DNA of 64,000 nucleotides from Panulirus ornatus (taxonomy: Eukaryota > Arthropoda > Malacostraca > Decapoda > Palinuridae), in the NCBI RefSeq assembly GCF_036320965.1, contig NC_092262.1, forward strand, positions 6,129,072-6,193,071. The letters run 5' to 3'. Within the stretch, counting starts at the first letter, position 1, and each line of letters opens with the position of its first letter. The notes beneath the pieces were generated by a model, which was given only the letters and a program-made list of their open reading frames with translations, did no database searches and was not told where the DNA came from. Shown here piece after piece: positions 1 through 64,000 of the stretch. The translations under genes were made by a program, and so were the position numbers.

Positions 1-140
1 GGTTGTACTAACCTATTGAATAAGAATCATTGAGGATCAATATGAGAGAATATTGGATCGTATTTCCCTATTGCTTGGAGGAGACGTGACAAAACAGGGA
101 TTGGATAGTCTATGTCCTGTATTGTGACCGAGTTCAGGCG

Positions 141-1306
141 TCTGTAAGTAACAGGGTTAGATCTTAACTGATATCAAAAGAAGGATGTAAGTCACAGGGT
201 TAGATCTTAACTGATATCAAAAGAAGGATGTAAGTAACAGGGTTAGATCTTAACTGATATCAAAAGAAGGATGTAAGTAACAGGGTTAGGTCTTAACTGA
301 TATACAAAGAAGGATGTAAGTAACAGGGTTAGATCTTAACTGATATCAAAAGCAGGATGTAAGTAACAGGGTTAGATCTTAACTGATATCAAAAGCAGGA
401 TGTAAGTAACAGGGTTAGGTCTTAACTGATATCAAAAGAAGGATGTAAGTAACAGGGTTAGATCTTAACTGATATCAAAAGAAGGATGTAAGTAACAGGG
501 TTAGATCTTAACTGATATGAAAAGCAGGATGTAAGTAACAGGGTTAGGTCTTAACTGATATCAAAAGAAGGATGTAAGTAACAGGGTTAGATCTTAACTG
601 ATATCAAAAGAAGGATGTAAGTAACAGGGTTAGATCTTAACTGATATCAAAAGCAGGATGTAAGTAACAGGGTTAGATCTTAACTGATATCAAAAGCAGG
701 ATGTAAGGAACAGGGTTAGGTCTTAACTGATATCAAAAGAAGGATGTAAGTAACAGGGTTAGATCTTAACTGATATCAAAAGAAGGATGTAAGTAACAGG
801 GTTAGGTCTTAACTGATATCAAAAGAAGGATGTAAGTAACAGGGTTAGGTCTTAACTGATATCAAAAGCAGGATGTAAGTAACAGGGTTAGGTCTTAACT
901 GATATCAAAAGCAGGATGTAAGTAACAGGGTTAGGTCTTAACTGATATCAAAAGAAGGATGTAAGTAACAGGGTTAGGTCTTAACTGATATCAAAAGAGG
1001 GATGTAAGTAACAGGGTTAGATCTTAACTGATATCAAAAGCAGGATGTAAGTAACAGGGTTAGGTCTTAACTGATATCAAAAGCAGGATGTAAGTAACAG
1101 GGTTAGATCTTAACTGATATCAAAAGAAGGATATAAGTAACAGGGTTAGATCTTAACTGATATCAAAAGAAGGATGTAAGTAACAGGGTTAGATCTTAAC
1201 TGATATACAAAGAAGGATGTAAGTAACAGGGTTAGATCTTAACTGATATCAAAAGAAGGATGTAAGTAACAGGGTTAGATCTTAACTGATATCAAAAGCA
1301 AGTATT
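141..1306. repeat. 43-bp minisatellite, about 27 copies
   Basis: A 43-bp unit (start GGATGTAAGTAACAGGGTTA, end ATATCAAAAGAA) is repeated head to tail about 27 times with few substitutions (AGATCT/AGGTCT, AAGAAGG/AAGCAGG, ATATCAAA/ATATACAAA). The variants are scattered and do not form a clear higher-order unit. No coding function is seen. Confidence 0.95.
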
Positions 1307-2100
1307 CCATATGGAAATACCTGGTACAGAGACTCACCAGAATGTCTGGTGTGCTTAGAAAAGCCTTATATGAGCGTGTGATAATGAGGTGCTTAAAGAC
1401 TGGGTAATCGATAGACTGGGATGTGGGCCGTTTATTTTTCATTATTTACAAACTTAATGGTTTCCTCAAGATAAGATAGTCTGTCTCGGAGATAGGTTCG
1501 GAAAGGATGTGGTACTACGTTGAAACTGCGCTCAGTTAAGGGGGTGGGTTCGAAGTGGTGACCTTGTAATCAACTGACGGAGGGTGAAAAATGACGTGGA
1601 CATGAGGAGCACAAGTACCTTGAGGGAAGCAGGATGTACCTATTGCATATATTGGCCCAGCAGGCGACATTGCTGTCATCTTGGATGGTGGTGAATAAAA
1701 CACCTGGATCAATGTCTTTTGTCATATACGAAACTCTTCCCTCGCATAACTTACGTAAGACTTGAGGAAAGAATGGAAAAAAAAAAGACGATGATGAATA
1801 TAAACAAAAATTGATCCCAGGAGTCCTTCTTTCACAAAAATGAAATGAGATACAATTGGGTGAAGCGTATACGTTTACGAGGGAGCTAATGGCTACGAGC
1901 AGTGACGCGAGGCAGGAGCGAGAGGGTGAAGGAGTGACCTTGCCAATGGCTTGCATAAATGATTGTTTGATAAGGACACACAAGCACTTCAAACCCAATG
2001 GGCGGTAACTTGAAACCTTGCCAGGGTTCTGAAGTACCTTCCTACACCCAAGCTTTAGAACTGTAGACGCTACGATTTAGTCTTACGAATTGCGTACTAA
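1307..2100. other. Unannotated flank
   Basis: No gene or clear repeat is seen. An open frame of about 140 codons on the minus strand has no recognisable domain, no cysteine pattern and no convincing start context, so it is not called. Confidence 0.5.
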
Positions 2101-2120
2101 AAACTTGAATATATATATAT

Positions 2121-2344
2121 CCCTGGGGATAAGGGGAGAGAGAATACTTCCCACGTATTCCCTGCGTGTCGTAGAAGGCGACTAAAAGGGGAGGGAGCGG
2201 GGGGCTGGAAATCTTCCCCTCTCAATTTTTTTTAATTTTCCAAAAGAAGGAACAGAGAAGGGGGCCAGGTGAGGATATTCCCTCAATGGCCCAGTCCTCT
2301 GTTCTTAACGCTACCTCGCTAACGCGGGAAATGGCGAATAGTTT
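2121..2344 (+). mobile_element. SINE-like retroposon (family 2), ends in poly(A)
   Basis: Starts at CCCTGGGGATAAGGGGAGAG and ends at GCGGGAAATGGCGAATAGTT followed by a poly(A) run that passes into a TA array. Close copies lie at 33505-33735 (+), about 33755-33982 (-), 41294-41405 (-) and 41485-41708 (-). The last 35 bases resemble the 3' end of the RTE-like LINE in this window. No coding capacity is seen. Calling it a SINE is inference from size, poly(A) tail and copy number; no pol III boxes were identified in it. Confidence 0.75.
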
Positions 2345-2550
<206 letters not shown>

Positions 2551-2558
2551 ATCCTCTG

Positions 2559-2561
<3 letters not shown>

Positions 2562-2624
<63 letters not shown>
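2562..2624. repeat. TA microsatellite
   Basis: About 31 perfect TA repeats, separated from the first array by the family-1 fragment. Confidence 0.95.
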
Positions 2625-2626
<2 letters not shown>

Positions 2627-3056
2627 ATTCAGCGATATATTATACAGCCTAATTCATCAAGTAGTAAAGAATACTTCAGACAAGAGTATTCGGGGATCAT
2701 ACCAAGATTTAATCAGCTATCATGATTCATGTAAATTATAATACATATGTAAAACATTATTATCATAATGGAATACTAATGGTTCCTGTCTCAGGAAATA
2801 GATACATATTAAATCGCATTTTCTGTGACGTAATGTTTCACGCGTTTTCAAAAGTCTAACTGAAATACAGCTCATAGTAATAAATTGCGTTGACCATTAA
2901 TGACACAGTAATCTGAAAGTATCACAAGTGAAACACAAGAATATTTTCTTAGAAAAAGCTCTCATTAGACAAGTGTGCTGCACAATGAACTTTAAAACTT
3001 TGATCCTCACGTGAAACAAGTTTATTTCATAGATGGTAGGCCCACGCAAAGATACC

Positions 3057-3059
<3 letters not shown>

Positions 3060-3128
<69 letters not shown>
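3060..3128. repeat. TA microsatellite
   Basis: About 34 perfect TA repeats with no recognisable retroposon tail beside them. The rest of 2625-4566 shows no gene or repeat I can identify apart from a short AC run near 3780-3800. Confidence 0.95.
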
Positions 3129-3132
<4 letters not shown>

Positions 3133-4566
3133 TAAACGAAATATTGCGGAATTTTACGTGGTTGGATGTGATGCGTTATTCGAATTTAAGGGGTTTTAGG
3201 TCTTTGAAATATGCGGAAATATATGACAAAAATTGTATAATTCTTCAAAAAAAAACCCTAGATGTATTAGATGTCTTTTAAACATTAAAACTTTAAACAC
3301 CGAAATATGGTAAATATAGTGGCACCACTCCCTACCTCTGTGGTCACCTTTGTTATATACTGCTTGCAAAACCGTATTGGTTCCGGGAAACTCTGATTTC
3401 CCGTAAGATATCCTTTATTTATCACTCAAATTAAAAAAAAAAATAATATCTAAACTCAGATTTATATATACTTTGAGTTGGAGGTGATACGTTGCTTATA
3501 TAATGTATTTAATCCATATTATGTGAGCTGTAGGTAGGGAGTGTTCTAGACAATTAAGCTCTGTGACGCGAGTAATCAATTGTATGAATCATTTTGAAGA
3601 ACTCACTCACTACTACTATTTACAGGTAAAAGGGCCATTTGTCTTGTACTATGGGTGAAAGTGATATCAGTGAATGAAAGTATCTCTGCATTGTAAATTT
3701 CCAAAATAAGATTCAAGTTGGGTTTTACGTGAACGTATAGTCCAACTGATCGAAGTAAGTGGGTTGGGCAGAGAGTAGACACACACACACACACACACAG
3801 GTCTCATTGTGGCAGTTAATTAAGTATTTTATCCCCCCCTGACCGCCTATGGCTAGTGTAGTGAAGTGTAAGGGTGCTTACGTTATCTAGTATGTACGTA
3901 TTTTAAGTCGATGCCTCACACTTTTGTTATGGTAAGTTGCTTTTCGTGGGGGAGGGAAATGTTGATCGTTACCCAGACGTGATCCTACATTATATTAGTA
4001 GAAATAAGATGAGTTCAAAGGTGTACCTGTCCTCTTGTGTGCCGGCGGTGGAGGAAGCAGTGTACATTGGTGGATGTCAAGGAATCTACCTCAGGGACGT
4101 CGTAGAATTGAACGTATGGGTTTGGTAGAGACGTATGGTAGTGGACTTCTTACAAGTTGATAGAAGTTATTAAGATCTGCCATGCATTATTTGGAACGTC
4201 ACTGTTTTATCCTTCATTATGATATAGGTGGTAGTGGGGAAGGCCGTGAAGACAAGACCAGGGGAATAAAGGGGGTTAACCAGTATAAATGTAGCTGAAA
4301 CAGTAATCAACAGAACCTATGGAAACTTCATCTAAAATTATTGTAGATTTTATTTACTGTAGTGTGTATGTTTCATTTTGAGTTGCATGAAAGGTAATAG
4401 GACGTCATTGTAGGTTTTTTACTATTGTGCGTATAAGAATGTCATTTTGAGTTGCACGAAAGGTAAATGGACGTCATTGCAGATTTATTTACTGTTATGC
4501 GTATAAGAGTGTCATTTAACGTAAAGAATATATGCATAATGTTTGATGTACCTTTTCTCTTTACAG

Positions 4567-4737
4567 GTGTGATGTAGTGTGTAAGAGTATAGGGCTGCTG
4601 GAAAAGCTAGCCTAGGATGGTGGCATCATTGTGGTCCTGTTCTTGGGGAGGGTTGGTTGCCCTGCTCCCATTCTTTGTTTCTTCTGCTTTAGTTGAGGAT
4701 TGTATCTCTCCACGAGTGTTCCCTCATTTTGTAACCA
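4567..4737 (+). CDS. CUB/sushi membrane protein, exon 1 (signal peptide)
   Basis: First coding exon of a four-exon gene. The exon starts after a pyrimidine-rich acceptor (CTTTTCTCTTTACAG), so an untranslated exon lies upstream. Translation starts at the ATG at 4617 and gives 40 codons plus one base: a typical secretory signal, MVASLWSCSWGG followed by a hydrophobic LVALLPFF core and a small-residue end (VSSAL). The first mature residues are about VEDCISPR. The donor is A|GTAAGT, leaving phase 1. The next exon at 6945 begins with the two bases that complete this codon (Asn), so the junction is frame-consistent. This exon is too short to show up as a long open frame. The exact cleavage site is inferred. 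Confidence 0.8.
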
Positions 4738-5385
4738 GTAAGTGTTGATTGTTTTGATGATTTCTTAACTTAGAACATTGCAAGTTAAAATTTATGACAG
4801 TCCTTTTTCTTCCCTACCTCTCATATGTAATTTAACTCTGCTCTGATAATAGGACAACTCAAGACCATACATCACATATTGTTCATGAGCAGCTTCCATT
4901 TATGTACGATGATATTCCTCCTCTTTTTTTCAGTGTCTTGTTTGAGATATTTATCTGCATGTCATGTTTAATTGCTTAAAGTAAGGGCATTGAAGCAAAG
5001 TTAGAAAATGAAACTCATGCTGTACAGCTAGATGAATTTAAGTCCTTCCCAAAAATGTAAATAACAAACAACAACATTTTTACCGTGTTATATGGGTTGT
5101 TTCTCCGTTGTTAGCTCGAATAGTGCAGAAAATTTTTGTTTCTGGTTTAATAGAGAAAATGAAAGCCCATTGGATCAGCTGTCAACTCAAAATGCATCAT
5201 ACACATATGAATTACATATCCTCTTCAACTATGAATTGGCTAGATACCACTTGTCTTTTTGTAAATTTCTTGTAACATATGATGATCTATTAGTCAAGGC
5301 TAAAGGAGATCTGTATTTTTATTGAATTTGTGTGCTTGCGTAGTTTTTTTTTTTTTTTTAGGTGTTTTGAACTCATTTGCAGTTT

Positions 5386-5425
<40 letters not shown>

Positions 5426-6944
5426 CTTTGTCGCTGTCTCCCGCGTTTGCGAGGTAGCGCAAGGAAACAGACGAAAGAAATGGCCCAACCCCCCCCCCCC
5501 ATACACATGTACATACACACGTCCACACACGCAAATATACATACCTACACAGCTTTCCATGTTTACCCCGGACGCTTCACATGCCTTGATTCAATCCACT
5601 GACAGCACGTCAACCCCTGTATACCACATCGCTCCAATTCACTCTATTTCTTGCCCTCCTTTCACCCTCCTGCATGTTCAGGCCCCGATCACACAAAATC
5701 CTTTTCACTCCATCTTTCCACCTCCAATTTGGTCTCCCTCTTCTCCTCGTTCCCTCCACCTCCGACACATATATCCTCTTGGTCAATCTTTCCTCACTCA
5801 TTCTCTCCATGTGCCCAAACCACTTCAAAACACCCTCTTCTGCTCTCTCAACCACGCTCTTTTTATTTCCACACATCTCTCTTACCCTTACGTTACTTAC
5901 TCGATCAAACCACCTCACACCACACATTGTCCTCAAACATCTCATTTCCAGCACATCCATCCTCCTGCGCACAACTCTATCCATAGCCCACGCCTCGCAA
6001 CCATACAACATTGTTGGAACCACTATTCCTTCAAACATACCCATTTTTGCTTTCCGGGATAATGTTCTCGACTTCCACACATTTTTCAAGGCTCCCAAAA
6101 TTTTCGCCCCCTCCCCCACCCTATGATCCACTTCCGCTTCCATGGTTCCATCCGCTGACAGATCCACTCCCAGATATCTAAAACACTTCACTTCCTCCAG
6201 TTTTTCTCCATTCAAACTCACCTCCCAATTGACTTGACCCTCAACCCTACTGTACCTAATAACCTTGCTCTTATTCACATTTACTCTTAACTTTCTTCTT
6301 CCACACACTTTACCAAACTCCGTCACCAGCTTCTGCAGTTTCTCACATGAATCAGCCACCAGCGCTGTATCATCAGCGAACAACAACTGACTCACTTCCC
6401 AAGCTCTCTCATCCCCAACAGACTTCATACTTGCCCCTCTTTCCAAAACTCTTGCATTTACCTCCCTAACAACCCCATCCATAAACAAATTAAACAACCA
6501 TGGAGACATCACACACCCCTGCCGCAAACCTACATTCACTGAGAACCAATCACTTTCCTCTCTTCCTACTCGTACACATGCCTTACATCCTCGATAAAAA
6601 CTTTTCACTGCTTCTAACAACTTGCCTCCCACACCATATATTCTTAATACCTTCCACAGAGCATCTCTATCAACTCTATCATATGCCTTCTCCAGATCCA
6701 TAAATGCTACATACAAATCCATTTGCTTTTCTAAGTATTTCTCACATACATTCTTCAGAGCAAACACCTGATCCACACATCCTCTACCAGAATTACCTTA
6801 CAGAAAATGTATATGGTGTCTTAACTATAAGTGATCCTAGTGATTTTTATACTAATTACTGCCGGTATATGTAATTTTGTTTTCTTAGAAATATGATTTC
6901 AGGTTCTTCATAAATGCTTATATTGATATGTCATAATTTTTCAG
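4738..6944. other. Intron 1 of the CUB/sushi gene
   Basis: GT-AG intron between 4737 and 6945, 2.2 kb, phase 1. Apart from the antisense LINE copy at 5391-6789 it holds a T-rich run (5344-5359) and otherwise unique AT-rich sequence. The acceptor is TTTTTCAG at 6937-6944. Confidence 0.7.
5391..6789 (-). mobile_element. RTE-like non-LTR retrotransposon, 5'-truncated copy 1
   Basis: Antisense to the host gene, inside intron 1. The 3' end is a poly(A) tail (poly(T) on + at 5391-5422). The open frame at 5610-6776 encodes 388 residues of the C-terminal reverse transcriptase: palm motif A (AYDRVD), motif B (GLRQGCVMSP), catalytic LLFADDTALVAD, FRYLGVDL and the C-terminal GRPNWRWKDGV typical of RTE-type and related LINE ORFs. 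The endonuclease part and the first RT motifs are missing. No convincing target duplication could be read. The frame is intact over its whole length, so the insertion is fairly recent. Confidence 0.9.
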
Positions 6945-7957
6945 ATGATATGCAACAGCTGAATGGTCACATGTGTAATAGGTGTTATGATGCTCCAACC
7001 AGTCAGAGGTTTCAGGTAAAGCTGCACAAAGTAAGGCTTAGAGGAATGTCTACAATGATGATTTATGTTGATGGTATGAAGTATGAGATAACACAGGACT
7101 GTGGGATGTGTGACAGTGATACAGTTTATGATTCTAAAGATGACATTGTAGATACGAAAGAATATGATGGCAATAGTGATATTATGATGTGCCAAGAGTG
7201 TGAGACCATTGCTAATGGTATTGTGTTTGAAGTGTATCTACGGGTGAATTCAAAGGTGCAGATATCTCCTGAAGCAGAAAATTTTTGCCAAGATATTGCT
7301 GATGTCAATATAAGTTTATCCATGAAAACTGAGAAACCAGAAATAGGAGCCCCATCTGACTGTTATGATGGGTTCATGGTAAGCTTTCCTCTTGGTGGTG
7401 ATACTTGCATTATCAACTCTACATTTTTAGGCACAGAAACTCGTTGCCTTGTTCCAACGTGTGCAGATGGTATTATATCTTCAGATGGATCAAATGAAAA
7501 AACTGAACATAAATTTAAGCCATTTACTTCACCAGAAACTTGTGTATGGCAGCTTAATACTGAGCAGCGTAAACATGTGACACTAAGATTTTCTCTAAAT
7601 ATCAGGCCACATCTTACTGTATTTGAAGAATCTCTCATGAACCCAAAATGGGATGTTGAATGGTGCCCAACATATAATAATGACTTTAAAATAGTGACTG
7701 ATGCTGACACAGTTTTTATTGTTTATCATAGTACTAACAAGTTCTCCAAAAAGAGGTCATTGTCTATAACAACCCAAACAGACCTCTGCCTTCTTCCACC
7801 TTCGCTTGCAAATGGAAGTGTGGAGTTCAAACGCCTTGAATCTGGTACTGTTGCATTCTATTCATGTGACAAAGGCTTCAGTTTGTATGGTCCCTCAGAA
7901 CTTCAGTGTAAAAGTGGAGACTGGGATGAGCCTCCTGTCTGCCTACATCTAAATAGG
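6945..7957 (+). CDS. CUB/sushi membrane protein, exon 2 (main ectodomain)
   Basis: Encodes residues 41-378 of the predicted 597-residue protein. It starts after TTTTTCAG, and the first codon is shared with exon 1. The first part (about residues 48-150) is cysteine-rich, with HMCNRC, QDCGMC and MCQEC motifs, and is not recognised. Residues about 180-315 look like a divergent CUB domain: the CVWQL core followed by beta-strand-like stretches (HVTLRFSLN, TVFIVYHS). Residues 322-373 form one sushi/CCP domain with four cysteines (CLLPPSLANGSVEF, FYSCDKGF, ELQCKSGDWDEPPVC), matching the family's NG, Y-C-G/D-GF and W-PxC landmarks. The donor is AGG|GTAAGT in phase 0. The overall role is unknown; extracellular binding or adhesion, or complement-like functions, would fit the domains. 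The CUB call is weaker than the sushi call. Confidence 0.85.
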
Positions 7958-9880
7958 GTAAGTATTGCAATCAGATTTGCATGAAATGTAGTTTATTTAA
8001 TTTTAATGTGGTTTCTATAGATTTACCTTAGTTGTTCAACGTATGATATGCCAGTTTCTTAAGTTTTATGAACTATTTTTATGATGTGATATAATTGTAT
8101 ATATAAAGAGAGATGGTTTTTAGATTTCTCATTATGTAGAATAAGCTTAATCTTGGAATCAACGTAATGTATATTTTGTCTCCTTTCTTTATCATTATAT
8201 ATTCCTGGATTTGGAATAAGGTATTGCATGCACATCTTTGTTAGATATTTAGTTATCAGACATTTGCCATGGAAAGTATAAGACCTAACTGTAATGGCCA
8301 AAGTATTTGAAGAGTAATTTTGCATGTTGATTAAGGCTGTTAGGTTGCAAAAACTTTCTCTGTTATCTTTCTTTGAGAGATAGAACTTCAGTGGAACTGT
8401 AAGTTGCTCCCACATGCACACATCGTAAAGGAATAAGCAGAAATACAAGACATTGCTCAAAATATTGTTCTGAAGTGGGGTTTAATTCCAAGGGAGTGGA
8501 AGAGAGTAAATTTTGTGCTTATCTTTAACCTCTCAGTCAAAAATTGGTCTCTTTTTGTGTTCCTCAACCTTAGGTTTTATCATAAAATAAGCTAGAAGAT
8601 CATATAGATTAATTCAGTTTAATGTTGAAAGATATAAATTAACAAAAATAAAACAAACTAACCTTCCGTAGCAGCTGCATTTCTTAGTGGTAGGATAGTG
8701 TGTCAGACTGTTTCTTTCGTGGAACTGTCATCAAGGGCCCCAAATAAAACTTAATTATCAAAACTTCTTTATCATCATATCCTTGTATAGCATTACTTTC
8801 CATCACAACTGCATTATATTTCTTCCCGTCACAGCATGTTTATGTTTAAAGCTGCCAGGTGTGCTCTGATATTGTATATTGCCACTTTTTTCAACAATTA
8901 CTCCTTTGGTGTTGTTATTTGTTCTGGTATTATCTTAGCCATGTCTAATCATCTTTTGAATGTTTCAGTATTCATTCTGTGTATGTTCTTAGTTTTCCTG
9001 CTACTGCGTTAGGTGATCATTCCAGCATCCTCATCAGGCATTCAGTATATTTTTGTTCGATATCTTTTTATTTAGTTAACAGGTATTATACTTGATTTAA
9101 TAATTCTGTATCTTCTATGATTTAAGGTTTAAAACATTGCCCTTTTTATATTTTATTTGCTGCCATGCATATATATAAATCCTCGACATATAATTCACTT
9201 TTTATGTATTCTTCTGTGGGGCCTTTGTATGTCGGTGCTAAAATGTCATTAACTATTTCATAACTTATTTGTCAAATTCCTCCTCATTGAAATCCTTGAA
9301 GGTGTCTTCCTCCCACATATAAGTATGTATGCGGAATCCAGATTTCTTTTGCGGCATTTCATGGCCTCTTCAACTTCCACAGTTTCACTTTCATGTCCTC
9401 TCCAAAACGTCTGTGTCTAATGTCATAATTACAAAGAAGCTGATATTGGTCATTGTGGGACACCCAAAAATTCATCTTCCCAATCAAACTTTGAACTTCT
9501 TATTAATTAGGAAATTTTTTATTATTTTTCTCTTTTTCTCTACTAGTTTGTCATGCTAGTATCTTTTTGTCATACTCCATTGTTTGATTTGGAGTTTCAT
9601 ATTTGTCATTGTAGTGAACTGATTGTTGTGGTTGCTTACTTTGATATGGTACAAATCCATATGGATCTTCATTTATGAGCTTTTTGCCATAAGATGTTCC
9701 ATTATATGTTTCTTAATAGTTCCTTCAAATATTTTAAGTATATGCAGCGTTAGGCTGGCTGGTCAATTTAGTTTCGGTATTAATTTGGATCTCCTTTGTG
9801 AATTTTTGTGGTATATATGCAAATTTATGTATATATGTTATGTTGTATTTGTCTATACTTTTCTCAGAAGCATTTTGAGA
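7958..9880. other. Intron 2, first part: no recognised feature
   Basis: AT-rich intronic sequence without a domain-bearing frame. Stop-limited frames here have no motif. The intron runs to 14722 and accounts for the repeats listed between 9885 and 14205. Confidence 0.5.
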
Positions 9881-9884
9881 AGTT

Positions 9885-10085
9885 TGGCTATTGTCTTCTT
9901 TGTCTTTTACTCAAAATATTGGAAAGAATTTTTCATTGGTGGAATAGAATCAAGGAGACTTGTCTTAGGAGTTCTTCCAAAATGGGTTGGGGTTACTAGT
10001 GGTGTGCTGTAGGGCCTAGTCTCTGAATCGTTGCTCCTCATAATATATTATGATGACTTGCCAGAAGGCCTTCAATATCCTGAAT
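9885..10085 (+). mobile_element. Relic of a CR1/Jockey-like LINE, left part
   Basis: The conceptual + strand frame reads WKEFFIGGIESR, then VTSGVL with a stop where RTs have PQG, then LLLIIYYDDLPEGL. This matches the RT signature VTSGVPQGSVLGPLLFxIYINDLP of the CR1/Jockey group (known family motif), with in-frame stops and substitutions. It is a dead fragment. The RTE-like copy at 10086-11284 is inserted directly after DLPEGL, and the relic resumes at 11285. Confidence 0.65.
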
Positions 10086-11284
10086 TTTTTTTTTTTTTTT
10101 TTTTTTTTTTGCTGCTGTCTCCCGCGTTTGCGAGGTAGCGCAAGGAAACAGACGAAAGAAATGGCCCAGCCCACCCCCATACACATGCCTTGATTCAATC
10201 CACTGACAGCACGTCAACCCCGGTATACCACATCGCTCCAATTCACTCTATTCTTTGCCCTCCTTTCACCCTCCTGCATGTTCAGGCCCCGATCACACAA
10301 AATCTTTTTCACTCCATCTTTCCACCTCCAATTTGGTCTCTCTCTTCTCCTCGTTCCCTCCACCTCCGACACATATATCCTCTTGGTCAATCTTTCCTCA
10401 CTCATTCTCTCCATGTGACCAAACCATTTCAAAACACCCTCTTCTGCTCTCTCAACCACGCTCTTTTTATTTCCACACATCTCTCTTACCCTTACGTTAC
10501 TTACTCGATCAAACCACCTCACACCACACATTGTCCTCAAACATCTCATTTCCAGCACGTCCATCCTCCTGCGCACAACTCTATCCATAGTCCACGCCTC
10601 GCAACCATACAACATTGTTGGAACCACTATTCCTTCAAACATACCCATTTTTGCTTTCCGAGATAATGTTCTCGACTTCCACACATTCTTCAAGGCTCCC
10701 AGAATTTTCGCCCCCTCCCCCACCCTATGATCCATTTCCGCTTCCATGGTTCCATCTGCTGCCAGATCCACTCCCAGATATCTAAAACACTTCACTTCCT
10801 CCAGTTTTTCTCCATTCAAACTCACCTCCCAGTTGAATTGACCCTCAACCCTACTGTACCTAATAACCTTGCTCTTATTCACATTCACTCTTAACTTTCT
10901 TCTTTCACACACTTTACCAAACTCAGTCACCAGCTTCTGCAGTTTCTCACATGAATCAGCCACCAGCGCTGTATCATCAGCGAACAACAACTGACTCACT
11001 TCCCAAGCTCTCTCATCCCCAACAGACTTCATACTTGCCCCTCTTTCCAAAACTCTTGCATTCACCTCCCTAACAACCCCTTCCATAAACAAATTAAACA
11101 ACCATGGAGACATCACACACCCCTGCCGCAAACCTACATTCACTGAGAACCAATCACTTTCCTCTCTTCCTACACGTACACATGCCTTACATCCTCGATA
11201 AAAACTTTTCACTGCTTCTAACAACTTGCCTCCCACACCATATATTCTTAATACCTTCCACAGAGCATCTCTATCAACTCTATC
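10086..11284 (-). mobile_element. RTE-like LINE, 5'-truncated copy 2, with 11-bp target duplication
   Basis: Poly(T) on + at 10086-10110 marks the 3' end. The open frame 10214-11236 encodes 340 residues of RT and C-terminus, including LLFADDTALVAD and the RRRERPNWRWKDGV tail. The sequence ATATCCTGAAT occurs at both ends (10075-10085 and 11285-11295) and is read as the target-site duplication. The host sequence is an older LINE relic of another clade. Confidence 0.9.
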
Positions 11285-11445
11285 ATATCCTGAATATGTT
11301 TGTGAATAATACTTGGTTCCTTGGAGGTAAAGAATGTTATTGTTTGCCTCCGCTTACAGTGGAACTTGGACAAGTTCCAGTAATAGGGTGATTAGATTCA
11401 ACCCAAATGGATGTAAAGGGTTGAGAGTGAGACAGAGAAAAAAGC
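11285..11445 (+). mobile_element. Relic of a CR1/Jockey-like LINE, right part
   Basis: Continues the relic interrupted by copy 2. The + strand frame gives LRLQWNLDKFQ, two stops, then GD, a stop, and IQPKWM, which resembles the region LQxDLDKLQxWxxxWxMxFNPxKC that follows the catalytic FADD segment in this LINE group. It is heavily mutated. Confidence 0.5.
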
Positions 11446-11496
11446 CCCTGTGAATACACCCATCTATTTTATTGATTTTGTGTTGTTTATGATTAT

Positions 11497-11730
11497 CCCA
11501 GGACCCCTGTTTATAAAAGAGCATTGGTGGTACCTAGAACCTTTCTGAAGGCTTTTGTAGCTCATGGCTGTGCTCCTTCCAGTAGCAGGGAAATGTAGAA
11601 TGAGTGGGAAGTTCTCTGATGAGAATTATACTCTGATAGAGGCTAGTCAAAAGTTACTTTTCACTCACAGTGTAATTTTGAACTGGTGGAGTCAGGTTAC
11701 ACCAACACACCCATCTAGCTGTGTAATAGC
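11497..11730 (+). repeat. Interspersed repeat (CCAGGACCC family), copy
   Basis: Shares the order of motifs TCCCAGGACCCCTGTTTATA, GGCTGTGCTCCTTCCAGTAG, GTGGGAAGTTCTC and TCACTCACAGTGTAA with copies at 19405-19610, 19733-19940, 35875-36030, 40488-40620 and 59485-59640. Length is about 200 bp and the copies are diverged. It is probably a SINE or a decayed DNA element; the class is not determined. Confidence 0.6.
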
Positions 11731-12104
11731 TCATTTATTGGACTTTTGCTTTAAGTTAACATATAGGTTAGAGAAGAAGTTTGTCAAATAAAAGGCTATA
11801 CCCCACTGTGCTGTAGAGGAATTTTGAATCTCTGCCTTATGAATTTTCTGGTTATTATAAAAGAAATTTAAGTTGCTAAATTAGTACTAATGATGATATG
11901 TCAAGGATTAACAGATTTGTCATTGTTTATCAAGTACCATTTCCCGTCGCATTATTGCCTCCCTCTTTCCACCCCACTTATCCACAGTCCTACCTTTGCC
12001 ACCCACACTGTTGCTTTTCTCCCTTCTTACTCGTAATTCTTTAGCTGCCAGTTGCAGTGGCTCTTCCATTCCTACCCAATACACATCACTGCTGCTCCTA
12101 AACA

Positions 12105-12312
12105 CACCTCTACTAGAGCTGTTTCTGTTGCAAACAGCAATTGACTCACGTTAAAGGTGCCCCCACCCCCAACACACTGCAGACCTGCCTTTCACTACAA
12201 GCCCCTTGAATTCATATCCCTCATCCCCCCATCCATAAACAAGTTAAACAGTCATGCTATCACCAGATATCGTTCATTCTCCTCTCCTACACGTGCACAT
12301 GCCATGCAAGAC
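12105..12312 (-). mobile_element. Old, highly diverged RTE-like LINE relic
   Basis: On the + strand the sequence follows the copy-1 order (the CAATTGACTCACG, ATCCATAAACAAGTTAAACA and CTACACGTGCACATGCCATG segments), but with many substitutions and indels and no usable frame. It is the oldest visible copy of this LINE in the window. Confidence 0.6.
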
Positions 12313-12841
12313 AGGGAGTTTACATGAAGAGTGCATAATAGTACGATTAAAGTGGTTGGTGTAGAGGAAGACCATCTGTGACATGGGGAAATAGATTGGA
12401 AGAATACTGGAAGGAGAGAAATGGGGGAGGTGGAGAATGCATGGAATAGTGTATGCTAGTGAGTTATGTAAGGACAAGGATAAATAGAGACTCATTTGCC
12501 ATGGCCATCCCCTTGATGGGCGTTCCCGGAAAAAGTGGGCATCATAGATATAGATAGATATGCATTATCCCAGGGGTTTGAGGAAAAAAGGATACTATCC
12601 ATATACCTCATGCATGTGAGTCATGAAAAGCATTGAAGAAGGGTAGTAGCAAAAGGCTGTAAACCTTTTCGCTTTGTATCATTACTCTCTCAATGAAGGA
12701 ACTGAAAAGAACCAAGCAAAGACTATCCTGTTATGCTCTGTGGTCTTAGTGCTATCTCCCCTATGTGGGAAAAAGTAATTAATCATGAAAGAAAGAAAAT
12801 TATCATTATTATCATTGTTTTGAGTATTATTATTGTTATCA

Positions 12842-13029
12842 TTTTTTTATACTCAATTGCCGTCTCCCGCATCAACAAGGTAGTGTAAGGAAGCAGATGA
12901 GGAATGGCCCAACCCACCCACATACACATTTATATACATAAACACCCATACATGCACATATACATACATGTACATTTCAATGTATACACATACAAACACA
13001 GACATATACATATATACACATGTACATAT
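12842..13029 (-). mobile_element. Family-1 repeat, first half (split by a LINE)
   Basis: Contains GCCGTCTCCCGCATCAACAA and GGCCCAACCCACCCACATAC followed by alternating CA/TA sequence, as in the copies at 28850 and 43685. It is interrupted by the LINE at 13030-13938 and resumes at 13945. Confidence 0.65.
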
Positions 13030-13938
13030 GACTGAGTTTGGTAAAGTGTGTGACAGAAGAAAGTTAAGAGTAAATGTGAATAAGAGCAAGGTAAGTAGGT
13101 ACAGTAGGGTTGAGGGTCAAGACAATTGGGAGGTAAGTTTAAATGGAGAAAAACTGGAGGAAGTAAAGTGTTTTAGATATCTGGGAGTGGATCTGGCAGC
13201 GGATGGAACCATGGAAGTGGAAGTGGATCATAGGGTGGGGGAGGGGGTGAAAATTCTGGGAGCCTTGAAGAATGTGTGGAAGTCGAGAACATTATCTCGG
13301 AAAGCAAAAATGGGTATGTTTGAAGGAATAGTGGTTCCAACAATGTTGTATGGTTGCGAGGCGTGGGCTATGGATAGAGTTGTGCGCAGGAGGATGGATG
13401 TGCTGGAAATGAGATGTTTGAGGACAATGTGTGGTGTGAGGTGGTTTGATCAAGTAAGTAACGTAAGGGTAAGAGAGATGTGTGGAAATAAAAAGAGCGT
13501 GGTTGAGAGAGCAGAAGAGGGTGTTTTGAAATGGTTTGGGCACATGGAGAGAATGAGTGAGGAAAGATTGACCAAGAGGATATATGTGTCGGAGGTGGAG
13601 GGAACGAGGAGAAGTGGGAGACCAAATTGGAGGTGGAAAGATGGAGTGAAAAAGATTTTGTGTGATCGGGGCCTGAACATGCAGGAGGGTGAAAGGAGGG
13701 CAAGGAATAGAGTGAATTGGATCGATGTGGTATACTGGGGTTGACGTGCTGTCAGTGGATTGAATCAGGGCATGTGAAGCGTCTGGGGTAAACCATGGAA
13801 AGCTGTGTAGGTATGTATATTTGCGTGTTTGGACGTATGTATATACATGTGTATGGGGGTGGGTTGGGCCATTTCTTTCGTCTGTTTCCTTGCGCTACCT
13901 CACAAACGCGGGAGACAGCAACAAAGCAAAAAAAAAAA
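13030..13938 (+). mobile_element. RTE-like LINE, 5'-truncated copy 3, nested insertion
   Basis: + strand copy. The frame from 13030 to 13744 encodes the RT C-terminus from TEFGKVCDRRKLRVN through FRYLGVDL to the GRPNWRWKDGV region, ending VYWG. It has the usual 3' untranslated region with GCGCTACCTCACAAACGCGG and a poly(A) tail (about 13928-13938). ACATAT at 13024-13029 and at 13939-13944 is the likely short target duplication. It lies inside a family-1 repeat. Confidence 0.85.
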
Positions 13939-13944
13939 ACATAT

Positions 13945-14205
<261 letters not shown>

Positions 14206-14722
14206 ATCATTATACAAACCCAGGATCTCTGTATGATGCTCTTGAATGTTTAAGGTTGCCTTCCATGTGAGAGTAGGACTTCCTTGGAGAGAGATATGCA
14301 GTAAAGCTGTACTCCTAGCTGTTCATTGCCAATGATACAATCTTGCCATAGGTCTACACCTTTGGTGAGGCTATATCATAATGAGAAGATTAAATGGAAT
14401 ATGGTGTACTTGCCTGTCTTCTTGCTCCAAAGACATCATCATTTTCCTGCTTCTTGTTGATTGCCTCCTTAAAGCTTCTTGGGCAATTGAGGGGTTCCTT
14501 AGGTTGTATCATGATAGGTGTTATCCATAGTGACAAAGACTGTGTCTTGAAAGAAAAGTCAAAACCAGTTGAGAATAAATTCGCGGCTCCTGCTTTCAGT
14601 TTTCGTTGCTACCTTTTTCTTTATATTATAATAATCATTTGAAAAGTGTAAGTAGTAATGCCTTGTGTTTTTAGAAGAATTTTGAAAGCAAATTTAGATT
14701 TTGTAATTTTCATGTTTTTCAG

Positions 14723-14851
14723 GATAAACTGATGTCTGATGCCCCCATGGCATCACGTGAAATTTTGGATGGTTTGAATGTCAGTGTTTTGACTACAGAC
14801 AATGGCACTTTCTTGGCCTCTGCTGCTGACAGTGATTCACTGGGGAAGATG
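14723..14851 (+). CDS. CUB/sushi membrane protein, exon 3
   Basis: A 129-bp exon (43 codons, phase 0 at both ends) between CATGTTTTTCAG and the donor ATG|GTGAGT. It starts DKLMSDAPMASREILDG and continues through two N-glycosylation sequons (NVS, NGT) to DSLGKM. It has no cysteines and looks like a stalk between the sushi domain and the membrane. The exon is too short for a long open-frame scan; it is supported by splice sites, phase agreement on both sides and the similar acidic, glycosylated character of the next exon. Confidence 0.7.
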
Positions 14852-16922
14852 GTGAGTGCACCTTTGCTTACTCACTGAATTACTTGCAATGTGTTTAATA
14901 ATCTTCACTCCCAAAACTCCTTACACTGTACAGTACTGGTAATCATTTATACCAGGGGCTGTGTTCCAAGAAAAGGAGATTATAAGTGAACTTGGCATAA
15001 ACAAATAATTTTCTTAATAAATGTTGGGTTTCGTTCCCAGCCAGTACCAAAGTTCCCCTTTTGATGAAAAATTTGTGCTGTTTTAAGTTTTTGAAGCACA
15101 CTGATAATAGTTTTGTAACAGAATACTGTAAATGTTATTATATGAACATCATAAGTGAGTACTATATATTATAGTAACCGATAAAATATATTGTTTTTAA
15201 CTGAGGAAAGACTGACATCAGGCAAGTGTAGAAGGTGTTGCAGACGTTAGACTTGATTGTGTTTACACAGCCAAGAACTAAGGCTCCTTCACCAGTCTCT
15301 AAAGTTTTTGTTATTTCTAGTTGTGTTTCAAGAGTTAACGTCTGTTTTAGCTTCTAAAGAGGTAGAAGCAAATACAGGACGTTTTAGCGGTGTCATGTTA
15401 CTGACAAAGAGAATGAATCAAATCTCTTGACTTTTGTATGGCTTCAGACATTAAACGTCATGTAGCTCTGGGATCATGTCTCATTACTATATTCCTGTGT
15501 AATTTTTAGCCCAACTTGATGCCTATGGACTGCATTTCATATACTATTCTCATATTATCTGTAATTTAACATGCTTTAACGGTTTTTGTAACTTTTTTTA
15601 GATAAGAGTAGAATAAATGATTACGTACTTTTTTTAGAGTTCTTGTTTATTATGGTTTCATAGATATTTTTCTCAGTTAGTAGCTAAATAAAGCTTGATA
15701 ATTTTGCTTTCATTATTCTTAGACTAGTAACACATTAATTTAGCTGAATAAATGATACTCAAAGTAAATAAGAACCTAGGCCACACTTCCCATGAGTTAT
15801 TGCTCTCGCCATAAGTAGGTTTCTTTCTAACTTAACTGAGCATCCCATTACTTACCAACTTCATATCTAATACTTTTATTATCAGAAATTAAACTACTTT
15901 TGATCTGTTTTCACCACTTTCAGACAAGCTTAATATGAATATTTACAATACATCCTTTCAATCAAGTTAGTATCATTGTGTGTGAAGTCCTTATTATTAC
16001 TCTCATATATTGATATTTAAGAAGATTTGAGTTTTTTAATTGTACGAACACAACTTAGCACTATATGGTAATAGTGTCATAGGCTGCATTTTGCATGATT
16101 TATTGCTACATCCACAGTTAGATGTCTTTCTAATCTGTTGTTGTATCTCATTGTTTATCATGTTGTAAGATAATTTGACTGGCTTTTGGTGTTGCTGGAT
16201 TTGCCTGCTAGTGGTTACATTGCAAGTCAAAAGTCGCCTCTTGCAGGGCTTTATCATCATTAGTCAAGGGAAGGAAGTACTCTTTAGTCGAGGAACTCTT
16301 TACCTCAAAGGGGCTTATCATTTCCTTGCTTCTGAATGTAGCACAGTGACAAAGCTACAGGAGTCCCAATAAAGTGTTCTTAGCTTTATGTACAGTAAGA
16401 TGATAATGATTACTGGATTTTACACACCAACACGCACTGTTTTAATTACTAGGATGGGGGTAAATTATATTACCTATGTATTTCCTGCATAGGTCTGAAA
16501 GAGGAAGGAGCTGGAATGTTTAAAATCACCCTCTTCTGCATTAATGCTTTCCATAAGAAAGAACAGAGGATAAAACAAGTGAGAAATTATATCATCAAAG
16601 GCTCATTCACCTGTTTCTTACATTACCTCACTGGAGAAGGAAATGGCAAGCTCTAGTATGGAAAGAATTCTATTCCCAGGTGTAGGACATAGTAACCTCT
16701 AGGAGAAATGCATATTTTCATTGCTCATTTCTTTATTGTTTTGTACTTTGTTCAGAGACATTCCAGAAATATGGACATAAGCATTATGAAGTTTTGGCTG
16801 GAGGGTAAGAGATTGTTTTTATTAATGATATATGTATGTGAAACATTCAGCTATTATTTTTTCATTTCAGAATTTACCAGTGACCTTGCATGTTTGTAAT
16901 TAAAGAAAATCCCAAATTTCAG
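14852..16922. other. Intron 3 of the CUB/sushi gene
   Basis: AT-rich intron without a recognisable mobile element. An earlier AG at 16869-16870 (TTCATTTCAG) would bring a stop after ten codons in phase 0, so the acceptor AAATTTCAG at 16915-16922 is preferred. Confidence 0.55.
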
Positions 16923-17453
16923 CCTGTAATAGTGAAACTAGATCAGGATCCTCCAAATGACAACAAGAATGATGATTATGGTGGTGAGGAAGTCATTGAC
17001 ACAGCAGAGGAACCTGTGATGGTGGAGGAAATGCATATGAATACTTCAGTAATTAGCGTGGATGACCACAGTAACGATACCACAGACTCCTTTACAATAA
17101 ATGGAACAGAATCTGTAGAGGAAGGTATGGTTGTGATGGATAATGGTAAAGAAAATGAGGATAATGGAATATTGACGGGATTATTTAATCTCTTTTTAGA
17201 AGAGGATATGACACTTTATGTTATCATTGGTGCAACAGGTCTCATTAGTCTTATTATAGTTACTATTATCTCTGTTGTCATATATCGAAAGAGGTACCCA
17301 GTTAGGCTTGGCCTGGGGCGTAAGTTTGACACCTTCCAGAATCCTATTTATGAAAAAACTGTTGTAAGAATGCCAATGCAAGTGGAAGATACAGAAATAG
17401 AAAGGAAGAGGAGTGATGCTGAGGAAATGAGTGACTGTACTGTATTAGAGTAA
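16923..17453 (+). CDS. CUB/sushi membrane protein, exon 4 (stalk, transmembrane helix, tail)
   Basis: Last coding exon, residues 422-597, stop TAA at 17451-17453. It starts PVIVKLDQDPPNDN. An acidic stalk with three more N-glycosylation sequons (NTS, NDT, NGT) leads to a transmembrane helix at about residues 519-541 (LYVIIGATGLISLIIVTI). A basic stop-transfer IYRKRYPVR follows, then a cytoplasmic tail of about 55 residues containing NPIY (561-564), an NPxY-type motif used elsewhere for endocytosis or PTB-domain binding. The C-terminus is SDCTVLE. The gene's exons total 1794 bases, exactly 598 codons with the stop. The family was not recognised by name. Confidence 0.8.
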   Translation, partial: PVIVKLDQDPPNDNKNDDYGGEEVIDTAEEPVMVEEMHMNTSVISVDDHSNDTTDSFTINGTESVEEGMVVMDNGKENEDNGILTGLFNLFLEEDMTLYVIIGATGLISLIIVTIISVVIYRKRYPVRLGLGRKFDTFQNPIYEKTVVRMPMQVEDTEIERKRSDAEEMSDCTVLE

Positions 17454-17816
17454 GAGGGATAATAGGCTATATCTGTTTTTTTCAGTTGTTCCCCTCTTAC
17501 TTGGCATTAATGATCTGATTGATAAGATGTACTATTATTAGAAGGTATGATTTTATTTTGTTTCCTTTGTAATGTTTTCATGATTATCTGCATTGAAAAT
17601 ATGACAAAGTTAGTCATATTTTATTTTACAAATGATAAACTTACTGGTTTCAGTAATGTAGAATCAAGTAACAGTCGTATCCAAAGCAGACTCATGGTGC
17701 AGAATTGCATTTCTTGGTCTCAGGTCTGGTGAGAAGAAAATGCTTATTCTGTCATGAGAATTTCAGTCTATTAGAATTATTTTTAGATTTATAGTTCCTG
17801 TATTTTGTAGCTTCAT
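17454..17816 (+). other. 3' untranslated region or 3' flank of the CUB/sushi gene
   Basis: No AATAAA close to the stop could be fixed as the polyadenylation signal, so the 3' end of the transcript is not placed. Confidence 0.4.
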
Positions 17817-18049
17817 TTAACCCTTTCACTCTGGTACCCATCACCCATTTTGTGTGTGACTAATTTTTATGATTTGAAAAAAGTTAATATTTTTATTTTG
17901 ATTATGGCAGTTGATAGGGTACTTATCCCAGATTACAAAAAAATACTGAACTTGTTTGTATCTGTTGTTTATACCACTGCAGTGAGGCGTCACATTGTGT
18001 AAGTCAAAAAAATGAAAACCATATTTACCAGCAGCAGTGAAAGGGTTAA
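17817..18049. mobile_element. MITE with TTAA target duplication (piggyBac-type ends)
   Basis: TTAA at 17817-17820 and 18046-18049 flank a 225-bp element that begins CCCTTTCACT and ends with the exact inverse AGTGAAAGGG. After a four-base offset the ends match further (CTGGTA inward on both sides). TTAA duplications and CCC...GGG inverted ends are the hallmark of piggyBac-superfamily elements (known). There is no transposase, so it is non-autonomous. Confidence 0.75.
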
Positions 18050-18519
18050 AAATCAAAGATCTCATTTTCTAGCAACTGCAGAATTTTAGATGATTGTTTG
18101 CCATGGAAGGGACCAAAGGTTTGGTGAATGAATAGCGGCAGAAATCTCACTAAATGATAACTTTTTAGTAATTTTGATAGGCAGTTGATTTAGAAAAACC
18201 ATTATTTACTGTGCCATGGAATGTGTAATGCTAGCATTGATAATGTTTTATAAGGTAATTCTCATTTTTCTTGTTATGTAGCATATTTTGTAGTAAACTT
18301 TTTTGTATCATTGTGACGTTACTGATGTATTTCAAGCACAGTTGTCTTGAGATCCATATTGATAAGTGGACAGACATTGTCACATACATCTCATCATAGT
18401 TGCTGGGCTAGTCCCAATAGTTTGCAGTATCCTTCCATTCTTCTTTCATATCTTCCTAGTGACAGTAGTTAACTACATTTACTAAGATGGTTTACATGAT
18501 TTGTTATTAAGTACACAGT

Positions 18520-18800
18520 TAGTAGGGTATCAGTAAGGGGAGTGGTTGGGAAAGTGGTAACAGACAAGGAAAAAGTGAAGAAGACATGCATTAAGTATTT
18601 TACAGTGTTGTTGAATGTGTTACTTAATAGGGTGGCAGAGATGGCAAGAGAGTCCTAGTGAATGGGTTGGTTAAAGAGGAAGAGTGATGAAAGCCTTGCA
18701 TAAGATGAAGCATGGCACTATAACTTGAATGGATGTGATATCTGTTGAATGTCTCAAGAATTTGAGCTACTAAAGGAAAATGAGTTAAAGAACTTGGATG
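18520..18800 (+). mobile_element. Relic of the N-terminal RT part of the RTE-like LINE
   Basis: The + strand frame VVTDKEKVKKTCIKYFTVLL followed by NVLLNRVAEM parallels VITSSGDVRRRWNEYFEGLL and NVSDDRVADI in copy 5, and ALHKMKHG follows where copy 5 has ALRKMKAG. Stops and frame changes show it is dead. It is a rare fragment of the upstream part that is truncated from copies 1-3. Confidence 0.55.
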
Positions 18801-19404
18801 TAATGATCTCTGTGACCTAAACCTAAGGGAAGAGTATACGGAAGCAATTATGGGAGCACCGAGGGCTCAGCAGTAGCCTTGCGTGATAGCAAAGTTTCGT
18901 CACAGGTACTCAAAATTGGTTAGGCTCATATAATGTGAACATATTACTTTTTTGAAGGATTTTTGACATGGGTAACCATAAAAGTTATCCTGAAGTTAAT
19001 AACTTGGAGAGTTTTGGTTAATTTTGTCAGTCTTTATGTTTGCCTGTTTGATAGAATATATGCTCTACATTTTTTGTTCTTCCATTTGACAATAGGCAGC
19101 TTATTTACCAGAAGGTGCTGATATTATCATTAAGCTTGATAATTTGGATTCTTACTTTGGTGTCCATTGCAGCTCTTAGTTGGCAGGAGAATGCTGCCGT
19201 GTGATGAGATCTTAGAGATGAGTTTAAAGGTATGTCTGTTGTTAGAAGTGACGGATAATCACACACTGTTATATGTCTCAAGGTTCACAAAGTTGTATGT
19301 ACTTGACGGTGCTGTTTTGTGCTTTTCTTTTAAATTTTGGGGGATTTTGATATGTGAGTAATAGTCAGAGTATTCTTGTGTAATATTTGGTTAATTGATT
19401 TACA

Positions 19405-19610
19405 GTCCCAAGACCCAGTTTATGGGGCTTCTGCAGCTTCAAGGCCATGCTTCAATTAGGAGTAGGGAAATGATGGACTCCTCCGAAGTGAGAAATTTCT
19501 TGACAAGAATATAGTCCATTTCATTCATTGACAATAATGCACTCTTGACAGAGGTGACTTTTCACATATGGTGTAACCACTTGGAGGTGGAGTCCAGTAA
19601 CACCTTTTAT
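19405..19610 (+). repeat. Interspersed repeat (CCAGGACCC family), copy
   Basis: Motif order: CAGTCCCAAGACCCAGTTTA, TGCAGCTTCAAGGCCATGCT, TGGACTCCTCCGAAGTGAGA, TTCTTGACAAGAATATAGTC and TAACCACTTGGAGGTGGAGT. This is the best preserved copy of the family with its neighbour at 19733. Confidence 0.65.
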
Positions 19611-19732
19611 GTGATAAATATTCAAGAAAGCTAATTATAGTTAAGGGTATAGGTTTAAGATGAAACCATATATTAAGTATAAGGAAAGTGTGAAGAAGTA
19701 TTATTGCTATTATTATTCTTATTATCATTAAG

Positions 19733-19945
19733 ATATATAACCCCAGGACCCTTTTTATAGTATGGGCTCCTCCAGCTTTGAGGCTGTGCTACATTCAGTA
19801 GCAGCAAAATGGACTCCATTGGAGTAAAAAAAAATCTTTGACAAGATTGTAATTCTTTCATCCATTTATAGTGATACAACCTTACCAAAATTGATTTATT
19901 CACACCAGAACCTCATGCAGGTGGAGTGTGGTAACTCCATGGAGA
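19733..19945 (+). repeat. Interspersed repeat (CCAGGACCC family), copy
   Basis: ATATAACCCCAGGACCCTTT, CCTCCAGCTTTGAGGCTGTG, TTTGACAAGATTGTAATTCT and AGGTGGAGTGTGGTAACTCC in the same order as in 19405-19610. Two copies lie in direct orientation about 120 bp apart. Confidence 0.65.
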
Positions 19946-21567
19946 ACAACATTATATCAAGGTGTTTAGAGATATGGATAATTGTGCTACAAGGTATTTT
20001 GGCCATATTTTAAGGTGATTTGATCTTAGTTACTGTGTTTTAAAGTCTCTACATATGAATTCTTAATAAAAATCTTTGGATCTGTTTACCACACAGAATT
20101 CAGTGGTTAAGATACTTTAAGTGTTCAAGAAAACCTTTTTGAAAAACCAGGTCTACAAACTTCACTCAAGAAATCATTCCTTTTTGACGTCTTAAGATGG
20201 AAGTATTAGTGAAACAACACCAATTAACTGTAGAGGTGCCATTAAGACATTAAAAGAAAGTAGGGGAATGTCAGAGGCCCTGCATTGTTTGGTGCTTTGC
20301 CTGCAAAATATAAAAGTGTTATGGACTGGTTGTGGAAAATTGTATTATAACTCTGGGTAAATATCTGCGCTGTATGATTGGCTCGGCTGTGGTGAGCATT
20401 TAGGTCAGGTTGCAGTCTCAATTAGAATGACTGGCCCGAGGAGTATTGGTTTGTCTTGGTTCCAGAGAACAGAGACAAGCCTCCAACATTCATATGATCC
20501 AAGTGTAAGATAGACAAACATGAAATTTTCTTGATAGTCATAACACACTATTGAACTGACATTACTGTTTCATTACATAGTATTTATTCATGCCACTATT
20601 GCCTCTCCTTCATACAATACTACTCTCATATGTGAAAAAGAAAAATTATAATATTTTTCACTTCAGTAGATAAGACATAACCAAAATTTCTTAGACAGTA
20701 CTGTATACCTCTGCTTGTCTTATGTTGAATGAAAGAACAGCTTTGCCTTTGTATGTCCCACCACTTCAAAGTGTATCTCATCACCCCATTGTTTCAGTAT
20801 AACACATAAGTCAGGTTAGGATGTGGCCACAACCAAAGAAGGAAAACCATGAGTTGAAGAGAATAGACCTTGAGAACCCAATTACGTTTTTCACATTATT
20901 ATTTCCCTGTGTAAAGATTCCGTTACTGAGTTTGGATAACCAGTCTACTATATAGTAGTGACTGTTGGTTTCTTGTAGGTTTTTATTGAGTCAAGGTGAG
21001 AATCCAATTTTTTATCTGATTAAAATCTTACCAGTCATTGTTAACTGTGGAAACTATGCACAAAATAACCATTCTCACATACCAAGGATTTATTGGTATA
21101 TTAGGCTGTTGTAGTATTGAATACTGTGTTGAAAATTTCCTATTGAAACTGCTGTTATAAGAAATATGTATTTTATAGAGAATTGAATGTATATGATGAA
21201 AAGCCATTGCAAATATTGACAGTAGAAGGAGTGATCATTGCTAAATCCCATTTCATCCTTTTGTTATGAATGATGACGAAGGAGAATGGAGGAACTCACT
21301 AAGCATATCATTAACAAGTCTGATCTGAGATTCTGATATCAAATATATTAGAAGATAAAGTACATTGAAATGACTGTTGTGTAGCAAGTGTCTTTGACTA
21401 ATTTTAAGAAACTGTTGTGAGGTGCTATTGTGTATTATTACAAGTGTGTTCAAGTCACAACCTTAGTGTCTCAAGTAAGGTAGACTTAAAAAAAAAAAAA
21501 TCTGAAAATGTTTCACATTTCAGTTGCCATAAATTCTCCGCTTAGAAAGGAAGAAAATTTCAGTTCC
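19946..21567. other. Intergenic, nothing recognised
   Basis: AT-rich sequence with only short frames lacking motifs; no repeat shared with other parts of the window was noticed. Confidence 0.5.
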
Positions 21568-22163
21568 TTTACCCCTTTTGCTGTGGCAGTCCTAATATCC
21601 AAGGTGCATTCTGTGTGTGGAATATTCTCAAATATTCTACAGAAAATATCTCATTAAGTTTGCTGTTATGATTAACTAGAACACAATTTTCTGAATGAAA
21701 TGGTATACAATTAAGTGAAACATCAATAATGTTTGCTATACACCCTTCAGCTTACACTGTTCCTCTGTCAGGTATTTCAGGTACTCCAGGAGTATTTTCA
21801 GGCATACATAGTGAGATGTGTTGAATTTTTGAGTTTTTTATAATCACTGTGATTACTAAGGGTTTTGATCTGCAAAATATATCTTTTAAGAATGACAGCT
21901 CAGAAATTGTTACATAACATCATGTATGATGACCAGTATTTGGAAAAAGTATTTGCTATAGGGTCTGGAAACAATTGTTGGGATGTCTTTAAAAGTATTA
22001 TTGGCAGTATATTTATGCCCTAGCTGCAGTGAACAGAAAAAAATAGTCATATGTGCCTCAGTCACAGTGAACGGAAAAAAAAATAGTTGTATGCACCTCA
22101 GTCGCAGTAAACAGAAAAAAGTTACCTGGGAGTTTGCACCTCAGTCCACAGTGAAAGGGTTAA
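21568..22163. mobile_element. Possible second TTAA-type MITE, about 590 bp
   Basis: The right end CCACAGTGAAAGGG followed by TTAA (22160-22163) is the inverse of a left end near 21572 (CCCCTTTTGCTGTGG, preceded by TTTA). Inside the right end, a degenerate unit with CCTCAGTC, CAGT(A/G)AAC and GAAAAAA occurs about three times (22025-22155), like subterminal repeats. The ends are imperfect, so confidence is moderate. It shares end sequence with the element at 17817. Confidence 0.45.
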
Positions 22164-23450
22164 TACAGTCTGATACGGGAAGTTTGTTCCCTGACAACAA
22201 TATTCATGAAACCATATTAGTGATTAAACATTATAGGGATGTCGTTAGTACAAATGGGCTATTTAGAATGTTTTTCAAAATTATATGTAACAGTTAACAG
22301 CATTTCATTTGTTTGAAGCAAGTGCTATGATATAATGTAAGTTGAGAAGCTTTTGTATTTCTATCTGATTGCTATGAATTTATTAATTGTTATTTTAAAT
22401 TTTGTAATTAAGATATAGTAACCCTTATTCTGTGCCAAAGTTCTGTATGAAATTTTACTGGTCATTTATTTTTTATATTTCATAAAATGTTCCAGGTTTT
22501 ATGTTGTACCTGAATATATAGGTATATGAGCACAAAATGCATTTCAAAACATCTGTAATAGCAAATGAGCTTTATCAAATGGAAACCCCAGTTATTAAGC
22601 TAATAAAATAAGTTTATATTGTATATTAGTAAATGCTGTGAAAAGGTTAATGGAGGAAGGTTATGTCCCAGAGTATATAAATGCATTGCTTTAATATGCT
22701 TTAAGTTTATACAATCTCAGTTGATTGCATCAGGAATAAATTATGAATTTTAGAAAGATGGAGCTTCAGGCTATCATTGTGCATGTCATATGGGTTCAGT
22801 TTTTATCACTGTAACAATATTTCTAGTCAAGCAAAAGATGAGAGCAGCTTTGCCTATAGATAAGGAGTTTTGCATCTTGAACTGAATAATATGGAATTAC
22901 TTGTGAGTTTATTATTAGTAGGATCTGTTATCCTGAAACATTTCAAGCACCAATATAAAGTATGATATATGTTACATAATTCATATTTGAATTACTGCTT
23001 ACATTTTTCTGCAGAATTATTTCCATATTTTATGCAATTCTGAGACCAAATGTATTTTATGTGTGATTACCTGTACCCAAATATTTTCTTTATTTCCATT
23101 TTCAAAAATATTATTTCTACACTGTACAAGAGTTTCAGTCATACATGAAAACTTCCATTCTAAGTAAGGATATAAAGTGTATTGAGGTAATGTCAGATGT
23201 TTAAGTTCATGATACCCTATTTAGTTTTTGGAGAATAGTGTGTATAGATATTCACACCCTTAACATTAATATAAATGCACCAAATTGATGATAAAGAGTT
23301 GACAAAGAGAAATATGATATCTCAAATAGTTTATGTTACAGCTAGATCGGCAGTGTGAACATTCACAGTTCAAAAACATCCCAAATCCAAAATGGCTCAT
23401 GAGTTTCTGGAGTTTGAATACAGAGCAGTAGTGCTCCATCCTCTCTTCAA
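22164..23450. other. Intergenic, nothing recognised
   Basis: AT-rich, no gene or repeat seen. Confidence 0.5.
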
Positions 23451-25104
23451 TTTTTTTTTTTTCTTTGTCGCTGTCTCCCGTGTTTGCGAGGTAGCGCAAG
23501 GAAACAGACGAAAGAAATGGCCCAACCCACCCCCATACACATGTATATACATACGTCCACACATGCAAATATACATAACCTACACAGCTTTCCATGGTTT
23601 ACCCCAGACGCTTCACATGCCCTGATTCAATCCACTGACAGCACGTCAACCCCGGTATACCACATTGATCCAATTCACTCTATTCCTTGCCCTCCTTTCA
23701 CCCTCCTGCATGTTCAGGCCCCGATCACACAAAATCTTTTCCACTCCATCTTTCCACCTCCAATTTGGTCTCCCACTTCTCCTCGTTCCCTCCACCTCCG
23801 ACACATATATCCTCTTGGTCAATCTTTCCTCACTCATTCTCTCCATGTGCCCAAACCATTTCAAAACACCCTCTTCTGCTCTCTCAACCACGCTCTTTTT
23901 ATTTCCACACATCTCTCTTACCCTTACGTTACTTACTCGATCAAACCACCTCACACCACACATTGTCCTCAAACATCTCATTTCCAGCACATCCATCCTC
24001 CTGCGCACAACTCTATCCATAGCCCACACCTCGCAACCATACAACATTGTTGGAACCACTATTCCTTCAAACATACCCATTTTTGCTTTCCGAGATAATG
24101 TTCTCAACTTTCACACATTCCTCAAGGCTCCCAGGATTTTCGCCCCCTCCCCCACCCTATGATCCACTTCCGCTTCCATGGTTCCATCCGCTGCCAGATC
24201 CACTCCCAGATATCTAAAACACTTTACTTCCTCCAGTTTTTCTCCATTCAAACTTACCTCCCAATTGACTTGACCCTCAACCCTACTGTACCTAATAACC
24301 TTGCTCTTATTCACATTTACTCTTAACTTTCTTCTTTCACACGCTTTACCAAACTCAGTCACCAGCTTCTGCAGTTTCTCACATGAATCAGCCACCAGCG
24401 CTGTATCATCAGCGAACAACAACTGACTCACTTCCCAAGCTCTCTCATCCCCAACAGACTTCATACTTGCCCCTTTCCAAAACTCTTGCATTCACCTCCC
24501 TAACAACCCCATCCATAAACAAATTAAACAACCATGGAGACATCACACACCCCTGCCGCAAACCTACATTCACTGAGAACCAATCACTTTCCTCTCTTCC
24601 TACACGTACACATGCCTTACATCCTCGATAAAAACTTTTCACTGCTTCTAACAACTTGCCTCCCACACCATATATTCTTAATACCTTCCACAGAGCATCT
24701 CTATCAACTCTATCATATGCCTTCTCCAGATCCATAAATGCTACATACAAATCCATTTGGTTTTTTTAAGTATTTCTCACATACATTCTTCAAAGCAAAC
24801 ACCTGATCCACACATCCTCTACCACTTCTGAAACCACACTGCTCTTCCCCAATCTGATGCTCTGTACATGCCTTCACCCTCTCAATCAATACCCTCCCAT
24901 ACAATTTGCCAGGAATACTCAACAAACTTATACCTCTGTAATTTGAGCACTCACTCTTATCCCCTTTGCCTTTGTACAATGGCACTATGCACGCATTCCG
25001 CCAATCCTCAGGCACCTCACCATGAGTCATACATACATTAAATAACCTTACCAACCAGTCAATAATACAGTCACCCCCTTTTTTAATAAATTTCACTGCA
25101 ATAC
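23451..25104 (-). mobile_element. RTE-like LINE copy 4, frameshifted
   Basis: Poly(T) on + at 23451-23461 is the tail. The RT region is split over several frames (about 23646-24107, 24111-24491, 24445-24756, 24713-25096), so at least three frame breaks have occurred. It reaches further 5' than copies 1-3 and includes VPLYKGKGDKSECSNYRGIS and GFRSGRGCVDQVFALKNV. It is a dead copy. Confidence 0.9.
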
Positions 25105-26084
25105 ATTATTTATGTATACTTTTTGCCCTTGTTCACCTAAATAATGGCATCCAACAAGAATCCAAACCCTGACACTTCATCTTCTATGTAATTGCCAAAT
25201 TGACTTAGTGGGGGACTATTTATTAGAAGCAGTGATGAGGTAGAATTCTGGGTAAGCATAATAATAATCCTCTCGTGAATACATTACAGCATTCTGCTCA
25301 CATTCAAATGGGGTGACTGGCAATTTACATTGTATTTGAAATAGAACTGAAGTGTTTATATACATGTCACAGTCCTACTCTTTGTTTGTATTTGATCATA
25401 GAGACCAAGGTGGATGAACAGTCATTGCAATTCTTATGACACTGTAGAAACATTACAGTATTCAGGAGTTATAAGCAGTTGATTATTATATATTCAATAT
25501 GACTGATTTCATGCATTGTTTACAGCTCTAGTTGTTATGTATGGTGTTTTTAATTTTACTCAAACTTATTTTTAGTATACTTGTGTTCCTACTAATCTTC
25601 TACATTATTGATTACTAGAACTCAGTAAATGCAACTCGCATGTTTCCTTTGACCTATCTCAGCACCAACTAATTTTGGTGCTGGCAGATCGTTGTATTAA
25701 GTTGATTGTAACTTGTAGGTCCTTCGCCAAGACATGAGGCGTGTATTTGTTATGTAATACAGGATGAATGCAAGTAGGTGGATTGATCTTTTTTGCCACG
25801 GATGAATTGTACATGTTGTAAATGAGTGAATTATGATTGGAATCTGGAAAGAGTGTGTTGCGACAGTATCGGTAAATTTCGTTATTGATGTTTGTCAGTA
25901 TTTTCTTTAAACATATTTTAGAATGTACAAGACAAACAGTCACATGAAAAACATTTCTTAAGTTTTCCACCTTAAATTGATGTAGCAAGGATTTTATTAG
26001 ATGAACTTGACTTAATCTTACCATCAAAAGCATGGAGCACCATGCATCCTAATGTAATCAATGAAAAGAATAGCTCCCTTTAAA
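25105..26084. other. Intergenic, nothing recognised
   Basis: AT-rich; a 124-codon minus-strand frame at 25659-26033 has no recognisable domain and is not called. Confidence 0.45.
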
Positions 26085-26580
26085 CAGTCAAACGTCACGT
26101 GGGCCTCACAAAATCTGATTAAATTGGTTTGGCATTAGCTAATAGAAAGTCCCAGAGCTAGGCTTGTAAGTTTGACGACCCACGGGCCCCCATAAAATAT
26201 GATTAAAATGGTTTAGCATTAGCAAGAACAAAAGTCCCAGAGAGGGTTTAAGCATGACAACATGTGGGCCCCACAAAACCCAATTATATTGGCCTGGCAT
26301 TAGCCAAACGGAAAGTCCCAGAAATAGACTTTGAGTATGGCAACACAAAACCTGATTAAATTGCTCTGGCTTTAGCCAAAATAAAAGTCCCACAGTGAAA
26401 CTTCAAAATTTGAATGTGTGGACCCTGCAAAACCTGATTAGAATGGTCTGGCATTAGCAAAAAAAAAAAAAAAATCCCAGTGTGAGGCTTTAAGTTTGAC
26501 GACCCTTTGGCCCAAAAAAATCAATTGAAATGTCCTGGCATTAGCCTGAACAAAAGTCCCGATTGATGGTTTAGGTTTGA
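26085..26580. repeat. Degenerate tandem repeat, about 85-bp unit
   Basis: About six diverged units share AAAACCTGATTAAATTG, TGG(T/C)(T/C)TGGCATTAGC and AAAAGTCCCAG followed by GGCTT-AAGTTTGAC. Confidence 0.7.
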
Positions 26581-26960
26581 CATCAAATAAGGAGACCAGT
26601 GGACTACCTGACCAGATACGAAGGCCAGTGGACTCTGTCTCCAGACACTGAGGCTAGTGGACTGCTTCTCCAGACAAGGAGGCCAGTGGACTCCTGACAA
26701 GGAGGCCAGTGGGCTCTCTCCAGATAAGGAGGCCAGGACTTCACATCCAGACAAGGAGGCCAGCGGTCCTGTTTCCAGAAAAGGAGGCCAGTTGAATCTG
26801 TATCCAGAACAATGAGCCCAGTGGACTTCGTCTCCAGATAAGGGTGCCAGTGGACTTCATCTCAGACAAGGAGGCCAGTAAACAGTCTCCAGAAAAGAAG
26901 GCTTGTGGATTCCATGTCCAAACAAGGTCATGACCTTGGCAGTTCATGCAACAAACGAAC
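26581..26960. repeat. Degenerate tandem repeat, GGAGGCCAGTGGACT
   Basis: About ten units of roughly 25-40 bp built on CTCCAGACAAGGAGGCCAGT with variable length. It adjoins the previous array. Confidence 0.7.
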
Positions 26961-28294
26961 CTAAATTCCCATTCCAGTATAAGCGCTAGTATTTCACCAA
27001 AAGAAATACTGTTACAAACCCAACTTGGTACAAGGTGGTCTGTGACCGTATTGGATTCCAGATCCAGAACCCATCAGTATTACCTACAGTAATTCTTTCA
27101 TGAAACGCCACCTTACAGTAAAATCTGTCATGACGTCTATCCTGACAGGATGAAAGCCACAGGTGCAACATAACCGATGCTCCTAACATTTATCATTTGC
27201 GCAGAAGCGGATTAACGTACGGCATCTGGGATAATTATTTGCTCCCCCGAAACAAATATTTATTTCGACCAAAAAATATATAGATCCTTTATGGGTTAGA
27301 GTCGGATGAATTGATAATAAAAATATGGAGAACGGTGCATTTTGTTATTAGTTAGCGAGTTCAATAAAGGGTGTTTCCCATTACTAAATTAGTGAATTTT
27401 TGCAAAGACTAGCAGTGTTGACCCTCTGGCGGCGAGTACTGGAACTAAAGCAACCTAACCAACACCAGGAGGTCATGGCGCGTAAATTTTTCGTTCCGCA
27501 TATTGTTGGCTAATTTTGAATGAATATTGGTAAGTTGTGCATTCTATAACTTTACATTTTACTGTCAGATTATCTGTGGATATATGTTACGTAATAGGCC
27601 GGCCGCCGGGTGTATTATATAGGCGACATTTTGAAGTGTTCAGAGATTTGGACACAATTAGATTTGTGTTCACCACAGCCTTCGCTTTAGTGTGAATTAT
27701 TCATATTTTTCTTCCGACTTGGGCATGGCCCAGAATGTTTAAAGGTCAGAGCCCAATGTAAGCAAAGTGACGAAAGTTTGCTGTAGGAATACATAAGAAA
27801 ATTAAAGCCAAGTTTTCCATTGCCACTTGATCACAGTTGGTCGTGTAGCCTAACCTAACCTTGCCTTTAAGTACAATTTCTAAATATTTGAATATTGAGA
27901 CATATTATTTCCTGGACTTGAGTGACAATAGGCAAAAATCACACAGGGTTCGACAATAGCATCATGTTTACCCTGTGTGTAGACTACTTAAATATTCTTC
28001 ACAACCAAAGACAAGAAAAATCACGTCCATTAAGAATTTGGTCATAAGCCATCCTCATCTGTTTCTCTACTTACATACGACCATAGTTATCACTTCTCCT
28101 TTATTGATAATCTAAATTATTGTAAGGTCATATTTCTCGGTCTTGGATGAGTTAAGTCCATGAAGGATGTACAGTAGCTTGGATTATTTGCTATGTAACG
28201 AATTAGGGTGGTTGCTATGGTACTAGGGTAGTGGCTATGTAATATGTACTTTCATGAACTGCTGTATATATAGTTTGCCCTTAAGAAACATTGT

Positions 28295-28295
<1 letters not shown>
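26961..28295. other. Intergenic, nothing firm
   Basis: Contains a short GC-rich island near 27598 (GGCCGGCCGCCGGGTG) but no supported exon or promoter. Confidence 0.4.
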
Positions 28296-28360
<65 letters not shown>

Positions 28361-28393
28361 TTATTTATTTATTATTATTATATATATATTATA

Positions 28394-28461
<68 letters not shown>
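28296..28461. repeat. Two adjacent TA microsatellites
   Basis: TA arrays of about 60 bp each, separated by TTTA/TTA-rich sequence (28355-28399), followed by a short GT run. Confidence 0.95.
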
Positions 28462-28466
<5 letters not shown>

Positions 28467-28778
28467 GTGTGTGTTTGGAAATTATCTAATACCTGATCCT
28501 GTAGAAAATTCACAAAATATATGGTTGAATGCCCTCTTTTCAAACGTACAAACTTTATGGTATCTGTATTGTCCATTGTTGAAACAACAGCTTTCGATAA
28601 AAGTATAATTTTCCCTTAGGTGTGATGGTAGGGAAGTACCTTTTAACAATCTACCATTTGGCCCACTCTCCTGTGTGTGTGTGGTAGTAACGCCAAGACT
28701 TGTGTGTCAACGACTGTCAGCTTGTTATTGCCAACTGCAACAATCCAACTATCATTAAGGTTAGCTATGGGCAATTTG

Positions 28779-28779
<1 letters not shown>

Positions 28780-28845
<66 letters not shown>

Positions 28846-28990
28846 TTTGTTGTATTATATACTTTGTAGCTGTCTCCCGCGTTAGCCAGGTAGCGCATGG
28901 AAACGGACGAACGAATGGCCCAACCCACCCACATACACATGTATATACATACACTCCCACACACGCATATATACATACCTATGCATTTCA

Positions 28991-29063
<73 letters not shown>
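28780..29063 (-). mobile_element. Family-1 repeat flanked by TA arrays
   Basis: TA array 28780-28840, then a family-1 copy 28841-28990 (TAGCTGTCTCCCGCGTTAGC, CAGGTAGCGCATGGAAACGG, AATGGCCCAACCCACCCACA, then alternating CA/TA), then a second TA array 28991-29063. This arrangement recurs at 43616-43890. Confidence 0.8.
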
Positions 29064-29065
<2 letters not shown>

Positions 29066-29165
29066 CTCTTAGTCCACGGGGAAAATGAAACACGATAAGT
29101 CCCCAAGTGCACTTTGGTGTAATAATCACATCATCAGGGGAGACACAATAGAGAAATATATGTAT
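29064..29165. repeat. Interspersed repeat (CCACGGGGAAAATG family), copy
   Basis: TCCACGGGGAAAATGAAACA, GTGCACTTTGGTGTAATAAT and ACATCATCAGGGGAGAC also occur at 35638-35735, both times directly after a TA array. A more diverged relative lies at 31773-31880 (TTTCGTGTATTACTACATCT), again after a TA array. Confidence 0.75.
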
Positions 29166-31414
29166 GTATATATCTTGTGTATATACATGAGGTCATGTGT
29201 GATACTTGCACACATGAACGTATTTCAGTAAACTGACCCTGACACTCACAGCCCTCAAATAACACGAATGAATTCTAAACATTTGATGCTGCACCAAACA
29301 CAGTAACTTTACATTTACTCATGGAGTAAGAATGCAGTTCTTTTGATAGCTCGTAACAGACGGAAAGACAAGTGGAATATAGTGCTTCAATGATCACTTA
29401 ACCCGCCGTTCCTTACAAAACACAATATATATTGTTGAGGTAAGACTACACCAAATTGCTTGGTTTGATTGACTGCACATATTCAAAGATCTGATGAATG
29501 GTGACTATTATTGGCTTGAATGGAATAGGAAGTTGAATCTAAATTGGCATAAGGTTAAGCCAGACAATGCACACAGCTGAAACAACCTAGCGTGGTTTTC
29601 CTTGGACCTCAAAGTATGTACATTAGCCAGGCGGCCTAGGCTTCACAACATACTTTGCTCGCGTCCATTGTGATCTCGGTACAGTTTGTAGATAGTTCAT
29701 GTTCACGCATTGTAGTTTGAAGACTTTTCTATTTTATTATCTTGCTGAAGGTTCGTTGGTTATTTTGGTAAATTTTAGGCTTATCTACTGCAGGGGTCAT
29801 TAAGACTGTCAGAGTCGCGTCACAGTAAATGACCGAATGAACATATTCGTCAGGTGTTCATTATCTTGAACACCTTCATGTGTTCATGTTAATTATCTTG
29901 AACACCTTTAGCAGGTGTTTATGATATTTTTAAGTCCATGCCCGCTTTCCACTGCATATATATAGCTTCTCTAAAGAAGAGTAATATATCCTTCGGTTGC
30001 AATACACACTTTTCATTTATGAAAAATGATTATTTCCTGTTGTTTGTTTAGTAAATTTACCTTAATCAAATAAACATACGGATCCATGCCACAGGAAAAG
30101 CGTTTTCTTGCCAGTTGAGAAAAACAGCAGAAGCCTGGTGGATCATTTATATTTTGCAGTAAATGAATGGCTCAAATCTGTGCATAAACACAGCTTTATC
30201 GAATAGGCCAGCATGACTCCACGACATGGGACTAGGTTAGGTTGGATTTGGATACCTTCTACTTCAATAGTCTTGAAGCCACGGTGTATTTTGAATACCT
30301 TGAAACCAGTCTATTTTTTTTTTCTTTTCAAATTCCTGTGGTTACGTAATTATAAAAAATGACGTAACCAGTAAAGTATGTTTCTGAAGTCATGAATAAT
30401 TGATACTAGTAAGGAAGACAATAACAGTAAAAGTCTTTTATCTTTATTGGGGAGGCAGGTTGATTCATACGAGGGAAAAGTCTGTCTCGACTTATCCTAA
30501 GTAGAATTCCATGCTTGTTTCTGTGGTCACTTTATTCTGCATGTGCTGCAGTTTTAACCACACTTTATCACCTGTTTGACTATGGAATGAAGTGGACAGT
30601 TATTTAGATCTTTTAATGTCTTTAGGCATGGTCTAAAGGTTTAACATGTATAGTGATATAAGCCTTCGAAAGAAGAAGGCATCAGAGGAACAAGGAAGCC
30701 TCCTAATGACCCATAATGTTGGGTTATTTTGGCCTGATTTTTTTATCTAAATTTTAGGGCTCAGTTCATCATGTCTAAGGTTCATACCTTCGTATTCAAA
30801 GGTCGTACCATAATACCCAAGGAATGAGGACAGTATGCACCGCATTGGCGTAAATGTACGTAAATCTTAAGACTGCAGATGATTTGTGATCTTTAACGAT
30901 GTGACACAATTTTCTCTTACCTGACGCACACAAACAGGTAACAAAACACGAGCCAGAATTGCAGGAAACCTAGAATTGGTTTGATTACGGTAATTGGATC
31001 TGATCATCTAATACAAAAGTTTCCATTATTGGATTTTATAATGAGTATATTTAAAACCAGATCTGTCCATCCCAGTAAGGAGAACGATGATTATGGTAAG
31101 GTGATGTGTAAAATTACTCTTTTACAGATAATAGATTATCAGTACAAGATTGTGACAGGTCATTAGGTCACCCGGGTGTTAAGTTAGGTCAGTGATGTTA
31201 GCAGTTGGTCATCCTTGTGTGAAATTGAGTCGATCATCTTTGACTTGGGTTGACGATGGTAGTGGTTGGTCAGCCATGTGTTCAGTAAGGTCAGCCATGA
31301 TCAAGGTCATTCTTGTTACAACTTCGTCTGGCAGCGATGTTTTAGTCCTTAGATTCTTCCGCGAACTGATGCTTGCCTGAGACAACGAAACAGAGGACAT
31401 TGTTTACTTCTGTT

Positions 31415-31417
<3 letters not shown>
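29166..31417. other. Intergenic, nothing recognised
   Basis: No exon with a recognisable domain was found. Two partly repeated TTATCTTGAACACCTT motifs near 29860-29910 are noted. Confidence 0.45.

Positions 31418-31466
<49 letters not shown>
31418..31466. repeat. AC microsatellite
   Basis: About 24 AC repeats. Confidence 0.95.
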
Positions 31467-31468
<2 letters not shown>

Positions 31469-31502
31469 CCACAAGTCTCTGAAGTAAAGGGAAGTTCTAA
31501 AG

Positions 31503-31700
31503 ATGTGGATGATGGCAAATATCGTGCCTGTGATTAAGAAGGTGATCGGGGAAAGCGTGAGTGATCATGGGTCGTTCTCATTAACAAGTGGGGCTTGTAG
31601 AACGTTGGAAAAGGTACTCAGGGAGCGAGTGAATGACTGCTTACAGGGGAGGAACTTTTCTAACTTGAGGCAGCACGGATTTAGGAACGGGGTCATACAT
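31503..31700 (+). mobile_element. Relic of a CR1/Jockey-like LINE reverse transcriptase
   Basis: The open frame reads ANIVPVIKK, then FSLTSGACRTLEKVLRERV, then NFSNLRQHGFRNG. This follows the known RT region VxPIFKKG..YRPISLTSxxxKxxExIIxxRI..QHGFRxG of the CR1/Jockey group. The segment is short and isolated; a TA array (31707-31772) follows. Confidence 0.7.
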
Positions 31701-31702
31701 AG

Positions 31703-31706
<4 letters not shown>

Positions 31707-31772
<66 letters not shown>
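31707..31772. repeat. TA microsatellite
   Basis: About 33 TA repeats. Confidence 0.95.
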
Positions 31773-31774
<2 letters not shown>

Positions 31775-32205
31775 AAGATCGCAACAAACACATGACTAAA
31801 TGCAGAAATACCACTAGGAAAAGGAAACACAAGAATCCTGAGCGCTTTCGTGTATTACTACATCTTCCGAGGGTTAGTTACAGAGGGAGAAGATATACAC
31901 AATTGAGGTGATGTATACAAAGGCAGATAACCTTTATCAACCTTTACTGTATCTGTTTTCTCACGCTGTAACTAGTCCTCTAATGATGTGGTAATTCAAG
32001 AAAGCGCCCAGGATCCTCGTGTTTCGTTTTCCTGGTGGGTTTTCTGCTTATATGTGATTCAAGGGATGACTTACGATGGTGAGGATCGTTCACCATAGCG
32101 AACACTTATCATAAACAAACTTTTATAGGAATTATTACCATCCGAGTGGGGCAACACTGTCCACCGGCGCCACAAGACATGGTACATTGTGGTGTTTATA
32201 CTTAC

Positions 32206-32340
32206 GACACGGGAGCTGCTTGATGCTAGGGTCCTCACAGATGGCTGTGTGCAGGAAACAGTCATTGATGTACGAATTTGCCTTGTTGTCACACACCGGG
32301 TTCCACATGATGGGGCATTCCTTGAGGCAGTATGGCGGAT
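32206..32340 (-). CDS. Kazal inhibitor gene A, exon 7 (Kazal domain 6, 135-bp type)
   Basis: Six-cysteine Kazal domain: YCLKEC, PIMWNPVC, SYINDC, AIC and LPC. Acceptor CTCAACAG at 32341-32348 and donor C|GTAAGT at 32205-32204, phase 1 at both ends, 45 codons. Predicted P1 is Ile (PI after Cys2). It is the most 3' domain of gene A found here. If the donor is used, a further exon lies to the left and was not found. If it is not, the frame continues RKYKHHNVPC and ends SVAPLGW at a TAA (32135-32137), so this exon may itself be terminal. The domain is closest to those at 35371-35505 and 40219-40353. Confidence 0.8.
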
Positions 32341-32427
32341 CTGTTGAGATGTGTGTGCACCACTGAGAGTATTTTTACACCAGCCTCAGACTTGCTAATT
32401 TGGCTACACACGTACGGAGCTGTAAAT

Positions 32428-32432
<5 letters not shown>

Positions 32433-32500
<68 letters not shown>
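32433..32500. repeat. TC microsatellite
   Basis: About 34 TC repeats, in the intron between Kazal exons 5 and 6 of gene A. Confidence 0.95.
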
Positions 32501-32502
<2 letters not shown>

Positions 32503-32668
32503 TTCTTCCCTGTCTGTTTCCCGTTATTCATTCATCCGTCCGTCTACGTATCTCTGTATTCAGTTACTGTACCTCACTCTTTACCTGCCCGAGGATAATA
32601 CAACTTTGTGGTAGGTGTTTTTCCCCTACTCATGGTTGCTCTCAGTTGCAGCCTCAGTCCAGGAAACA

Positions 32669-32848
32669 CAAAACATAAAAATGCGAACTAAACACTAGGT
32701 GAATATACTGTACATAAAAATGCGAACTAAACACTAGGTGAATATACTGTATATAGAAATGCGAACTAAACACTAGGTGAATATACTGTACATAGAAATG
32801 CGAACTAAACACTAGGTGAATATACTGTACATAGAAATGCGAACTAAA
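32669..32848. repeat. 39-bp minisatellite, about 4.6 copies
   Basis: The unit begins ATGCGAACTAAACACTAGGT and continues GAATATACTGTACATAGAA. It is intronic. Confidence 0.95.
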
Positions 32849-33132
32849 ACATACAAACAAGCAAAGTATGTGCAAGATGCTCCCAGACGATTGTTTGACC
32901 ATAGAGCGATAGTGACAGTAATTGTCTGCGCATCTGTCTGTCTATCTATCGCCTGTTCCCACTTGGAACTCCCTTAAGTGGGATGGCCACGGCAAACAAG
33001 TCTTCATACATGGTGAACTCCAATGCCGCTTCTCAACCCTTAGCGTAACACTTGCCCATGGCTGAAAGACCAGGTCAGCGTGATTTAGAATGACGCTTCT
33101 CGAACCAGTGAAGCAAGCCACAGCGTTCTTAC

Positions 33133-33279
33133 CCCTGCATTCGCCCGTGTGTTGGTATTTGACCGAAGGGTCGATGCATTGGACGTTTTCCAGTTCACAT
33201 AGGTTACTGTAGGTGTTGCCATCCGTTCCACACACAGGACTATTGGTCACGAAGCAGGTTTGGATACACTTCTTGAAAT
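33133..33279 (-). CDS. Kazal inhibitor gene A, exon 6 (Kazal domain 5, 147-bp type)
   Basis: Kazal domain FKKCIQTC, FVTNSPVC, GTDGNTYSNLC, ENVQC, HTGEC, with all six cysteines at standard spacing (C2-x7-C3-x10-C4). Acceptor CTCTCTGCAG, donor AGGG|GTAAG, phase 1 on both sides, 49 codons; one residue (Arg) follows Cys6 before the split codon. Predicted P1 is Val, which in the family usually suits elastase-like targets. Most similar to the domains at 39250-39396 and 40828-40974. Confidence 0.9.
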
Positions 33280-33420
33280 CTGCAGAGAGGAGGCACATGT
33301 TACTCGACATTGTTATCCAAAGGTGATTAAAGGTAAATACCTTTTACAACCGGTTAGAAACCTTTTAACATTATTAACATACTCAGCTAGAAGTAGGATG
33401 CCTTCTTTCCGAGATAGCAA

Positions 33421-33422
<2 letters not shown>

Positions 33423-33504
<82 letters not shown>
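33423..33504. repeat. TA microsatellite
   Basis: About 41 TA repeats directly before a family-2 retroposon. Confidence 0.95.
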
Positions 33505-33508
<4 letters not shown>

Positions 33509-33735
33509 GGGGATAGGGGAGAAAGAATACTTCCCACGTATTCCCTGCGTGTCGTAGAAGGCGACTAAAAGGGGAGGGAGCGGGTGGCTGGAAATCCTCC
33601 CCTTTCTTGTTTTTTTTTTTTTAATTTTCCAAAAGAAGGAACAGAGAAGGGGGTCAGGTGAGGATATTCCCTCTAAGGCCCAGTTCTCTGTTCTTAACGC
33701 TACCTCGCTAACGCGGGAAATGGCAAATAGTATGA
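33505..33735 (+). mobile_element. SINE-like retroposon (family 2), left arm of an inverted pair
   Basis: CCCTGGGGATAGGGGAGAAA to ACGCGGGAAATGGCAAATAG. Very similar to 2121-2344. The inverted partner starts about 20-30 bp later. Confidence 0.85.
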
Positions 33736-33754
33736 AAAAAAATATATATATAAT

Positions 33755-33982
33755 TTCATACGTATTCGCTATTTTCCCGCATGAGCGAGGTAGCGTTAAG
33801 AACAGAGGACTGAGCCTTTGAGGGGATATCCTCACTTGGCCCCCTTCTCTGTTCCTTCTTTTGGAAAAATTTAAACGGGAGGGGAGGATTTCCAGCGCCC
33901 TCGGCTCCCTCCCCTTTTAGTCGCCTTCTACGACACGCAGGGAATACGTGGGAAGTATGCTTTCTCCCCTATCCCCAGGGAT
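33755..33982 (-). mobile_element. SINE-like retroposon (family 2), right arm of an inverted pair
   Basis: Reverse orientation: TATTCGCTATTTTCCCGCAT to CTCCCCTATCCCCAGGGATA. With 33505-33735 it forms a near-palindrome with arms of about 220 bases, in the intron between Kazal exons 4 and 5 of gene A. Confidence 0.85.
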
Positions 33983-33994
33983 AGCAATGATATA

Positions 33995-34165
33995 TAGAAA
34001 TACCCTAACCTAAAGCAAGTTACCATTTTATCGACCAACTACTAGGGGAGGATGAACAGCTGGGTTGACTGTGGACCGACTGTCGCAACCAGGATTCGAA
34101 CCTATTCCATGCTCGACCCTGGGCGGGTCCCCGTGAATGCGTCACGGTCAGGAAGGCTACGAAGG
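33995..34165 (-). mobile_element. tRNA-derived SINE
   Basis: On the minus strand a B-box-like GGTTCGAATCC lies in the sequence AATAGGTTCGAATCCTGGTT, followed by GTCGGTCCACAGTCAACCCA and GTTGGTCGATAAAATGGTAA. The same order is found at 45340-45460 (+), and a related body at 43236-43400 (-). Confidence 0.7.
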
Positions 34166-34375
34166 CCCATTCTGAATGGATATGACTGAGGCCGTAAGCC
34201 TTGAGGCCGGTTTAACGCAGGAGGCAAGGCGCAAGTACACCGCTGTGAGGGAGACTTTTACCACGCACGGGAGAGAGGGAGGGGTGTGTGGCGGGCTGTA
34301 GATCCACGACTCGGGACAACCGTGTGGCTAGGTTGAGGTACACCCCAGGGGAGAGACAGGTGTGTGGCAGTTGGT

Positions 34376-34378
<3 letters not shown>

Positions 34379-34445
<67 letters not shown>

Positions 34446-34588
34446 CCTACCTATCTATCTATCTATCTATCTCTGTGTATGTATATATCTATATATCTAT
34501 CTCTGTCTATATATCTCTCTATCTCTCTTATGTATGTATGTGTCTATCTCTCTATCTATCTATCTATCTCTTCCCCCCCCCCCCCCCT
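34379..34588. repeat. Compound TC / TCTA microsatellite with a C run
   Basis: TC repeats (34379-34408), then TATC tetranucleotides with CTAC and TCTG variants, then a run of about 15 C (34573-34587). Confidence 0.9.
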
Positions 34589-34796
34589 ACACCCAAAGGA
34601 AGGACGAGAGTGTTGTTGGGTGTAGGGGTTGTACGGACATGTACAACACCCACGAACAGGAAAGGCCATGCTTGTGTGGTCGAGTGAGTGTACGTGAACT
34701 ACGAGTCTTGAAGAGGAACGCAGTAATGTAAACATTGTGCTGGTACACTTGACACAGCTCCACCAGTGGCATCGCAGTCGTCATCCACTTTGCGTC

Positions 34797-35325
34797 ACCT
34801 CACACAGACAACCACAGCATTGACTGCATCGCAGTGGTCACCTAACACAGCCACAGCATTGACTGCATCGCAGTGGTCACCTAACACAGCCACAGCATTG
34901 ACTGACACAGCATTGTCACCTAACACAGCCACAGCATTGACTGCATCGCAGTGGTCACCTAACACAGCCACAGCATTGACTGCATCGCAGTGGTCATCTA
35001 ACACAGCCACAGCATTGACTGACACAGCATTGTCACCTAACACAGCCACAGCATTGACTGCCACAGCATTGTCATCGCAGTGGTCACCTAACACAGCCAC
35101 AGCATTGACTGCATCGCAGTGGTCACCTAACACAGCCACAGCATTGACTGCATCGCTGCGGTCACCTAACACAGCCACAGCATTGACTGCATCGCAGTGG
35201 TCACCTAACACAGCCACAGCAATGACTGCATCGCAGTGGTCACCTAACACAGCCACAGCATTGACTGCATCGCAGCGGTCACCTAACACAGCCACAGCAT
35301 TGACTGACACAGCATTGTCATCGCG
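34797..35325. repeat. 39-bp minisatellite next to Kazal exon 4
   Basis: Unit CACAGCATTGACTGCATCGC + AGTGGTCACCTAACACAGC, about 14 copies, with a shorter variant (TGACACAGCATTGTCACCTA). The unit is a multiple of three, so long frames exist on both strands, but no splice or start evidence supports coding. The array ends 46 bp from the donor of Kazal exon 4. Confidence 0.95.
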
Positions 35326-35370
35326 GTGGCCACCATTGTTGGTGCAAGATGTAAGATGGTATTGACTTAC

Positions 35371-35505
35371 CGCAAAAGACTGGTGTCAACATGGGGTCCT
35401 TACACATGGCTGTGAACAGGAAGCAGTCATTCATGTGTATATTTCCTCTGCTGTCACAGGCCTTGTCGTCAACTGAGGGGCAGGACCTCTGACATCGGTC
35501 TTTAT
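35371..35505 (-). CDS. Kazal inhibitor gene A, exon 5 (Kazal domain 4, 135-bp type)
   Basis: Six cysteines: DRCQRSC, PSVDDKAC, IHMNDC, TAMC, PVFC. Acceptor GTTCACAG, donor G|GTAAGT, phase 1 at both ends, 45 codons. Predicted P1 is Ser. It departs from the family: the usual PVC before Cys3 is KAC, the aromatic Tyr before Asn is His, and two acidic residues follow P1. It may therefore be a weak or non-inhibitory domain (inference). Confidence 0.85.
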
Positions 35506-35565
35506 CTGTGAACATCATGCATCACTTTAAGGCTCAGGCTTGATAATATGGCTACATCTATACAA

Positions 35566-35570
<5 letters not shown>

Positions 35571-35637
<67 letters not shown>

Positions 35638-35735
35638 TCCTATGAGTCCACGGGGAAAATGAAACACGAAAAGTTCTCAAGTGCACTTTCGTGTAATAAT
35701 CACATCATCAGGGGAGACAAGAGAGAAATATAACA
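35571..35735. repeat. TA array followed by the CCACGGGGAAAATG repeat
   Basis: TA array 35571-35628, then CCACGGGGAAAATGAAACAC to CACATCATCAGGGGAGACAA (35646-35720), the same junction as at 28991-29165. Confidence 0.8.
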
Positions 35736-35796
35736 GTCAGTTGATATACATCGAAGAGACGAAGCTAGGACGCCATTAGGTAAACATGTGATCCTT

Positions 35797-35802
<6 letters not shown>

Positions 35803-35867
<65 letters not shown>

Positions 35868-36035
35868 TTAGTTATGCAGTCCCAAGACCCTTTTCATGGG
35901 GACCTTAAAACCTCGAAGCTGTTATGCGTGTGGGAGCAGGGTAAGGTGGGTTCCTTTATAGACTTTCAGGTCTTCGATGACAGTGTAATCCTTTCTTAAG
36001 CAACTTCGTGATCAGGGCGTTATCACTGTCAGGCA
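35803..36035. repeat. TA array followed by a CCAGGACCC-family repeat
   Basis: TA array 35803-35857, then AGTCCCAAGACCCTTTTCAT, AACCTCGAAGCTGTTATGCG and AGTGTAATCCTTTCTTAAGC, as in the copies at 19405 and 19733. Confidence 0.7.
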
Positions 36036-36714
36036 AAACCCAGCATCATGCCATTACAAAATAAAGTTACATATGCACGTACGTGTATGTAATATGCTCT
36101 TAAGGGACAGAACAAATGTGTATATAGATGGGCCAGAAGATGGAAGAATTCAAATAGCTGAGTATACAGGATCGTCGCTTGTTGCCAGAAAAAAAAGAGA
36201 TTGACGATGATCAGAAACAGTAGGAGAGATTAATCTCTTTGGAGTTAACAGAAAATTGGGTGGGGGTCACAGAAAATCTGGTGAGTTATTGAAGGAGAGT
36301 GGGTGGAAGGAGCGTGTGTCACTGATGATTCTTGTGCTGAAAGGGGATCACATTCCAAAGGGGAAGAAAAAGAAAGACAGTAAGGAATGTTAAGACTTGT
36401 GGATGCTAACCAGTTCATTGCTATAGTGGAATTGGAATCGCTTTGCTAGTAGGTATTCGGTCAAGCTCAGAAAGTTAAGAGACGAGAGAGAGAAGGACGT
36501 ATGCACTGATGAAAGACAGAACAACGGAGGAAATTTATGACCGGGCAAAGTGGAGGAATTAGAAAAGTAACAAAAGAGGATCATACCCAGACGTCCAGAA
36601 GAGGGGGTAGCGATGATGGTATCAGAATCGAGAGACGGGATCAAAAGGTAAGGTATAGAGGCCCTAGATTTTCTCACCGTGGAAGAAGGAAGAGTCAAGA
36701 GCGACTTGACGACG

Positions 36715-39253
36715 CCACGTTCCTCACCTCTATAGTGAAGCACAGACTCCACACGTTCCTCACCTCTATAGTGAAGCACAGAATCCACACGTTCCTCACC
36801 TCTATAGTGAAGCACAGACTCCACACGTTCCTCACCTCTATAGTGAAGCACAGACTCCACACGTTCCTCACCTCTGTAGTGAAGCACAGAATCCACACGT
36901 TCCTCACCTCTGTAGTGAAGCACAGAATCCACACGTTCCTCTATAGTGAAGCACAGACTCCACACGTTCCTCACCTCTGTAGTGAAGCACAGACTCCACA
37001 CGTTCCTCACCTCTGTAGTGAAGCACAGACTCCACACGTTCCTCACCTCTATAGTGAAGCACAGACTCCACACGTTCCTCACCTCTGTAGTGAAGCACAG
37101 AATCCACACGTTCCTCACCTCTGTAGTGAAGCACAGAATCCACACGTTCCTCTATAGTGAAGCACAGACTCCACACGTTCCTCACCTCTGTAGTGAAGCA
37201 CAGACTCCACACGTTCCTCACCTCTGTAGTGAAGCACAGACTCCACACGTTCCTCACCTCTATAGTGAAGCACAGAATCCACACGTTCCTCACCTCTGTA
37301 GTGAAGCACAGACTCCACACGTTCCTCACCTCTGTAGTGAAGCACAGACTCCACACGTTCCTCACCTCTGTAGTGAAGCACAGACTCCACACGTTCCTCA
37401 CCTCTATAGTGAAGCACAGACTCCACACGTTCCTCACCTCTGTAGTGAAGCACAGACTCCACACGTTCCTCACCTCTGTAGTGAAGCACAGACTCCACAC
37501 GTTCCTCACCTCTATAGTGAAGCACAGACTCCACACGTTCCTCACCTCTGTAGTGAAGCACAGACTCCACACGTTCCTCACCTCTGTAGTGAAGCACAGA
37601 CTCCACACGTTCCTCACCTCTGTAGTGAAGCACAGAATCCACACGTTCCTCACCTCTATAGTGAAGCACAGAATCCACACGTTCCTCACCTCTGTAGTGA
37701 AGCACAGAATCCACACGTTCCTCTATAGTGAAGCACAGAATCCACACGTTCCTCACCTCTATAGGGAAGCACAGACTCCACACGTTCCTCACCTCTATAG
37801 TGAAGCACAGAATCCACACGTTCCTCACCTCTGTAGTGAAGCACAGAATCCACACGTTCCTCTATAGTGAAGCACAGACTCCACACGTTCCTCACCTCTA
37901 TAGTGAAGCACAGACTCCACACGTTCCTCACCTCTGTAGTGAAGCACAGACTCCACACGTTCCTCACCTCTATAGTGAAGCACAGAATCCACACGTTCCT
38001 CACCTCTGTAGTGAAGCACAGACTCCACACGTTCCTCACCTCTGTAGTGAAGCACAGACTCCACACGTTCCTCACCTCTGTAGTGAAGCACAGACTCCAC
38101 ACGTTCCTCTATAGTGAAGCACAGACTCCACACGTTCCTCACCTCTATAGTGAAGCACAGACTCCACACGTTTCTCATCTCTATAGTGAAGCACAGAATC
38201 CACACGTTCCTCTATAGTGAAGCACAGACTCCACACGTTTCTCATCTCTATAGTGAAGCACAGACTCCACACGTTCCTCACCTCTAAAGGGAAGCACAGA
38301 CTCCACACGTTCCTCTATAGTGAAGCACAGACTCCACACGTTCCTCTATAGTGAAGCACAGACTCCACACGTTCCTCACCTCTATAGTGAAGCACAGACT
38401 CCACACGTTCCTCACCTCTATAGTGAAGCACAGACTCCATACGTTCCTCACCTCTATAGTGAAGCACAGACTCCACACGTTCCTCACCTCTATAGTGAAG
38501 CACAGACTCCATACGTTCCTCACCTCTATAGGGAAGCACAGACTCCACACGTTCCTCACCTCTATAGTGAAGCACAGACTCCACACGTTCCTCACCTCTG
38601 TAGTGAAGCACAGAATCCACACGTTCCTCACCTCTGTAGTGAAGCACAGACTCCACACGTTCCTCACCTCTGTAGTGAAGCACAGACTCCACACGTTCCT
38701 CTATAGTGAAGCACAGACTCCACACGTTCCTCACCTCTGTAGTGAAGCACAGAATCCACACGTTCCTCACCTCTGTAGTGAAGCACAGACTCCACACGTT
38801 CCTCTATAGTGAAGCACAGACTCCACACGTTCCTCACCTCTATAGTGAAGCACAGAATCCACACGTTCCTCACCTCTATAGTGAAGCACAGAATCCACAC
38901 GTTCCTCACCTCTATAGTGAAGCACAGACTCCACACGTTCCTCTATAGTGAAGCACAGACTCCACACGTTCCTCACCTCTATAGTGAAGCACAGAATCCA
39001 CACGTTCCTCACCTCTATAGGGAAGCACAGACTCCACACGTTCCTCTATAGTGAAGCACAGAATCCACACGTTCCTCACCTCTATAGGGAAGCACAGACT
39101 CCACACGTTCCTCTATAATGAAGCACAGAATCCACACGTTCCTCACCTCTATAGTGAAGCACAGAATCCACACGTTCCTCTATAGTGAAGCACAGACTCC
39201 ACACGTTCCTCACCTCTATAGTGAAGCACAGAATCCACACGTTCCTCACCTCT
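36715..39253 (-). repeat. Splice-site-bearing minisatellite, about 70 units of 36 or 31 bp
   Basis: On + the unit is CCTCTATAGTGAAGCACAGA + CTCCACACGTTCCTCA (36 bp). On the minus strand (the sense of gene A) each 36-bp unit contains ATAGAGGTGAGGAACG, that is the donor of Kazal exon 3 (GAG|GTGAGG). About 14 units are 31 bp and lack exactly GTGAG. Variants are C/A in AGACTCC versus AGAATCC, and CTATAG versus CTGTAG. The array begins inside the exon 3 splice site and fills the intron side. Long frames with 12-residue repeats exist on both strands but are consequences of the 36-bp unit. Confidence 0.95.
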
Positions 39254-39396
39254 ACATTCGCCCATATGAAGGTAGGAGACGCGGGAGTTCCTGCACTTGG
39301 CGTTGTTCAGCTCACACAAATTGTTGTAAGTCTTGTGGTTGTTGGCACACACGGGTTCATTGGAATTGTGACACTGGCGTTGACACACCCCAGGAT
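39250..39396 (-). CDS. Kazal inhibitor gene A, exon 4 (Kazal domain 3, 147-bp type)
   Basis: Kazal domain GVCQRQC, HNSNEPVC, KTYNNLC, NNAKC, HMGEC; six cysteines at standard spacing. Acceptor TCTCCATGCAG, phase 1, 49 codons. The donor is TGTAGAG|GTGAGG (GT at 39249-39248), which is also the first unit of the minisatellite. Predicted P1 is Asn. If a donor one unit further on were used instead, twelve residues (GEERVDSVLHYR) would be added in frame. Other family members end their exon directly with G|GTAAG, so the GAG|GTGAGG form is peculiar to this exon. Confidence 0.9.
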
Positions 39397-40218
39397 CTGC
39401 ATGGAGACGTGAGGGAATATTCAACATTCGTGTGTATAGATATACACCACTGAGAGGGTCCGATTACAAGGGAATTGCCTCTCAGAATATGTAAGAAGCC
39501 AATTAACAATTGAAATCAACATTCTCACGTCGAGGTCAAAGCCCCCTCAAGGAATGTGTCATGAACTATTTAGCTTTGTAACTTGACATCCATTATATAG
39601 GAACAAGACACCAAAAGGATTTGATCACATCTTTTCTTCCAAGGTGAACAGAAGTAACGAGTGACTTATTTTTGGCGTGAAATTGGGTCATTTTCCAAAA
39701 ACCGGGACTTTTTTCCCTACGTGATAAGCATTGCCAGACTACAGAGGGAAGGCACGATGATTAAATCGAGTGGAACCAGAAGATGATATGGGTTGTTGAT
39801 GGCAGATTTGGAGGCGCAACGGCTACAGTGTTGGCTGATGCTGCCAGACACTGGGAGGAGAGGGTTGTATGTGACGTGCTGTACCCCAGGAATAAGACGA
39901 GGGAAGGCATGAAGACGTGTGCCTCACCTTATGTGGCTGTGGGGTGTGTAGGCAACATTAGCAGAACAGCCACACCTTAAGGAAAGATCAGGTGTGCCAG
40001 AGTGTAGGGAGCCAGGTTTGTGGCTAGGAGGCAGTATACACACCCTTGAAGAGGGACAGGTGTGTGTGTGTGTGTGTAGCTGGGAGTAACTACATTGGAA
40101 TTCCAGTGATGAGTAGCATTTCCGTGGGCATCATCCCCCTCGGCGACAGCCTCCACCACAGGAGTTCCCCTTTGTGCCCTCCCGGCGTCAGCGACATCAT
40201 AGGAAAGTGTTTACTCAC

Positions 40219-40353
40219 CACATTTGCCCTGCTTGAGGGTTGGATCGTTGCAGATGGCCGCATGTAACCAGCAATCGTTTGTGTACGTGTTACCCTTTTC
40301 ATCACACACTGGCTTCCAGCGAATGGGACACTTTTCCTTACATCGTGTCGTAT
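40219..40353 (-). CDS. Kazal inhibitor gene A, exon 3 (Kazal domain 2, 135-bp type)
   Basis: Kazal domain TTRCKEKC, PIRWKPVC, GNTYTNDC, AAIC, QGKC, with six cysteines. Acceptor TCTTTACAG, donor G|GTGAGT, phase 1 at both ends, 45 codons. Predicted P1 is Ile. It shares PI-W-PVCD, the NDC-LH-AIC core and the shorter Cys5-Cys6 loop with the domain at 32206-32340, which separates this 135-bp type from the 147-bp type. Confidence 0.9.
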
Positions 40354-40487
40354 CTGTAAAGACCGCGTGTGACTTGAGAACATTCATCATACCTCACACT
40401 TGCTAAGGTCATACATATATGGACTCGTAGGAGTATATGTATAGATGGGATTATTAATACATATACACAAGATTCATATCAGCAATA

Positions 40488-40625
40488 GTCATGCAGAACC
40501 ACTATTCCTATTATAGGGATCCCTCTACATCTTCGAGGTTTTGCTCTACGCCTGAGCAGGGTAAGGTGTGCTTCTTTAGAATGGGTAATTCCTCTTTGTC
40601 GTCTGCAGGCGAAGTCCAGGAACAC
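40488..40625 (+). repeat. Interspersed repeat (CCAGGACCC family), diverged copy
   Basis: ATGCAGAACCACTATTCCTA, CATCTTCGAGGTTTTGCTCT, GAGCAGGGTAAGGTGTGCTT; parallels 35875-36030. Intronic. Confidence 0.5.
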
Positions 40626-40827
40626 CCATACAGACACTGAATACATTGTATACAATATATACAGTATTTTACACACACATACGAAACGGTGGTCAAAATG
40701 CAGCATTGCAAAGCATATGGGCAAGAATTAACGCAATCACTTGTTCGTGGAACAGTATTATATGGAAAAGTTAATAGTGTTCATAGTAAAAAGTCTTATT
40801 GAACTACTGAAACCACGTTTCTCTTAC

Positions 40828-40974
40828 TTAGACATTCGCCCAGGTGACTGTAAGTGATAGACGGCTTGTCGCATTTGGCGTTTTTCAAATAACAGATGTT
40901 AAGGTAGGTTTGGCCGTCGCTACCACATACGGGATCAGACTTCTTGTAACAGGAAGTCTTACATTCGCTGGCCA
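40828..40974 (-). CDS. Kazal inhibitor gene A, exon 2 (Kazal domain 1, 147-bp type)
   Basis: First inhibitor domain of gene A: SECKTSC, YKKSDPVC, GSDGQTYLNIC, KNAKC, HLGEC, six cysteines at standard spacing. Acceptor CTCCTTCCAG, donor CTAA|GTAAGA: one extra codon (Leu) follows Cys6 and then the split codon, so phase 1 is kept; 49 codons. Predicted P1 is Lys, suited to trypsin-like targets. The junction with the signal exon makes a Val codon. Confidence 0.9.
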
Positions 40975-41223
40975 CTGGAAGGAGACATAAGAACAATACC
41001 CAACATTACAGTCAAGAGTTGACCCACTTGAAAGGGGGTTGGATTTAAGGGAAATCTGCCTCGTCGTAGAAAGAATGATTAGCCATTTGTCAATAAAACT
41101 GGCAAGCTTTCGTGAAGGTAGGTTACTGAAGAGATTTAAATCAAGAATTGCTCTAGGAATTGTAATGAACCATTTACTCATATAATTGACTTTTATATCA
41201 ATCCAAACTACCAGAAGGACTTG

Positions 41224-41227
<4 letters not shown>

Positions 41228-41292
<65 letters not shown>

Positions 41293-41403
41293 CAAACTAT
41301 TCGCCATTTCCCGCGTTAGCAAGGTAGCGTTAAGAACAGAGGACTGGGCCTCTGAGGGAATATCCTTACCTGACCCCCTTCTCTGTTCCTTCTTTTGGAA
41401 AAT

Positions 41404-41476
<73 letters not shown>

Positions 41477-41707
41477 TTCTTTCATACTATTCGCCTTTTC
41501 CCGCATCAGCGAGGTAGCGTTAAGAACAGAGGACTAGGCCTCTGAGGAAACATCCTCATCCAGCCCCCTTCTCTGTTCCTTCCTTTGGGAAAAAAAAAAA
41601 AAAAAAAGCGAGGGGAGGATTTCCAGCCCCACGCTCCCTTCCCTTTTAGTCGCCTTTTACGACATGCATGGAATACGTGGGAAGTATTCTTTCTCCCCTA
41701 TCCCAGG

Positions 41708-41771
<64 letters not shown>
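41228..41771 (-). mobile_element. Two family-2 retroposon copies separated by TA arrays
   Basis: Order on +: TA array (41228-41285); partial family-2 copy in minus orientation (41294-41405, ATTCGCCATTTCCCGCGTTA to TTCTTTTGGAAAATTAA); TA array (41407-41474); second, nearly full copy (41485-41708, ATTCGCCTTTTCCCGCATCA to CTCCCCTATCCCAGGGA); TA array (41709-41771). All lie in intron 1 of gene A. Confidence 0.8.
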
Positions 41772-41775
<4 letters not shown>

Positions 41776-42060
41776 CAAATGAATAAAACGAGTGTGTGAG
41801 TAATTTTGGGCATTGCTTTGATTTGGCTGTTGTGTGTGATTAGAAGCGTCATAACGCGAGACTATAACACTGAGTTAATATGACAGATCTGGAGGCAGTA
41901 CAAGACTACAGTGTGTTGGAGGAAATTACCAGACGCTGGTGAGGGGATTGCCTGACGTAGTGCACACGCCAGGACCAACGTGTGGGGTGAGGCAAACACT
42001 CGTGTTATGCCCCTTGGGAAATGTCGGATGTGTGGCAGGGTGTAGGGTTGACGCACATAC

Positions 42061-42146
42061 CTTCCGTAGAGACGGTTGTAGCTCCCAGGAGCAGCGAGAG
42101 CAACAAGGGCGTGACGTGCATCCTTCGTATCCTTCGCTCCAGACAC
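42061..42146 (-). CDS. Kazal inhibitor gene A, exon 1 (signal peptide)
   Basis: Begins after the acceptor TTTCCTGCAG, with a 25-base untranslated lead. ATG at 42121-42119 opens MHVTPLLLSLLLGATTVSTE, a short classical signal peptide. After 20 codons plus one base comes the donor G|GTATGT, phase 1, which fits the two-base start of Kazal exon 2 (40974). Together with six Kazal domains this predicts a secreted protein of at least 302 residues. An untranslated first exon must lie upstream; a candidate promoter is at 43485-43550. Confidence 0.8.
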
Positions 42147-42179
42147 CTGCAGGAAACACAAGGTGAAACTAGTGGCCTC

Positions 42180-42180
<1 letters not shown>

Positions 42181-42229
<49 letters not shown>
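42181..42229. repeat. AC microsatellite
   Basis: About 24 AC repeats, 35 bp upstream of the acceptor of the gene A signal exon, in the preceding intron. Confidence 0.95.
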
Positions 42230-42369
42230 GCTACATTCGTAGGGCAGGGAAGTTCCCCTAATGCATCCTACGACACGGATGAAAATCCTGCGCATGACGA
42301 TGTGCAGAAGACAGTAAGTAACGCCTTCGCCGCTCTGCAACACGGCTGTGCCAATGTACAGCGTAACTC

Positions 42370-42431
42370 ATACAAATCTCCAACATCGAACCCGGGACCC
42401 CTGCGTAGCAGGCGGGAGCATTACTGCCTAG

Positions 42432-42490
<59 letters not shown>
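42370..42490 (-). mobile_element. tRNA-like SINE head with TA array
   Basis: On the minus strand AGGCAGTAATGCTCCCGCCT (A-box-like) and GGTCCCGGGTTCGATG (B-box-like) are spaced as in a tRNA, next to a TA array at 42434-42490. It does not fold as a clean tRNA by eye, so it is taken as SINE-derived. Confidence 0.5.
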
Positions 42491-42518
<28 letters not shown>

Positions 42519-43235
42519 TAGTCGATGATGGAGAGCCTGTACCAGAATTCTCTCATCGCAAACCCTGTGGCAAGGTATTGGGACACATCCTGCAAAAGCA
42601 CACCGTCAAGTATGAGACGTAAGAAAATGTTTGAGCCTTGGGACATAGGTTTCAAAAAAAAAAAAAAAAAATGTACGTGTCTGTCTCGTTCACTCTGAAG
42701 CCGTGTGCCAGTTCCTAAGACTGCTGCCGTATGAACATCTGTCTTGCCTGAGGTGAAATACATGAAATAACATCACTTACTCACACTCCCTCATCCTCGT
42801 TCTCTTCAGTTCCCATTGAAGTCACTTTTCCATTGGTTGCTTCAGTATGATCAAACTATCTCACATATTAACATATACATTACGATTTAGTCATATCCAT
42901 TACCATATACATTACAATTTAGTCATATCCTAGAACCCTTGTCTTCCATTACCGTCAGCATTTGGTTGTTCGACACATTACTTGAACATCCAGTACGTTG
43001 TGGTCGAATATATTGCACAGTAATACACTAGTCATACATAGGCAAGATGGCCATGTATGGCGACCTGGATCGGACTAGGCTGTGTAGCCATTTATAGACA
43101 CTTTGATCGAACTAGGCTACCAGGCTATATGTGGCCAGCGACGTCGAACAAAGGCTGTTTTTGGGCAGCGTCTTGTATACATGTTCCTTGTCTTTACTCG
43201 TCTGTAAACACATGCGCACACATCAGCCCAAGCCA

Positions 43236-43400
43236 GGTAGTACCCATTTATCAACCAACCGCGAGGGGAACAGGATGAACCTCCTACCGCGTCGAGAACT
43301 CGAACCCATGCGGGGCCGACCCCCGTGTTGACTCATGGTTCGTAGCGTTATGATACACCACCACGGCAACCCGTATGTACTGCCGACAACGTAGGTGTCG
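43236..43400 (-). mobile_element. tRNA-derived SINE
   Basis: The minus strand reads GGTTGCCGTGGTGGTGTATC (A-box region), then CATGGGTTCGAGTTCTCGAC (B-box), then a body with TTCATCCTGTTCCCCTCGCG and GGTTGGTTGATAAATGGGTA, as in the SINEs at 33995 and 45340. Confidence 0.7.
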
Positions 43401-43434
43401 GAGGTCTTATATACGGCCACACTGGACGACTGCC

Positions 43435-43550
43435 CACCTGAATAACGAAGTGAGAGCCGCGCGCGGAGCGAACTCTTGTGTCACGCCGCTGGAACTTATC
43501 TGGCGCCTTTCGTGCGCCACGCGAAATATATATATCCATCGTTGACGTCA
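43435..43550 (-). promoter_or_regulatory. Candidate promoter and untranslated first exon of gene A
   Basis: On the minus strand a perfect palindromic CRE, TGACGTCA (43543-43550), is followed by a TATA-like run (ATATATATATTT, about 43522-43534) and then a GC-rich, CpG-rich stretch ending CTTCGTTATTCAG|GTGGGC (donor at about 43438). This would make an untranslated exon of about 60 bases spliced to 42146. It is the only such arrangement seen upstream of the gene. It is inference only; no transcript evidence is available. Confidence 0.35.
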
Positions 43551-43611
43551 CCCTAGACGTGTTGACAGCTTTGCGTCTCGAGAAGCAACCTGAGACTTAA
43601 TGCAGAATGTC

Positions 43612-43615
<4 letters not shown>

Positions 43616-43689
<74 letters not shown>

Positions 43690-43890
43690 TTTTTATTATA
43701 CTATGTCGCTGTCTTCCGCGTTAGCGAGGTAGCGCAAGGAAAGAGACGAAAGAATGGCCCAACCCACCCACATACACATGTATTTACCTACACGTCCACA
43801 CACGCACATATACATACCTATCCATCTCAACGTATACATATATATATATACACACACAGACATATACATATATACACATGCACATGATTC
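43616..43890 (-). mobile_element. TA array plus family-1 repeat
   Basis: TA array 43616-43684, then ATGTCGCTGTCTTCCGCGTT, AGCGAGGTAGCGCAAGGAAA, GAATGGCCCAACCCACCCAC and alternating CA/TA sequence. Same layout as 28780-29063. Confidence 0.8.
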
Positions 43891-44513
43891 ATACTGTCTG
43901 CCCTTATTCATTCCAGTCGCTCGAAATTATTGCAAAGAAAGACAACCTAAATGATATTTGGGTTAGGTGTTTGTCCAACTGAATGATCGTGTTTATGCTC
44001 TGGGTTCCGGGTATTATGGCGAATATTTAATGTACATTAATTTTTACCTGAGACATGAAACATTTCCACAAGGTGGAGGAATCCGCTCAAGTAATTGGTT
44101 CGTGGCAGGAGAGGAAAGGCCGTGGTACCATATCCACCAGTAACTCAACTAATCACCTTTGTGTAACCTGGGCTATGGCAGTGGGGTCATTGTACCATAC
44201 CAGCAATGATCCACAGGTCACCTGTATCTGACCTGGGTCATGGCAGCAAACGGAGTGTGAGGATACATTTTTTTGAATACCCGTTTCAGAACACAAGAAG
44301 CCTTGACCTCTTGTTTTCTGTTTGGTACGACATATGAAGTGGTCATATATGGATGACAAAAAAAAAAAAAAGATATGATCACATATTATGCAGTTTTAAG
44401 CAGAGAACTTTAGGAGTTTAACTTCTAACGAGATCCGAGTGGATGAGAAGCCTAGTGTCGGCGTTCGCTACAGCCCCCACATGCAACCTTACGCAATCGT
44501 GTCCACACGAGGC

Positions 44514-44845
44514 TGGTCTTTCCTTTTCCTCTGCCTTATTTTTCTTGGGTATTGTCCTTCCTTTGCCTTATTTTTCCTTGTTATTCTCCTTCCTCTGCCT
44601 TATTTTTCTTGGGTATTGTCCTTTCTGTGTCTTATTTTCCCTTGTTATTGTCCTTCCTTTTCCTCTGACTTAATTTTCTTTGGTATTGTCCTTCCTTTGC
44701 CTTATTTTCCCATATTATTGTCCTTCCTTTTCCTCTGCCTTAATTTAATCAGCCTTATTGTCCATACTTTTCCTCTGCCTTATTTTTCTTCTGATAATGT
44801 CCTTCCTTTTCCCCTGCCTTCTTTTTCTTTGTTATTGTATGTGAC
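44514..44845. repeat. Degenerate pyrimidine-rich tandem repeat, about 38-bp unit
   Basis: About eight units of CCTCTGCCTTATTTTTCTTG + GTATTGTCCTTCCTTTT with length variation. Confidence 0.85.
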
Positions 44846-45339
44846 TCTAGGTCATAGGGAGAACCACAAGTGACATGATGACCTCCTCGCTAGGTTGTCA
44901 CAACTATGCCTGTGATGTTTGGTTTAAGCTCACCCCCTGCAACATCTTCCCGTCCAACACTTACACACAAGTATATTAAACATTGTTAAGTTCTTTAAAT
45001 GTATGTACCAGACAGCTAAACCATGAAATTTCGTGTTGAAAGATTGGCTCTGTCGTATGAGACACGCTCAATGTTTAGTAAGAAATGACAGGACTGTATT
45101 TTTCCTGTTCTCACGTGTGTTTTGAATCACGAGAGAACCTATTTATTGTACCATGTAAGGTTATGTGAACAACTAAGCGTGTTTAGTCCGGGAGAGCAAC
45201 TGTTTTGACGTTCGATTTTCCGTTGTGTTTGACGGTCAGGAAATCTCACGGTCGGTTTACTAGATTAGTGGTGTATCCAAGCTATGGGGCTTCTATTTGT
45301 GTGTCACTGGGAGAGACTTTTACACCCGTGTTGTCCCTG
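44846..45339. other. Unannotated
   Basis: No exon or repeat recognised. Confidence 0.45.
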
Positions 45340-45458
45340 TCTCTTAATCTTGTATGTAGGTTCGAATCCTGGTTGCGGCTGTCGGTCCACAGTCCACCCA
45401 GCTGTTCATCCACTCCTAGAGGTTGGTCGATAAAATGGATACCCTGGCTCAGGCTAGG

Positions 45459-45500
<42 letters not shown>
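45340..45500 (+). mobile_element. tRNA-derived SINE ending in a GT microsatellite
   Basis: B-box AGGTTCGAATCCTGGTTGCG, then CTGTCGGTCCACAGTCCACC, CCAGCTGTTCATCCACTCCT and GTTGGTCGATAAAATGG; a GT array follows (about 45468-45500). It is the inverse counterpart of the element at 33995-34165. Confidence 0.75.
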
Positions 45501-45502
<2 letters not shown>

Positions 45503-46508
45503 ATGAGATGGCCTTGATTAAGGCCTCAGCTGGCTGTGCCGTCTCAGCTGACATAGAAAAGTGTTGGTTTATAAAACATCTTGATTCGTAGAGGAAAAAA
45601 AATGAATATTTGAAAAATTGCGTTGTTCTGATGTGCGCGCATGACGTGTTGATAAATTCAGAGCTTAGTATAATTGGTATCCCAGACTTAAAGTTGATTA
45701 ACTGTGTTTGCCACTTCCCAGACCTCGATATATGCATCACATTCCAGTACACTCGCTCAGAGTAAGCTTAGATTAGAATTTTTAGCCTACTACAATCATC
45801 TACATTTCTACCATGTAGGTACGTGTTAATGTGATGCACCCGAGCCTACAATTGGGTATATATTGATAAAAGAACATCTTGAATTTGGTCGCGGGCTGGC
45901 TGGCTTGTCTGCGACTCGGAACAAGAATCCAAATGACTGCTAAGGCTAAGACGTGAACGTACTTGAACGCACTATCATACCCCCATGATAATGATGGCAT
46001 GATCTTTGACTTATGAATCATATTGTTAGGCTGAAGCGGTGAATACCTACAGGAATTTACTGCCATCTTGTTGTTATGATTCTGAAGATGGTTGTCGTCT
46101 TGCAGTATGAAATCAAACACTTCAAAATATTAACCAAGGAACTAAATCTTTGGACACGTGGACTACATATTGTAACGTGTTATTGATTTAATAAAAAAGA
46201 AGATGGTTGATATACGTAAATTTAACGCAACCCACATCCTCGTTAATTTAGCTACTTCATAAGTGCTTGTGTTTATCGTGTTGTTGTTTCTTGTGGCCTT
46301 GTCACGTCGGAGGACAAATTAAGAGGGATTAGGATAATACAATTACTGACAGTAGAAATCTAATTAGTTTAATAGACACTTTGTTGTACTCATGACAACT
46401 GAATAGAACTCATGGCAATTAACAGAGCAATGTTTCCAATAAATTATTATGGTCCCAGCCTCAATCACTCGTCATTTGAGACCAATTCGATTTTTTTTTT
46501 CTACGCCT

Positions 46509-46514
46509 TTTATT
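46509..46514 (-). terminator. Possible polyadenylation signal of gene B
   Basis: AATAAA on the minus strand (TTTATT on +), about 460 bp after the gene B stop codon. It was the nearest one noticed; unconfirmed. Confidence 0.3.
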
Positions 46515-46970
46515 TACTGAAAGAAAATGGCCTTTTTGAATTGATAGTTAAAGAGTGCGAAGAATACGAGGATAAACAACTTGACTATGAATACCAGACG
46601 CGTAAAATTGAGTGACTTTGATTCATCAGAGATTTTGATTAGTATCCTGTTCACTAAAGACATTACTTCTGTTGTACATTACCGTAGACCCCTCTTACTT
46701 TTAAACAGATTTTTTTTTTTATGAATATCTGTATTGATAAATCTTGCCAAAATTATGCACCTTTGAGCAAATCTTATGTGCCAAAGGCGTGTTCTGCTTC
46801 AGCATAACCCTCTGCGTGTCGGAATCTGCTTCACGCACGCTCTGTACCATTAATCTTTGAAAATGAAATAGTGTTCATTTTACCACTGAATAAAAATGAA
46901 CGAAACTTGTGCGTATACAGATGGAGAACGTGCTGTGTACAGTCCATGTTACTATCACCGTGTCACCTTT

Positions 46971-47146
46971 TTACCATGGTGTGGTCGTTTCGTCTGACTT
47001 GCATCGCCCCATATGCAGCAGTTCGATGTCTGGGAACCTACAGGTAACACTTGCCAGGCAGCCTGTGTTGCTGAAGGTTACCTCGTTCGTTCCGCACACT
47101 GGGTCATACTCGGGATCACACACATTCGGACACTCACCGTAGCTGC
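46971..47146 (-). CDS. Kazal inhibitor gene B, last exon (Kazal domain 2)
   Basis: Kazal domain YGECPNVC, DPEYDPVC, VTFSNTGC, SVTC, HMGRC followed by the tail KSDETTTPW and the stop TAA (46971-46973). Acceptor CCCTATTTCAG, phase 1; the split codon makes Gly with the previous exon. Six cysteines; the Cys3-Cys4 loop is 11 residues instead of 10. The residue at P1 is Pro, which is unfavourable for a canonical serine proteinase inhibitor, so this domain may have another role (inference). Confidence 0.85.
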
Positions 47147-47922
47147 CTGAAATAGGGGTAAAGATAGACTTGTGTGTACGTTGTTATGTTGACGCATATG
47201 GGACGAATTCTGGATGATAAACTTTAACTTCAGTACATACATGTGTTGTGCACTGTATCACTTAAATATAGCTACTGATGATATAGCCCGAGTGTTCCAT
47301 TATTGTGTTAGGTATGTACTTTTTTGTTTTTGTTTTTAGTGAGGCATTCTCCTAACATTACGTTGCCGATTGTGTAGTAGTGTTGTCTGATGAAAATGTA
47401 TCTTAGTGCTAGGAGGAGCGGGTTAATGCATTACCGGTACTTTGTATAGAACTAGCTTAGGTTATATTGATGAGTTTGTCATTTATAACCCATGAAAGAG
47501 AAGGACTTGCGAACAGCAGTATCTGTACGGTCAATATAGATGGTTGTTGTCGTAGATGCGTTATGCAATTATGGTAACGTGATTAACATTGGGAATGCGT
47601 GATAACGAATGTGTTGTAACAGAAAAGAGAAACATTGGTGGCTGCTGTTGTGGTTTTCAACATAGACATATGTTTGTTTGGGGGGAAATTACTGATTATT
47701 TTAGTTTTATTGCCTTATTTCTAAAAAGATCTTTTTTTTTTTCTAAGTTTGCAGCGATACACAGTGTATTATACACACAGATAACATTTTAATCCTCAAG
47801 GAAGTAACATTTGTTGAAATGTACGTGTTAGCATAGATCTTCAAGGCCAGTTAGCCTATCGAACACATTGCGTTGATCATTTCGTGTTCCGGGACCACTG
47901 TATAACTACTAATCAAGCTTAC

Positions 47923-48072
47923 CACATTCCCCGTCGCTCAACTTCGTGATGGAGGCATCCATACACCTGGCATTGTTAAGCTCACAGTCGTTGCTATACG
48001 TATTGCCGTCACTACCACACACGGGAGAGTATTGTTCGTCGCAAGTGGTTGGACACTCCACTAGCCTCGTAC
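47923..48072 (-). CDS. Kazal inhibitor gene B, Kazal domain 1 exon
   Basis: Kazal domain LVECPTTC, DEQYSPVC, GSDGNTYSNDC, NNARC, SDGEC; six cysteines, standard spacing, 50 codons, phase 1 at both ends. Acceptor CCCCGACAG, donor G|GTAAGC. Predicted P1 is Glu. Spliced to the signal exon at 48926 it recreates a Cys codon (T + GT) at the junction, giving EDGKCTRLVEC. Signal exon, this exon and the last exon together make 456 coding bases, a protein of 151 residues. Confidence 0.85.
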
Positions 48073-48637
48073 CTGTCGGGGTAAGAAGTGTTAGTGAACT
48101 TTGGTGCTTCATGACTAGAAGCTTACCAGTTATTATTGGTACTAATGGTGGCTCTAGGTCCTTGATGACCCATAACTAGTTGTGTGTATGATTGTATAAA
48201 CATAACAGAGACAAACTCTTCGAACTGAACCAGATTTTGCTCTTTATGTTTGGTGTACGCTATGGATACGCTTTCGGCTGTGACTCGCACACTGCTCAAA
48301 CTTGTCAACAAAAAGACAAAGCTCAAGTAGCATTTACAAATGAAAAGTGATATAAACATACCGTTAAAGTTAGCAATATTAAGAGGCTTGATAGTTCATG
48401 ACGGGATTGTCTGACTTGGTTTCCAAAAAAATAGGATTGCAAAACAGGAGGCATTTCGCCATATGACATTAAAATGTTTTAATTTTGGCACCGGTATAAT
48501 GTGAGTATCACTGGAGTGGTCAGGAGGTGTTTGAGTATTGGATTTTTTTTTTTTTAAGCACGATATTGAAGGCGAGGGTCAAGAAGCAAGTCATGAATGC
48601 GCTAAACGTAGTTCTACAGGTTGTTGAAGTAGCTTAT

Positions 48638-48764
48638 CGCACACGCCACCGCTCTGTTCAGGAGCTACACTGGTAGCATCTGAAGGTGCAGTCGTTGCCG
48701 TAAGTTATGCCGTGGGTTGCACACACAAGGGCGTAATCGTGAGAACAGTCAGTAGGGCACGATA
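48638..48764 (-). pseudogene. Decayed Kazal exon in gene B
   Basis: The acceptor ATTACCAG is intact (phase 1) and the first five cysteines are in place: SCPTDC, SHDYALVC, ITYGNDC, TFRC. Right after Cys5 the frame breaks: omitting one T restores TSVAPEQSGGVC, ending in a Cys6 codon plus G exactly as in sibling exons, but there the donor reads G|ATAAG instead of G|GTAAG. As it stands the frame ends YQCSS with a stop at 48658-48660. It is therefore a Kazal exon that lost both frame and 5' splice site. If it were ever included as a terminal exon it would give a short inhibitor of about 78 residues. Confidence 0.7.
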
Positions 48765-48925
48765 CTGGTAATTTCAAGACATCTGAGTTGACAGAAGAGT
48801 GATGTGAATAGGTTTAGGGATGGGTGTATGCGGCCTGGGAGCTCAGGAGTGGGTGTAGCGCATTTTCTATCACAAGCAACAATGTTAGGGAAGTTTGCAC
48901 TTGCTCCGACTCCTCCGAGACTCAC

Positions 48926-49074
48926 ATTTCCCGTCCTCATAGAAGTAGTTCTGTGGGCAGGACAGACGCTTTCTATGAACACCTGCCTCAGCCGTTGCCA
49001 CAGACAACCCCAGCGCCAACGCAGCTACCACGATCACCAGGCCATTGCAGCCCATTGCCGTCACCCCGATAAGC
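48926..49074 (-). CDS. Kazal inhibitor gene B, exon with signal peptide
   Basis: Exon after the acceptor CTCCACAG. ATG at 49055-49053 opens MGCNGLVIVVAALALGLSVA, a strong signal peptide with likely cleavage near ATAEA, then GVHRKRLSCPQNYFYEDGK. 43 codons plus one base, donor T|GTGAGT, phase 1. An upstream in-frame ATG (49097) lies across the acceptor and is not used if the intron is spliced. The segment contains one cysteine, and a second one is created at the splice junction with the exon at 48072, so a small extra disulphide is possible. Confidence 0.8.
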
Positions 49075-49464
49075 CTGTGGAGTTTAAACATGTTCACGTC
49101 CCAAATGAATGTGTAGCTAACACTGATGATATACCGTGTGAAGAGTTACGTACGGAATTAAGGATATTGATACATATTAGGAAATTTACAACAGCGAGAA
49201 TCTCTATCGAGAGAAAGTTACTCGTACAATTTAAGTTATCCTTATCAAATTATGATTACAGCCTTACCAAGTTATTATACAGCTTTGAGGCTGCACTCCG
49301 AGAGAAAAGTTCCTCGACAACTTGGAACTTTTGATTCATTGCTTTCGTTCACATTCAGTTGTATGATTGGAAATTCACTTGAAGCAGATCGCACCCGAAG
49401 TACCAGGTAGAACTCGAAGGTCGACATCCACCACACATTATTTCTCAAGAAGAGAATGCGATAC

Positions 49465-49575
49465 CTCACCTTAATGGGCGCAGGCGGGGAAACAAAAAAT
49501 GTGGATGTTCCATCATCCACTGCAGGTGAGCGAGTGGGAGTGAGTGTAGTGGGAGAGACTCTTTTATGTTTAGAC
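49465..49575 (-). promoter_or_regulatory. Weak candidate promoter and first exon of gene B
   Basis: On the minus strand AAACATAAAAGAG (TATA-like, about 49560-49570) precedes a CACTCACTCCC stretch and, about 70 bases later, the donor CATTAAG|GTGAGG. It would fit an untranslated exon spliced to 49074. Speculative. Confidence 0.25.
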
Positions 49576-51009
49576 TATCATCCAAGGCTGGAAATATTCA
49601 GCGACCATGTGGGGAATATTCGTGTCGGGGTTTGCTGTTCTTGGGACGTCAATATAAGCTGTGTCAACGTATCAGTAGCTCTGTAATTACATACAGCTAG
49701 GAAAACCTGACGAGAATTACTGTTATTTTCTCTCTTGGAGGTAAATCGGAAATGGCAACTGACATTGTAGCTTAAGGCAAGTGGGTCAGGTTTTGAGAAC
49801 CTAGGAGAGCTATAAGTCGGACCGCTTTCGACGTAACCTCTGACAGAGCTTAAAAACGATTGTTCGGACAGGAGATGCCAAGAGAACTTAGGCGAAGAAA
49901 TTTAAGCGAGATTTAAGTAGGCCTGTGGCGCTTGTAAGGTCAAGGTAACAGGACTACCCCAGTAGAACCCGTTTTGATGAGACAGAAAGCAAGACCAGCA
50001 ATCCTCACATAGTGGGTGTAAAAGATGGTTCAGGACGGTATTTCAACCAATGGTGGCTGCTGTCAACAGCCCTACTACCCCAAGAAAATGTTTCAAAAGT
50101 AGGAACGGGATATTTGTGTAGTTAGCTAGGGTGTTTGGGAGGGGGCAATACTCTACCACATGAGTGTAAGGAGTTTTCCCTGTTGATTATGAACTTAGGG
50201 TTGCTTTGTTGTTTAGGAGGTCATTAATGCCTGTTATTACGTATTACATTTTAAAAAAGATTTTGTGAGTACTCTCTTCGCATTTATTAGGTATTTGTCA
50301 GCTGTGGGAAGCGTTATGAGATATTTTCCATGATTATTTCCAGTATAGAAGCATTTCATAACGTTATAGTATGATTTAAAGCAAAATATTTTTGGATGGT
50401 TTTAGTCGGAATTCAACGGACGCTCATGGGCTATTGTGATGTCATATCAGACTTCTTTTCTCTGTTGTTATTGTCCTGTATTCTGCTGTTATGCCCTGCA
50501 AGAGATCTCACGTCCCATGCACTACTGCAGTATGCTTTCTCATTCATGATAAGTCTGGGGTTCACATGTGGACATGCACGTCACATATGGCGTTGTTTAC
50601 AAAGCTCATGGTAGTTTGAATGCAACGAGTGGTGTTACGGGCCAGACCGCGCTGGATTATTGATCGCATTTAAACTTCATTACCTGTGTCCTGTGTGTTG
50701 CACCCAGGTGTATGTATGTATGTGTGTGTGTACGTCAGTGGGCTAATGTTACAGGGAAGGTTGACAGATGAATTGGAAGTGGGAAAAACTACAAGAGTTG
50801 TGATTGAGGGATGATATTCATCGCGAAGAGTTAAACACTGAAGTGGCCAGAAGGATAATTTTTGGGGGGACCTTACTTTGTCCATGATTTTCGTCAGTGA
50901 GACTGGTCAGTTGATGCCAGAAAGAAACCTCATATCTCGTCTTTCATCACTGTCGCATGTCAAGGCTAAGCTAGTTGGCATGTGGGAAAGAACAGGTTGA
51001 AAAACAAAA
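49576..51009. other. Spacer between genes B and C
   Basis: No exon, mobile element or tandem array recognised apart from a short GTAT/GTGT run near 50710-50730. Confidence 0.45.
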
Positions 51010-51026
51010 TCTAATAAAATAATATT

Positions 51027-51032
51027 TTTATT
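51027..51032 (-). terminator. Likely polyadenylation signal of gene C
   Basis: CAATAAAAAT on the minus strand, about 240 bases after the gene C stop codon. It defines a 3' untranslated region of about 250-260 bases. Confidence 0.55.
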
Positions 51033-51270
51033 GTAACAAGTGTTGTTTTCTGCAGAGATCAATGCTATGTAGAATCCTATTTTTAAGACTGAGAAAACAC
51101 GTCAAACCAGGTAAGGTGTTGACAGGTTGCGTTAGTGAGGTGAGGTATGGCGGGCCCCGCGAATAGTTGTTAATAGGCTAGCTTGAGTCCCTTCTATCGG
51201 AAAGCGAGACTAATTCAGCGACCAGGTGGCTTCACTCCTGCCACCACTGCTCTACGAACGGATGAATGCC

Positions 51271-51275
51271 TTATC
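51271..51275 (-). CDS. Kazal inhibitor gene C, last exon (five coding bases)
   Basis: A strong acceptor (TAATGCGTTTCTTTTCAG) is followed by GATAA: the split codon A+GA gives Arg and TAA stops. The protein would end GSCR. The acceptor quality and the polyadenylation signal 240 bases on support it. Reading through the donor of the exon at 51491 would instead end CSKS, so both outcomes give almost the same C-terminus. Confidence 0.6.
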
Positions 51276-51490
51276 CTGAAAAGAAACGCATTATAATTAG
51301 GGTACAGCGTATACGACTATGAAACTTGATTGATTTATTTCACGTATAAGAATCATCTGGTGTTACTAACAGCCATTCTATTATTAACATTGATACACCT
51401 TTTCCTGCCTTCTTCCCTGACTCCTCAATGTAACCAGCCATTTTCTCAAGCCATCCAGACAACCTCCCTCAAATAAACCTCAGGACTTAC

Positions 51491-51655
51491 TACACGACCC
51501 ATTGTAGAGCTTGGTGAGGTTGGGCTCTTGGCAGGCCGCGTTGCGGAAGGTGCAATCGTTGCTGTATGTGACTTTGTCGCTGCCGCACAGTGGCGCGTAT
51601 GTGAACGGACACTCTTGGATGCACTTGCTGCTGCTGCTGCCACCCTGAGCCGGAC
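51491..51655 (-). CDS. Kazal inhibitor gene C, exon at 51.5 kb (last Kazal domain)
   Basis: Linker PAQGGSSSS, then the Kazal domain KCIQEC, PFTYAPLC, GSDKVTYSNDC, NAAC, NGSC with six cysteines. 55 codons, phase 1 at both ends, acceptor TTTTTACACAG, donor TGTA|GTAAG. Predicted P1 is Phe (chymotrypsin-like targets in the family). The usual G-K/N/T in GSDGxTY is shortened to GSDKVTY but the spacing is kept. Confidence 0.9.
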
Positions 51656-51679
51656 CTGTGTAAAAAGCGAGATCATCTG

Positions 51680-52110
51680 GTCTATACTGAAGCTCGTGAA
51701 AGTTGCTTTAGATCTTAAGATCCAAGCTGACAAGTTGTTTCAAAGCTGCAAGCCCAAGCTTATATAAATTATTCTAGATTTTAAGAGCTACGCTCGTACG
51801 CTTGGAGGTCCTAGCTTGTAAGTTGCTCTGAGCCGTTAGAATAAAGTTTATAAGTTGTTTTAGGACTTATGATCCCGTTTATATGTTGCTCTAGGCTAAA
51901 ATTTTGAGCTTTATAACTTGTTTTAGGCCTTTAGATCCAGCTTATATGTCGTAGCCTAGGCGTCATGACCGAAGCCTATAACTTGCAAGTTTTTGATATC
52001 CACAATATAGGTTAGCACGTAATTTCCCAACTTACAAGTTAATCTAGGAGTTAAGAGCCAAGTTCGTAATTTGCTCTGATCCTAAGATGTAACATTTTTT
52101 TTTTATGGAA
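51680..52110. repeat. Degenerate tandem repeat, about 40-50-bp unit
   Basis: Repeated TAAGTTG(C/T)T(C/T)TAGG and AAGATCC-AGCTTATA-like segments, about nine diverged units, in the intron between the exons at 51.5 and 52.5 kb. Confidence 0.5.
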
Positions 52111-52494
52111 TCTTAAGGTCACAACTAAGTGCTTTTAGCCTTTACTAGCAGTAAATAAACCACTTACGTATGACGCTACGATTCTTGAGTGCGACAGTAC
52201 ATCCGTTACTGCGTCAGCACGACCACTTGGAAATTTAATCTGACTCAAGGTCACACAATCATATACAAGGGTCGTGCTCGGTCAGTGTTCGTCTCTTTGT
52301 GCTAAAAAGTTCGCACCGTCTTGCTCAAGGTGCTGATTATTCCGCAAGGCAGCTGTCGCTAGGTGAACTAGTAACACTACTGAAGGAACCACTGAGGGAA
52401 AATAAGCTTTTGAAACTCAGGCAAGTGGCCCCTGAGTTGTTCGTAACAGCCATAATGATCCCAGACGGTATACTAGACATTGAGTACCACTTAC

Positions 52495-52653
52495 CACACT
52501 GGCCGTCGGCCACCTTGGTGACGGAGGGGTTACGGCACATGACCCGGTTCAGGAAGCACTGGTTGTCGTAGGTGACGCCGTCGCTGCCGCACACGGGCTC
52601 GTACAAGCGGCTGCAGCTCACTGGACAACGGGGCTTCGCCGTCTGCTGCTCAT
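52495..52653 (-). CDS. Kazal inhibitor gene C, exon at 52.5 kb
   Basis: Linker EQQTAKP, then RCPVSC, SRLYEPVC, GSDGVTYDNQC, RVMC, ADGQC: a canonical six-cysteine Kazal domain. 53 codons, phase 1 at both ends, acceptor TACCCACAG, donor G|GTAAGT. Predicted P1 is Arg, fitting trypsin-like proteases. The exon is clearly more GC-rich than its introns. Confidence 0.93.
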
Positions 52654-53346
52654 CTGTGGGTAGAAACTATGTTTGCATTCTTCTGAAATACTGTATCCGA
52701 CTCTGGCCTTATGCTGAATTACAGTCTTACTATCGTGTAAACATATGTTTATTCCACCAGTGTAATGGTAAATTATGATAACGATTACCTAATCATTGAT
52801 TAAATTCTAATATCGAGCAACGGGGATATCATTAGGGGTCCATTGAATTATCCCCTTGTCACGTCAATCACATCCTAGGGTCGTACCGTCGTGTATTCAA
52901 GGGCAGCATCGTCGAGCTGAAAGGGTCGTATGTTAAGCTCAGCGTCGTATACAGAGGATTAATTTCCTTCCAACGACCTCAGCCATCAAATGTATTTGTA
53001 GCGACTTTCGTAACTTCTCTCATGTTCTGTGTCAATCTTAGCGATCATGACGAAGTTAGGTCATCGGAAACATGGCATGCGAACTACGCCTTGGCTCTCA
53101 TAACCACCATTGGAAACTTAGCTATTTTGGCACATCTTTCGTCTACTGACTAGCCTTACCTGTCGTAGCCTTACGTTGACCTACTGAGCAGGTTTACCAA
53201 TCGGGGAGCTGACCGCGTCATCACCAACTGTACCAAAAAAATTATGGTAAGACAACACTACACAGAGCGCTACTAGGGGGAAATCCATCTTTGAGGATAA
53301 ACATTATTTCCTTCGGCAAATGAGGTGACCCCTTCGCCCCACATAC
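52654..53346. other. Intron of gene C with a GGTCGT-type repeat
   Basis: Contains GTCGTACCGTCGTGTATTCA, AGCATCGTCGAGCTGAAAGG and GTCGTATGTTAAGCTCAGCG (about 52882-52960), a degenerate short-period repeat also seen at 58315-58375 (GGGCCGTCATGCTCAAGGGT, CGTGTCGTGGTGGTCAGGG). Confidence 0.5.
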
Positions 53347-53511
53347 CACAGCGGCCCTCCCTGACGGGGGTTAAGGGCGTGCCTTCCCTGCAGGACATCA
53401 GGTTCAGGAGGCAGAGGTTGAAGTAAGTCTTCCCGTCGGAGCCGCAGACTGGCGAGTACACGCGAGCGCAGGTGTTGGCGCACGGCGGCTTCGGCTCTGG
53501 TGTAACGGCTG
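53347..53511 (-). CDS. Kazal inhibitor gene C, exon at 53.4 kb
   Basis: Linker AVTPEPKP, then PCANTC, ARVYSPVC, GSDGKTYFNLC, LMSC, REGRC: canonical Kazal, six cysteines, 55 codons. Donor G|GTATGT. The acceptor is a tandem NAGNAG (TTCAGCAG): using the second AG removes one Ala codon without changing phase, start 53508 instead of 53511. Predicted P1 is Arg. Confidence 0.93.
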
Positions 53512-53781
53512 CTGAACGGGACAGTATGTTACAACTTGCCTTATCTATCGACTCATCTCTATGTCTATTTACTGGTTGTGGCAAAGTGTGGTCACGGATA
53601 CGTTTTAACTATTCAATTTTTTTTTATGTATTATTTTTTCAGAGGAGAGCAAGGCCAACTTTGTTATAGTTATTTAACGCAAGCATATGCAATATGAGTT
53701 TCCAAAGAACAGTAGTGGAAGCTATGACTTAAAAACTAGTTTGATTAACGAGAAATATCTTGCTATGAAGGAAAGGTTGAG

Positions 53782-53784
53782 ATA

Positions 53785-53806
<22 letters not shown>
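53782..53806. repeat. Short TA array at a LINE tail
   Basis: About 12 TA repeats directly before the poly(T) of LINE copy 5. Confidence 0.9.
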
Positions 53807-53824
<18 letters not shown>

Positions 53825-55741
53825 TTTTTTATACTTTGTCGCTGTCTCCCGCGTTTGCGAGGTAGCACAAGGAAACAGACGAAAGAAATGGCCCAACCCC
53901 CCCCCCCCATACACATGTACATACACACGTCCACACACGCAAATATACATACCTACACAGCTTTCCATGGTTTACCCCAGACGCTTCACATGCCTTGCTT
54001 CAATCCACTGACAGCACGTCAACCCCTGTATACCACATGACTCCAATTCACTCTATTTCTTGCCCTCCTTTCACCCTCCTGCATGTTCAGGCCCCGATCA
54101 CACAAAATCTTTTTCACTCCATCTTTCCACCTCCAATTTGGTCTCCCTCTTCTCCTCGTTCCCTCCACCTCCGACACATATATCCTCTTGGTCAATCTCT
54201 CCTCACTCATTCTCTCCATGTGCCCAAACCATTTCAAAACACCCTCTTCTGCTCTCTCAACCACGCTCTTTTTATTTCCACACATCTCTCTTACCCTTAC
54301 GTTACTTACTCGATCAAACCACCTCACACCACACATTGTCCTCAAACATCTCATTTCCAGCACATCCATCCTCCTGCGCACATCTCTATCCATAGCCCAC
54401 GCCTCGCAACCATACAGCATTGTTGGAACCACTATTCCCTCAAACATACCCATTTTTGCTTTCCGAGATAATGTTCTCGACTTCCACACATTTTTCAAGG
54501 CTCCCAAAATTTTCGCCCCCTCCCCCACCCTATGATCCACTTCCGCTTCCATGGTTCCATCCGCTGACAGATCCACTCCCAGATATCTAAAACACTTCAC
54601 TTCCTCCAGTTTTTCTCCATTCAAACTCACCTCCCAATTGACTTGACCCTCACCCCTACTGTACCTAATAACCTTGCTCTTATTCACATTTACTCTCAAC
54701 TTTCTTCTTCCACACACTTTACCAAACTCAGTCACCAGCTTCTGCAGTTTCTCACATGAATCAGCCACCAGCGCTGTATCATCAGCGAACAACAATTGAC
54801 TCACTTCCCAAGCTCTCTCATCCCCAACAGACTTCATACTTGCCCCTCTTTCCAGGACTCTTGCATTTACCTCCTTTACAACCCCATCCATAAACAAATT
54901 AAACAACCATGGAGACATCACACACCCCTGCCGCAAACCTACATTCACTGAGAACCAATCACTTTCCTCTCTTCCTACACGTACACATGCCTTACATCCT
55001 CGATAAAAACTTTTCACTGCTTCTAACAACTTGCCTCCCACACCATATATTCTTAATACCTTCCACAGAGCATCTCTATCAACTCTATCATATGCCTTCT
55101 CCAGATCCATAAATGCTACATACAAATCCATTTGCTTTTCTAAGTATTTCTCACATACATTCTTCAAAGCAAACACCTGATCCACACATCCTCTACCACT
55201 TCTGAAACCGCACTGCTCTTCCCCAATCTGATGCTCTGTACATGCCTTCACCCTCTCAATCAATACCCTCCCATATAATTTACCAGGAATACTCAACAAA
55301 CTTATACCTCTGTAATTTGAGCACTCACTCTTATCCCCTTTGCCTTTGTACAATGGCACTATGCACGCATTCCGCCAATCCTCAGGCACCTCACCATGAG
55401 TCATACATACATTAAATAACCTTACCAACCAGTCAACAATACAGTCACCCCCTTTCTTAATAAATTCCACTGCAATACCATCCAAACCTGCTGCCTTGCC
55501 GGCTTTCATCTTCCGCAAAGCTTTTACTACCTCTTCTCTGTTTACCAAATCATTTTCCCTAACCCTCTCACTTTGCACACCACCTCGACCAAAACACCCT
55601 ATATCTGCCACTCTGTCATCAGACACATTCAACAAACCTTCAAAATACTCATTCCATCTCCTTCTCACATCACCGCTACTTGTTATCACCTCCCCATTTA
55701 CGCCCTTCACTGAAGTTCCCATTTGCTCCCTTGTCTTACGC

Positions 55742-55745
<4 letters not shown>
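53807..55745 (-). mobile_element. RTE-like LINE copy 5, longest, intact 574-codon frame
   Basis: Poly(T) on + (53807-53830) is the poly(A) tail. A single open frame, 54019-55743, encodes the whole reverse transcriptase: KMKAGKAAGLDGIAVEF, WRNACIVPLYKGKGD, motif A FMDLEKAYDRVD (about residues 207-218), GLRQGCVMSPWLFNLFM, the catalytic FADD at about 317-320, FRYLGVDL, and the C-terminal GRPNWRWKDGV. The N-terminal endonuclease is absent: the copy stops at a TA array (55746-55795). It sits antisense... relative to + and in the same orientation as gene C, inside its large intron. No internal stop suggests recent insertion. Confidence 0.92.

Positions 55746-55795
<50 letters not shown>
55746..55795. 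repeat. TA microsatellite
   Basis: About 25 TA repeats at the 5' end of LINE copy 5; with 53782-53806 they may be the two sides of an insertion into a TA array. Confidence 0.95.
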
Positions 55796-55797
<2 letters not shown>

Positions 55798-56289
55798 ATG
55801 GAGATGTGGGAAGAATGTTAAAGTTGCAAAATGTTAAAACATTTGCAAAAAGCAATGTTATGGTTACCAAAAATCGAAATGCAGGCAGTTTTAACCAATT
55901 TACGTGTTCCTTATATTCCAGCCAGGTTGAAATTTCCTGAACCGTATATGATCATTATATAAGATCTTATAATATCTGCACTAAGAGTAATTATCAATGG
56001 AATAAAACATGTAACGACACCTGGTTTAGTGAGGTACTGATTTGAAACTTGCTCTGATGAATGATAAACTTGCTGGACCTGTATCAAGGTTCTGAGTTTT
56101 TATTTATTTATTTATTTATTTTTAGTAAAATCTGAAGATGTTACAAGGGATCAAGAAGACCCGTCTATCATAATTGTCAAACCATTAAACTAGCGAATCC
56201 ATCGTTCATACATCGCAATGGGCACACGAGTTTTGTTTATATAACATTAATCAGACATTCTAGTTTTACGATTCAAATAAAGTCTAAGA

Positions 56290-56690
56290 TTTCATTTTGA
56301 ATCTTAGATATGACAGATGTGGACCTCTTGAGAGTGATGGCTTAATCTTTTGAAATCCATGACATTCTATGAAGAACGTTAGAAACGATGATTTAATCCC
56401 TTGAGAACACAATTTAATTGAGAACAGCAACTCAATTTCTTGTGAACAATGACAATCCTATGAGATAGATGACTTAATCCCTAAAGATCAATGACTTGAT
56501 AAAGACGATGAATTAATCCTCTGAAAATTATACCCTTCTTTGAGAAAGATGTCCATTTAAAGACGGTGACAGACATTTGAGAACTATGATTTAATCCCTT
56601 GACCATGATGTCCTACTCTAGGTACATTAACAATTTCTCGAGTACGATAAACTCCCCACATTATGACAGTCTTTGAACGATGAAGTAATC
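56290..56690. repeat. Degenerate tandem repeat (GATGACTTAATCCC type)
   Basis: About ten diverged units combining GATGA-TTAATCCCTTGA and GAAC-ATGACATTCTATGA motifs. Intron of gene C. Confidence 0.5.
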
Positions 56691-57375
56691 CCTAATGCAC
56701 GGAAATATAATTTTTTATTACAATGATTCATTAGATTTTAATAGCTGCAATAAGATAAAATCCCTATCTTATAAATGTGTGAGATCAGTTAAATACGTGT
56801 ATATAAAAACAATCACTTTTGATTCTAAAATTTGTTTGGCTTTAGAAATTATAAATGATACTACTTCAGTAGATATTTAAAAGTATACTGCTTTGCAAAC
56901 ATTCAAAAGACACCTTTAAGTTTTGAAGTGTTTCTTTTTTTATATGTACACATTTAGATTAATGAATATGATCCCTTTATGCATGCGCGTTCGTTTTTGT
57001 AAAGAGTCGTCTGTATCTGAGGATCGGTTCCGGATTAGTTAAAGAGCCATGTGGTGCTGGAAAGTATGTCCTGTGCATTATAGTTATTTATCAGTGTTTA
57101 TCAGCATTATGAGAGTAGATCCAGTTGTCTTACATGTTGAGGATATGTAGTAGACTTTAGCGTATCACTAGACTGAGGTGATATCCGTGAAATTCTTGAG
57201 AAAATGATATTTTTTTTTTGTATGGAAAAGTGCGGACAACAATCAAAACATTGGACGGCTTCGACTCCACGCTGCTCATCACGGGTAGCATAGTTCGGGT
57301 ATGTGTCGAACTGAGTTTTGCTCAAGTTAGTGAGTTATTTTTAAGTTCGAACTTAAGAATTACTCCATGTACGTA
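56691..57375. other. Intron of gene C, nothing recognised
   Basis: AT-rich sequence without domain-bearing frames. Confidence 0.45.
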
Positions 57376-57600
57376 ACTAAACCTTGTACTGTGTCAACAG
57401 GTATGCTGAGGACTGGACTCTGCTGTGCTGGGACCCAAGCTAGCCTCATAAAACCATTCCCAGCAGAAAACCAAAATGGCCTCGTGAACATTGTTGTGCT
57501 TAGAAGCAAACTAGACCTGAACCCATCTGTGCTGAGACTCGAGTTACTTTCATGAACCTTACTCTGCTGAGATCCGAGTGAGCCTTATGAACAATCTTAT
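57376..57600. repeat. Degenerate tandem repeat (TGCTGAGACCCGAGT type)
   Basis: About five units of roughly 45 bp: GTGCTGGGACCCAAGCTAGC, GTGCTGAGACTCGAGTTACT, TGCTGAGATCCGAGTGAGCC. Confidence 0.5.
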
Positions 57601-58704
57601 CGTGATGAGGAAGGGAACAGTGTTTGAAGAACACAGATGACTAAGAACACCGAGGAGAGGACCCCAAGGGTGATGAACTCGCTTCGAAGTGGCCCACAAT
57701 AACATGATGATCATCCTGGATCAACACAACGTATATGTAAGGTCGGTAACTGTAGTGTTGAATCTGTTTTGTGATTTTAGTCATCTTTCAGAATTAGACT
57801 TTGACTAACGGTACTTTAATGATTTACGAGATATTTTAATCGTGAAAAATATTCATTGTAAGAAAACTGATAAAGCAAGAGTTTGCGAGTAGTAAATCAC
57901 TAAAGAAAAATGTAATAATTGAATCCTAGTATTATCATATTACAAATTATCACATTAAACGTGGGTTGATTATGTGAGGATAACAACCAAATGAAACTAT
58001 TTCTTCAGTATCACACAAGTTACAGAATTTGTCCTTGAATTTATTCTGAAAGATGAATGTAATATAGATTCTCTTTCCAGTAGATAGTGTTTCTTAATTA
58101 TTCTGTTGTTCTTAAAGGTGTAAGATGTATTTCAATGAGTAGTTTATTTCTGTAGTATTGTGTCAAAAGTTATTTTACATTTATTATTCGAAATGTTTTG
58201 AGAAAATACGTCATTGGATAAGTTGTGTAGAAAGTGCTGTACCCCTTTGAGCCCATTGGTACGACGATAAATCCACTGGATATGTCGGCCTGACCTTTGA
58301 CGTGACCTGGAAGGGGTCGGTCGAAGAACGGGCCGTCATGCTCAAGGGTCGTGTCGTGGTGGTCAGGGTTTGCACAGCAATGCCCAAAAGGTTAAGGTTG
58401 GCCAGTGCATTGCAGTCAACGAAGCAGGTAAGGAAACATATAATGCGGAGAGAGAAATAGTTTTTTTTTGCATGAACAGATTGGTAGGAGGTTCTTGTTT
58501 GTGTTGAAAGTAAGGTAGGTGCAGTGTATCGAGATGGTGAGTGATTCATAACGCCAACATTAGAAGTAAGTATTAATTGTACAGTATAAAGATATAATGT
58601 GTATAGTTGTTTTGTGCCCAGAAATAACATAACAGGGTGGATTGACGTAGAGGGTTTGGCACGGGAATAGTTCTGTTTACCGTCGGGTTACGTTCGTAGC
58701 TTAC
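57601..58704. other. Intron of gene C
   Basis: Mostly AT-rich. 58240-58420 is GC-richer and open on both strands, but shows no Kazal cysteines; its GGTCGT-type core is shared with 52.9 kb, so it is taken as repeat-derived. Confidence 0.45.
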
Positions 58705-58854
58705 CACATGGTCCACTGTTCCGCAGAATGATGGAGGGTTTTTGGCAGCTGGCTGCCTTCAGGGCGCAGTCGCTATCGTACGTGTTGCCGTCCGTGCCAC
58801 ACACAGGCGAGTACACCTCCGGACACACGTCTGGGCATGGCCTTTGTGGTGTAC
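58705..58854 (-). CDS. Kazal inhibitor gene C, exon at 58.7 kb
   Basis: Linker TPQR, then PCPDVC, PEVYSPVC, GTDGNTYDSDC, AASC, NSGPC: six cysteines, 50 codons, phase 1 at both ends, acceptor CTGCCCTCAG, donor G|GTAAGC. Predicted P1 is Glu, unusual for trypsin or chymotrypsin targets but found in Kazal domains acting on subtilisin-like or Glu-preferring enzymes (family knowledge; the target here is not known). Confidence 0.93.
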
Positions 58855-59268
58855 CTGAGGGCAGTCATCAATTAAGCTGTGTGTCACCATGTCGAAGAAC
58901 ATGAGAGTTAACGGGAGAAAGATAAATGACTGAAGAACCACGAGAGCCTTTAGCTCAACACCTGAACTAAACATAGTTTAGGTTCGAGTTAACTCTGTTT
59001 ACTAACGACCATCACGTTGTTAAATATATGCTCTTGGAGCACATATTTACCTCTGAATTAACTGCATTGACATTATTCTTGTGACTTTAGTCTTTTCATG
59101 TTACAACTTTACAAAATTGCATAGATTAACAAGAGCTCAAAACGAGCAGACAAGGAATATGGTGGGCAGGCACTTATGGTATTTCATGTTTAAGGTACAA
59201 TTTGTAGTTTCATGGCTATTTGGCGATGGGCAACTCTCAAACCCGGAGAGACGTTGTAAAATTCTTAC

Positions 59269-59415
59269 CGCATTCGCCGTTGAAGTCCTTCCTGATGGTG
59301 GGGTCCCTGCAGGAGACTTTGTCTAGGGTGCATTGGTTGCCATAGGTCTTGCCGTCTGTGCCACACACGGGGGAGTAATTGGCGGAGCAGGAGGTCGGGC
59401 AATCCTGCTGCGTGG
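59269..59415 (-). CDS. Kazal inhibitor gene C, exon at 59.3 kb
   Basis: Linker TQQ, then DCPTSC, SANYSPVC, GTDGKTYGNQC, KVSC, NGEC: six cysteines, 49 codons, phase 1 at both ends, acceptor ATCATTCCAG, donor G|GTAAGA. Predicted P1 is Ala, fitting elastase-like or subtilisin-like targets. Confidence 0.93.
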
Positions 59416-59439
59416 CTGGAATGATGGTGGAGATGACTG

Positions 59440-59645
59440 ATAAGTTATTATTATTATTATTATTATTATCATTATTATTATTATTTATAAAAACCCCAGG
59501 ACCTATTTCATGGGGTTGATGCAGCTCCGAGGCAGGGAGCAGGGTGTGAGAAGTTTCTTGACTGTCCGTCCACAGACGACAAATACAAACCTCGCCAAAG
59601 GCGACTTCTCGCTCACAGTTGTTACCACTAGTTGGCAGAGCGAGT
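59440..59645 (+). repeat. ATT microsatellite plus CCAGGACCC-family repeat
   Basis: TTA/ATT trinucleotides (about 59446-59485), then AACCCCAGGACCTATTTCAT, GATGCAGCTCCGAGGCAGGG and CTCGCCAAAGGCGACTTCTC, as in the copies at 19405 and 35875. Confidence 0.6.
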
Positions 59646-60986
59646 TGATAACATTTTCTCTATGTTGACAGTGAGGTTAGTGTAATGAGTAATTCGTCAC
59701 AGTCATATGATTTTGTGAAGAACTACCAAAGCTTTGATTTTAAAGGAACTGTTGTGGTTGTGGAATATTGAAAATCACGAGTTTAAAAAACCCACTGTGG
59801 GGAACCTCGAAACCAGAATACTGTGTTGCAAAGTCGGACATGCCGTTCTTTAGAAATATCGTTAGGATGAATTTCCGCATGGCGTGGCTGGCTCCAGATA
59901 TGTAACGGGACACAGTGCCAAGCCTGTACCAAAGCTCATGTATGATCTTCATGGGGAAAAAAATGAGAGTTGTGGGTTTTCGCAATGTGACTTATGACTA
60001 ATATCTCTGCTGCTTGTTGGGGCATTTTTTTTTTCGTATTAGACATATCAGTTGTTGCCACGTTGGATATCCACTTATTTCTAAGTTTATTGCCAGTTTT
60101 TTCAAATTTATTTCTGCATATTTAAATGGTTAGAGAACGATTATTATCTGTGATATCCAGAGATTGGCGTTTATCATTAATTTAAGTAGTCCGTTAAATT
60201 ATGGAAGAGCGTGTCATAATTTGTCCGTTTTCTCTGGAAAGAGATGGCTAATTGACAGACTTGCTGGTTACTTTAGAAGTAAAGTTGTGAATCGGTAATG
60301 TAGCTAGATGATGTGAAAATATCATACAACATATGTGAAAATATCATACAACATATGAGGAGGGTAATCATTATTCCCAAAAATTAAATCTGCTTGTGTT
60401 TGTACACTCAAACAACCGTTATGAGAGTGCATTTGCTTTGTTGTGATTATGTCATTGGAGATAGTTTACAACTATTGCAAACTGTAGTTAATTGAAAGTC
60501 TTCCTTACCAGTGTAAAATTTGCTTTTACATTATTGTAAGATATCGAGGCAGGTAACGTGGTTTTACTTGAGCGCCGTGTAGACTTAGGTTAACCTGACA
60601 ATTCTCTCCTTTATAGTTCGCTAATCCGCCAGATCTCTCCCTGTCCTTGTGGATGAATTTGTGATGCCTATTTCGCGTAAAATATTTAGAAAATGGCTGT
60701 TTTCAGATGCGTATTAAACAGAAAAAAAAATATTACGAATCTAATTTAGAAGATACTCTTGCTGTTTGTGTGTTCGTATGATTACAACCATGAAAATCAG
60801 CCTATTTTATATGAATTCTGAATTGTATCATTTTCCATGGCTGGCAGGGTGTGAGGGGATGGCTTGAGGAACTCCTCATACATTTCGAGAGATATACACA
60901 GGGAACCAACCCCTTTCAGAGCACACCTTCAATAGATACTGCGCAGTTGGCCGTTACGATTTAACGAGTGCGGACTTCGATCTCAC
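59646..60986. other. Intron of gene C, nothing recognised
   Basis: A 23-bp direct duplication (GTGAAAATATCATACAACAT twice, about 60318-60358) is the only structure noticed. Confidence 0.5.
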
Positions 60987-61145
60987 CACATGCGACGTCT
61001 TGAGTCTTGGTGATTGTCGGGTCCAAGCAGGAGGCCGAGTCCAGAGCACACTGGTTGCTGTACGTCTTGCCGTCGCTGCCACATACAGGCGCGTAGATGA
61101 ACGGGCAGTGAGAGGGACACTTTCGCTGCGAGTTGTCTGTCTTGA
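60987..61145 (-). CDS. Kazal inhibitor gene C, exon at 61.0 kb
   Basis: Linker KTDNSQR, then KCPSHC, PFIYAPVC, GSDGKTYSNQC, SASC, DVAC: six cysteines, 53 codons, phase 1 at both ends, acceptor TCTATTCCAG, donor G|GTGAGA. Predicted P1 is Phe. Very similar in its first half to the domain at 51491-51655 (PF-YAP-C). Confidence 0.93.
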
Positions 61146-61476
61146 CTGGAATAGACAAACTAGATATTCTAAGCCTAGGAATATCTCATGATATTGGGTA
61201 TGCATGATCGTTTGGTTATACGCCAGAGTTCTTGGTGCCATTATTCGACACAGCGGCGAGGATACAGAGCATGATTGTACAGAAAAATATTATTTGTGAT
61301 CGCAGAACAAACTTGACAGACGTGAATCCAGAATGAGTGTGATTTCCCTTAACTTTATCTTCAAATATTTACGGTGAAAGTTCCTTTAAAGACATCTTTA
61401 GGTATTACTTTGGCGTTGTACTCTAAAAAATCCAGAACATAGTTAATCCAGAACATGGTTATTAAGGTAATCTTAC

Positions 61477-61629
61477 CACATTCACCATCGTAGAGCTTGG
61501 TAATGGTGGTTGAACTGTGGCAGTTGGTGACGTCCAAGGTGCACTGGTTGCTGTACGTGTTGCCGTCGCTGGCGCACAGTGGCTCGTTGCTGAAGCTGCA
61601 GCTCGTTGGGCATGGCCGTTTCGTAGGGC
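61477..61629 (-). CDS. Kazal inhibitor gene C, exon at 61.5 kb
   Basis: Linker PTKR, then PCPTSC, SFSNEPLC, ASDGNTYSNQC, VTNC, DGEC: six cysteines, 51 codons, phase 1 at both ends, acceptor CTGTTTACAG, donor G|GTAAGA. Predicted P1 is Phe. The usual CGSDG is CASDG. Confidence 0.93.
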
Positions 61630-62538
61630 CTGTAAACAGTAATGGCGTTGTTACGCGAGTTGAGAATGGGTGGTTTAACGCTGATGATCGTTAATACACT
61701 TAAGGAGGTAGTGCGGTGAGTGTGTGGACATTTGGGAATGGTCGGTTCGTAACTTAGCTTTGGTGTTCAGTCATATTTACTCAAATATGCGGTGAAATAT
61801 CTTTATATGTGGGCTGTATGTTGCATCCAGCTTACCCCTCTCCCGTTCTTTTTCTACAGAAACATTTAAAAACGAAATTTATTTGCTAGCAGTCAGTCCC
61901 TGATAATGTGTACGTAATTATGTAATAATCCTAGCGGCAGAAACAAGCAAGATATGAGGTGAGCGCCACGCGCTAGATCCTGCCTTAGAAGACGGAGGCC
62001 TAGTATAATATTGCCAGTGTTTAGGCTAATATACGATAGTTTCACCTGTAAATTTTTTTGTGTATCTAGTTACGCGATATATCAGTTCTCTCTGTTATGA
62101 TTGCATGCTGTAATTCATGTGGCGCAGTCGACCATTTTGTCAGACCCTTTGCCATCCAGTGAATATTTTTAAATGGACTTTTGATTATCCTCTTGAAATG
62201 GCTGAGGCTTACAGGGTTAGCTGACAGACCGGTCCCGCCACATCCGGAAGAAGTGCGTTGTGCATGTGGTCTCGAGTGCGTTGATGTGTGTGTGTGTGTG
62301 TAGAGGGCACACAGTCGCTATACTCTAAATACCTCCCTACATCTGGTGAATTTATTAAGTATATTACAGTTCGTGTTTGGGTTTTCATTACATGGGAAGA
62401 ATTGCCACGAATGACGTAGGAAGGCATTGTCCTGTTTTAAACAGACTATTATTGCTAGGAAAACACGTATCAAGGCTGGTGATTTATTTTTTTTCCGTCC
62501 ATTTTTGTATGGCATTGTGTGCTGTGGTGCTGTCTTAC
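61630..62538. other. Intron of gene C, nothing recognised
   Basis: A short GT run (about 62287-62301) only. Confidence 0.5.
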
Positions 62539-62679
62539 CGCAAGTGCCGTCGTAAGCCTTGAAGACGCGTTGGTTATTGCAATGCCTCTTCTTCAGGACG
62601 CACTCGTTGGGGTAGGTTAGGCCATCGCTGCCACACACCGGCAGGTACTCCCTGGTACACCGCCTTGGACACCTCCCTG
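62539..62679 (-). CDS. Kazal inhibitor gene C, exon at 62.6 kb (most 5' intact domain in the window)
   Basis: GRCPRRC, TREYLPVC, GSDGLTYPNEC, KRHC, YDGTC: six cysteines, 47 codons, phase 1 at both ends, acceptor GTTGCATAG, donor G|GTAAGA. Predicted P1 is Arg with a strongly basic surround (RR before, KKR later), fitting trypsin-like or basic-site proteases. No signal exon was found between here and the right edge, so the gene's 5' end probably lies outside. From this exon to the stop the spliced frame is 413 residues. Confidence 0.93.
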
Positions 62680-62762
62680 CTATGCAACACATTATTCGTC
62701 ACTTCTGCTGTACCTTCTGGTCGCCGTGAATTCATATTATGAATTTTATGTTACTAGTACCG

Positions 62763-63372
62763 TCCTCCGGCAGTTAACCTTATCATAGACCATCAGGAGG
62801 GAGTGGTGGGAGGGGAGGAGCCTTCTATTCTACTATCTTGTCTCCATCTGTATAGACTGGGTGACTTACTGCCCTCCAGCAGATCACCTGTTCACGCATT
62901 AGGAGGAAGTGTTGGGCGGGGAGGAATCTTCTGCTTCACTAGTTACTATCATGTCCAAGAGAAAAACCTTGTCATAGTTCGTCAGGAGGGTGGGTACGGT
63001 GGGTTGGGTCAAGCCCAAAGGAATAGCTTTCTTATACTCGGGGTGATCTTGTTGGAGTCGAGGAATTTAGTGAGTTGCTGTTCCTCTCCTCCAGCAGATA
63101 ACCTCGTCATAGACCATCAGTAAGGAATGGTGGGTGGGAAGGAGGAGCCGCCACCTTTGCTATCCAGTCTCCATCTATGTGAATTGGGAATTTTGATTAT
63201 TGTTACTGTCCTCCAGCAGACGACCTCGTCAAAGACCATCAGAGGGGAATGGTGGTTGGGGGGAAAGAGCCTTCTTCTGTACTGTTCCTTCTCCATCTAC
63301 TGTCTAATGATTAGGAACGTAGGACACCATTACTGTCCTTCAGCAGATAACCTCGTCATAGACCATTAGGTC
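62763..63372. repeat. Degenerate tandem repeat, about 110-bp unit
   Basis: About five and a half units: CCTCCAGCAGATAACCTCGT, CATAGACCATCAG-AGGGAA, TGGTGG-TGGGGAGGAGCC, TCTTGTCTCCATCTGT. Units carry indels. It occupies the intron upstream of the exon at 62.6 kb. Confidence 0.8.
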
Positions 63373-63533
63373 CTCTGTCATCTGGCTTTTCAGTGTCCTT
63401 CGTCTGCCTTAACAGCTCATTCATCTCTCCAATTAGATGACTGAAACACCTGGGAAGTTGAGGATTATAGAGTAAATCACGTTACCAATATATGAATGAT
63501 AATATCGAGATAGGGAACTTTGACAAATCTTAC

Positions 63534-63611
63534 CACAGGTCTTGAAAGAGTTACCCTGTGTATCAGGGTGATTTCTGAGTACATATCGAGTGGAGGGAGA
63601 GTAATCAATAA
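63534..63611 (-). pseudogene. Possible degenerate or shortened Kazal exon
   Basis: A 78-bp interval with the acceptor CTCATTCAG and donor G|GTAAGA in phase 1 at both ends, just like the Kazal exons. The frame reads IDYSPSTRYVLRN, HPDTQGNSFKTC. It resembles a Kazal domain (YSP before Cys3, then VLKK-HC and the final C-G) with the CGSDG block deleted and only the last cysteine left. It could be a dead exon or chance. Nothing else is seen from 63612 to the window end. Confidence 0.4.
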
Positions 63612-64000
63612 CTGAATGAGTTACCTAAATATCTAACCTACTTTAAGAAAAGACATTGTTGGTTGTACAACATATAAAACTATGACAGAATGCTTAAATT
63701 AATTAAGGCTAAAAAGAAAGTAAGTGAAACAAGATATGCTGATTTTGAACTGGCCGCTATGCCTTGAATTTTTATCTTTTTTAATTTAATGGTTATCAAT
63801 ACTCAGGAAGCAATAATCTTTGTCGTGAGTGGGATGCCGAGAGTAGACTGCATGGAAAAGTGTAAAATATAGTGAATATGATTTCCCTAAACGTAATATT
63901 TACGTGAAGATTCTGAAGTATTGCTAATACTTTTCCTCCATTCGAAACGACAGATCTGCCACTGTGGGTAGCTAGGGCCTAGTCTATCTTGCCATGATAT

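Follow-up and report, generated by a model that had tools for sequence, protein, structure and literature searches.

A minisatellite that repeats the 5′ splice site of a Kazal exon in Panulirus ornatus

When the 5′ splice site of an exon is also the first unit of a long tandem array, which copy ends the exon, and does the array do anything beyond repeating itself? The question arises for a gene in a 64,000-nucleotide stretch of Panulirus ornatus DNA (contig NC_092262.1, positions 6,129,072 to 6,193,071), here called the window, to which all positions refer. An earlier note made from the sequence alone had suggested that the donor of one exon was amplified there into competing splice sites. Here we describe the array, trace its unit to a donor flank shared with neighbouring introns of the same gene, and weigh what the array may mean for splicing.

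Gene model and array anatomy

Our gene model, built from the sequence, consists of a first coding exon and six Kazal exons (K1 to K6), read in a single frame with phase-1 introns (Table 1). The lengths of the Kazal exons alternate between 147 and 135 nt; judged by length and by eye, they fall into two apparent paralogous sets, one of K1, K3 and K5 and one of K2, K4 and K6. The gene is predicted to encode a multi-domain Kazal protease inhibitor: its product matched Pfam Kazal_2 with E=3.6e-35, five stretches passing individually, and the best match to a solved structure was the agrin chain 8s9p. All 27 protein relatives showed at most 36% identity (Portunus trituberculatus 36%, Pectinophora gossypiella 32%); those that carry names include proteins of a crab, moths and butterflies, a wasp, a brittle star, a sea anemone, a sponge and oomycetes. 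A Kazal pattern matched 12 times, five of these matches being K1, K2, K3, K5 and K6. The same pattern, which missed K4, gave no exon match below 32258. The other seven matches (47984, 52556, 53411, 58766, 59330, 61048 and 62600, within the region 47984-62689) also lie on the minus strand without exception and indicate a Kazal gene cluster.

Table 1. Positions of the modelled exons, the array and selected array elements in the window
Feature	Position	Strand	Basis
Probable first coding exon; hydrophobic, signal-peptide-like start	42061..42121	-	by eye, model only
Kazal exon K1, apparently paralogous to K3	40828..40974	-	
Kazal exon K2, 135 nt	40219..40353	-	
Kazal exon K3, 147 nt, phase 1-1; last 5 nt (TAGAG) within first repeat	39250..39396	-	
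Donor 1, GT of the K3 donor, GAG/GTGAGG	39248..39249	-	
Donor 2, GT, sole further donor leaving the frame open; +36 nt, GEERVDSVLHYR	39212..39213	-	
First 31-bp donor-less unit, directly before donor 3 (GT at 39146)	39147..39177	-	
Minisatellite, 36-bp unit, 72 full units	36716..39254	-	Tandem Repeats Finder, junction census and unit parse
Kazal exon K4, 135 nt, phase 1-1; acceptor partner of K3	35371..35505	-	
Kazal exon K5, apparently paralogous to K3	33133..33279	-	
Kazal exon K6, 135 nt	32206..32340	-	

The 3744-nt intron between K3 and K4 contains a 36-bp minisatellite of about 2.5 kb that follows K3 when read on the minus strand (Tandem Repeats Finder: 72.5 copies, 91% matches, score 4147). 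One end of it lies 5 nt inside K3, and our parse distinguished 14 unit types. The earlier note had placed this array one base off, at 36715 to 39253, and its K3 donor (GT at 39249-39248) and the start of the next exon (35505) agree with our model on the minus strand. Its count of about 70 amplified donors has to be lowered: a census of the AGAG junctions between 39270 and 36700 found 73, of which 57, including that of K3 itself, carry an intact AGAG/GTGAGG donor. The donor is lost at the other 16, in two by a change of its GT to AT (AGAG/ATGAG) and in 14 by the absence of GTGAG (AGAG/GAACG), which leaves units of 31 bp. A number of about 14 was also given earlier, together with the statement that exactly GTGAG is lacking; which 5 bp went missing is, however, ambiguous because by our reading the loss lies in GAGG-T-GAGG, a 4-bp direct repeat, where ordinary slippage could produce it.

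Other repeats were seen in the window as well. A second minisatellite on the minus strand (34808-35306; 39-bp unit, 12.5 copies) starts about 64 nt into the intron after K4, and its consensus holds a weaker donor-like TAG/GTGACC with a score of 5.5 by a donor weight matrix. A third (32673-32848; 39 bp, 4.5 copies) lies in the intron between K5 and K6, and minisatellites are therefore found in three introns of the gene model. On the plus strand, a 43-bp minisatellite at 143-1298 (26.9 copies) has a donor-like GAT/GTAAGT in its consensus (8.05 by this matrix); its flanks (1-160 and 1281-1600) were viewed by eye only. An interspersed repeat was seen by eye at about 33500-33990 and 41290-41710, in both orientations and next to AT dinucleotide runs, and contains CCCTATCCCCAGGGATA or its reverse complement together with a stretch resembling GTAGCGTTAAGAACAGAG. 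The window gave no Rfam match at gathering scores and no tRNA.

Origin and variation of the repeat unit

Anchored at the GT, the opening 30 nt of the K3 intron were scored against 1212 GTRA sites from both strands, the array excluded; the donor of the first coding exon is GTAT and hence was not among them. The K5 donor ranked first (score 28) and the K1 donor second (22), followed by a next best site with 20, and the donors of K2, K4 and K6 ranked 195, 918 and 987. With random ranks, K5 and K1 would occupy the top two places with a probability of about 2/(1212 x 1211) = 1.4e-6. In local alignments the K3 and K5 donor flanks scored 23, which none of 500 shuffles reached (best shuffle 22), and 4 of 500 shuffles were as good as the alignment of the K3 and K1 flanks. 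The starts of the K5 and K1 introns showed no likeness above shuffles when aligned locally with each other (123 of 500 as good), nor did the sequence past the array when compared with the K5 and K1 introns (126 and 135 of 200 as good). K5 was also the window's best match to the unit outside the array, by a narrow margin (23 vs 21), and its donor flank, running from 33132 downwards, is the single-copy sequence nearest to the repeat unit. An origin of the array by expansion from the edge of K3, as proposed earlier, is well supported because the array begins 5 nt inside this exon and the K5 and K1 donors rank first and second. We read the unit as a donor flank that is common by descent to the paralogous introns after K1, K3 and K5 and was multiplied only after K3.

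Variation among the units gave no sign that either the peptide or the donors are retained by selection, whether in the junction census, in unit variation or in codon changes. The 58 units of 36 bp differ at seven positions, five of which alter the peptide and two of which are silent when read by codon; of the changes possible in the unit, 77 would be non-synonymous, 25 would be synonymous and 6 would create a stop, and purifying selection on the unit peptide left no sign in this comparison. Used as a protein query, a 248-residue open frame from the array, the opening part of which lies in another frame (EVRNVW...), had no relative at E<=0.001 among 7994 scored candidates. Coding selection on GEERVDSVLHYR was rejected on these two results.

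The donor-less units point to one or a few deletion events that were spread by copying within the array. Each of the 14 deletions comes after a TATAG unit; TACAG precedes none of them, compared with 27 of 57 intact or point-mutated junctions (p=0.0005, in a test that, like the other unit tests here, takes copies as independent, which array copies are not). Units of the TACAG type are themselves unevenly spread (8 of the first 36 units vs 19 of the last 36, p=0.014). We also considered selection against donors close to the exon and rejected it, as the skew of donor-less units was not significant (10 in the first 36 vs 4 in the last 36, p=0.13). Signs of block duplication are modest: the longest repeated string comprised six units, a length reached in 28 of 1000 permutations, and unit order showed p<0.05 at 4 of 24 lags, the best over all lags having p=0.148.

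Consequences for splicing

Donor strength was scored with the weight matrix, by which the array copies equal K3's own donor (10.26), the highest of the seven in the gene model (5.04-9.63 for the other six). Outside the array 10 of 3617 minus-strand GTs score at least 10.26 by this matrix, and two of these 10 lie elsewhere in the gene span. The suggestion that the units act as competing U1 sites is plausible, given this tie in matrix scores; donor 2, the first competitor, lies 36 nt from donor 1 and is identical to it across the scored 9 nt.

The reading frame sets a narrower limit. We built the spliced reading through K6 for each of the 57 donors and found that it stays open with donors 1 and 2 only, the other 55 readings hitting a stop; the extension itself is a multiple of three for 29 of the 57. 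For 14 of the 55 donors the stop was located, each time at codon 197 of the model and within the extended exon, in a stretch that the remaining donors share. The frame shift comes from the first 31-bp unit and gives the stop met by donors 3 to 57. That the next donor would add GEERVDSVLHYR in frame therefore holds for donor 2 but fails for every later one. A ladder of in-frame isoforms, as envisaged earlier, is unsupported, given the stop in the readings of 55 of the 57 donors. The array can thus offer one extra in-frame product, with GEERVDSVLHYR between Kazal domains 3 and 4. Skipping of K4, which has 135 nt, would likewise leave the frame intact.

We consider it probable that the array is a largely neutral minisatellite seeded at the edge of K3, with donor 1 used mostly, some leakage to donor 2 and possibly some skipping of K4. 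A duplication at the 3′ edge of K3, taking in the donor and roughly the first 30 nucleotides of the intron, would have provided a seed that then grew to 72 units, presumably by slippage and unequal exchange. The array may since have evolved as a largely neutral repeat of variable length that also fills the intron with donors able to bind U1. Donor 1 would serve most transcripts and donor 2 a minority, the latter adding 12 residues between the two Kazal domains; donors 3 to 57, if used, would lead to a stop codon and so to truncation or decay, and occupied downstream donors may reduce the inclusion of K4. Any function that goes further than this leaky and mostly neutral behaviour is hypothetical.

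Among the alternatives, the array could be a selected, length-dependent regulator whose donors recruit U1 and tune donor choice at K3 or inclusion of K4, which we regard as unlikely. Such a role would fit the 57 equally strong donors, set against two GTs of this score elsewhere in the gene span, and a K4 that preserves the frame; by analogy with human ABCA7, in which array length is reported to affect splicing of flanking exons (PMC5954066), exon inclusion could be tuned here. The regulator fits poorly with the loss of the donor at 16 of 73 junctions, with the 55 unproductive donors and with the tests above, in which neither donor nor peptide showed a trace of selection. In a fuller version, itself improbable, the length of the array and its blend of units with and without a donor would form a selected splicing rheostat that sets the amount of U1 behind K3 and with it the ratio of full-length to K4-less inhibitor, alongside an isoform with a 12-residue linker; if true, the makeup of the inhibitor would be heritable and quickly variable.

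It is decidedly unlikely that the array is silent, donor 1 alone ever being used and length having no effect. Donor 1 does close a normal 147-nt exon, as in K1 and K5, and extended versions of K3 quickly become long (250 nt at donor 3, more than 600 nt at donor 10). Against complete silence stand the closeness of donor 2, its identity to donor 1 over the scored bases, and the retention of one unit reported for ABCA7 (PMC5954066).

Tandem arrays are generally hard to assemble, but 14 unit types interspersed non-periodically, with no lag standing out after correction, do not resemble simple stutter, and an assembly artefact, or a badly wrong array length, is very improbable. Recursive splicing, in which the intron would be removed stepwise through AG/GT sites of the array, deserves almost no credence: an AG does precede each of the 57 GTGAGG donors, as the earlier note had observed, but the zero-length 3′ site would be weak, its preceding base being G and GAG a disfavoured trinucleotide at 3′ splice sites (the CTATAG or CTACAG 2 nt upstream of AG/GT is a better one), 3744 nt is short for a recursively spliced intron, and the pyrimidine fraction before the array AG/GT (0.60) is unremarkable, neither helping nor excluding such a site because the acceptors of the six Kazal exons span 0.40-0.80.

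Two further ideas were rejected. A 7-bp hairpin (CUUCACU...GGUGAGG) could form at internal donors and is impossible at donor 1. Masking of the internal donors by this hairpin was dismissed on 9-mer accessibility, in which donor 1 ranks 57, 55 and 52 of 57 under three folding settings; under the first, median accessibility was 0.0077 for internal donors vs 0.0079 for background GTs. Compared with shuffled sequences, the first 221 nt of the array gave a better fold (z -2.71, equalled by 2 of 200). A U1 shield against premature polyadenylation has no obvious need in the K3-K4 intron, which contains neither AATAAA nor ATTAAA.

Comparison with known donor-bearing minisatellites

Minisatellites that carry donors at an exon edge are known from human genes. 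The CBS VNTR is located at exon 13/intron 13. The IFI6 (G1P3, 6-16) minisatellite has 26 copies of a 12-bp unit, unlike the 36-bp unit found here. It reportedly supplies multiple splice donors (Turri, Cuin and Porter 1995).

The closest counterpart is the VNTR in intron 18 of ABCA7, with a 25-bp unit in about 12 to 427 copies in people. The exon 18 donor supplies the first two bases of that array, and transcripts that retain one unit or skip exon 19 are reported (PMC5954066). Both intronic arrays abut the exon and start at its own donor. Retention of the 25-bp unit is out of frame, whereas the 36-bp unit stays in frame for one step only, and the array described here differs further in its 14 donor-less units and in lying within a Kazal inhibitor gene. 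The CBS VNTR, c.1444_1467+7(16_21), has 16-21 copies of a 31-bp unit that by its name comprises 24 exon and 7 intron bases, and each unit should carry the donor (PMC2630376); the CBS unit is mostly exonic, in contrast to an array that takes in just 5 exon nt. For IFI6, downstream repeat units are described as serving as donors (PMC4526556). Tandem repeats in human segmental duplications are reported to alter exon/intron structure and activate cryptic splice sites (PMC2812944), and an intronic minisatellite of C. elegans was linked to alternative splicing (PMC4039745); in neither of these two cases are donors known to lie within the units. A narrow literature search found no donor-bearing VNTR in an arthropod, which is not proof of absence.

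The K3 array adds a striking case to a kind already known, the donor-bearing exon-edge minisatellite of ABCA7, CBS and IFI6, and suggests that such minisatellites occur beyond the human genome. It offers a very clear natural series, with dozens of identical donors behind one exon and donor-less units interspersed, and the single-copy relatives of its unit, the K1 and K5 donors, lie within the same gene model. Because it combines this series with these relatives, the array is a natural test of how the splicing machinery selects one of several identical competing 5′ splice sites.
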